Virus record (IMG/VR): IMGVR_UViG_3300036652_001072
Location: 1 to 35,376 of that record
DNA: 35,376 bases
Strand: one strand, 5' to 3'
From: a virus
The position numbers and the translations under genes are program-made. Below the pieces are notes generated by a model. That model worked only from the letters and a program-made list of their open reading frames with translations, was not told the DNA's origin and made no database searches. Shown piece by piece: positions 1 to 35,376 of the stretch (positions are counted from its first letter, which is position 1; each line of letters starts with the position of its first letter).

Positions 1-94
1 GAAGGCGGTGCGTTCTGCGGAAAATCGTGGCTACGGGTCTGGGGAGGCTCGGTTGGGCCCTTCGACCTCGTGGCTAAAGCGGCCCGCCGTTGTC
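1..94. other. Non-coding left edge of window
   Basis: No convincing gene lies here. Short open frames in this stretch are overlapping shadows of the zinc-ribbon gene that follows. The stretch is GC-rich apart from a few A/T-rich pockets and probably carries the promoter region of the downstream genes. Whether it is the end of the phage genome or a continuing region cannot be seen. Confidence 0.4.
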
Positions 95-107
95 TAATAT
101 CGCTATA
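91..107 (+). promoter_or_regulatory. Possible -10 box of a leaderless promoter
   Basis: The hexamer TAATAT at 95-100 is a near-consensus -10 element in very GC-rich DNA, preceded by TG at 91-92. Transcription would be expected to start about 6-7 bases downstream, which is the ATG at 107. No Shine-Dalgarno sequence lies in front of that ATG. Both facts fit a leaderless transcript, which is common in actinobacteria. No good -35 box is visible. Confidence 0.4.
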
Positions 108-502
108 TGCGTGAGTGCCGGCGGTGCGGGACCGACCTGGGTCCGCGGCCAGGTGGCCGTCCCGGGCCGGACCCCTCGTACTGCCCGGACTGCCGCGTGC
201 AGGTGCGCCGCGAGCAGCGGGACGCCACCCGCAAGCCGCACGAGCTACTGGACCTGGCGCCGCGGCCGTGCACCGTGTGCGGGGCAGCGTTCAAGCCGAC
301 GCGCCGCGCGCAGAAGTACTGCTCACGGAAGTGCCGGCTGCACGGCATCTACGAGGCCCGCAAGGCCGATGGCCGCATCCAGCTCGCCGGTCCGGCGGTG
401 GAGCGGCACCTGACCTGCGTGCGCTGCGGCAGCGGGTTCGCGCAGACCGGGCCGGGCCGTCCGCGCCGCTACTGCTCGAAGACCTGCAAGACCGCCATCT
501 GA
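107..502 (+). CDS. Zinc-ribbon protein with three Cys clusters
   Basis: A basic 131-residue protein with three repeated zinc-binding units. The first has CxxC at residues 4-7 and CPDC at 26-29. The second runs from CTVC to YCSRKC. The third runs from CVRC to YCSKTC at the C-terminus. The last two share a CxxCG-x-x-F ... YCSxxC pattern seen in small zinc-ribbon proteins of actinobacteria and their phages. It has no signal peptide or membrane segment, so it is probably cytoplasmic and may bind nucleic acid; that role is inferred. The ATG has no ribosome binding site but sits just after a -10-like box. The next gene begins 15 bases downstream. The exact function is not recognised. Confidence 0.75.
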   Translation: MRECRRCGTDLGPRPGGRPGPDPSYCPDCRVQVRREQRDATRKPHELLDLAPRPCTVCGAAFKPTRRAQKYCSRKCRLHGIYEARKADGRIQLAGPAVERHLTCVRCGSGFAQTGPGRPRRYCSKTCKTAI

Positions 503-517
503 AGCTGGAGCCCCGCC

Positions 518-2779
518 GTGCACCTCTTCCGCAAGTTCCGCCTGCTCGTGCCGGCCGTCGCCGCGGCCCTGCTCGTCGCACCACTGCTCGCGACCTCAGC
601 GCAGGCTGCTGGCGCGTCGGTCAGCGACACGGCCTTCACCTACACCGGGTCGTGGACCGTGGACAGCCCGTCCGAGCACTACTCGGGCACGGCCGGCAGC
701 ACGGCGTCGATCAACTTCACCGCCGCCTCCGGCGGTAGCACCGTCAACTTCCAGGGCGACTCGAACGGGTCCAACAACCTGGTGTCCGTCGCGATCGACG
801 GCGGCACCGCGGTGACCGTCAACGAGAACGGCTCCGCCGGCTACGGGCACGTCATGTGGACGTCGCCCCTGCTGGCCGCCGGGGGTCACACCATGGTGAT
901 CACGGTGAAGACCGCCTACGGCTCGGTGGAGGGTGCGGCCCTGTCCAACGGCACGTTCGGTGGCGCCGGCTACGCACCGCCGCCTGCGAGCGGCTCGGCC
1001 GGCCCGACCGCGGCGTTCACCGCATCCACCCTGACGGTGGCCTTCGACGCCTCGAAGTCGGCCGCGGCGAGTGGCCTGACCGTCTCCTCCTACATCTGGA
1101 AGTTCGGTGACGGGCACACCGCCTCCGGCGCGACCGTCACCCACACCTACGCGCAGGCCGGCACCTACACGGTGACCCTGGCCGTCGGTGACAGCGCGAA
1201 CCACGCGACCGTCACCCAGGAGACGGTCACCGTCGCCGACCCGTCGACCAGCACGGCCGGGGCACCAGCACCCACCCCGACGCCGACGCCGACGCCGACT
1301 CCGACGCCGACCCCCGGCGGCACCGTCACCAAGGTTCTCGTGGTGATGGAGGAGAATCACACCTTCAGCCAGATGCAGTCCGGCATGCCGTACCTGTGGG
1401 GCCTGTCCCAGAAGTACGGCTACGCCTCGAACTACATCGCGAACGATCACCCGTCGCTGCCGAACTACCTGGACATCACGGCAGGCTCCAACGCGGGCTA
1501 CCTGGACGACAACTCCCCGAGCTCGGACCCGGTGAGCGGTCCGTCGGTGCTCGGGCAGGCCCTCGCCGCCGGCCACTCGGCGCACCTGTACGCGCAGTCG
1601 ATGCCCAGCGCCTGCTACAGCTCCGACTCCGGCAACTACGTGGTGCACCACAACCCGTGGGCCTACTACACCGGTGAGCGGTCGCAGTGCGCCGCGAATG
1701 AGACCAGCGACTCGACGTTCACCGCCGACGCGGCGGCGAACAAGCTGGCCAACGTGTCGTTCCTGGTCCCGGACATGCAGAGCGACGGGCATGACGGCAC
1801 CCTCGCGCAGGCCGACAGCTACCTGCAGAACATGCTGCCGTCGGCCCTGAACAGCACCGACTTCACGTCGGGCAGCCTGGCCGTGGTCGTCCTCGCCGAC
1901 GAGGACGACACCAGCGGCAACAACCAGGTGCTCGCCTCCGTCCTGCAGGCCGGTCTCAGCGGCAAGGTGGTCAGCACCGCGCTGGACCACTTCAGCCTGT
2001 CGCGGATGCTCTCCCAGGTGTCGGGTAGCACCCCGTTGAACGGTGCGGCGACGGCCACCGACATGGCGTCCGCGTTCGGTTTCACCGTCGGGCCGGCCTC
2101 GGCGCCGGCCCCGGCCGGGGACACCACGCAGGCCGCTGTGGTCAACAACTGGGGCACGCCGATCGCCGCCGACGAGTTCAACGGGACCGCGGTGGACACC
2201 AGCAAGTGGGGTCTGTACAGCGGCGCGGGGAACAGCGGCAACGGCACGCGCACCCCGACCGCGATCAGCGAGGCCGGCGGCTACCTGACGATCGCCGGGG
2301 ACGCCAACGACAACACCGGCGGCATGTCCTGGGCCGGCACCCCGGGCACCAAGTACGGCCGCTACGAGCTGCGCATGCGGGCCTTCGCGGTCGGCGCCAG
2401 CAACGGCGGCACCCAGTACCACCCGGTGCTGATCCAGTGGCCCGACTCCGACCAGTGGCCGTCCGGCGGCGAGTACGACTTCGCCGAGACCGACATCGGG
2501 GCCCCCGGCATGGACGCCTACCTGCACCACCCCGACGGTTCGCAGGACTACTACACGAAGACCGTCGACATCACTCAGTGGCACAACTACGCGTTCGAGT
2601 GGTCGGCCACCGGCCTGACCGGGTGGATCGACGGCCAGCAGTTCTTCCACGACACCGACCCGGCCGCGCAGGCCCCCGGCCCCATGCACCAGACCATCCA
2701 GTTGGACAGCAACAACCCGGGCACCCAGCAGCCCGCGCAGATGCAGGTCGACTGGTACCGCTCCTACACGGCGCCTTGA
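518..2779 (+). CDS. Secreted PKD / phosphoesterase / GH16 multidomain protein
   Basis: A 753-residue exported enzyme. Residues 1-31 form a Sec signal peptide (basic start, Leu/Ala/Val core, AQA cleavage site). Residues 32-145 look like a jelly-roll beta domain, and about 165-240 are a PKD domain (WKFGDGHTASG, HTYAQAGTYTV). A Pro-Thr linker leads to a phosphoesterase of the alkaline phosphatase superfamily (about 272-525). Its likely metal ligands are all present: MEEN 277-280, HPSLPNY from 311, DGHD 423-426, ADEDD 460-464, DHFSLSRML. Residues 547-753 are a glycoside hydrolase family 16 domain with catalytic signature EYDFAE (E652, D654, E657). The start is GTG with an AGCTGGAG-like site upstream. 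The stop overlaps the next start. The protein may act on host or competitor envelope glycans and phosphate esters; that is inference. Confidence 0.85.
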   Translation: MHLFRKFRLLVPAVAAALLVAPLLATSAQAAGASVSDTAFTYTGSWTVDSPSEHYSGTAGSTASINFTAASGGSTVNFQGDSNGSNNLVSVAIDGGTAVTVNENGSAGYGHVMWTSPLLAAGGHTMVITVKTAYGSVEGAALSNGTFGGAGYAPPPASGSAGPTAAFTASTLTVAFDASKSAAASGLTVSSYIWKFGDGHTASGATVTHTYAQAGTYTVTLAVGDSANHATVTQETVTVADPSTSTAGAPAPTPTPTPTPTPTPTPGGTVTKVLVVMEENHTFSQMQSGMPYLWGLSQKYGYASNYIANDHPSLPNYLDITAGSNAGYLDDNSPSSDPVSGPSVLGQALAAGHSAHLYAQSMPSACYSSDSGNYVVHHNPWAYYTGERSQCAANETSDSTFTADAAANKLANVSFLVPDMQSDGHDGTLAQADSYLQNMLPSALNSTDFTSGSLAVVVLADEDDTSGNNQVLASVLQAGLSGKVVSTALDHFSLSRMLSQVSGSTPLNGAATATDMASAFGFTVGPASAPAPAGDTTQAAVVNNWGTPIAADEFNGTAVDTSKWGLYSGAGNSGNGTRTPTAISEAGGYLTIAGDANDNTGGMSWAGTPGTKYGRYELRMRAFAVGASNGGTQYHPVLIQWPDSDQWPSGGEYDFAETDIGAPGMDAYLHHPDGSQDYYTKTVDITQWHNYAFEWSATGLTGWIDGQQFFHDTDPAAQAPGPMHQTIQLDSNNPGTQQPAQMQVDWYRSYTAP
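1271..1316 (+). repeat. CCGACG tandem repeat coding a Pro-Thr linker
   Basis: A hexanucleotide array of about six CCGACG-type units encodes a run of alternating Pro and Thr between the PKD and phosphoesterase domains. Such linkers are flexible and protease-resistant, and are typical of secreted actinobacterial glycoside hydrolases. The array could change length by slippage in steps of two residues. Confidence 0.7.
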
Positions 2780-3033
2780 TGCAGCGCTGCCACTGCCCCG
2801 CCGCCGAAGACGTCCACCACCACGCGTTCGGTGGCTGCTTCCTGTGCCCCGGCTACGCGACCTGTGACCGCTGCCGCCGGGTCGACGAGCGGCTGTGGCG
2901 CGAGGAGTTGGACGGCACGAAGCGGACCGCGCCTACCGAACAGGCGCGGGCCGGCCGGGACTACATCCGGCGCAGGTACGGCAACCAGACGGCGCGGGTC
3001 CTCTACGGCCGCGACGACGACATGGAGGACTGA
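2779..3033 (+). CDS. Small Cys/His-rich protein
   Basis: An 84-residue protein. Its start ATG overlaps the previous stop (TGATG), so translation is probably coupled; no Shine-Dalgarno site is present. The N-terminal half has CHC at residues 4-6, HHH, then CFLC and CDRC, a pattern that fits a zinc-binding module. The C-terminal half is charged and basic, with a GRDYIRRRYGNQTARV stretch that could be a helix. It is followed three bases later by a beta-rich structural protein. I do not recognise the family. It may be a small nucleic-acid or protein-binding factor. Confidence 0.6.
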   Translation: MQRCHCPAAEDVHHHAFGGCFLCPGYATCDRCRRVDERLWREELDGTKRTAPTEQARAGRDYIRRRYGNQTARVLYGRDDDMED

Positions 3034-3036
3034 GCA

Positions 3037-3390
3037 ATGGCATACACACAGGTCGCCCCGGTGACCCCCACCGTCGCTGGCGCGGTCGCCACCTGGGCCG
3101 CGCCGGCCGGCGTCGGTGCCGGCAACGGCGACGCCATCCCCGACGGCGCGTTCCTGCTGGTCAACAACGCCAGCGCCTCGCCGATCACGCTGACCCTCAA
3201 CGTGGCCATCAACTACGAGGGTCTCACGATCACCTCCCCGACGGTGACCGTGCCGGCCACCACGATCATGGCGATCGGCCCGTTCAACCAGGACCCGTTC
3301 GGGCAGCTGTCGGGCGCCGACAAGGGCTACGTGCACGTCGACTACTCGTCGATCACCACCGTCACCCGCATGGTCCTGAAGGACCACTGA
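3037..3390 (+). CDS. Small beta-rich phage protein, possible head decoration
   Basis: A 117-residue protein of predicted all-beta character. It has a short-spaced pattern of G, N and P turns (GDAIPDGAFLLVNNAS), alternating hydrophobic strands (PITLTLNVA), and a closing strand VTRMVLKD. It resembles small actinophage proteins found near terminase or capsid genes that form a beta-sandwich with a VPATTIMAIGPF-type core. Such proteins are often thought to decorate the head, but this copy is far upstream of the capsid gene, so that role is inferred. The ATG follows a short GGAGGACTGAGCA leader, which gives a good ribosome binding site. Confidence 0.6.
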   Translation: MAYTQVAPVTPTVAGAVATWAAPAGVGAGNGDAIPDGAFLLVNNASASPITLTLNVAINYEGLTITSPTVTVPATTIMAIGPFNQDPFGQLSGADKGYVHVDYSSITTVTRMVLKDH

Positions 3391-3395
3391 CCGCG

Positions 3396-3698
3396 GTGCT
3401 GTCGATGGCCGAGGTGGCCGCGGAGGTCGCGCGCGTCACCTACAAGCCGGGCTGGTCCTTCCACGTCTACATGGACGACTGGGAGGGCCCGCACATCCTG
3501 ATCGTGGCCCCCACCCCGAACGCCTACTGCCCGACGGAGACCATCGACCTGGGGATCCGCTCGGCGATGCCGCCGTTCTTCAGCGCGGACGCCGTGCACG
3601 TCTGGCTGATGTGGCGGCTGGACCGCATCGAGACCCACGAGCTGCGCGAGTTCTACCGCGTGGACGACGTGGCCATCGCCGACCCCCACCGCAACTGA
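3396..3698 (+). CDS. Conserved-looking hypothetical protein
   Basis: A 100-residue acidic, aromatic-rich protein of mixed alpha/beta character with no signal peptide. Notable segments are YKPGWSFHVYMDDWEGPHI, then PNAYCPTETIDLGIRSAMPP, and a helix HVWLMWRLDRIETHELREFY. The overall pattern resembles short actinophage proteins of unknown function encoded ahead of the terminase. The start could be the GTG given here, with AAGGA 12 bases upstream, or the ATG three codons later at 3405. It sits between the beta-rich protein and a very small membrane protein. Confidence 0.6.
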   Translation: MLSMAEVAAEVARVTYKPGWSFHVYMDDWEGPHILIVAPTPNAYCPTETIDLGIRSAMPPFFSADAVHVWLMWRLDRIETHELREFYRVDDVAIADPHRN

Positions 3699-3708
3699 GG
3701 AGAGTGTC

Positions 3709-3870
3709 ATGCCGGTTCTGTTCCTGATCCTGCTGCTCCTGGGTGCCGTCTGCTTCCTGGTGGCGGCGTTCGGTGCCACCCCGCACCCGCGGCTGAACGT
3801 CCTGGCGCTGGGGCTGTTCTTCTGGATCCTGGTGCCGCTCATCCAGGTGTTCCAGGGACTGGCGCACTGA
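3709..3870 (+). CDS. Very small membrane protein (two TM segments)
   Basis: A 53-residue protein starting at an ATG preceded by a strong GAGGAGA site. It is almost wholly hydrophobic: one segment of Leu/Val/Ala/Phe from residue 3 to about 20, a short polar turn ATPHPR, and a second segment NVLALGLFFWILVPLIQV. This predicts a two-pass hairpin in the cytoplasmic membrane. Its reading frame ends three bases before the small terminase start, so it is part of the operon. It could be a superinfection-exclusion or holin-like protein, but nothing proves this. Confidence 0.6.
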   Translation: MPVLFLILLLLGAVCFLVAAFGATPHPRLNVLALGLFFWILVPLIQVFQGLAH

Positions 3871-3873
3871 CCG

Positions 3874-4362
3874 ATGGCTGGCATGGGTCCCCCGCCGAAG
3901 CACCCGAGCGCGCGGCGGCGCACCAACCGCACCACCACCGCGGCGACCCTGCAGCGGGACCCCACCCTGCGGGCCCCGAAGATGCCGCCGCACCCCGGCG
4001 CGGAGGACGGCGAGGATTGGCACCCGCTGGCCGTGGCCGCCTGGAAAGAGGCGTGGCGGTCGCCGATGGCCCCCGAGTTCGTGGAGGCCGACCGGCACGG
4101 CATGTACGTGTACCTGATGCTGGTCGACGACTTCTGGACGGCCCGCACCGCGCGGCAGCGCGCGGAGCTCGCCGCGGAGATCCGGCTGTCCGGGCAGCGG
4201 TTCGGGTTCTCCCCGATCGACCGCCGCCGGCTGCAGTGGGAGGTCGAGAAGACGGAGGAGGCGCAGCAGCGGGGTGCGCGCCGCCGCCAGTCGGAGGAGC
4301 CGAAGCCGGCCCCCGCGCCGACCAGCGGGGATCCCCGCACCGTGCTCCGCTCCATCAGCTAG
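3874..4362 (+). CDS. Terminase small subunit
   Basis: A 162-residue protein that matches the small terminase family of actinophages. It has a basic N-terminus (SARRRTNRTTTAATL), a central WHPLAVAAWKEAWRSPMAPEF block, then DFWTARTARQRAELAAEIRL and FGFSPIDRRRLQWEVEKTEEA. The small subunit recognises the packaging site on the phage concatemer and stimulates the large subunit ATPase. The C-terminal third is charged and proline-rich, probably disordered. The ATG at this position begins three bases after the preceding stop. Large terminase follows, after a small HTH gene. Confidence 0.85.
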   Translation: MAGMGPPPKHPSARRRTNRTTTAATLQRDPTLRAPKMPPHPGAEDGEDWHPLAVAAWKEAWRSPMAPEFVEADRHGMYVYLMLVDDFWTARTARQRAELAAEIRLSGQRFGFSPIDRRRLQWEVEKTEEAQQRGARRRQSEEPKPAPAPTSGDPRTVLRSIS

Positions 4363-4372
4363 GGGGACCGCC

Positions 4373-4657
4373 GTGCAGCGCATCGCGATGATCACCGACA
4401 CGGAGAGCCGGGTGGCCGCGGAGCTGCTGGCCGACGGCGCCGCCAACCGGGAGATCGCCGACCGGCTGGGCGTCTCCGAGGACACCGTCAAGTCCCACAT
4501 CAAGCGGCTCCTGGCGGCCGCCGACTGCCACACCCGGACCGAGTTCGTGGTGCGCGTGCTGCGCGGCCAGGTCCGGCTACGCGTGAGGACATGGGGGGCT
4601 GACGGTGAGCGTCCTGTGCGTGCCGAAGCTGGAGCCGCTGGGGCAGGAGTGGCCTAG
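4373..4657 (+). CDS. LuxR/GerE-type helix-turn-helix protein
   Basis: A 94-residue protein starting at GTG with AGGGGGA seven bases upstream. Residues 8-70 form a LuxR C-terminal HTH: TDTESRVAAELLADGAANRE, then IADRLGVSEDTVKSHIKRLL, the classic recognition-helix region with conserved E, V and KSH. There is no receiver or ligand-binding domain, so it is a stand-alone DNA-binding unit. The C-terminus overlaps the large terminase start by 53 bases. Possible roles are control of the late operon or help in DNA recognition by terminase; neither is shown by sequence. Confidence 0.8.
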   Translation: MQRIAMITDTESRVAAELLADGAANREIADRLGVSEDTVKSHIKRLLAAADCHTRTEFVVRVLRGQVRLRVRTWGADGERPVRAEAGAAGAGVA

Positions 4658-6230
4658 CCTCGGCGGTCAGGTTTGCGACTTCCTGGAGGAGCGGTCCGTG
4701 TTCGGGCCCGGCTCCTTGAAGGGCGAGAGGTACCGCCTGGACCCGGAGAAGCGGGCCGCGATCTACCGGGCCTACGAGATCTACCCGCGGGGTCACCGGT
4801 TCGCCGGCCGCCGCCGGTTCAAGCGGGTGGGCCTGTCCTGGCGGAAGGGCACCGCGAAGACGGAGTGGGCCGCGGAGATCGCCTACGCGGAGCTCCACCC
4901 GGAGGGCCCGGTCCGCTGCGACGGCTGGGATGCCAACGGCAACCCGGTGGGCCGGCCGGTGCGGGACCCGTTCATCCCGATGGTCGCCTACACCGAGGAC
5001 CAGGCCGAGGAGCTCGCCTACGGCGCGCTGTACTACATCGTCACCGAGGGCCCCGACGCGGACATATTCGACGCGGGCCTGGAACGCGTCATCCGGCTCG
5101 ATGAGCGCGGCCGGGCCGACGGCAAGGCGCAGGCCATGGCCTCCTCGCCGAACGCGAACGACGGCGCGCGAACGACTTTCCAGCACTTCGATGAGACGCA
5201 CCGCATGGAACTGCCGCGGCTGGTCGCCTCCCACACCACGATGCTGGGGAACCTGCCGAAGCGGCCCCTGGAGGACCCGTGGTCGTTGGAGACCACCACC
5301 GCCGGCCGGCCCGGCGCGGGCTCCGTCGCGGAGGGCACCCACAAGGAAGCCCAGATGATCGAGCGCGGGGAGATCGACGACCCCGAGCTGTTCTACTTCC
5401 ACCGCGAGGCTTCCGCCACCCACGACCTGTCCACGCTGGAGGGTCGCATCGAGGCGGTCGCGGAGGCCACCGGCCCGATCGGCGAATACGGACCCGGCCA
5501 GTTCCGTGAGATCGCGAGGCAGTGGGACCGGCCGCAGGCCGACAAGTCCTACCTGGAGCGCGTCTGGCTGAACCGGTGGACCCGTTCCGACGCGCAGGCC
5601 TACGACGTCAACCGTTTCCGCGACCTGGGCACGGCCAGCAAGATCCGGGACGGCTCCTTCGTCACGGTCGGCTTCGACGGTGCCCGGTTCAAGGACGCCA
5701 CCGCGTTCGTGGTCACCGACATCGAGTCCGGCGTGCAGATGCCGATGGGCCTGTGGGAGCGACCCGCCGACGTGGAGGACTGGGAAGTCCCCATCGACGA
5801 GGTCAACGAGGTCTGCGACGAGATCTTCGAGAAGTTCGACGTCTGGCAGCTGTACGCGGACCCCCCGCACTACGTGGAGACGGTCGCGCAGTGGGCCAAC
5901 AAGCACCCGGACCGGGTGACGGAGTGGTGGACGCACCGCCGCCGGCCCATGCACGAGGCCGCGAAGGCCTACGGGGAGGCCATCGACACCGACGTGCTCA
6001 CCCACACCGGTGACGAGGACTTCGTCCGGCACGTCGGCAACGCCGGCAAGGTGGAGATCAACTTGCTCGACGAGCAGGGCAAGAAGCTGTGGGTGCTGGG
6101 CAAGATCCACCCCGAAGCCAAGTTCGACCAGTGCATGGCCGGTGTCCTGTCCTGGCGTGCCCGGCTGGACGCGCTCGCGAAGAACGCGCAGCCCAACCCG
6201 GCCAACTTCGTGCCCTACCGCATCCGCTGA
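4605..6230 (+). CDS. Terminase large subunit
   Basis: A 541-residue DNA-packaging motor. The N-terminal ATPase has a Walker A-like motif WRKGTAKTE (residues 79-87, Lys 85) and a Walker B with catalytic glutamate, QHFDE (D196, E197). The C-terminal RNase H-like nuclease starts at VGFDGARFKDATAFVV with D358, has an YADPPHY aspartate further on, and a final acidic residue in AKFDQCMAG. It translocates DNA through the portal and cuts the concatemer. The GTG start gives an N-terminus (PLGQEW...QVCDFLEERSVFGPG) typical of actinophage terminases. Portal follows 16 bases downstream. Confidence 0.95.
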   Translation: MSVLCVPKLEPLGQEWPSLGGQVCDFLEERSVFGPGSLKGERYRLDPEKRAAIYRAYEIYPRGHRFAGRRRFKRVGLSWRKGTAKTEWAAEIAYAELHPEGPVRCDGWDANGNPVGRPVRDPFIPMVAYTEDQAEELAYGALYYIVTEGPDADIFDAGLERVIRLDERGRADGKAQAMASSPNANDGARTTFQHFDETHRMELPRLVASHTTMLGNLPKRPLEDPWSLETTTAGRPGAGSVAEGTHKEAQMIERGEIDDPELFYFHREASATHDLSTLEGRIEAVAEATGPIGEYGPGQFREIARQWDRPQADKSYLERVWLNRWTRSDAQAYDVNRFRDLGTASKIRDGSFVTVGFDGARFKDATAFVVTDIESGVQMPMGLWERPADVEDWEVPIDEVNEVCDEIFEKFDVWQLYADPPHYVETVAQWANKHPDRVTEWWTHRRRPMHEAAKAYGEAIDTDVLTHTGDEDFVRHVGNAGKVEINLLDEQGKKLWVLGKIHPEAKFDQCMAGVLSWRARLDALAKNAQPNPANFVPYRIR

Positions 6231-6246
6231 CAGAAGGGGGGCACAC

Positions 6247-7845
6247 GTGGCCATCGCCGACATGGATCAGCCTGGTTCTGACGGCTGGTGGCTGAAGCAG
6301 CTGTACACGCAGCTGCTGGAGCAGCGCGAGTACTGCCAGCGGATGCTGGACCGGTACTTCGGTGACCCGCCGCTGCCGTTCATCGCCGACACGCAGCGGG
6401 ACTCCGTGAAGTGGTTCGTGGGGCAGTCCCGGACCAACTTCGAGCGGCTGATCGTGGACGCGGTGCTGTCCCGGCTGCGGCTGCGCGGCATCCGCACCGC
6501 GCTCGGCCCCGACGACCGCGGCGACCCGGAGGCGTGGACCACCTGGAAGACGTCCCGCGGGAAGCTGTGGTCCCACGACGCGCACCGCATGGCCCTGGCG
6601 ATGTCCCGCTCCTACGTCATCGTCGGCAAGGACGCGGACGGCAATCTGCTGGTCACCGCGGAGGACCCCCGCTCGGTGACGGCGATCACCGACCCGGAGA
6701 ACCCGTACCGCGTCGAGGCGGCGCTGAAGGTCTACTACGACTACACGGAGGGCGTCGAGCGGGCCTACCTGTACCGGCCGGGCCGCGCGCCGCGAGTCGC
6801 GCAGTCCGACGTCAACTCCGCGTCCCCCGTGGTGTCGATCACCCGGTTCCTCGACCACAACTTCGACTGGCTCGACAACTCCTTCGTCCCGAACATGGAC
6901 GCCGACAACTTCGTCCCCATCGACGGCGGCGCGCCGTGGCTGGCCGGGCACGACGGCCTGCCCGACCTGTGCCCGGTGGTGCCGTTCGTCAACCAGGACG
7001 GCCTGAGCGAGTTCGAGCCGTACATCCCTCTGCTGGACCGCATCAACCAGCAGATCCTGCAGCGGATGACGATCGCGACGGTGCAGGCCTTCCGTCAGCG
7101 CGCGTTCAAGGGTCTCCCGCAGAAGGACCCGAAGACCGGAGAGGACATCGACTACGACTCGATCTTCGTCGCCGACCCCGGGGCCATCTGGAATGTCCCA
7201 GCCTCCGCCGAGATCTGGGAGTCCGGGCAGGTCGACCTTCAGCCCATCCTCCTGGCCATCCGTGACGACATCAAGGACCTGGCTGCGGTCTCAGGCACTC
7301 CGCTGTACACCATCTCGCCGGACGTGGCGAACGGCAGCGCGGAAGGCGCCTCACTGCAGAGGGAGCAGCTGAACTTCCGGGTCGAGTCCCGGCAGGACCG
7401 CTGGGAGATCGCGCACGAGATGGTGGTGGAGCTCATCTTCCGCACCCTCGGCGACGACGCGCGCGCCAAGCCGGGCACCGTGGAGATCATGTGGGCCGGC
7501 ACGGACCGGCCCAGCATGGCCGAGCGGGCCGCGGCCATCGCGCAGACCACCGGCGTCATCCCCCGCTACCAGCAGCTCACCGAGATCTGGGGCATGAACC
7601 CGGACATGGCCGACCGGGCCATGTCGGAGCTGAAGCAGGACTTCCTGCTCGACCAGCAGTTCTCCTCCGCGGTCAAGCCGAACAGCCCGCAGCCACCGCA
7701 GTCCCCCGGCGCCGCGCAGCAGCAGCAGCAGGCGAAGCCGCCGCAGCTGGTCGGCTCGGAAGGTGAACGGCCGGCGATCATGCAGAAGCGCGCCGCCGCG
7801 CGGACAGCCCGCACCACCCAGAAGCAGCAGAACCCGCGGCAGTGA
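6247..7845 (+). CDS. Portal protein (SPP1 gp6-like)
   Basis: A 532-residue protein that forms the dodecameric ring at the head vertex, through which DNA enters and leaves. The N-terminus is helical (LEQREYCQRMLDRYFGD), followed by the core, with LIVDAVLSRLRLRGIR and a LDRINQQILQRMTIATVQAF helix typical of the stem region. The C-terminus is Gln/Pro-rich and basic (QQQQQAKPP). The GTG at 6247 has an AAGGGGGG site six bases upstream; the ATG at 6262 is an alternative. The stop overlaps the start of the MuF-like gene by four bases (GTGA). Confidence 0.92.
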   Translation: MAIADMDQPGSDGWWLKQLYTQLLEQREYCQRMLDRYFGDPPLPFIADTQRDSVKWFVGQSRTNFERLIVDAVLSRLRLRGIRTALGPDDRGDPEAWTTWKTSRGKLWSHDAHRMALAMSRSYVIVGKDADGNLLVTAEDPRSVTAITDPENPYRVEAALKVYYDYTEGVERAYLYRPGRAPRVAQSDVNSASPVVSITRFLDHNFDWLDNSFVPNMDADNFVPIDGGAPWLAGHDGLPDLCPVVPFVNQDGLSEFEPYIPLLDRINQQILQRMTIATVQAFRQRAFKGLPQKDPKTGEDIDYDSIFVADPGAIWNVPASAEIWESGQVDLQPILLAIRDDIKDLAAVSGTPLYTISPDVANGSAEGASLQREQLNFRVESRQDRWEIAHEMVVELIFRTLGDDARAKPGTVEIMWAGTDRPSMAERAAAIAQTTGVIPRYQQLTEIWGMNPDMADRAMSELKQDFLLDQQFSSAVKPNSPQPPQSPGAAQQQQQAKPPQLVGSEGERPAIMQKRAAARTARTTQKQQNPRQ

Positions 7846-8990
7846 CCGCACCCGACCAGACCCAGCAGCAACCCCAGCAGCAGCGGGCCCTCGCGACGGC
7901 GGCCGTCGCCCCCACCCTCCCCTCGGCGACGGCCGCGCTGCTGCCCCTCATCGACGGCCTGGACGCGATGCGGGAGCAGCTGACCGGCACCGCGATGCGG
8001 CTGGTCACCGACTCCGTGCAGAACTTCCACGGCTGGTACTCCACGGATGCGATCACCGCCTGGACGCAGCGGACCGTGTCCGACGTGCAGGCCGTCCTGG
8101 CCACCATGGCCGGCCTCGTGGACGCCTACACCGCGAACATCGTCGGGGAGATGACCGGCGGCCACGTCCGGCCGGCCGGCGCCATCGACGTCACCCAGCT
8201 GCGGCAGGGCATCACCCACGCCGGCGCCTACGGCCGCGTCGCCGACACCTACCGGTACCAGCAGTCCAGGGCCGACCAGGCCGCCAAGCAGCTCCTGACG
8301 GCCCCCACACCGGCCGTGCCGCAGCTGGTCAGCCCGCTGGACGCGGCCCTCCAGCGGGCCGCTGACGTGGCCAACACGGACGCGCAGAAGGTGCTGCAGC
8401 AGCAGACCGCGAAGACCCTGCAGGCCGCCGCCGACGCGGGGGCCCCGATCATCGGCTGGCGCCGCGTCATCCACCCGGAGATGTCGAAGAGCGGCACCTG
8501 CGGGCTGTGCGTGGCCGCGTCCACCCGCATCTACAAGACCGGCGACCTGATGCCGTTGCACACCGACTGCCACTGCGTGCCCGTGCCCGTCACCCTCGCC
8601 CACGACCCCGGCGCCATGATCAACGACGCCGACCTGGGGCAGCTGTACGCGGCGGCCGGCAGCACCGGCCGGGCGGACCTGAAGAAGACCCGCTACCAGG
8701 TCTACGACAACGGCGAGCTCGGCCCCACGTTGGCCCCGGAGGGGGCGAAGCAGCGCAGCCCCCGGCAGGTCGCCGCGGACACCGCGCCGCCCCCCGTCCG
8801 GTCGTTGAGCGCCGCCCGGGAGCAGCGCAAGCAGCGGCAGCTGCAGGACCTGCACGACTCCCTGCAGCGGTCCCTGCAGCGGGTGGAGGGCGAGCTGATG
8901 CCCGCCGACCCCGCGAAGTGGCAGCCGTACCGGGACACGCTCGCCGAGCGCGTCGCCGACCTCGAACAGCAGCTCGCCAGCGCTGCCTGA
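7842..8990 (+). CDS. MuF-like minor head protein
   Basis: A 382-residue head morphogenesis protein, the usual partner of portal in actinophages. The N-terminal half is helical. The diagnostic segment has two Cys pairs, CGLC at residues 220-223 and CHC at 243-245, around AASTRIYKTGDLMPLHTD; this suggests a zinc-bound fold. In many phages this protein is called MuF or capsid maturation protease, but I see no protease triad, so the protease name is not justified. The C-terminal region is Gln-rich coiled coil (REQRKQRQLQDLHDSLQRSL). GTG start overlaps the portal stop, giving translational coupling. Confidence 0.88.
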   Translation: MTAPDQTQQQPQQQRALATAAVAPTLPSATAALLPLIDGLDAMREQLTGTAMRLVTDSVQNFHGWYSTDAITAWTQRTVSDVQAVLATMAGLVDAYTANIVGEMTGGHVRPAGAIDVTQLRQGITHAGAYGRVADTYRYQQSRADQAAKQLLTAPTPAVPQLVSPLDAALQRAADVANTDAQKVLQQQTAKTLQAAADAGAPIIGWRRVIHPEMSKSGTCGLCVAASTRIYKTGDLMPLHTDCHCVPVPVTLAHDPGAMINDADLGQLYAAAGSTGRADLKKTRYQVYDNGELGPTLAPEGAKQRSPRQVAADTAPPPVRSLSAAREQRKQRQLQDLHDSLQRSLQRVEGELMPADPAKWQPYRDTLAERVADLEQQLASAA

Positions 8991-9001
8991 AAGGAGCCAT
9001 C

Positions 9002-9193
9002 GTGGCCGACGAACCGCAGTGCACCTGCGTGCGGATCAACACCTGCTGGGCCGGCAACCCGCACGGCCACGACTGCGGCTGCCCGCGGCACGGCACGGAC
9101 CTGCCACTGGAACTGCCGAAGGACACCGCGCCGCAGCCGACCGGCTCCTACAACAACATCATCAGCCGCGGCGACGTCCAGGCGCGGATGTAG
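9002..9193 (+). CDS. Cys-rich miniprotein ending in a capsid-like peptide
   Basis: A 63-residue protein with GTG start and AAGGAG five bases upstream. The N-terminal half has CTC, then a Cys at TCWAG, then HGHDCGC, a cluster that could bind zinc. The C-terminal 14 residues, YNNIISRGDVQARM, match residues 3-16 of the major capsid protein (FNNIISRTDTQALM) at 10 of 14 positions. The DNA of these stretches is about 81 percent identical (34 of 42). So it either carries a capsid-like assembly peptide or records a duplication of the capsid gene start. Function is unknown. Confidence 0.7.
   Translation: MADEPQCTCVRINTCWAGNPHGHDCGCPRHGTDLPLELPKDTAPQPTGSYNNIISRGDVQARM
9149..9190 (+). repeat. Copy of the capsid gene 5' end (partner at 10759-10800)
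   Basis: These 42 bases and those at 10759-10800 differ at only eight positions. Both encode the NNIISR-x-D-x-QA-x-M peptide in the same reading phase. The copies are 1610 bases apart and flank the coiled-coil and scaffold genes. This is the trace of a local duplication or of an insertion between two homologous ends. Confidence 0.75.
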
Positions 9194-9195
9194 CC

Positions 9196-10047
9196 ATGGC
9201 CGCCAGCGACTGGAAGCACGGCTTCATCCCGATGGACTACGCGGCGGCGCTGAAGAAGGCCCACGGCAGCGTCGCCTACGCGCACACCCTGATGAACGGC
9301 GGCGGCCACAGCCAGGCCGCGAAGGGCATCCGCGGTGCCCGCCGCACCGGCCGGGTCGGCCGTGCCGTAACCCCCACCCCCGGGCATGCCGCTGCTGCGG
9401 CCGGCGCCGCTGGTGCGGCTGGCAGCGCCGTCGCCAGCAGCAAGGGCGGCAAGGGCTCCAGCGCGAAGCAGAGCGCGCAGCAGAAGCAGCAGAAGACGGC
9501 GGCCAGCCTGCAGAAGCAGCAGGCCAACGCCGACAAGTCCGAGTCGAAGGCTGCCACCTCCGCGACCACCCGGGTCGCGAAGGAGGCGACGGCCGACCAG
9601 AAGACCCGCGCCGCGCTCGCGAAGCACCTCGCCAGCGTGCAGGCCCAGGAGCAGAAGGCCACGGCTTCCCTCGCCAGGCAGCTGGCTGCGCTGCGGGCTA
9701 GCCAGCAGAAGGCGCAGGCGAAGGTCGCCGCCGGGCCGAACCACACCAAGAAGGGGACGGTCTCCGCCGCCTCCCAGCGGGCCGTGCAGGCCGCGACCGC
9801 CCGGCTTCAGGCGCTCGCCGCGAAGGACCAGAAGATCCACGCCGCCGCCGCCGCGCGCGGCGTGAAGCTGCACAACAGCGCGGAGACGGCGAAGGCGAAG
9901 GCGGCCATCGCCCTCGCCAAGCGGGACGCCGGCCTGCGCACCGCGCAGGGGAAGGCCGCGATGGCCGCCGGGAAGGTGGAAAACCGCGAGGCGACGATCC
10001 AGCAGAAGGCGAAGAAGGCCGGCGTCACCGTTCGCGACAATGGCTGA
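9196..10047 (+). CDS. Lys/Ala/Gln-rich coiled-coil head-region protein
   Basis: A 283-residue, strongly basic protein. An N-terminal motif (WKHGFIPMDYAAALKKAHGS, then NGGGHSQAAKGIRG) is followed by an Ala/Gly/Ser/Lys stretch. Then come long helices of low complexity rich in K, A, Q and E (QKQQKTAASLQKQQANADKS, QKAQAKVAAG), predicted as coiled coil. Composition resembles histone H1-like or DNA-bridging proteins, but no known domain is evident. Its place between MuF and scaffold suggests a virion or internal head protein. The ATG follows the previous TAG by two bases. Function is not recognised. Confidence 0.7.
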   Translation: MAASDWKHGFIPMDYAAALKKAHGSVAYAHTLMNGGGHSQAAKGIRGARRTGRVGRAVTPTPGHAAAAAGAAGAAGSAVASSKGGKGSSAKQSAQQKQQKTAASLQKQQANADKSESKAATSATTRVAKEATADQKTRAALAKHLASVQAQEQKATASLARQLAALRASQQKAQAKVAAGPNHTKKGTVSAASQRAVQAATARLQALAAKDQKIHAAAAARGVKLHNSAETAKAKAAIALAKRDAGLRTAQGKAAMAAGKVENREATIQQKAKKAGVTVRDNG

Positions 10048-10129
10048 CCCACAAACCAGCGGGACGACCGCGCTTTTACAGGTCGGAATGGCCGACGGGC
10101 CCTAAACGGAACAGAAAGGTGGCTCCGCC

Positions 10130-10687
10130 ATGCCCAACGAAGATGAGGGCCAGGAAGGTCAGGAACTGGAAGGTCAGGAAGGTCAGGAAGGGCAGCACGA
10201 AGAAAAGCCCGCCTGGACCCCGCCGGCCTCCCAGGAGGAGTTCGACCGGATCCTCACCAAGCGCCTGAAGCAGCTGGAGCGCCAGCGGTACGGCGACTAC
10301 CAGACGCTGAAGTCGAAGGCCGAGCAGTACGACACCCTGTCGGCCACCACGAAGACCGAGCACGACAAGGCGGTCGAGGAAGCCGAGTTGCAGGGCTACT
10401 CGGCTGCCCTGCAGACCACTGTTCCCCGGCTGGTGCGCGCCGAGTTCCGGGCCGCCGCCAAGGGTCTGCTGACCGACGAGCAGGTGGATGCCCTCATCGA
10501 GGACGTCGACCTGCTGCGGTACGTGGACGAGGACGGCGAGCCGGACGAGGAAAAGATCCAGCGCAAGATCAAGGCCTTTGCGCCGAAGCAGGGCAATCCC
10601 AGTTTCGGGCAGGGCCAGCGCGGAACGCCACCGAAGACCTCGAACATGAATGACGTCATTCGCAGTATGGCTGGCGTCAGGAAGTAA
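10130..10687 (+). CDS. Capsid scaffolding protein
   Basis: A 185-residue acidic protein directly before the capsid gene, the usual place for scaffold. The N-terminus is a low-complexity acidic region (GQEGQE and LEGQEGQEGQ). The centre is helical (FDRILTKRLKQLERQRYGDY, LKSKAEQYDTLSATTKTEHD), as in scaffolds that template procapsid assembly and then leave. The C-terminus is basic and ends SNMNDVIRSMAGVRK, a small helix of the type that binds capsid. The ATG has AGAAAGG upstream. Role follows from composition and position rather than a catalytic motif. Confidence 0.85.
   Translation: MPNEDEGQEGQELEGQEGQEGQHEEKPAWTPPASQEEFDRILTKRLKQLERQRYGDYQTLKSKAEQYDTLSATTKTEHDKAVEEAELQGYSAALQTTVPRLVRAEFRAAAKGLLTDEQVDALIEDVDLLRYVDEDGEPDEEKIQRKIKAFAPKQGNPSFGQGQRGTPPKTSNMNDVIRSMAGVRK
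10151..10193 (+). repeat. GGTCAGGAA tandem repeats in scaffold gene
   Basis: Several near-perfect copies of the nonamer GGTCAGGAA encode the Gly-Gln-Glu repeats at the acidic N-terminus of the scaffold. The array is a likely site of replication slippage in steps of three residues. Confidence 0.7.
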
Positions 10688-10693
10688 CCCCCC

Positions 10694-10724
10694 GCAGCAC
10701 CCGGCATGGCGCGGGTTCCGCTGC
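10694..10724 (+). terminator. Hairpin upstream of major capsid gene
   Basis: The arms GCAGC-ACCCG and CGGGT-(TCC)-GCTGC can pair as a ten base pair stem with an eight-base loop and a three-base bulge. No U-tract follows, so it is either a weak terminator, an mRNA processing or stabilising element, or chance. Confidence 0.35.
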
Positions 10725-10752
10725 ATTCCCACCTGAGCGAAAGGACTCTGCC

Positions 10753-11697
10753 ATGCCGTTCAACAACATCATCAGTCGCACCGACACGCAGGCGCTGATG
10801 CCCGAGGAGGTGTCCAACGAGCTGCTGAAGTCGCTGGTCGCCGAGTCGGCGGCGCTCACGATGTTCCGGCGGATCCCCGTCGGACGTCAGCAGGTGCGCC
10901 TGCCCGTCCTGTCCGCGCTGCCCACCGCGTACTGGGTGACCGGCGACACGGGCCTGAAGCAGACCACCGAGCTGGCCTGGGCCAACAAGTTCCTCAACAT
11001 CGAGGAGATGGCGGTCATCATCCCCATCCCGGACAACGTGATGGCCGATGTCGAGGCCAACATCTGGGACGACGCGATGCCGCTGTGCACCAACGCGATG
11101 GGCCGCGTCCTCGACCAGGCCGTGTTCTTCGGGCAGAACGCTCCGGCGTCGTTCCCGATGAACATCGCGTCCGCGACCGCCGCCGCCGGCAACCAGGTGA
11201 CGGAGGGCTCCGCGGCCGCCGCCGGTGGGTTCTACAACGACATCGACGCGGTGTACGGGCTCGTCGAGGCCGACGGCTACGAGGTGGACGGCTTCGTCGC
11301 GGCCACCTCACTGAAGGCCAAGCTGCGGCAGGCCCGCAACACGCTCGGTGACCGGCTCGACCAGGGCCGGGTGAACGGCGCGCTGACCGACCTGGACGGC
11401 CACGCCATCCACTACCCGATGCGCGGCCTGTGGTCGGGGAGCACGGGTGCGCCGCGTGCGTTCGCCGGGGACTTCTCCCAGTTCGTCCTGGGTGTCCGGC
11501 AGGACATCACGATGAAGACCTCCAGCGAGGCCGTCATCCAGGACTCCAGCGGAACGATCGTCTACAACTCGTTCCAGCAGGACCTCACCTTCCTGCGTCT
11601 CACCTTCCGGGTCGGCTGGCAGGTCGCGAACACGATCAACTACGACAACATCGACGGGGCCAGCCGGTACCCGGTCGCGACGCTGCTGCACGCCTGA
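10753..11697 (+). CDS. Major capsid protein (HK97 fold)
   Basis: A 314-residue protein that builds the icosahedral head. The N-terminus PFNNIISRTDTQALMPEEVS is followed by the usual N-arm and spine helix (LLKSLVAESAALTMFRRI), then VRLPVLSALPTAYWVTGDTG, and P-domain and A-domain strands. The E-loop has the typical LAWANKFLNIEEMAVIIPIP. The C-terminal DLTFLRLTFRVGWQVAN is characteristic of actinophage capsid proteins. A scaffold gene lies upstream and a small beta protein downstream. The ATG follows AAAGGA at proper spacing. No Lys/Asn crosslink pair can be assigned from sequence alone. Confidence 0.95.
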   Translation: MPFNNIISRTDTQALMPEEVSNELLKSLVAESAALTMFRRIPVGRQQVRLPVLSALPTAYWVTGDTGLKQTTELAWANKFLNIEEMAVIIPIPDNVMADVEANIWDDAMPLCTNAMGRVLDQAVFFGQNAPASFPMNIASATAAAGNQVTEGSAAAAGGFYNDIDAVYGLVEADGYEVDGFVAATSLKAKLRQARNTLGDRLDQGRVNGALTDLDGHAIHYPMRGLWSGSTGAPRAFAGDFSQFVLGVRQDITMKTSSEAVIQDSSGTIVYNSFQQDLTFLRLTFRVGWQVANTINYDNIDGASRYPVATLLHA

Positions 11698-11735
11698 CCC
11701 GGCACACCCCCTTCTGAGAGAACAGGAGAACCACC

Positions 11736-12119
11736 ATGGCTGGACACACCACGAATGCCCGGTCCGTCGCGTCGGTCGTCACGACCAGCGCGTCGACCGC
11801 GCTCACCGCGCCCGCCGGCTCGTTCATCAAGGGCGCCGACGTCGGCGCCTCGATCACCGGCACCGGCATCCCGGCCGGCGCCACCCTCGTCGCGGTCGCC
11901 TCGGACACGGCGGCCACCCTGTCGGCGAACGCCACCGCCAGCGGCACCGTCACCGCCACCGTCGGCCCGGAGCTGCCCAACGCCGCCGGGTTCGTCGGCT
12001 GGGTGCCGGAGACGGGACTGCAGCAGAACGCCTGGACGGTGGCCGGCGTCGTCGCCGGGACGCCCCCGGACGTGCTCCCCGACAACGTCACCCGCATCGG
12101 TCAGCCCGTCAGTCCCTGA
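11736..12119 (+). CDS. Small beta-rich head protein, likely decoration
   Basis: A 127-residue protein just after the capsid gene. It is low in charge and rich in Ala, Thr, Val and Gly. Predicted strands (ASVVTTSASTALTAPAGSF, GATLVAVASDTAATLSANAT) are separated by short turns, and TGTGIPAGATLVAV recalls repeats in phage surface beta-sandwiches. The last 45 residues (GFVGWVPETGLQQNAW) carry the only Trp residues. Position and composition fit a head decoration or stabilising protein. A strong AGGAG site precedes the ATG. A long hairpin follows the stop, perhaps closing the head expression unit. Confidence 0.7.
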   Translation: MAGHTTNARSVASVVTTSASTALTAPAGSFIKGADVGASITGTGIPAGATLVAVASDTAATLSANATASGTVTATVGPELPNAAGFVGWVPETGLQQNAWTVAGVVAGTPPDVLPDNVTRIGQPVSP

Positions 12120-12125
12120 GTAGAC

Positions 12126-12166
12126 GTCCGGCGGCCGGCCCCTGGCGGGGAGGCCGGCCGCCGGAC
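12126..12166 (+). terminator. 15-bp perfect hairpin after head genes
   Basis: Fifteen bases at 12126-12140 pair perfectly with 12152-12166 around an eleven-base loop. It is all G/C except two A/U pairs, so it is very stable. There is no U-tract. It lies between the head decoration gene and the neck genes. Typical roles would be partial termination or 3' end protection of the abundant capsid messenger. Confidence 0.65.
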
Positions 12167-12189
12167 CCTACAACCCGAGAGGCGGACCG

Positions 12190-12678
12190 GTGCCCACCAC
12201 GCTGTACTGCACGTTCGACGACGTGAGCGCCGCCTACGAGGGCACCATGCCCGCCGGGGACCGGGCCCGCGTGGAGTCGCTGATCCGCCGCGCGTCGGCG
12301 CGGCTCACCCACCTGATGCCGTCGATCGTGCCGCGCATCCAGAACGGCGACCTGGACCCGGAGCTCCCGGCCGGCCTGGTCATCGAGGCCGTGCTGCGCG
12401 TGTACCGCAACCCGGAGGGGATCACCGCCGAGGAGGTGGGGCCCTTCCACAAGCAGTTCAACCCGCGCTCCGTCCGGGCCGAGATCTCCTTCGACACCGA
12501 CGAGGTGCAGGCCGCCCTCGCGCCGATCCCCAACTACGTGCGGCCGTCGATCCGCGTCGGGATGCCCGTCCCCGCGCAGGTGCTGGCCGAGGTGGATGGC
12601 GTGCAGTGGCCGACGGTCCCCCAGTACTTGACCGACGTGTCGTTCATGTCCGACGCCGTCTCCTACGTCTTCACCTGA
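12190..12678 (+). CDS. Head-tail adaptor (gp6/gp15/gp19-like)
   Basis: A 162-residue protein immediately after the head genes, with the helical fold of neck adaptors. The pattern DDVSAAYEG...DRARVESLIRRASARLTHLM and LVIEAVLRVYRNPEGI is typical of the Gp19/Gp15/HK97 gp6 family in actinophages. This protein binds under the portal and closes the head for tail attachment. The GTG start has CGAGAGGCGGA upstream. The C-terminal PQYLTDVSFMSDAVSYVFT is beta-rich. Confidence 0.85.
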   Translation: MPTTLYCTFDDVSAAYEGTMPAGDRARVESLIRRASARLTHLMPSIVPRIQNGDLDPELPAGLVIEAVLRVYRNPEGITAEEVGPFHKQFNPRSVRAEISFDTDEVQAALAPIPNYVRPSIRVGMPVPAQVLAEVDGVQWPTVPQYLTDVSFMSDAVSYVFT

Positions 12679-12682
12679 GCCG

Positions 12683-13084
12683 ATGACGCTGCCGATGCGG
12701 TCCGGTGGGACCACGATCACGATCCTCCACGAGACGCAGGACGCGTTCGGGGACCGCACGTGGGTGGACGGGCAGACCATCCAGGGCTGCCTCTTCTTCT
12801 CCGCGTTCAACACCTCCGGCCGGATCCTGTGGCGCGGGGAGCAGACCTCCAGCGGGGACGACGTCGTCACCGCCATGCGCACCCTGTACCTGCCGTACGA
12901 GGTCACCATCCTGCCCACCGACCGGGTGCTCATCCACCCCGACGGCGTCGACTCGATCACCGAGATCGACGACACCATGCGCCGCGAGAACACCTACGAC
13001 GTGATGGGTGAGCCGATGAAGTGGCGGAACGGCCTGACTGGCTGGGCCCCCTGCACCGAGGCCGCCCTCCTGAGGGTGTACTGA
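12683..13084 (+). CDS. Head-to-tail stopper
   Basis: A 133-residue beta-rich protein in the neck gene order, after the adaptor and before the tail-completion gene. Sequence features: an N-terminal SGGTTITILHETQDAFGDRT, a RGEQTSSGDDVVTAMRTLYL stretch, and PTDRVLIHPDGVDSITEIDD with turns typical of stopper beta barrels. Stoppers plug the portal channel until infection. The ATG lies four bases after the upstream stop. Assignment rests mainly on size and order, so another neck protein is possible. Confidence 0.75.
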   Translation: MTLPMRSGGTTITILHETQDAFGDRTWVDGQTIQGCLFFSAFNTSGRILWRGEQTSSGDDVVTAMRTLYLPYEVTILPTDRVLIHPDGVDSITEIDDTMRRENTYDVMGEPMKWRNGLTGWAPCTEAALLRVY

Positions 13085-13086
13085 CC

Positions 13087-13449
13087 ATGGACTACACCTA
13101 CGACCGGGACGGCATCAGCGCCTACCTGAAGACGTCCCCGGAGCTGCGCGCCGAACTGTGGCGCCGCGCCGAGCTCGGCCTGACCGTCGCCCGCGCGCTG
13201 GCCCCCGTGTTCCTGGGCAACTCCCGCATCCGGGTGCCGGGCACCTTGCAGGCCTCCGGGCACGTCGAGGACGGCGGCATCGGCGGCTTCGGCGACAGCC
13301 GCATGCAGGTGTCCATCGTGTTCGACCCGACCGGCACCAACAACGACGGCTACGGCGCGGCCGGCACCTACCAGCACCAGCCCGGTGGGGTGCGCAACAA
13401 GAACATCGACTACCTGATCGCCGCCATCCCCATGATCGAGAGGGGGTAG
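13087..13449 (+). CDS. Tail-completion / neck protein (HK97 gp10-like)
   Basis: A 120-residue protein, two bases after the stopper. The first helix SPELRAELWRRAELGLTVAR is typical of HK97 gp10-like neck proteins, which join the stopper and the tail tube. The rest is beta-rich, with DSRMQVSIVFDPTGTNNDGY and a Gly/His/Gln loop. It ends in a short helix DYLIAAIPMIERG. The identification depends on the family-like N-terminus and order in the neck cluster. Confidence 0.7.
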   Translation: MDYTYDRDGISAYLKTSPELRAELWRRAELGLTVARALAPVFLGNSRIRVPGTLQASGHVEDGGIGGFGDSRMQVSIVFDPTGTNNDGYGAAGTYQHQPGGVRNKNIDYLIAAIPMIERG

Positions 13450-13455
13450 CCGTCG

Positions 13456-13854
13456 ATGCCGCTGCTCACGTCCAGGGCCTACCCGGACGCCAACAGGGTG
13501 CTCATCGCGATGCTCTCCGACATCGCACCCACGGTGCTGCGGATCCCCAACGACTTCCAGCCGCCCCTCATCCAGGTGCGCCGGGTCGGCGGGCAGCCCG
13601 ACCCGGACGACGTCACCGACTACCCGATCATGCTGGTGTCCTGCTACGGCGCCACCTACGGGGAAGCGCAGGACCTCCTGTCCCAGGTTCAGGTCCGCAT
13701 CCTCACCTCCCCGATGACCGTGGTCGACGGGGTGCTCGTCGACTCGTCCGGCATCCACGTCGGCGAGGTCGAACTGCCCGGCCCATGGCCGGACGACCGG
13801 CGGCTGAACGCCACCTTCCAGCTCGGCTGGCGGCGGCAGTTCCCCACCGGCTGA
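13456..13854 (+). CDS. Tail terminator
   Basis: A 132-residue protein with the fold pattern of phage tail terminators: an N-terminal helix (DANRVLIAMLSDIAPTVLRI), then IQVRRVGGQPDPDDVTDYPI, then helix EAQDLLSQVQVRILT, and C-terminal strands up to FQLGWRRQF. Tail terminators cap the growing tube and mediate head joining. It lies just before the tail tube gene, where terminators usually are. It starts at ATG, seven bases after the previous stop. Confidence 0.8.
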   Translation: MPLLTSRAYPDANRVLIAMLSDIAPTVLRIPNDFQPPLIQVRRVGGQPDPDDVTDYPIMLVSCYGATYGEAQDLLSQVQVRILTSPMTVVDGVLVDSSGIHVGEVELPGPWPDDRRLNATFQLGWRRQFPTG

Positions 13855-13863
13855 CAGAGACAC

Positions 13864-13886
13864 CCGCTGCCCCGTCGGGGGAGCGG
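13864..13886 (+). terminator. Short hairpin before tail tube gene
   Basis: CCGCT and CCCC pair with GGGG and AGCGG around a three-base loop, with one mismatch. No U-tract. It stands between the terminator gene and the highly expressed tube gene and may be an attenuator or processing site. Confidence 0.35.
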
Positions 13887-13940
13887 CCCGGGGCGAACCG
13901 CACCACATCCATCCCCTGACCAGGAGCGAAAGGACGCATC

Positions 13941-14606
13941 GTGGCGATCACCACGTACGAGGCTGAGGCCAGCACCTACAACCAGCCGACGAACATCTTC
14001 AAGGCGCTCGGCGGCATCGTGTACAAGTCGGCTCTGACCACCCCCATCCCGGCCGCGTTCACCCAGAACTCGACCGCGGACCTGGTGCAGCTGGACACCA
14101 CGCTGTGGCAGCGGCTGGGCCTGCTCACGCAGAAGGACGGCATCTCCTTCGACCGGGCGATGAAGCAGGACGACGAGCTGTCGTGGGGCTACGACGAGCC
14201 CACCCGCTCCGACATCTCCTCCGACGTCACCTCCGCGGTGTTCGTCATGCAGGAGGTCAACCGGTACTCGATGGAGATCTACCACTCCGTCGACCTGTCC
14301 GCGGTGCACCCCGACCCGACCACCGGCGAGGTGCAGTTCAACAAGCCGCAGCTGACCGTGCCCATCTACATGCGGCTGATCTACCTGGCCGTGGACGGGG
14401 TCGGCACCGATCGCCGCTACAAGATCAAGGTCATGCCGCGCGCGCACGTCACCGCGGTCAAGAGCGAGGCGTGGCAGCAGGCTGGTGCCACCCAGTTCCC
14501 GGTCACCATCACCGCCACCGTCGACCCCAACCTGGGCTACTCGGTGCGCGAGGTGCTGGCCGGTCCCGGGCAGAAGTCCCGGAACGCTGGCGCCAGCTTC
14601 GTCTGA
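13941..14606 (+). CDS. Major tail (tube) protein
   Basis: A 221-residue protein that polymerises into the tail tube. Its position between tail terminator and chaperones fits, as does a central beta-sandwich with VFVMQEVNRYSMEIYHSVD and LTVPIYMRLIYLAVDGV. A C-terminal region with QFPVTITATVDPNLGYSVRE is typical of actinophage tube proteins. The GTG start has AGGACGCATC upstream. Hairpins on both sides probably help to give high steady-state mRNA for this abundant protein. Confidence 0.9.
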   Translation: MAITTYEAEASTYNQPTNIFKALGGIVYKSALTTPIPAAFTQNSTADLVQLDTTLWQRLGLLTQKDGISFDRAMKQDDELSWGYDEPTRSDISSDVTSAVFVMQEVNRYSMEIYHSVDLSAVHPDPTTGEVQFNKPQLTVPIYMRLIYLAVDGVGTDRRYKIKVMPRAHVTAVKSEAWQQAGATQFPVTITATVDPNLGYSVREVLAGPGQKSRNAGASFV

Positions 14607-14612
14607 CAGTCG

Positions 14613-14652
14613 GCCAGGACGGGTGCGCTGCCCCGGGCACACCCGTCCTGGC
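14613..14652 (+). terminator. 13-bp perfect hairpin after tail tube gene
   Basis: Thirteen bases at 14613-14625 pair perfectly with 14640-14652 around a 14-base loop. No U-tract follows. It is in the same place relative to the tail tube gene as the hairpin after the head genes, so it may limit downstream transcription or protect the tube mRNA. Confidence 0.6.
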
Positions 14653-14688
14653 TTCCATCCCCCGGGGCACCGCAGAAGGAGGCATCCC

Positions 14689-14940
14689 ATGGCAGCACGA
14701 CGCAGCAGCGGCGAGCCGAAGCTGGTCACCCTCGTCGACCCGAACGGTGGCGAGTACAAGTCGAACAGCCCGGCCGAGATGAACCAGCTGCACTTCGGCC
14801 GCGGCTACAGCTTCAAGGACCACGACAGCTTCAACGCCGCCATCGAGTTCCTCGGCGACGACGCTGCCGTGCAGTCCGTCGCCACTCCCGCGCCGTCCGG
14901 CGCACCCAACGCCGCCGCCGCCAGCAGCAGCGGTAGCTGA
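14689..14940 (+). CDS. Small protein between tube and chaperones
   Basis: An 83-residue protein starting at ATG with an AGAAGGAGG ribosome site, one of the strongest in the window. It has a short beta start (PKLVTLVDPNGGEYKSNSPA), a helix KDHDSFNAAIEFLGDD, and an Ala/Ser/Pro-rich disordered tail. Its position is between tail tube and chaperones, where actinophages often encode small proteins of unknown role. I do not recognise the family. It is probably expressed at high level. Confidence 0.6.
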   Translation: MAARRSSGEPKLVTLVDPNGGEYKSNSPAEMNQLHFGRGYSFKDHDSFNAAIEFLGDDAAVQSVATPAPSGAPNAAAASSSGS

Positions 14941-14970
14941 CCGACCATCCACCCGGGGAGCAGAGAGAGC

Positions 14971-15384
14971 ATGGCCGCCAAGACCGTCAGTAAGCCCAAG
15001 GCCACTAAGTGGGCCACCCTGAAGAAGCAGGCCGCGGAGCGGGCCGGCGCCGGCCGCCCCCGGGTGAAGCTGGAGCCGTACATCATCGACGACGTCCAGC
15101 CGCCGATCGTGATCGAGCCGCCCGACGACAAGCGGCTGCTGGTCATCGCCGAATGCCTCGGCCCGGACCTGCAGTTCGCGGCGCAGCGCACCCTCCCGCT
15201 CCTGCGGGCCCTGTGCGGTGACCAGTTCCCCCGCGTCTGGCAGCTCGTGCCGGACAACGACCCGAACGCCATGGCCATGTTCGCGGTGCTCACCGAGGAA
15301 CTGATCAACCACTTCATCGTGGCCTTGAAGGACGCGGTGGAGGCGCAGGACCTGCCGGGGGGTACCGGGGGCTCCGCGAGCTGA
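14971..15384 (+). CDS. Tail assembly chaperone G (short product)
   Basis: A 137-residue protein between tube and tape measure, the conserved place of the G chaperone in siphoviruses. The basic Lys-rich start is followed by an EPPDDKRLLVIAECLGPDLQ segment and helices of the chaperone core (LRALCGDQFPRVWQLVPDN, AMFAVLTEELINHFIVALKD). It binds the tape measure and keeps it ready for tube polymerisation. The last codons contain the slippery sequence G-GGG-GGT, and the in-frame TGA comes seven codons later. Most ribosomes stop there. Confidence 0.85.
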   Translation: MAAKTVSKPKATKWATLKKQAAERAGAGRPRVKLEPYIIDDVQPPIVIEPPDDKRLLVIAECLGPDLQFAAQRTLPLLRALCGDQFPRVWQLVPDNDPNAMAMFAVLTEELINHFIVALKDAVEAQDLPGGTGGSAS

Positions 15385-15836
15385 TCGAGCAGTTCGCCGA
15401 GTCCATCACCTACGACCTGCAGCGCGAGTTGCAGGTCAACCTGCTCGACTTCTTCGACGGCACCCGGCCATGGCAGCAGCTGTACTGGTTCCTGGAGCGG
15501 CTCCCCAACTGGGGCCACTACAAGACGGCCATGGTCATGGACGAGGCGTGGGCCCAGCGGGTGCTGGAACTGGAGAAGGCCGGCCAGGAGGTCGCGCCGG
15601 CCGCTGACCCCAACCAGATGACCCCGCTGGGGTACACGCCGGAGCTCGCCTACCTGGCGATCATCGCGGACCGCCTCGAAGCGGTCCGCAACGTGATCAT
15701 CGCGGTGAACACGGAGGACGGCAACATGCCGCCGGTCACTCCGCTGCCGCGTCCGACCACGACGCTGGACCGGCTGCGCGAGCAGTCGGTGATCGACGAA
15801 CTGCTGGACATCGACCGCCAGATCCGCGGGGGCTGA
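14971..15836 (+). CDS. Tail assembly chaperone GT (by -1 frameshift)
   Basis: The long product is G extended by T. The -1 frame downstream of the slippery site is open from 15363 to 15836 and continues YRGLRELIEQFAES..., with no stop between. The T region has WQQLYWFLERLPNWGHYKTA and ends LLDIDRQIRGG. The fusion has about 288 residues. In phages the G to GT ratio is set by frameshift efficiency and is needed for tail length. No independent start with a good ribosome site was found for T, which also supports a fusion. Confidence 0.85.
15357..15363 (+). promoter_or_regulatory. -1 ribosomal slippery site G-GGG-GGT
   Basis: Seven bases in the frame of G (codons CCG GGG GGT) allow both tRNAs to slip back by one base and still pair. 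It is placed near the end of G, as in other phages, and the shift direction needed by the downstream frame is -1. A second, poorer GGG GGC lies a little downstream. Confidence 0.8.
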
Positions 15837-15837
15837 A

Positions 15838-15862
15838 CCCCCTCCCGAACCTGTGGAGGGGG
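15838..15862 (+). promoter_or_regulatory. Hairpin sequestering the tape-measure SD
   Basis: Eight bases, CCCCCTCC, pair with GGAGGGGG around a nine-base loop. The right arm is the Shine-Dalgarno sequence for the tape-measure GTG at 15873. In the folded form the ribosome site is hidden. A ribosome finishing T stops at 15836, just ahead, and would unfold it, so tape-measure synthesis would be coupled to frameshifted T. It might also act as a weak terminator. Confidence 0.5.
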
Positions 15863-15872
15863 GTGCCCCGGC

Positions 15873-18800
15873 GTGGCCATCTACTCAGCTGGTTCGGCGA
15901 GCGTCCAGATCGTCCCCGACTTCCGGGGCGCCACGGAGGCCATCCAGGCCTGGTACGCGGCCCAGGGCGACCTGCACATCAACGTCGTCCCGGACCTGGC
16001 CATCGCCGACCTGGAGCGGATCCGCCGCGAGCTGCAGGCCGTGCAGGCCGAGATCCGGCCGCGGCTCAGCGGGGTGGACACGGCCGCGGCGCAGGCCACG
16101 CTCAACGGCCTCTCCGCCGAGGTGCAGCCCCAGGTCGGCACCGTGGACACCGCCGCGGCGCAGGCCCAGCTGAACAGCCTGGAGGGCACGGCGGTCGTCC
16201 ACGTTCTGCTGGACGCCGTCAGCATGGAGCGCGTCCATGCGGAGCTCAACAGCCTGGAGGGCACCGCCACCATCCACGTCAAGGTGGATGGGGCGGCGAC
16301 GCAAGCCGCCCTGAATGCGGCAGTGACCAACGCCGCCGGCAGTGCGGCCGGTAGTGCGGCCGGCGGTGACGGTGGGGCTGGTAGTGCGATCACCGCCGCG
16401 GGCGGCAGCGCTGCGTTGCGGAACGCCGCCGCCGCTGCAGCTGGCAGCGCAGCCGGTAACACAGCCAGCGGCGGCGGCGGGGACCGTGGCGGCGGCGGTG
16501 GCGCGGGAGCCTTCCTCGGCGCGGCCGCGCTCGGCCCGATCGCCGCCGTCGGCGCGGGCGCCGCCGCGCTGAGCCCGTTCGGTGGGGGCGGCCCGCAGTC
16601 GCACCTGCTGCTGCACGCCATCCCCCTCGTCGGGGACATGCTGCCCGCGCTCGGCGCGCTCGGCGTGGTGCCCGCGTTGATGACCTCCATCGGCGCCTCG
16701 ATGATCGTCACGAAGCTGGCGACCGACAACATGGCGGTGGCCTTCAAGGGGCTGTCGGACAGTGCCAGCCCCGCGCAGCTGCAGGCCGCACTGCAGGCCA
16801 TCCAGGCGATGCCGCCGGCCGCGCAGCAGTTCGTGACGACGCTCGCGCCGCTGCAGAAGTCGATCGACACGAACCTGGTCAAGCCGATCCAGCAGGCCTT
16901 CTACCAGGGCCTCGGGCCGGCCGTGAAGGATCTGTACACCACCGCACTGCCGTTGATGCAGAAGGGCATGGTCGGCGTCGCGCAGTCCACCAACCAGAGC
17001 CTACTGCTCGTCGTCCACCAGCTGATCGCCGACACCACCCAGTTCAGCACCATCTGGGACAACATCGACAAGGCGCGCGCCGCGTCGGTGCCGGTGCTGC
17101 GCAACCTGGTGCAGATCTTCGTGCAGTTCGCCACGGTCGGCTCGCAGTTCCTGCCGCAGATGGCGCAGCACATGACCACCCTGACCCAGAAGTGGTTGGA
17201 CTGGACGAACCACGCCGCCGCCACCGGCGAACTGTTCAACATCATCCAGCGCGGCATGACGACGATCCACGAGATCACCGCGCTGCTGGTGAACCTCGGG
17301 AAGATCTTCTTCGACATCTTCAACGCCGCACAGGTCCCCGGGCAGAACATGCTGCAGCTGCTCATCCAGCTGACCGGTTCGCTCGCCGCGTTCCTGAAGG
17401 CACCCCCCGGCGCGGACGCGCTGAAGAACATCTTCACCGCGCTGCACACCGAGGCAAACGCTGTCGTCCCGCTGATCGGGGACTTCATTCAGCGGGTCAT
17501 CCTCGCGGCCGGTCACATCGTCGGTGACCTGCAGCCGGCGCTCACCGTCTTCTTCAACGCGCTCACTCGCATCTACAACGCGTTGAAGCCGGTATGGGAT
17601 GCAATGCTTGCGCTGATCGACGCCGTTCTGCCTCCCCTGGTGAAACTGTTCGTTGCGCTGGTTCCTCCGCTTACTGACTTCGTCGTGCAGATTGCTGGTC
17701 TTGCTGCTGTTCTGATCGAGAAGGCCACGCCTTACCTCGTCACGTTCGTGAACTGGCTCGTCGATCACCTCATGCCGATCATCAAGGATCTCGGTCCGAA
17801 GCTTGGTGACATCGCGGCGGCCGTCATCGCCTGGAAGAACGCGCAGGCCCTGCTCAACGGCGTCATGAAGCCGATCAACTTCGTCATCGAGATCGCGAAG
17901 GGTGCCTACGGAGCTGCGCTCGCCATAATCTCGGGGGCGACGAAGGCGTGGGCTGCGGCGCAGTGGTTGCTCAATGCGGCGATGGACGCGAACCCCATCG
18001 TGTGGGTCATCGGGGCTCTCGCACTACTCGGTCTGGCCATCTATGAGCTGGTCACCCACTGGAAGGAAGTCACCGGCTTCCTGACCGACCGGTGGAACTC
18101 CGCGTGGGCCTACATCACCAGCACGGCGTCCGCCGCCTGGGGCAAGGTCGTCTCCGCGTGGAACACCTTCACCGGCTTCCTGACCGACCGCTGGAACTCG
18201 GCGTGGGCCTACATCACCGGCACCGTCTCCGGTGTCGGGAACGCCCTGCAGTCCGCGTGGAACACGGTCACCGGCTTCCTGGAGAACCGCTGGAACTCCG
18301 CGTGGGCCTACATCTCGGGGATTGCCAGCTCCGTCTGGGGCAGCATCTCCGGCTTCTTCGTCAACGCGTGGAACCAGTTCACCGGGTTCTTCAAGGGCAT
18401 CTGGGACAACGTCACCGCCTACTGGTCGCTGCTGTGGAACACCCGCTTCAAGCAGCCGGTGACGGAAGCCTGGACCGCCATCTCCACCTTCTTCCAGGTC
18501 GCGTGGGCCGCCTTCACCAGCTACTTCCAGGGCATCTGGAACGGCATCTCCGGGTTCTTCACGGCCAGGTGGAACGAGATCAGCTCCACCGCGCAGGCCA
18601 TCTGGAGCGCGATCGAGAACTTCTTCATCGCCCGGTGGGAGACGTTCAAGGCGAACTGGACCGCCGTCTGGAATGCGGTGTCCGGCTTCTTCACCACCAT
18701 CTGGAACGGCATCAGCAGCTTCGCGCAGACCATCTGGACCGCCATCTCCGGCTGGTTCGTCGCCCAGTGGAACATCCTGCAGACCCAGTGGTCTGTCTTC

Positions 18801-20693
18801 TGGAACACGATCTCGGCGTTCTTCACCACCATCTGGAACGGCATCAGCGCGTTCGCGCAGACCATCTGGAACGCCATCTCCGGCTGGTTCGTCGCCCAGT
18901 GGAACATCCTGCAGACCCAGTGGTCCGTCTTCTGGACGACGATCTCGGTGTTCTTCGGCAACATCTGGAACGGGATCAGTTCCACCGCGCAGAACATCTG
19001 GAACGGCATCTCTGGGTTCTTCACCACCGCCTGGAGTGTTTTCACCACCGCCTGGAATGGCTTCTGGGACGGCGTCGGCGCGAAGTTCAACCAGGTCTGG
19101 AGCGGCATCAAGAGCTTCGCCTCGACGGTGTGGGAAGAGATCAAGGGGATCGTCGCCACGCCGATCAACTTCGTCATCGACACCATCTTGAACAACGGCC
19201 TGTTCAAGGCCTGGAACGCGGTCAACGACTTCCTCTACCTGCCGTGGCACATCAACCCGCTGAACAAGATCCCGGGCTTCTCCGAGGGTGGCTACACCGG
19301 CGACCGGGGCCTGTTCGGCACGGGTGCCCCGGAGGACCCGGCCGGGCTGGTGCACGCCGGGGAGTTCGTGCACACCCAGGACAAGACCAAGCAGTGGCTG
19401 CCCCTCTTCCAGCTGATCCACGCGGGGGCCATCCAGCCGTCCGACCTGGGGCTGCCCGGCTTCGCCGGTGGTGGCCTCGCGGGCACCCCGCAGTCGCTGT
19501 GGACGTGGCCGGAGCTCAACCAGATCCGGCAGAAGATGTTCCCCGGGTCGATCCTCACCGACGCCTACCGGCCTGGCGCCAACGACTACCACGGCGCCGG
19601 GCAGGCCATCGACATCGGCTGGCCCGGCAACGACCCCGCGCACCTGGCGCAGATCGCGGCCGCGCTGGGCCGGGCCTTCCCCGGCATGACGGAGGGCATC
19701 CACAACCCGAACCTGTCCATCAAGAACGGGCGGGTCGTGCCCTCCAGCTTCTGGGGTGCGGCGACGTGGGCGGAGCACGCCAACCACGTGCACTGGGCAG
19801 AGACACCCGGCGACCTGTCGAAAGGCAACGCAACCCCCGGTGGCGCGAGCCTGCTCACCGTCGCCGGCAACGCGATCAACAGCGTCGGCGACATCTTCTC
19901 CAGCCTCGGCTCCTCCATCAGCGGCCCCATCGGGCAGCTGATGAGCCAGTTCAACGGCAACAGCAAGTGGGTGCAGATCCTCGGCGCGCTGCCGAAGAAG
20001 CTGCTCGACGGGCTGTGGAACAAGGTGAAGGACGCAGTCGGTAGCGCCTGGAACACGATCAGCGCGGCGGCACCGGTGATCGCCGGTATCGGCGGGGGCA
20101 GCGCGGCGCAGGTCAACACGGCCGGCATCAAAGCCGAGGCGTTCCAGATCGCCGGGCAGCAGTTCGGCTGGCCGAGCGTGCAGGCCCAGCAGGCCCTCGA
20201 CTACATCGCCAGCCACGAGAGCGGTTGGAATCCGACCGCGAAGAATCCGAGCAGCACCGCGAGCGGGTTGTGGCAGCTCATCGACTCCACTTGGCAGGCG
20301 AACAAGAACGCTGGGCCGTGGCCCACCGCCGGCTCGGCGCCCACCGCCGAGCAGGACACGGCGGCTTTCCGGTACATCCGGAATCGGTTCGGGGACCCGA
20401 TCGCCGCCCAGCAGTACTGGGCTGTCCACCACAACTACGACACCGGTGGCATTGTCCCGCCCGGCTGGAACACGCTGTACAACGGCACCGGCCGTAACGA
20501 GGTCATGCTGAACCCGCCGCAGCTGGACCGCCTCAACAACATTCTCGACGGCCGCGGGAATGGCGGCGGGCAGATGCTGCGGGACCTCAACGTGTCCATG
20601 CAGTCGGCGAACCCGTACGAGGTGGCCGACGAGATCGTCTACCGGCTGAAGGTGGCTTCCCGCGGCGGTGTCTATTCGACAGTGAGGGGGTGA
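15873..20693 (+). CDS. Tape measure protein with two cell-wall hydrolase domains
   Basis: A 1606-residue protein that sets tail length and is ejected with DNA. N-terminal repeats of VDTAAAQA type are followed by Gly/Ala/Ser stretches and hydrophobic segments (LLLHAIPLVGDMLPALG, NPIVWVIGALALLGLAIYE). A Trp-rich repeat region (about 730-1060) has modules such as FLTDRWNSAWAYI and FFTTIWNGISSFAQTIW. The C-terminus has two hydrolase domains. First is an M15-like peptidase (H1240 in HGAGQAID, D1247, H1305 and H1307 in HVH). Second is a lytic transglycosylase (E1449 in ASHESGWNP, then ASGLWQL). The GTG start's ribosome site lies in a hairpin. Some middle codons use many T endings, unlike the rest. 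Confidence 0.92.
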   Translation: MAIYSAGSASVQIVPDFRGATEAIQAWYAAQGDLHINVVPDLAIADLERIRRELQAVQAEIRPRLSGVDTAAAQATLNGLSAEVQPQVGTVDTAAAQAQLNSLEGTAVVHVLLDAVSMERVHAELNSLEGTATIHVKVDGAATQAALNAAVTNAAGSAAGSAAGGDGGAGSAITAAGGSAALRNAAAAAAGSAAGNTASGGGGDRGGGGGAGAFLGAAALGPIAAVGAGAAALSPFGGGGPQSHLLLHAIPLVGDMLPALGALGVVPALMTSIGASMIVTKLATDNMAVAFKGLSDSASPAQLQAALQAIQAMPPAAQQFVTTLAPLQKSIDTNLVKPIQQAFYQGLGPAVKDLYTTALPLMQKGMVGVAQSTNQSLLLVVHQLIADTTQFSTIWDNIDKARAASVPVLRNLVQIFVQFATVGSQFLPQMAQHMTTLTQKWLDWTNHAAATGELFNIIQRGMTTIHEITALLVNLGKIFFDIFNAAQVPGQNMLQLLIQLTGSLAAFLKAPPGADALKNIFTALHTEANAVVPLIGDFIQRVILAAGHIVGDLQPALTVFFNALTRIYNALKPVWDAMLALIDAVLPPLVKLFVALVPPLTDFVVQIAGLAAVLIEKATPYLVTFVNWLVDHLMPIIKDLGPKLGDIAAAVIAWKNAQALLNGVMKPINFVIEIAKGAYGAALAIISGATKAWAAAQWLLNAAMDANPIVWVIGALALLGLAIYELVTHWKEVTGFLTDRWNSAWAYITSTASAAWGKVVSAWNTFTGFLTDRWNSAWAYITGTVSGVGNALQSAWNTVTGFLENRWNSAWAYISGIASSVWGSISGFFVNAWNQFTGFFKGIWDNVTAYWSLLWNTRFKQPVTEAWTAISTFFQVAWAAFTSYFQGIWNGISGFFTARWNEISSTAQAIWSAIENFFIARWETFKANWTAVWNAVSGFFTTIWNGISSFAQTIWTAISGWFVAQWNILQTQWSVFWNTISAFFTTIWNGISAFAQTIWNAISGWFVAQWNILQTQWSVFWTTISVFFGNIWNGISSTAQNIWNGISGFFTTAWSVFTTAWNGFWDGVGAKFNQVWSGIKSFASTVWEEIKGIVATPINFVIDTILNNGLFKAWNAVNDFLYLPWHINPLNKIPGFSEGGYTGDRGLFGTGAPEDPAGLVHAGEFVHTQDKTKQWLPLFQLIHAGAIQPSDLGLPGFAGGGLAGTPQSLWTWPELNQIRQKMFPGSILTDAYRPGANDYHGAGQAIDIGWPGNDPAHLAQIAAALGRAFPGMTEGIHNPNLSIKNGRVVPSSFWGAATWAEHANHVHWAETPGDLSKGNATPGGASLLTVAGNAINSVGDIFSSLGSSISGPIGQLMSQFNGNSKWVQILGALPKKLLDGLWNKVKDAVGSAWNTISAAAPVIAGIGGGSAAQVNTAGIKAEAFQIAGQQFGWPSVQAQQALDYIASHESGWNPTAKNPSSTASGLWQLIDSTWQANKNAGPWPTAGSAPTAEQDTAAFRYIRNRFGDPIAAQQYWAVHHNYDTGGIVPPGWNTLYNGTGRNEVMLNPPQLDRLNNILDGRGNGGGQMLRDLNVSMQSANPYEVADEIVYRLKVASRGGVYSTVRG
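18069..18365 (+). repeat. Three 99-bp repeats in tape measure
   Basis: Units begin at 18069, 18168 and 18267 with period 99 bases (33 residues). Each starts with (V/F)TGFL, then (T/E)(D/N)RWNSAWAYI. The repeats are in phase and encode amphipathic Trp-rich helices. Unequal crossover here would change tail length by whole units. Confidence 0.8.
18690..18953 (+). repeat. Two nearly identical 132-bp repeats in tape measure
   Basis: Copies start at 18690 and 18822 (period 132 bases, 44 residues). The two differ at few positions, so the duplication is recent. Each encodes FFTTIWNGIS...FVAQWNILQTQWSVFW. It is a possible hotspot for length change. Confidence 0.8.
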
Positions 20694-20696
20694 CCG

Positions 20697-22634
20697 GTGG
20701 CCGTCTCCCAGCTGGGAACCCTGGTCAGCACCAACGGTTCCAGCACCTCCACGACGGTCACCCTCACCGCCCCCAGCGGCATCACGGTCGGCGACTTCCT
20801 GCTGGCCTGGTTCACCACCGGCTCCCCCACGACCGGTGGTGTGCCAGGCGCCAGCCCGTCCGGGTGGACCCAGATCGCGGCCGTCAACAACGGCACCGGC
20901 AACTACGCGTACTGGAAGATCGCCACCTCCGCGGACACCACCACCCCGTCGTACGCATGGACCGGGCTGAGCATCGCGTCCTACTACTACGGCAGCATCA
21001 CCCGGTTCAGCGGCGTCAACGCGACCACCCCCATCGACGTCGCCGCCGCGTCGGTCACCTCCACGGTCAGCGGCACCTCGGGCACCATCACCGTCCCGGC
21101 GATCACCACGGTCACCGCGAACGCGTACATCGTCGGCGGCGCCGCGGAGGACGACAACTCCAACGTCATGGGCGGGGCCACCACCCCCACCTGGCCGGCC
21201 GGGTGGGCGGCGATCACCGCCAGCCCCGCCGCGGCGCAGTCCGCGCACATGGCGAACCTGTTCGCGCAGGGAGCGCAGGCCGCCGCGGGGGCCAGCACCA
21301 GTCCCACCATCACGGTCAGCGCCTCCTACAGCAGCTTCGCCGCGAACGCCTGGCAGGTCGCGCTCCGGCCCACCAGCAACAACGCGTTCAACAAGACCCC
21401 CGCCGACGGTGAGGACCTCACCGACGCGGCCAGCAGCGTGCAGGCCGTGCAGCGTGCGGCGGCCGACAGTGAGCCGCTGACCGACGTCGTCGTCTCCGCG
21501 CTCAACCACTTCGTGACCGCCGCCGACACCGCGGGCCTCACCGACGCGGGGGCCGGTGTCCGCGAGTACCGGGCCGGCGACGTGGCAGCGCTCACCGACA
21601 CGGTCACCGTCGTCCAGAACCGGCACCTGACCGCCGCCGACACCGTGGGCCTGACCGACGCGGGCGGTAACGGCACCGACGTCAACGCCGACCCGGACAT
21701 CGGCCGGCTGCCGGACAACACGATCATCGCGATCCTCACCCGACCGGACATCACCAACTACCAGTTCATGGTGGAAGCCGAACCGTGGTGCCCCTTCGGT
21801 GAGGGCCAGGCCATCAACGTGTCCAAGTTCGACCAGGGCACCGCGGCCACCCGCAACCAGGACGTGCCCGGCGGCATGCAGGACGTGATGACGTTCGGCA
21901 CCGACCGGCGCACCCCGGCCGCGTGGACGTGGGAGATGTTCACCGACGCCGGCACCCCCGACGTCAATGTCAACGAGGGCTGGGTGGACGCCCTCGCGCA
22001 GGTGTGGGACTCCGATGTGCGCCGCAGCCCCAACGGGGCCATCGCCGTCCGCTACTGCATCGGCGGCCGGATCCGGCGGGTCTACGGCCGGCCCCGCCGG
22101 TGGACCCCCATCCCCGACGCCATCCAGCACGGGAAGATCCACATCACCGCGGACTTCCAGCTGTCCGAGGACATGGTCTTCTACGACGACCAGCAGCAGA
22201 ACCTCACCGTGCAGCTGTCCTCGACCACCCTCACCGGCACCGGCTTCAAGTTCCCGATCACCTTCCCCACGGTCATGGCCACCGTCGCCAACCCGCAGGT
22301 GGGGCAGCTGATCATCGGCGGCACCCAGAAGACGTGGGTAACGCTCACCTTCAACGGGCCGGTCAACAACCCGTGGGTGCAGATCGGCACGCAGCGGTGG
22401 TCCCTGAACGGGGTCATCGCGGCCGGCGACTCGGTCAGCCTGTCCGGGCGGCCGTGGGACATGGGGGTGTGGGGGGCGGACGGTTCCGCGCTGCCCGGCC
22501 TGCTCGACCCGCGCGCGCGGCTGTCGCAGCTGCGCCTCGCCCCCGGCATCTACCCGGTGACCTACGGCGGGTTCGCCACCACCAGCAGCTCCACGTGCGC
22601 CATCACCTGGCGCAACGCCTACCGCTCGCTCTGA
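20697..22634 (+). CDS. Distal tail / minor tail protein with lectin-like N-domain
   Basis: A 645-residue tail-tip protein. Residues 1-230 form a beta-sandwich of lectin-like type (VTLTAPSGITVGDFLLAW, PSGWTQIAAVNN, and NAYIVGGAAEDD), suited for binding a glycan. Residues about 235-325 contain five tandem units of about 20 residues with AAD-x-x-x-LTD. The C-terminal half has the distal-tail pattern: AILTRPDITNYQFMVEAEPW, RRTPAAWTWEMFTD, and RWTPIPDAIQHGKIHITADF. It lies right after the tape measure, where the distal tail protein is expected. GTG start, three bases after the tape-measure stop. The lectin-like domain also appears in the giant gene at the right end. Confidence 0.8.
   Translation: MAVSQLGTLVSTNGSSTSTTVTLTAPSGITVGDFLLAWFTTGSPTTGGVPGASPSGWTQIAAVNNGTGNYAYWKIATSADTTTPSYAWTGLSIASYYYGSITRFSGVNATTPIDVAAASVTSTVSGTSGTITVPAITTVTANAYIVGGAAEDDNSNVMGGATTPTWPAGWAAITASPAAAQSAHMANLFAQGAQAAAGASTSPTITVSASYSSFAANAWQVALRPTSNNAFNKTPADGEDLTDAASSVQAVQRAAADSEPLTDVVVSALNHFVTAADTAGLTDAGAGVREYRAGDVAALTDTVTVVQNRHLTAADTVGLTDAGGNGTDVNADPDIGRLPDNTIIAILTRPDITNYQFMVEAEPWCPFGEGQAINVSKFDQGTAATRNQDVPGGMQDVMTFGTDRRTPAAWTWEMFTDAGTPDVNVNEGWVDALAQVWDSDVRRSPNGAIAVRYCIGGRIRRVYGRPRRWTPIPDAIQHGKIHITADFQLSEDMVFYDDQQQNLTVQLSSTTLTGTGFKFPITFPTVMATVANPQVGQLIIGGTQKTWVTLTFNGPVNNPWVQIGTQRWSLNGVIAAGDSVSLSGRPWDMGVWGADGSALPGLLDPRARLSQLRLAPGIYPVTYGGFATTSSSTCAITWRNAYRSL
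21399..21668 (+). repeat. Five tandem LTD repeats in tail protein
   Basis: Units of 19-20 codons share AAD-x-x-x-LTD (examples AADSEPLTD, AADTAGLTD, GDVAALTD, AADTVGLTD). They form a linker between the lectin-like domain and the distal-tail core. One unit's 22 bases at 21591-21612 are identical to 27466-27487. Confidence 0.75.
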
Positions 22635-22676
22635 GCGACTGACTCCGGGAGGGCAGTAGCCATCGCATTCGACCCC

Positions 22677-23654
22677 GTGCCGTGGGCCATCTCCAACGCC
22701 GACACCGACGCCGCGTCGGCGCGGGTGCTGGCCAACCTCGCCTCCCGCGACTCGGAGGGCATCCTCCTGCCCGGCGACTTCAAGGTCACCCAGCTGGGCA
22801 CCCCCGGCGGTGGCGTGCAGATCTCCACCGGCGCGATGGTGCTCCGCAACGTGCAGTCCCCCGGCGAGTCCTACGTGGGCCTGGCCCGCACCGTGACCAC
22901 CCAGCCGATCAGCCCCACCACGAGCTCGTCCCGCTCCGACCTGGTGGTGGCCCGGGTCATCGACCCCGACTTCTCCCCGTGGCAGCCGTACACCGACCCC
23001 AACATGATCGCCAACGGCCCCTACTTCGAGCCGTTCGTGCTGTCCGCGGTGTCCCCCAGCACCGTCGCCGCCGGGCAGGTCGTGTCCTACTCGGCGTACG
23101 CGCTGGCCCGCATCGACCTGCCCACGAACACCACCAACATCCTCAACTCGATGATCCACGACCTGCGGGGTCTGGCGAACCCGCGGAACTCGACGGTCTA
23201 CCAGTGGCAGTCGGTGGCCGCGCAGAACCGGCTCACCACCTCCCAGACCACCTGGGTGGACTGGCCCGGCAACTCCCTGCAGGTCACCGTCCCCCCGTGG
23301 GCGACGACCGCGACCGTCGCCATCCGCCTGAACGGGCCCCTCGGCTACGGCTTCAGCGGCGGCGGCTCCGCCGACGGTGTCGACGCCTACATGAGGGTCA
23401 ACTTCAACGGCGACACGTCCGGGCCGGTCGCCGTCTTCGACTTCAACGCGCCGACCAACCTGGCCGCCACCGACGCGATGATGGTGCCGATCTCCATGTA
23501 TGGCAACTTCGACTGCCGGGCCGTGCAGGGGGAGACGATCGTCGTCAAGCCGCAGGCCGAGCGGTACAACGTCGGCGTCCACTCCAACGTCCTGGAGATG
23601 GACACCTGGCACCAGGTGGAGTTCGACATCCGGTTCTCGGAGACGACGATCTGA
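22677..23654 (+). CDS. Minor tail protein
   Basis: A protein of at least 325 residues. The start is uncertain. The nearest canonical start is the GTG at 22677, but its Shine-Dalgarno sequence is too far away (24 bases). The frame is open upstream and codes AIAFDPVPWAI, which I recall as the conserved start of this actinophage tail family, just behind a GTA codon at 22656. The rest is a beta-rich tail-tip protein, with a core including DFKVTQLGTPGGGVQISTGA and QSYVG-like motifs (GESYVGLARTVT). The C-terminal part is a jelly-roll (PPWATTATVAIRLNG ... WHQVEFDIRF). It belongs with the distal tail protein and next minor tail proteins. Confidence 0.8.
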   Translation: MPWAISNADTDAASARVLANLASRDSEGILLPGDFKVTQLGTPGGGVQISTGAMVLRNVQSPGESYVGLARTVTTQPISPTTSSSRSDLVVARVIDPDFSPWQPYTDPNMIANGPYFEPFVLSAVSPSTVAAGQVVSYSAYALARIDLPTNTTNILNSMIHDLRGLANPRNSTVYQWQSVAAQNRLTTSQTTWVDWPGNSLQVTVPPWATTATVAIRLNGPLGYGFSGGGSADGVDAYMRVNFNGDTSGPVAVFDFNAPTNLAATDAMMVPISMYGNFDCRAVQGETIVVKPQAERYNVGVHSNVLEMDTWHQVEFDIRFSETTI

Positions 23655-23655
23655 G

Positions 23656-24807
23656 ATGCCCGGCCCGTCGCAGGACAACTGGTCGGGGCAGTCCTACGGC
23701 TGGCGGTACCTGGCGCAGCGCATCGACGGCACCGGCACCCCCGGCCCGTTCCTCGACAACGAGCTACCCCTGACCGGGGTCACGATCAGCGACGTCCTGT
23801 CCGGGCCGCCGCAGATCAAGGCCAACATCAACCCCGTCTACCGGCAGCTGCTGGCCCCCGACGGGCACCTGCTGCTCGGCGAGTGGGGCACCGTCATCTA
23901 CGCGGAAGCCGACGGGGTGATCCGCGGCGGCTGCATCCTCGTCGACTCCGGCTTCGACGGGCCCGCGTGGAGCCTCGACTGCTCCGGGTTCTCCGGCTAC
24001 GCGAAGGGCATGGCCTACCCGGGCAACGACTCCTACGTGCAGGCCGACGCGTGCGACCTGGCCCGGCACATCTGGGCGACCATCCAAGCCGACAACGGCT
24101 CCAACCTGAACCTGCAGGTCGACCCGTACACCACGTCGGGGGTGCTGCTGGGGACACCGGCCGCCCCCGCCGGCTCGACCAACTCCAGCGGCGGCCCCTA
24201 CACCCTCAACTGGTGGACCAACTTCGACCTGGGCAGCGACCTGGACAAGCTGGCCACCGGCACCCCGTTCGACTACCACGAGCGGCACGTGTGGTCCGCC
24301 GACCGGTCCACCGTCGACCACTTCCTCGACTTCGGCTACCCCAGCCTCGGGCGCCGCCGCGACGACCTGCGGTTCGTCTACGGGGAGAACATCCAGACCA
24401 TCCCCAAGCCGAACAACGACGGCACCAACTTCTCCAACCACGTCATGATGCTCGGCGCCGGGCAGGGCTCGGCGATGATCCGCCGCGAAGCCCGGGTCGC
24501 CGACGGCCGGCTGCGGCGCATGGTCACCATCTCCGACACCACCATCACCAACCCGAACGAGGCGGCGCTGGCCGCGCGGCTGGAGATGGCCCGGCGCCAG
24601 CAGATGCAGCTGCTGTCCCAGGTCGCGATCCGCAACACCGAGATGGCACCCCTCGGCGCGCTCAGCGTCGGCGACGAGATCCGCGTGCAAGCCGAAACCG
24701 ACTGGGCGGAGGTCGACATGTGGGCTCGGGTCATCCAGCTGGACATCACCCCGGAGACCCCGGACCTGATGGTCGCGCACCTCATCCGCTCCGACTGGGT
24801 GCTGTAG
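23656..24807 (+). CDS. Minor tail protein
   Basis: A 383-residue tail-tip protein, one base after the previous stop, starting at ATG. It has a beta-rich N-domain (LPLTGVTISDVLSGPPQIKA, then WSLDCSGFSGYAKGM) resembling the N-terminal part of Tal or baseplate hub proteins. It continues with a helical LEMARRQQMQLLSQVAIRNT and a C-terminal domain with SVGDEIRVQAETDWAEVDMW. This form is known in actinophages as a second minor tail protein that joins the hub. No enzymatic motif is visible. Confidence 0.8.
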   Translation: MPGPSQDNWSGQSYGWRYLAQRIDGTGTPGPFLDNELPLTGVTISDVLSGPPQIKANINPVYRQLLAPDGHLLLGEWGTVIYAEADGVIRGGCILVDSGFDGPAWSLDCSGFSGYAKGMAYPGNDSYVQADACDLARHIWATIQADNGSNLNLQVDPYTTSGVLLGTPAAPAGSTNSSGGPYTLNWWTNFDLGSDLDKLATGTPFDYHERHVWSADRSTVDHFLDFGYPSLGRRRDDLRFVYGENIQTIPKPNNDGTNFSNHVMMLGAGQGSAMIRREARVADGRLRRMVTISDTTITNPNEAALAARLEMARRQQMQLLSQVAIRNTEMAPLGALSVGDEIRVQAETDWAEVDMWARVIQLDITPETPDLMVAHLIRSDWVL

Positions 24808-24810
24808 CCC

Positions 24811-27162
24811 ATGGCCACCGCCACCGAGCTGCTGGCCATCCAGATCGAGAACCTGCGCCGGCAGATGCTGGGCTCCCGCACCCCGTCCCTGCCCAACAGC
24901 TCCATCGACGACGGCGCGCTCACCGTCACCCAGAACGACGGCAGCGGCAACCAGCAGGTCACGGCGATCATCGGCCAGCAGTACGACGGCACCAGCGGCG
25001 CCGTCGTGGTCGCCGGCCCCACCCCGCCGGCACCGACCGCGCCGACCCTCATCAGCTTCATCGGCGGGGTGAAGGTGCGCTGGGACGGGCACTTCGCTGA
25101 CCCGCAGGCCGGGTTCAGCAGCCCCGTCGTCGCCCCCATGGACTTCGCCGGGGTCGACGTGCACGTCTCCGACGACCCGTCCTTCCCGGAGGTCGGGTTC
25201 GGCACCAACCACGGCACCATCGTGTCCGCGGCCGGCGGTGAAGTGTTCGTGCCGTGGCCCGTGTCCGGCACCCAGCTGTACGCGCGGTTGGTCACCCGCT
25301 CGAAGCCCGGCAAGTTCTCCAACCCCGGGGTGTCGGCCGGGCCGACCCCGTCCGGGCTGGTGCAGCTGGGGGACATCGGCTTCAACATCGCCCAGTACGC
25401 CGGTGGCAACACCATCTACTTCACCGTGTCCCCGGCCACCCCCAGCGCACCGTCGTGGGGGTTCACCGCCGGGGACCTGTGGCTGGACCAGACCAGCACC
25501 TCCACCGGCGCCAACGGCAACCCGCCGGCCGGCACCCCCCTCTACCAGACCTACCGGTGGCTGGGGTCGCAGTGGGTGCTGCTGCAGGACCAGGGCATCA
25601 GCAACTCCCTGGCGTCGGCGATCACCGCGCAGCAGATGGCCAACGCGAAGACCACCACCTTCACGCAGCCCACCATCCCGACGTGGTCGGGCCCCGCCGG
25701 CAGCGCGGTCTGGATCGACACCAGCGCGCTCGGGGCCAACGTTCACCGGATCTGGAACGGCGAGGCGTGGCTGACCTACCAGCTCGGCAACGGCGCGATC
25801 CAGCCCAACAGCCTCACCGCCTCCAACGTGATCGCCACCGGCACCATCACCGCGGCGCTGCTGGAAGCCAACATGGTGCTGGCCAACACCCTGATCGCCG
25901 GCAACGTCAACGGTGACCACGCCACCATGCAGCCCGACGGGTTCCACGTCTTCCAGACGGCCACCGGCGCGCAGGGGCCCGCGGAGGTCATCCGGCTCGG
26001 CACGGGCCGCAACAACTACTTCGGCATCGTCGACTCCGCCGGCAGTGTGGTCGGCAGCTGGGACTCCACCGGGCACCTGAACGGTAGCGGCGCCAACTTC
26101 CAGAACGACATCTCGGTCGCCGGATCCCCGATCCTGCAGCAGCTGGCGGCGGCCACCAACAGCGGCGCGGGCAACCCGCACGTGCCCGGCGGGGTGACCA
26201 GCGTCGGGTTCGCCCCCGCCACCGGCTCCGGGATCACCGCCGAGGTGGGCCTGATCGAGGTCGCCGTCAACGTCCGCAACGACCGCACCTACAAGATCGG
26301 CTACGAGTTCTCCGCGGTCCGCAACACGGACACCGAGATCCGGGCCCGCATCCGGGACGGCGGCAACGGCGCACCCAACCTGTCCTCACCGCTGATCATG
26401 TACCGGCAGATGTCGGACTCGCAGGCCCTGTACTCGGCGAGCTTCCAGCGGTTCGGCATCTGGCAGCCGACCACCACGGGAACGCACCGGCTGCTGCTCT
26501 CGGTCGGCACGCAGGACGCCAGCCACACCATGGCCGTGGACACGGTCAGCTCCTACGCGGCGATCTACTGCGAGGACATGGGGCCGAGCTTCAACACCGG
26601 CAACGCGCAGATCAACAACATCACCGGGGCGGGCACCGGTGGCGCGACGACCGTCCCCCCGCAGCAGTACTACACCGGGGACCTGGCCCCCTCCAGCTGG
26701 GCCACGTACACCGGCGGCGGCGCCGGCCGCGGCGACACGAACGGCGACATCGTTCAGGGCTGGGACCCCAGCGGATACAACGGCGACGGCTACGGGTTCA
26801 TCGGTTTCAACTTGCCCAGCATCACGGGCACCATCAACCGCATCGACCTCGCGCTCGTCTGGGACTGGACCTACTTCGACTCCGGCGGCACGCTGCTGAT
26901 CACGCCGCTGCATTCCGGGGCAGCCAGCCCGTACAGCAGCTTCCAGGGCCTCATGATGAAAGGCCAGTGGGCACTCCCGATCGGCGGCAAGTCGGGGTCG
27001 GGAACTGTCACGCTGCCCAGCGACTGGTTCCCACTGTTCGCGAATGCGTCCAGCCCCCGCGCCAGCTTCATCGGGTTCGGCGCATCCGGTGGCACCAACG
27101 AGACCTACTACGTCAAGGTCGTCGCGAACTCGTGCCGGCTACGGATCTGGTACAACCAGTGA
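24811..27162 (+). CDS. Minor tail protein / receptor-binding fibre
   Basis: A 783-residue protein and the last large one of the tail-tip block. The N-terminus has a short helix (LAIQIENLRRQML) and an FnIII-like module (PPAPTAPTLISFIGGVKVRW ... TQLYARLVTR). The central part carries the motif QPNSLTASNVIATGTITAAL with LEANMVLANTLIAGNVNGDH, typical of phage tip proteins with a C-terminal fibre. The C-terminal 300 residues are Gly/Ser/Thr beta folds with no glycosidase motif. It probably forms the receptor-binding tip. ATG, three bases after the upstream stop; stop overlaps the next frame. Confidence 0.82.
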   Translation: MATATELLAIQIENLRRQMLGSRTPSLPNSSIDDGALTVTQNDGSGNQQVTAIIGQQYDGTSGAVVVAGPTPPAPTAPTLISFIGGVKVRWDGHFADPQAGFSSPVVAPMDFAGVDVHVSDDPSFPEVGFGTNHGTIVSAAGGEVFVPWPVSGTQLYARLVTRSKPGKFSNPGVSAGPTPSGLVQLGDIGFNIAQYAGGNTIYFTVSPATPSAPSWGFTAGDLWLDQTSTSTGANGNPPAGTPLYQTYRWLGSQWVLLQDQGISNSLASAITAQQMANAKTTTFTQPTIPTWSGPAGSAVWIDTSALGANVHRIWNGEAWLTYQLGNGAIQPNSLTASNVIATGTITAALLEANMVLANTLIAGNVNGDHATMQPDGFHVFQTATGAQGPAEVIRLGTGRNNYFGIVDSAGSVVGSWDSTGHLNGSGANFQNDISVAGSPILQQLAAATNSGAGNPHVPGGVTSVGFAPATGSGITAEVGLIEVAVNVRNDRTYKIGYEFSAVRNTDTEIRARIRDGGNGAPNLSSPLIMYRQMSDSQALYSASFQRFGIWQPTTTGTHRLLLSVGTQDASHTMAVDTVSSYAAIYCEDMGPSFNTGNAQINNITGAGTGGATTVPPQQYYTGDLAPSSWATYTGGGAGRGDTNGDIVQGWDPSGYNGDGYGFIGFNLPSITGTINRIDLALVWDWTYFDSGGTLLITPLHSGAASPYSSFQGLMMKGQWALPIGGKSGSGTVTLPSDWFPLFANASSPRASFIGFGASGGTNETYYVKVVANSCRLRIWYNQ

Positions 27163-27425
27163 TCGGACCGTCGATGCGCATCTACCTGGCCATGAGTCCT
27201 TTCGACCAGCGCGTGCTGGCCCAGACCCGGCCGATCCACCGGCCCACGGACCTCCCCCGCGGTGCCGGCGGGGAGGGGTGGGCGATGCGGGAGACCGACG
27301 TCGATGACCGGCTGTTCGAGACGCTTCTGCACGCACAGATGTCCGGCGACGAGATGGATCGCCTGCATCGTGAATGGTGGGACCAGGCTCGTCGAGAGGG
27401 TGATCCACTGTGGCCGGATCTGTGA
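27159..27425 (+). CDS. Small hypothetical protein after tail fibre
   Basis: Up to 88 residues. Three starts are in frame: GTG at 27159 overlapping the previous stop, ATG at 27174, and ATG at 27285. The last has the best ribosome site (GGGAGGGG). Upstream start adds a segment MRIYLAMSPFDQRVLAQTRP. The shared C-terminal part (DDRLFETLLHAQMSGDEMD, RLHREWWDQARREGD) is an acidic helix-rich region. Function unknown. A hairpin lies inside the extra 5' part, so the shorter form is possible. Confidence 0.5.
   Translation: MIGPSMRIYLAMSPFDQRVLAQTRPIHRPTDLPRGAGGEGWAMRETDVDDRLFETLLHAQMSGDEMDRLHREWWDQARREGDPLWPDL
27251..27276 (+). promoter_or_regulatory. Hairpin covering an internal SD
   Basis: CCTCCCC pairs with GGGGAGG around a twelve-base loop. 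The right arm is the ribosome binding site of the ATG at 27285. The form recalls the hairpin in front of the tape-measure gene. It could be an attenuator after the tail fibre or may only be part of a coding frame. Confidence 0.4.
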
Positions 27426-27426
27426 C

Positions 27427-27789
27427 ATGGCGGATCTGACGGCGTCATCGGGTGATGCGGCCGACCTCACCGACACGGTCACCGTCGGGGACCGTGTCCA
27501 GATCAACGGCCTGGACATGTCGGTGGACACCTGGAACCGGATCCGGGGTGCCCTCCGCGGCCTGCACCCCAACATCCCCGCCGGCATGTCGGATGCGGCG
27601 ATGATCCAGCAGGTGATGCAGTACATGGTCATCGAGTGGGTCGCCTCCTGGGAGGCGCGGCAGGCCGCCCCCGAACCGTACGAGGTGGCCCAGCAGGCCC
27701 TGCAGCGGGCAGCTGACGCGCGCGTCGCCGCCGAGACGGCGGCCCGCCAGGAGCTCGGGGCCGACATCCACCCCACCGTCACCAGCTAG
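27427..27789 (+). CDS. Small helical protein with an LTD motif
   Basis: A 120-residue protein starting at ATG one base after the previous stop. The N-terminus MADLTASSGDAADLTDTVTV contains a unit of the same LTD repeat as the distal tail protein. The remainder is helical (DTWNRIRGALRGLHPN, MIQQVMQYMVIEWVASWEA, VAQQALQRAADARVAAETAA). It could be a trimerisation or chaperone-like accessory protein for a tail fibre, but this is only inference. It precedes the endolysin. Confidence 0.6.
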   Translation: MADLTASSGDAADLTDTVTVGDRVQINGLDMSVDTWNRIRGALRGLHPNIPAGMSDAAMIQQVMQYMVIEWVASWEARQAAPEPYEVAQQALQRAADARVAAETAARQELGADIHPTVTS

Positions 27790-27810
27790 AGCCCACCCCG
27801 CATCCGCACC

Positions 27811-27831
27811 CCCGCCGTCCCCGGCGGCGGG
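27811..27831 (+). terminator. Hairpin before endolysin gene
   Basis: CCCGCCG pairs with CGGCGGG around a seven-base loop. No U-tract follows. It separates tail genes from the lysis genes and may reduce read-through. Confidence 0.35.
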
Positions 27832-27859
27832 TGCCGTCACGCTGCCCTGGAGGTGGCCC

Positions 27860-28864
27860 ATGGTGCTGCTCGGCATCGACCGTTCCCGCTGGAACGCGGA
27901 ACCCAACTTCGCCGCCTTCAAGGCCGGCGGCATGTCGCTGATCTTCTGCAAGGCCACCGACGGCACCGGCTACAAGGACCCCACCTTTGACGCGTGCCGC
28001 GCGGGCGCGGAGGGCGCCGGCCTGGTGTTCGGCGGCTACCACTTCGCCGAGTGGGGCGACCCCCTCACGGAGGCCGACTGGTTCCTCAGCCAGGCCACCC
28101 CCCGCGCGGGGGAGCTGGTCGCCCTCGACGCGGAGGCCACGCTCCCGGCCGGGGTCGACCCGGTCGCCTGGTCGGTGGCCTGGTCGCAGCGCGTGCACGG
28201 GAAGACGGGTGCGTGGCCGCTCATCTACATGAACCAGTCCTGGCTGGCCGCGCACAACTGGGGGCCCGTCGTCGCCCTCGGGGACGGGCTGTGGCTCGCC
28301 AAGTACGACGGCGCCCCCACCGGCGGCCCCGTCGGCAACTGGCCGGTGATGGCCCTGAAGCAGTTCAGCAGCACCGCCACCGTGCCCGGCGAGACCGGGC
28401 CGGTCGACGAGGACGCCTTCCAGGGCGATCTGGCCGCACTGCAGAAGTACACGGTCCCCGCACCTTCGAGCGATTGGTTTGCCATGGCCACCCAGGACGA
28501 CCTGCGCACCGTCATCAAGGAGTTCTTCCCAGCGAACTACAGCCCCGCCTGGCTGGAGGACATCCTGCGCCGGACGCAGTCGATGCACCTCTACGGCTTC
28601 CGCGCCTTCGACCCCGCCAAGACCTCACCCCCGCCGTGGACGGCGGGCGGTGACCTGTCGTGGCTCGACACCCGGCAGGCCGAGCTGGCCACCGCGGTGA
28701 CCGCCGGAGCTCACCAGCCGGTCACCATCGACCAGGCCGCCGCGGACCTGATCGCCGCCTCCCTCGTCGCGAACCCCAAGTTCCAGCAGGTCGTGGCCAG
28801 CGCCGCCGCGGCCGTCGTCGCCCAGATGGACGCGGACCTGGCGAACCGCTTCGGCCCGAAGTGA
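27860..28864 (+). CDS. Endolysin, GH25 lysozyme
   Basis: A 334-residue endolysin. Residues 1-200 form a glycoside hydrolase family 25 barrel: GIDRSRWN with D7, FCKATDGTGYKDPTF, GGYHFAEWGDP, and LDAEATL with D90 and E92 as likely catalytic acids. It cleaves the N-acetylmuramic acid to N-acetylglucosamine bond. The linker PAPSSDW leads to a C-terminal region of about 130 residues with amphipathic helices and no recognised wall-binding motif. No signal peptide; export would depend on a holin. ATG with a strong GGAGGTGG site. Confidence 0.9.
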   Translation: MVLLGIDRSRWNAEPNFAAFKAGGMSLIFCKATDGTGYKDPTFDACRAGAEGAGLVFGGYHFAEWGDPLTEADWFLSQATPRAGELVALDAEATLPAGVDPVAWSVAWSQRVHGKTGAWPLIYMNQSWLAAHNWGPVVALGDGLWLAKYDGAPTGGPVGNWPVMALKQFSSTATVPGETGPVDEDAFQGDLAALQKYTVPAPSSDWFAMATQDDLRTVIKEFFPANYSPAWLEDILRRTQSMHLYGFRAFDPAKTSPPPWTAGGDLSWLDTRQAELATAVTAGAHQPVTIDQAAADLIAASLVANPKFQQVVASAAAAVVAQMDADLANRFGPK

Positions 28865-29337
28865 CCGGCGCCGCGCCGTCGCGGGGGTTCGCGGCGTGGC
28901 TGATGCGGCACCTGCCGCGGACGATCGCCGTCCACTCCGAGCGGGTGATCATCAACGGCGCGGTGGCGCTGATCGGGTTGGCCGTCCTCGTCGGCAACCA
29001 CGACGGGGCCCTGAACCGGCTGTGGCCGTTCCCCCTGTACGAGTGGGCCGTGACCATGCTCGTCGGCGGCGTCGCGGTGCTGATCGGCATGTTCCGGGAC
29101 AAGCGGTCCATCGAGCGGCTGGGGTTGATCCTCGTCGCCGTCGGCTCCCTCTTCTACGCGGGGCTGCTGCTGTACGCGTTCGGGTCCAGCGCGATCTTCA
29201 CCGCGATCATCTTCGTGGCCATCGCCGCGGCGAAGACCATCCGCCTCGTCGTCGGGTCCGCCATCCGCAGCAACAACATCCAGCTCGGTGAGCAGATGAA
29301 GGAGACCCCGCCACCGCCTCCCGGTGCGCTCCGGTGA
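28861..29337 (+). CDS. Four-TM membrane protein, possible holin
   Basis: A 158-residue protein whose GTG start overlaps the endolysin stop. Four hydrophobic stretches are seen: IINGAVALIGLAVLVG, YEWAVTMLVGGVAVLIGM, GLILVAVGSLFYAGLLLYAF and AIFTAIIFVAIAAAKTIRLV. The N-terminus is basic and arginine-rich. It may be a holin or holin-regulator next to the lysin. A second, more typical holin lies two genes on, so this could be an antiholin or accessory membrane protein. No further motif is visible. Confidence 0.75.
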   Translation: MTGAAPSRGFAAWLMRHLPRTIAVHSERVIINGAVALIGLAVLVGNHDGALNRLWPFPLYEWAVTMLVGGVAVLIGMFRDKRSIERLGLILVAVGSLFYAGLLLYAFGSSAIFTAIIFVAIAAAKTIRLVVGSAIRSNNIQLGEQMKETPPPPPGALR

Positions 29338-29765
29338 GCAGCGTGGCGGTCACCTGGGTGGCCCCCGGGCTGGTGCTGGCCGGCGCGGTGCTGGGCCTGA
29401 TCCGGTGGTACGTGCGGGACCGGCGCAAGTCGGAGGCCGAGGCCGAACTGATCGAGCACACCCTCGACTCGGACGCGGACCTCCACGACACGGGGGCCCG
29501 CGACGCGCGGCTGGTGTACGTGCAGCGGCAGGTCGACATGGAACGCGCCTTCCACGTGCAGCAGATCGCCGACCGGGACGCGGAGATCCTCCGGCAGCGC
29601 ACCGAGCTCGCGCACCGCGACCAGCAGATCACCTCCCTACTCAGGCAGGTACGCGAGTTGGAGCGGCAGCTCGGGGAGATGACCCGGCAGCTGACCTCCG
29701 TCCGCTCCCAGCTGGTTCAGCTGGCCGTGCACGACAACCCCACCACGAATGGAGACCGTCCCTGA
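29334..29765 (+). CDS. Single-TM coiled-coil membrane protein
   Basis: A 143-residue protein, with GTG start overlapping the previous gene. One N-terminal membrane segment (VAPGLVLAGAVLGLIRWYV) is followed by a basic stop-transfer (RDRRKSEAE), and about 100 residues of charged coiled coil (RTELAHRDQQITSLLRQVRE). The layout resembles an i-spanin of phages of Gram-negative hosts, but a Gram-positive host has no outer membrane. So it may be a lysis regulator or anchor. It lies between two holin candidates. The role is inferred. Confidence 0.7.
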   Translation: MSSVAVTWVAPGLVLAGAVLGLIRWYVRDRRKSEAEAELIEHTLDSDADLHDTGARDARLVYVQRQVDMERAFHVQQIADRDAEILRQRTELAHRDQQITSLLRQVRELERQLGEMTRQLTSVRSQLVQLAVHDNPTTNGDRP

Positions 29766-30046
29766 TGTTCACCCTCGCGTTCTGGAAGGACGCCGGGGAG
29801 CGCGCCGCGAAGACCTTCGCCCAGGCCCTCCTCGGCGTGCTGGCCGCGACCGCCACCCTCGCCACCGTCAACTGGTCGGCGGCCCTCGCCTCGGCCGGCA
29901 CCGCGACCGTGCTGTCGCTGCTCACCTCCGTCGTCTCGCTACCCGTCGGCGGCAACGGGACGGCCTCCCTACTCCGGGCCGTCCGGTCCGGCCGCCACGA
30001 AGCCAGCAACCCCCCGACCCCGGAGGTCAACAGCAATGTCCACTGA
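29765..30046 (+). CDS. Holin, r1t-like family
   Basis: A 93-residue protein with the FWKDAGERAAKTFAQALLGV start that is typical of r1t-type actinophage holins. Two membrane helices are present: ALLGVLAATATLATVNW and AALASAGTATVLSLLTSVVS, followed by a short polar tail. It makes lesions in the cytoplasmic membrane that release the endolysin. The ATG overlaps the previous stop. No dual-start motif is evident. Confidence 0.88.
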   Translation: MFTLAFWKDAGERAAKTFAQALLGVLAATATLATVNWSAALASAGTATVLSLLTSVVSLPVGGNGTASLLRAVRSGRHEASNPPTPEVNSNVH

Positions 30047-30554
30047 CAAGAGCGGCATCCACGGCGAGGTCACCTGGGAGATCCACGGCCCCGACGGTGC
30101 GCTGAAGAAGACCGGCAAGGCCTACAACATGATCACCGACACCGGGGACGCCATGTACGGGTCGAACGGCGCCGGTGGCGGCACCATCACCCCCACCGCG
30201 AAGCCGACCGGCATGAAGCTGGGCACCGGCGGGACGGCGGTCGCGAAGAACGGCGCCGGCTCCGCGCTGACCACCTACCTGTCGAACAGCCACCAGGCGT
30301 TCGACTCCGGCTTCCCGTCCGGTGCGGACGCGGCCGGCGCCGGCTACACCGTCACCTACAAGGTCACGTACGCCGCCGGGAAGGCCACCTCCGCGTCGGC
30401 GATCACCGAGGCCGTCATCGTCACCGACACCCTCGCCGACGCCACCTCCACCGCCGCGAACACGGCCAGCCGGGTGCTGCTCACCGGCATCGGCAGCAAG
30501 GGTGCCTCCGACACCCTGACCGTCACCTGGACCCACAAGCTGCTCGGCTCCTGA
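30036..30554 (+). CDS. Small beta-rich phage structural protein
   Basis: A 172-residue protein that starts inside the end of the holin gene, with GGAGG as ribosome site. It has a pattern of beta strands (IHGEVTWEIHGPDGALKKTG, YTVTYKVTYAAGKATSA) and ends SDTLTVTWTHKLLGS. It belongs to a type of low-complexity actinophage protein found near lysis and tail genes and may be part of a fibre or a receptor-binding accessory. A strong terminator follows the stop, so it closes the lysis transcript. Function not proven. Confidence 0.65.
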   Translation: MSTDKSGIHGEVTWEIHGPDGALKKTGKAYNMITDTGDAMYGSNGAGGGTITPTAKPTGMKLGTGGTAVAKNGAGSALTTYLSNSHQAFDSGFPSGADAAGAGYTVTYKVTYAAGKATSASAITEAVIVTDTLADATSTAANTASRVLLTGIGSKGASDTLTVTWTHKLLGS

Positions 30555-30577
30555 CCTTCCCTGCACATCCCAGCTCC

Positions 30578-30609
30578 ACCCCGCGGTCGACCGGCCGGCG
30601 GGGTTTTTT
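30578..30609 (+). terminator. Rho-independent terminator
   Basis: ACCCCGC pairs with GCGGGGT around a 13-base GC-rich loop, followed by TTTTTT (30604-30609). This is the only hairpin in the window with a proper U-tract. It should end transcription of the tail and lysis genes and separates them from the last structural genes. Confidence 0.85.
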
Positions 30610-30633
30610 CATGCCCCCAGAGAGGACCCCACC

Positions 30634-31068
30634 ATGGCCGTCACCGCGCACGTCTACCCCCAGTTCGACCAGAAGGCCCTGAGCAAGGCGGTCAACGCCG
30701 CCACCGACAGCCTGAAGGTGATGCTGCTGTCGGCGTACACCTTCGCCAACACGCACGCCACGATCGCCGACGTGCTCGGCGCGGGCACGGAGGCGTCGGG
30801 CACCGGCTACACCGCCGGGGGGCAGGCGCTCACCGGCGTCGCCTGCACCACCAGCGGGCTGGTCACCACCCTCACCGCCGCCAACCCGGCCTGGGCGAGC
30901 TCCACGATCACCGCCTCCTACGCCGTGTTCTACGACGCGCAGGGCGGCACCAACGCCACCAACTACCCCTTCTGCTACTGGGACTTCGGCGGCGCCCAGT
31001 CGTCCAGCGCGGGCACGTTCACGCTCACCGTCAACGGGTCGGGGCTGGTCACCTGGACCGCGTCCTGA
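30634..31068 (+). CDS. Small beta-rich phage protein (fibre accessory)
   Basis: A 144-residue protein with ATG and AGAGAGGA upstream. Characteristic features are SLKVMLLSAYTFANTHATIA, EASGTGYTAGGQALTGVACT, ITASYAVFYDAQGGT and a QSSSAGTFTLTVNGSGLV end. These match a family often seen in actinophages next to fibre or head genes and thought to be virion surface proteins. It follows the terminator and so may need its own promoter, which I could not identify in the 80-base gap. Confidence 0.75.
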   Translation: MAVTAHVYPQFDQKALSKAVNAATDSLKVMLLSAYTFANTHATIADVLGAGTEASGTGYTAGGQALTGVACTTSGLVTTLTAANPAWASSTITASYAVFYDAQGGTNATNYPFCYWDFGGAQSSSAGTFTLTVNGSGLVTWTAS

Positions 31069-31074
31069 CCTGAC

Positions 31075-31102
31075 GGGAGGGCGGCACCCCCGTCGCCCTC
31101 CC
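31075..31102 (+). terminator. 9-bp hairpin before the giant gene
   Basis: GGGAGGGCG pairs perfectly with CGCCCTCCC around a ten-base loop. No U-tract. It resembles the capsid and tube hairpins and may limit expression of the giant adhesin that follows. Confidence 0.55.
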
Positions 31103-31137
31103 CCGCGCCCCAGCTCGGCTCGCAGAGGAGGTCCACG

Positions 31138-34100
31138 GTGGTCGTCGCAGTCGATGCCTCCTCGCCGACGGTGGTCAGCGGCAACCCCGCCGGGACGCTG
31201 ACCACCGCGTCGTTCACACCGCCGGCCGGGTCGATGCTGATCGCCCGGACCAACGCCGACAACGGCAGCGGCAGCGTCACCTCCACGATCACCGACAGCC
31301 TCGGGGGCACGTGGACCCTCGCGGCCCGATCCAACAGCAACGGCGGCGGCTGCGACATCTACACCCGGGTCGTGGGCAGCAGCGCCGCCATGACCGTGTC
31401 GGCCACCTTCGCGAACGCCTGGAACCACGCCAACGCGGGGCAGCTGGCGGTGCACGTGCTCACCGGCGCGGACACCACCACCCCGGTCGGCAGCAAGGCC
31501 ACCGGCACCACGAACACTGTGACGATCACGCCGCAGACCGTCGGCGCGTTGATCTTCGGCAACATCATCACGGTCCAGTCCGGCACCGCCTACATCGCCG
31601 GGGCGAACACCACCTCGTCCAACAGCTTCAACGACCCCAGCGGCGGCTTCGCCTACATGGCGTGGCGGTCCACGAACACGACGACCACGCTGACGGCCAC
31701 CACCTACGGGTCGTCGGTGTCCCAGGCGTCCCAGAACATCGCCGCGGTGGAGATCCGCGCCGGCAGCAGCAGCAGCGGCGCCACCGTCGCCGGGCCGGCC
31801 GCCACCGTCGCCGTCGCCGCACCCAATGGGATCTTCCCGAACAACACCGTCGCCGGCCCAGCCGCCGCTGCCACGGTCGCCGCCCCGGCCGGTTCGGTGT
31901 CGGTGGGCCCGACCACGCCGTGGGTGAACTACACCACCATCATCCAGCCCCTCAGCACCAGCGGCGCCACCTGGACTTTCACCCCGGCCACCGCCGGGAA
32001 CCTGCTGGTCGCCGTTTGCACCGCAGAAGCCACGTTCGCCACCCCCGCCGGCTGGACGCTGCTCACGTCGGCGCTGAGTGGGCAGGGTGACTACGTCTTC
32101 TACAAGACGGCCACGGCCGGCGAGTCCAGCTTCACCAGCACAAGCAACGCCGGGGCCACCTTCGAGGGTGTGGTCCAGGTCTTCGAGTTCGCGGCCGGGT
32201 CCACGATGGGCGCCGCGTTCGCCACCACCGGCAGCGCCCAGAACGCCCCCAACGCGGCGAACCCGTCGATCACCCCCACCGCCGGGCAGCTTGCCATCGC
32301 GGTCGCCACCTACTCCGGCAACAACAGCACCGCCGGGTCGTGGACGAGTCTGGCCGGGGGCACCGCCCTGGTGGCCGACCACCACCCCAACTGGGGCACC
32401 TACACCGGCGGCGGCGCGGAGATGGGCACCGCCTACCTGGCGAACGCCCCGGCCAGTGCATGGGCACCGACGTGGACCGTCACGCCGGACCCCCAGTCCT
32501 TCAAGCAGGGCATCAGCTTCACCGTCAACGTCAGCAGCAGCACCAGCGCCACCGTCGCCGGCCCGGCCGCCGCCGTCGCCGCCGCCGCACCCAACGGGGT
32601 CTTCCCCAGCAACAACGTCCCCGGCCCAGCCGCGACCGCGACCGTCGCCGCCCTGGCCGGCTCGGTGTCGACCGGCCCGACCACGCCCTACCTGCGGGCC
32701 ACCACGGCCACCGGCACCAGCGCGACCACCGCCGTCACCTACAACTTCGCCGCCTCCACCTCCGGGAACCTCCTGGTCGCGGTCGCCCAGGGTGCTGTCA
32801 CCTTCACCACCCCCACCGGCTGGACGCTGCTGGACTCCTGCGTGGCGTCGCACGGCCTGTACGTGTTCACCAAGACCTCGACCGGGGACTCCAGCCTGTC
32901 CAGCACCAACAACGGGACCGGGTATCCCACCATCGTCCGGGTCTACGAGTTCCCGTCCGGGTCCACGATGGGGGCGGCGCACGCCAACTCCGGGGCCTCG
33001 AACATCACCTACAACGCGGCGAACCCGTCGATCACCCCCACCGCCGGGCAACTGGCCGTCGCCGTCATCGAGTACGACAACGACGGCGGCACTAGCGCGA
33101 CGTCCACCACCTGGTCCGGGGTCACGGGGCTGGTCAAGGACGTCGACGCGACCGTCCCCTTCGGCGCCGTGCAGGGCTACGAGTTCTCCATCGCCTACCT
33201 GGCGAACGCACCGGCCGCCGCGTTCGCGCCGGTCGGCACCCCCAGTCCGGGCACCAGCAACAACAAGCAGGCCCTGAGCTTCACCGTCAACACGGTCGGC
33301 GGCGGCGGCGGTGGCACGGTCACCGTCACCTGCGGCCGGGACCGCGCCGTGGTCGACGGCGGCACCGTCACCCTCGACGTCACCGCGTCCAGCACCGGCG
33401 GATCCATCACCGGGCACTCGTGGGCGGTCACCACCGGCGCGGGCACCCTCACCAACGCGACCACGGCCACCCCCACCTACCACCCGCCAGCGTCCGGGGT
33501 GGGTACCGCCGTCATCACCGACACCGCGACGGACAGCGCGAGCAACACCGGCACCGGGTCGATGACCGTCGGCTACGGGCCGAACATCGTCGCCGCCGAG
33601 AACCAGCTGGCCGGCACCCCCGCCGCCACCTGGGACCTGGCCGCCCCCAACCGGGGCGGGATCACCACCCTGCAGGGCTTCTGCGACGGCTACACCTACG
33701 ACCGCACCCAGACCGTCAACTTCAAGATCGCCCAGTCGGACACGGCGGGCTGGTCGGCGGACGTGTACCGGCTCGGCTACTACGGCGGCAACGGTGCCCG
33801 GCTCGTCGCCTCCGGGCTGACCCCCACCTCGGGGCAGCTGACGGCCAGCCAGGCGCAGCCGGCGCCCACCGACGTCGACCCGAACAGCACGCTGCTGTCC
33901 GCGGACTGCGCCAACTGGTCGACGACGCTCACCTGGACGCCGCCAGCGTGGGCCCCGAGCGGCGTGTACATCCTGCGGCTGAAGGAGACCGGCGGCGGCG
34001 CCAGCCACGTCTGGTTCATCCTCCGCGACGACGCGCGCACCGCCGACATGATGCTGATGACCGCGGACATGACGTGGACCGCCTACAACGCCTTCGGTGG

Positions 34101-35376
34101 GATGGGCGGCAGCCTCTACTCCGGCAACAGCGTCTACTACGGCACCTCCGTCAACCAGGCCAACACCGACCGGGCGAAGATCGTCACCTACGACCGGCCG
34201 TGGGTGAACCGGGGCGCCGCCGACACCGGCTACGGCGCGGTGCAGTACTCCAACCTGTTCGCCGCCGAATACCCGATGATCAAGTTCCTGGAGCGGAACG
34301 GGTACGACGTCAAGTACTACGGCGGCATCGACGCCGCGGCCGACCCGACCGGCTCGAAGCTGACCGGCAAGGTCACCACCGCGATGTTCGTCGGCCACAA
34401 CGAGTACTGGTCGTCGGGCATGCGGGCCGGCTACGAGGCGGCCAAGCAGGCCGGGGTCAACCTGTTCTCCTGCGCCAGCAACGAGGTCTTCTGGCGGACC
34501 ATCACCCAGGGCCCGCAGGACGCTCAGGGTCGCTACCACGACGTGCAGTGCTGGAAGTCCACCATCGACGGGCTCGGGGCCAGCAACCCCGAGTGGACCG
34601 GCACCTGGCGCGACACCACCGGCAACGGCAAGGGCGGCGGCAACCCTGAGCTGTCCCTGACCGGCACCATCTTCTGCACCAACGGCCCCGACCAGCACCC
34701 GCTCGTGGTGCCCGCCACCGGCGGCTACAACACCCAGCCGATCTGGCGGAACACCTCGGCCGCGACCACCGCCTACACCAGCCCGGCGGCGATTGTCGGC
34801 TTCGAGTGGGACACCTACGGCCCGGCCGGCGACGACAACGCCGGCGCCAAGCCCTACATGGGCACCGTCGACCCCCTGGCCCGCCGCTGCTCCAGCGCCA
34901 CCTACTCCACCGGCAACCAGCTGCAGAACGCGGGCGCCGTCTACGGCTCCGGCAACAACACCCACAGCTGCGTGGTCACCCCCAACCGGAACGCTCAGGG
35001 CGCCCTCAATGGGGCGATCACCTTCGGCACCGGCACCTGCCAGTGGGCGTGGGGTGTGGACAACGCCAACACGGCCACCGTCGGCGGCGACAACACCGAC
35101 GTCGTCATCCAGCAGGCGACGGTCAACATGCTGGCCGACATGAGCGTCCAGCCGGCCACGCTCATGTCCGGGCTGACCACCCCGGTGAAGGTCGTCTGGT
35201 ACACCGTCGTCACCGGCGCCACAGCGACCGTCGCCGCCGCCGCCCCGCCCGGCACGGTCAGCATCGGCGCCGGTGCCACCGTCACCGGCCCGGCCGCCGG
35301 GGTCGCCGCCGCCGCACCGACCGGCAGCGTCACCGCCACAAGCTCGGCCACCGTCGCCGGGGTGCTGGCCGCGGTT
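31138..35376 (+). CDS. Giant chimeric adhesin with N,N-dimethylformamidase-like domain (partial)
   Basis: An open frame of 1413 codons without a stop, cut by the window end. It starts at GTG with AGAGGAGGT five bases upstream. Domain order: lectin-like beta domain 1-210; Ala/Pro/Gly linker 214-261; lectin-like domain 262-469; linker 470-517; third lectin-like domain 518-720; Gly run; Ig-like domain 726-815 (TVTLDVTASSTGGSITGHSW); N,N-dimethylformamidase large-subunit-like domain about 820-1350; linker again. The last domain has YRLGYYGGNGARLV, ASHVWFILRDD, TWTAYNAFGG (Y983), TYDRPW (Y1018), AEYPMIKFLERNGYDV and GHNEYW (H1087, E1089). The known family uses two Tyr and one Glu to hold iron, and candidates are conserved. 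No signal peptide. Probably a virion fibre; function inferred. Confidence 0.88.
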   Translation, partial: MVVAVDASSPTVVSGNPAGTLTTASFTPPAGSMLIARTNADNGSGSVTSTITDSLGGTWTLAARSNSNGGGCDIYTRVVGSSAAMTVSATFANAWNHANAGQLAVHVLTGADTTTPVGSKATGTTNTVTITPQTVGALIFGNIITVQSGTAYIAGANTTSSNSFNDPSGGFAYMAWRSTNTTTTLTATTYGSSVSQASQNIAAVEIRAGSSSSGATVAGPAATVAVAAPNGIFPNNTVAGPAAAATVAAPAGSVSVGPTTPWVNYTTIIQPLSTSGATWTFTPATAGNLLVAVCTAEATFATPAGWTLLTSALSGQGDYVFYKTATAGESSFTSTSNAGATFEGVVQVFEFAAGSTMGAAFATTGSAQNAPNAANPSITPTAGQLAIAVATYSGNNSTAGSWTSLAGGTALVADHHPNWGTYTGGGAEMGTAYLANAPASAWAPTWTVTPDPQSFKQGISFTVNVSSSTSATVAGPAAAVAAAAPNGVFPSNNVPGPAATATVAALAGSVSTGPTTPYLRATTATGTSATTAVTYNFAASTSGNLLVAVAQGAVTFTTPTGWTLLDSCVASHGLYVFTKTSTGDSSLSSTNNGTGYPTIVRVYEFPSGSTMGAAHANSGASNITYNAANPSITPTAGQLAVAVIEYDNDGGTSATSTTWSGVTGLVKDVDATVPFGAVQGYEFSIAYLANAPAAAFAPVGTPSPGTSNNKQALSFTVNTVGGGGGGTVTVTCGRDRAVVDGGTVTLDVTASSTGGSITGHSWAVTTGAGTLTNATTATPTYHPPASGVGTAVITDTATDSASNTGTGSMTVGYGPNIVAAENQLAGTPAATWDLAAPNRGGITTLQGFCDGYTYDRTQTVNFKIAQSDTAGWSADVYRLGYYGGNGARLVASGLTPTSGQLTASQAQPAPTDVDPNSTLLSADCANWSTTLTWTPPAWAPSGVYILRLKETGGGASHVWFILRDDARTADMMLMTADMTWTAYNAFGGMGGSLYSGNSVYYGTSVNQANTDRAKIVTYDRPWVNRGAADTGYGAVQYSNLFAAEYPMIKFLERNGYDVKYYGGIDAAADPTGSKLTGKVTTAMFVGHNEYWSSGMRAGYEAAKQAGVNLFSCASNEVFWRTITQGPQDAQGRYHDVQCWKSTIDGLGASNPEWTGTWRDTTGNGKGGGNPELSLTGTIFCTNGPDQHPLVVPATGGYNTQPIWRNTSAATTAYTSPAAIVGFEWDTYGPAGDDNAGAKPYMGTVDPLARRCSSATYSTGNQLQNAGAVYGSGNNTHSCVVTPNRNAQGALNGAITFGTGTCQWAWGVDNANTATVGGDNTDVVIQQATVNMLADMSVQPATLMSGLTTPVKVVWYTVVTGATATVAAAAPPGTVSIGAGATVTGPAAGVAAAAPTGSVTATSSATVAGVLAAV
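31777..31920 (+). repeat. Ala/Pro/Gly linker repeat, copy 1
   Basis: A 48-codon module, with segments GATVAGPAATVAVAAPNG and TVAGPAAAATVAAPAGSV, sits between the first two lectin-like domains. It is clearly homologous in frame and length to 32545-32688, which is exactly 768 bases downstream. A third partial copy appears from 35212 to the window end. Confidence 0.85.
32545..32688 (+). repeat. Ala/Pro/Gly linker repeat, copy 2
   Basis: The second 48-codon linker has SATVAGPAAAVAAAAPNG, then NVPGPAATATVAALAGSV. Together with the following lectin-like domain it forms a unit duplicated from 31777-32544. The two lectin domains share WTLL, AANPSITPTAGQLA and AYLANAP blocks. Confidence 0.85.

Follow-up and report, generated by a model that had tools for sequence, protein, structure and literature searches.

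The stretch of DNA analyzed here (the window) comprises the 35,376 bases of a virus record whose gene annotation is that of a tailed phage, with terminase (4605-6230), portal (6010-7845), protease (7842-8990), major capsid (10753-11697) and major tail protein (13941-14606) genes, and with a tail block in which a tape-measure-sized protein carrying a transglycosylase (SLT) domain (15873-20693, + strand) is followed by tail genes. A lysis cassette (27860-30046, +), consisting of a GH25 endolysin gene (27860-28864), a gene without an assignment and a holin gene (29324-30046), and then a phrog_644 gene (30634-31068, +) lie upstream of the gene described in this work (31138-35376, +), which encodes a giant fibre-like protein. 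Its frame begins with a GTG at 31138, with the ribosome-binding-like sequence GAGGAGG a short distance upstream, and continues without a stop for 1413 codons (residues 1-1413) until the 3' end is truncated by the end of the contig. An earlier note made from the sequence had described an open frame of at least 1413 codons that runs off the window, in a tail/lysis gene neighbourhood and without a signal peptide; the frame and the window annotation agree with this description. The capsid protein of the window is 60.6% identical to those of Arthrobacter phages, so the host is, on sequence grounds, probably an actinobacterium.

The product encoded upstream of the terminase gene at positions 518-2779 (+) is 753 residues long. 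Its start resembles a signal peptide, it contains a PKD domain and a phosphoesterase domain (PF04185), and its C-terminal region combines a PF06439 match with a GH16-like GEYDFAE motif. Isolated phages match this protein over 50 residues only, and its gene may either belong to the phage and specify a secreted enzyme or be host DNA lying at the edge of the contig.

The N-terminal half of the fibre-like protein is built from domains joined by repeats. Domain n1 (residues 1-212; 31138-31773) is followed by a linker of Ala/Pro/Val repeats of the TVAGPAATVAV type (31774-31899), beta domain n2 (residues 255-469; 31900-32544), a second repeat linker (32545-32667) and beta domain n3 (residues 511-724; 32668-33309), with direct repeats D1, D4 and D5 in both linkers. 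A stalk of the same Ala/Pro/Val composition (35173-35376; repeats D1 and D6) forms the C-terminal end and is cut by the end of the contig; in a viral relative, P0003, C-terminal repeats of the same kind run on to the stop codon. Three lectin-like beta domains had been proposed for the N-terminal region, and this description was retained in part. n2 and n3 form a tandem pair sharing 49% identity (E=1.5e-42), whereas n1 resembles them only weakly (BLASTP E=0.023 and 0.005), and the AlphaFold2 model of n3 (pLDDT 74, pTM 0.80) is indeed a beta sandwich, but one with no specific lectin match. All its matches in the PDB were weak, the best being to a baseplate protein of phage Tuc2009 (Z 7.9), with structures of the concanavalin A type at Z of about 3.4-3.8. 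Among the viral structural matches to n3 in BFVD are minor tail proteins from phages of Mycobacterium and Gordonia. Another is an 806-residue Microbacterium phage protein named as a glycerophosphodiester phosphodiesterase (E=8e-6, TM 0.70), and this model-based match suggests that n3-type domains carry other enzymes too in actinophages.

The phrog_644 gene was also found near the domain gene in two of the related viral contigs described below (L004 and L011), and its product was called a minor tail protein by the depositors of Gordonia phage Sixama. In the Gordonia phages Fryberger, GMA1 and Sixama, phrog_644 is directly followed by a gene for a repeat-rich protein (L116 9445-10875, L117 9453-10712 and L118 7438-9189). 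The repeat style of these proteins resembles that of the window protein by eye but not in score, since HMM and phmmer comparisons of the repeats and n-domains with them were not significant. The position after phrog_644 is perhaps a fibre slot with variable cargo.

Between n3 and the stalk lie a PKD domain (residues 725-812; 33310-33573) and an enzyme domain. The Pfam match to PKD is weak (residues 733-811, E=8.9e-5, below the cut-off) and gains support from the AlphaFold2 model of residues 725-1354 (mean pLDDT 71, pTM 0.82), of which model residues 1-91 superpose on collagenase PKD domains with Z of about 11. For the enzyme domain, the earlier note had proposed a likeness to dimethylformamidase (DMFase) at about residues 820-1350, with a PF20254 profile search and a structure model as ways to check it. 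The Pfam search returned PF20254 (DMFA2_C) at residues 874-1309 with a score of 251 bits, far above the cut-off of 27 (E=2.7e-74), and the DMFase homology already begins ahead of the Pfam model, at about residue 815. When a profile built from the window protein, its viral relatives and bacterial homologues was run against the PDB, only two kinds of solved protein were found: Paracoccus DMFase (6lvb, E=1.9e-50) and N-acetyl-(R)-beta-phenylalanine acylase (8i5a, E=5.1e-47; 8i5a and 8huy both about 1e-47). The alignment profile was required, as a single-sequence phmmer search of the PDB gave no match. The model superposes on both solved enzymes with Z of 24.9-25.6 and rmsd of 3.1-3.8 over about 400 residues, and in the case of DMFase its alignment spans residues 1 to 761 with about 414 residues matched. 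We regard the identity and fold of the PF20254 domain as practically certain. A BFVD search with the whole enzyme model gave, among the best 50 matches, only PKD/Ig-type or other partial matches with query TM of at most 0.14, and none of these 50 spanned the enzyme fold.

With the large subunit of Paracoccus DMFase (PDB 6lvb-6lve, PMC7686228) the window protein shares an Ig-like domain I (residues 815-966; 33580-34035) and the catalytic domain III (residues 967-1345; 34036-35172), at Z of about 25. The pentraxin domain II of DMFase is missing: domain I is contiguous, the upstream part of the HMM match covers DMFase residues 6-41, and the model skips the corresponding part of DMFase. The two proteins are 14-16% identical, and they differ further in that the phage domain is fused to fibre-like domains and has no recognised small subunit; two small upstream ORFs did not match the PDB small subunit in a phmmer search. 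The acylase (PDB 8huy, 8i59, 8i5a) has the same fold (Z about 25) and, judged by its name, an N-acetyl amide as substrate, but is a bacterial enzyme without fibre domains and is about 17% identical to the window protein.

In DMFase, the iron is held by Y399, Y440 and E521, with H519 and N547 nearby, and the mutants Y440A, E521A and H519A are inactive (PMC7686228). Each of these five residues has an aligned equivalent in the window protein: by HMM alignment, Y983 (34084-34086) and Y994 (34117-34119) correspond to Y399 and Y440 and are the predicted iron-ligand tyrosines, the H1087-N-E1089 stretch (34396-34404) provides the predicted catalytic His (H519) and iron-ligand Glu (E521), and N1115 (34480-34482) corresponds to N547 near the active site. 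Y983, E1089 and H1087 had already been picked out as candidates in the earlier note, together with Y1018. The last was replaced by Y994, because it is Y994 that aligns with Y440 and because column 1018 varies (mostly Y/F/L/M/W among 103 aligned homologues). Column 994, for its part, is Tyr in all 102 homologues that have a letter there, and the complete YYHEN signature was present in 97 of 103. The loops that bear the tyrosines (model residues 260-313) were modelled with pLDDT below 50, and the assignment of the five site residues, which draws on alignment and conservation, is very likely correct.

To find viral relatives, 2.9 million IMG/VR contigs were scanned by pattern and by alignment; these scans used short exact peptide patterns and may have missed further relatives. 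Five more viral contigs with a PF20254 domain were recovered, namely L004 (a 68.6 kb record), L006, L011 (cut off), L114 (cut off) and L115. L003 and L005, from a DNA-motif scan, proved to be chance motif matches, and a longer DNA-pattern scan found nothing. The copies of the window, L004, L006 and L114 form a single clade with 100/100 support, placed next to bacterial DUF4082 proteins, while the L115 copy branches elsewhere in the tree. The domain was thus probably acquired by phages at least twice, as judged from this branching. The L115 copy (4217-5671) is a stand-alone 485-residue PF20254 protein without a signal peptide, encoded between head and tail genes.

In four of the five other viral contigs (L004, L006, L011 and L115) the domain gene lies among head and tail genes: it stands between those for major capsid and tape measure in L004, precedes the tape measure gene in L006 and follows the capsid/connector genes in L011. 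The L114 copy lies near a DNA polymerase gene. These placements bear on whether the gene belongs to a phage at all. That it might be host DNA at a provirus boundary is suggested by its running off the contig end and by the frequency of the domain in Actinomycetes, where PF20254 was found in 126 of the 297 genomes sampled from the class of Micromonospora. A host-gene or provirus-edge origin was nevertheless rejected in view of the fully supported clade that sets the four viral copies apart from the bacterial ones and of the close kin inside phage structural blocks; this reading is already largely refuted and exceedingly improbable, and the PF20254 gene is almost certainly a phage gene.

Where seen, the PKD and enzyme core is constant and the N-terminal domains vary between phages, being fn3 in L004, L006 and L011 and n1-n3 in the window; at the level of sequence, such modularity is what a fibre would be expected to show. 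A different account is that the protein stays out of the virion and, produced during infection or lysogeny, alters the surface or metabolism of the host cell, which would suit the position of the window gene after the lysis cassette and of the L114 copy near a DNA polymerase gene, but sits poorly with the lack of a signal peptide, with the placement within head/tail blocks in L004, L006, L011 and L115, and with the N-terminal domain fold held in common with minor tail proteins. Such a non-virion role is very unlikely, and it is likely that the fibre-like protein is part of the virion, whether on the head or the tail. In three relatives the gene is on the head side of the tape measure gene or near head genes, so the protein may decorate the head instead of the tail.

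If the protein is carried by the virion, its enzyme domain could still serve there as a binding or structural fibre module without catalysis. Phage fibres can employ enzyme folds for binding, no small subunit was recognised, and the close viral copy L114 has a Trp at the Y994 position, with a Tyr seven residues later, so that its second ligand could be shifted or the copy could be inactive. The activity of DMFase requires its small subunit (PMC7686228). The pattern of conservation speaks for catalysis: the window, L004 and L006 copies keep all five site residues at a catalytic-domain identity of only about 60%, L114 itself keeps the H, E and N, and the signature is near-universal in bacteria. 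On this balance a purely binding module is unlikely, though less so than a non-virion role, and the enzyme domain of the window protein is, as far as its residues can tell, probably active.

The closest sequences found, DUF4082/PF20254 giant surface proteins of Rhizobium and Actinomycetes, are 39% identical over all 531 residues and form the sister clade of the viral copies. They carry DUF4082 and in some cases cadherin and Big domains, none of which occur in the viral relative P0003; DUF4082 was absent both from P0003, which reaches its stop codon, and from the 1413 residues of the truncated window protein. In Actinomycetes, PF20254 open frames vary in length from about 460 residues to more than 2,700, often with several copies per genome, and this large family appears to be functionally unstudied. 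At one actinobacterial locus (G095; L122 933-4338), Ice-binding-like (PF11999) proteins, one of them fused to DUF4082, are encoded beside a PF20254 surface protein.

Several of these bacterial genes lie in polysaccharide loci. The Rhizobium DUF4082/PF20254 loci contain glycosyltransferase, DegT-type aminotransferase, acyltransferase and O-antigen translocase genes, and a Paracoccaceae plasmid locus has glycosyltransferase, exopolysaccharide export and sugar-nucleotide genes around its PF20254 gene. Epimerase genes were found beside the PF20254 gene in two of three actinobacterial genomes examined, accompanied in one by a DegT aminotransferase and a PglD-like acyltransferase and in the other by a sugar transferase. 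Sets of aminotransferase and acyltransferase genes typically make N-acylated amino sugars. No polysaccharide context was present at the Arthrobacter/Paenarthrobacter plasmid, G095 and Sinorhizobium B11 loci. Next to the PF20254-DUF4082 gene, each of the four alphaproteobacterial loci has a gene for a CobW/COG0523 GTPase of the metal-chaperone type (L107 18091-19275, L108 16728-17912, L112 18075-19259 and L111 8673-9929), an arrangement that suggests a dedicated supply of metal to this clade of enzymes. No CobW chaperone gene was found in the viral contigs, which are incomplete.

Taken with the acylase structure, the polysaccharide loci and the CobW neighbours point to a metal-dependent amide hydrolase that acts on N-acyl groups in surface polysaccharide, and by homology the phage protein may have the same activity. 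The suggestion in the earlier note that the domain could cut an amide or formyl group in the host surface thereby gains some indirect support, from the N-acetyl acylase and from the acyl-amino-sugar genes in the polysaccharide loci of the closest bacterial relatives. Given that the enzyme is active, the chance that its substrate would be N-acyl amino sugars of the host polysaccharide is even or somewhat better. A virion enzyme might instead cleave another amide or acyl bond of the envelope, such as a peptidoglycan N-acetyl group, a cell-wall peptide or a teichoic acid substituent. An actinobacterial host, to which the capsid similarity to Arthrobacter phages (60.6%) points, and known tail proteins with wall-directed enzymes (PMC10194240) would fit such a target, but since several of the nearest bacterial relatives sit in polysaccharide loci, we consider it fairly unlikely.

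For the phage protein we infer packaging in the virion, metal loading, catalysis and substrate, which together make up the following proposal. The gene would encode a long, modular, virion-associated fibre of an actinobacteriophage, in which beta-sandwich domains and repeat linkers hold the PKD domain and a DMFase-type iron amidohydrolase domain. In the latter, Y983, Y994 and E1089 would coordinate a ferric ion which, with H1087 and N1115 close by, would activate water for amide hydrolysis; the likely substrate would be an N-acyl group, acetyl or formyl, carried by amino sugars in the host surface polysaccharide, so that the virion would de-N-acylate or remodel the polysaccharide layer of its host during adsorption. 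That the protein is a virion-associated iron amidohydrolase which removes N-acyl groups from host surface polysaccharide is, in our estimate, evenly balanced. The stricter version, in which the virion carries a ferric two-Tyr, one-Glu amidohydrolase that de-N-acylates amino sugars of host polysaccharide by means of a metal site and fold for which no description in viruses was found, and that is related to surface proteins of bacterial polysaccharide loci, is a more tentative proposal that falls somewhat short of even.

Enzymes that remove acyl groups from host polysaccharide are known from the deacetylating fibres and spikes of phages (G7C gp63.1, Possum gp66, the Vi phages and c341; PMC9569702, PMC5380687), which are virion proteins, as the window protein would be if packaged. 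The G7C and Possum fibres use SGNH hydrolase domains, whereas the window protein has a predicted iron amidohydrolase of unrelated fold; Possum gp66 removes O-acetyl groups, whereas the window enzyme would act on N-acyl groups. In the publications consulted, deacetylating fibres and spikes either bear SGNH hydrolase domains or are deacetylases known for longer, for which no fold is given. Literature searches on the PF20254 family (DMFA2_C, DUF4082, DUF6605) yielded no description of phage members, and tblastn with the domain, with P0003 and with the L115 copy found no match in 50,697 isolated-phage records; the statement in the earlier note that no phage example was known therefore stands for these sources. 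An enzyme on a phage fibre is a known principle, and it is the occurrence of the PF20254 enzyme class in phages that appears to be new; until now its fold has been characterised only in amide-cleaving iron enzymes from bacteria.

To reach their receptors, phages trim the polysaccharide of the host, for the most part by means of glycosidases, lyases or O-acetyl esterases. If the proposal is true, a virion-borne iron amidohydrolase for N-acyl groups would be new chemistry for this trimming and could be used to edit polymers of amino sugars. Such an enzyme would also suggest a function for the DUF4082/PF20254 surface proteins, which occur widely in Actinomycetes and Rhizobium.
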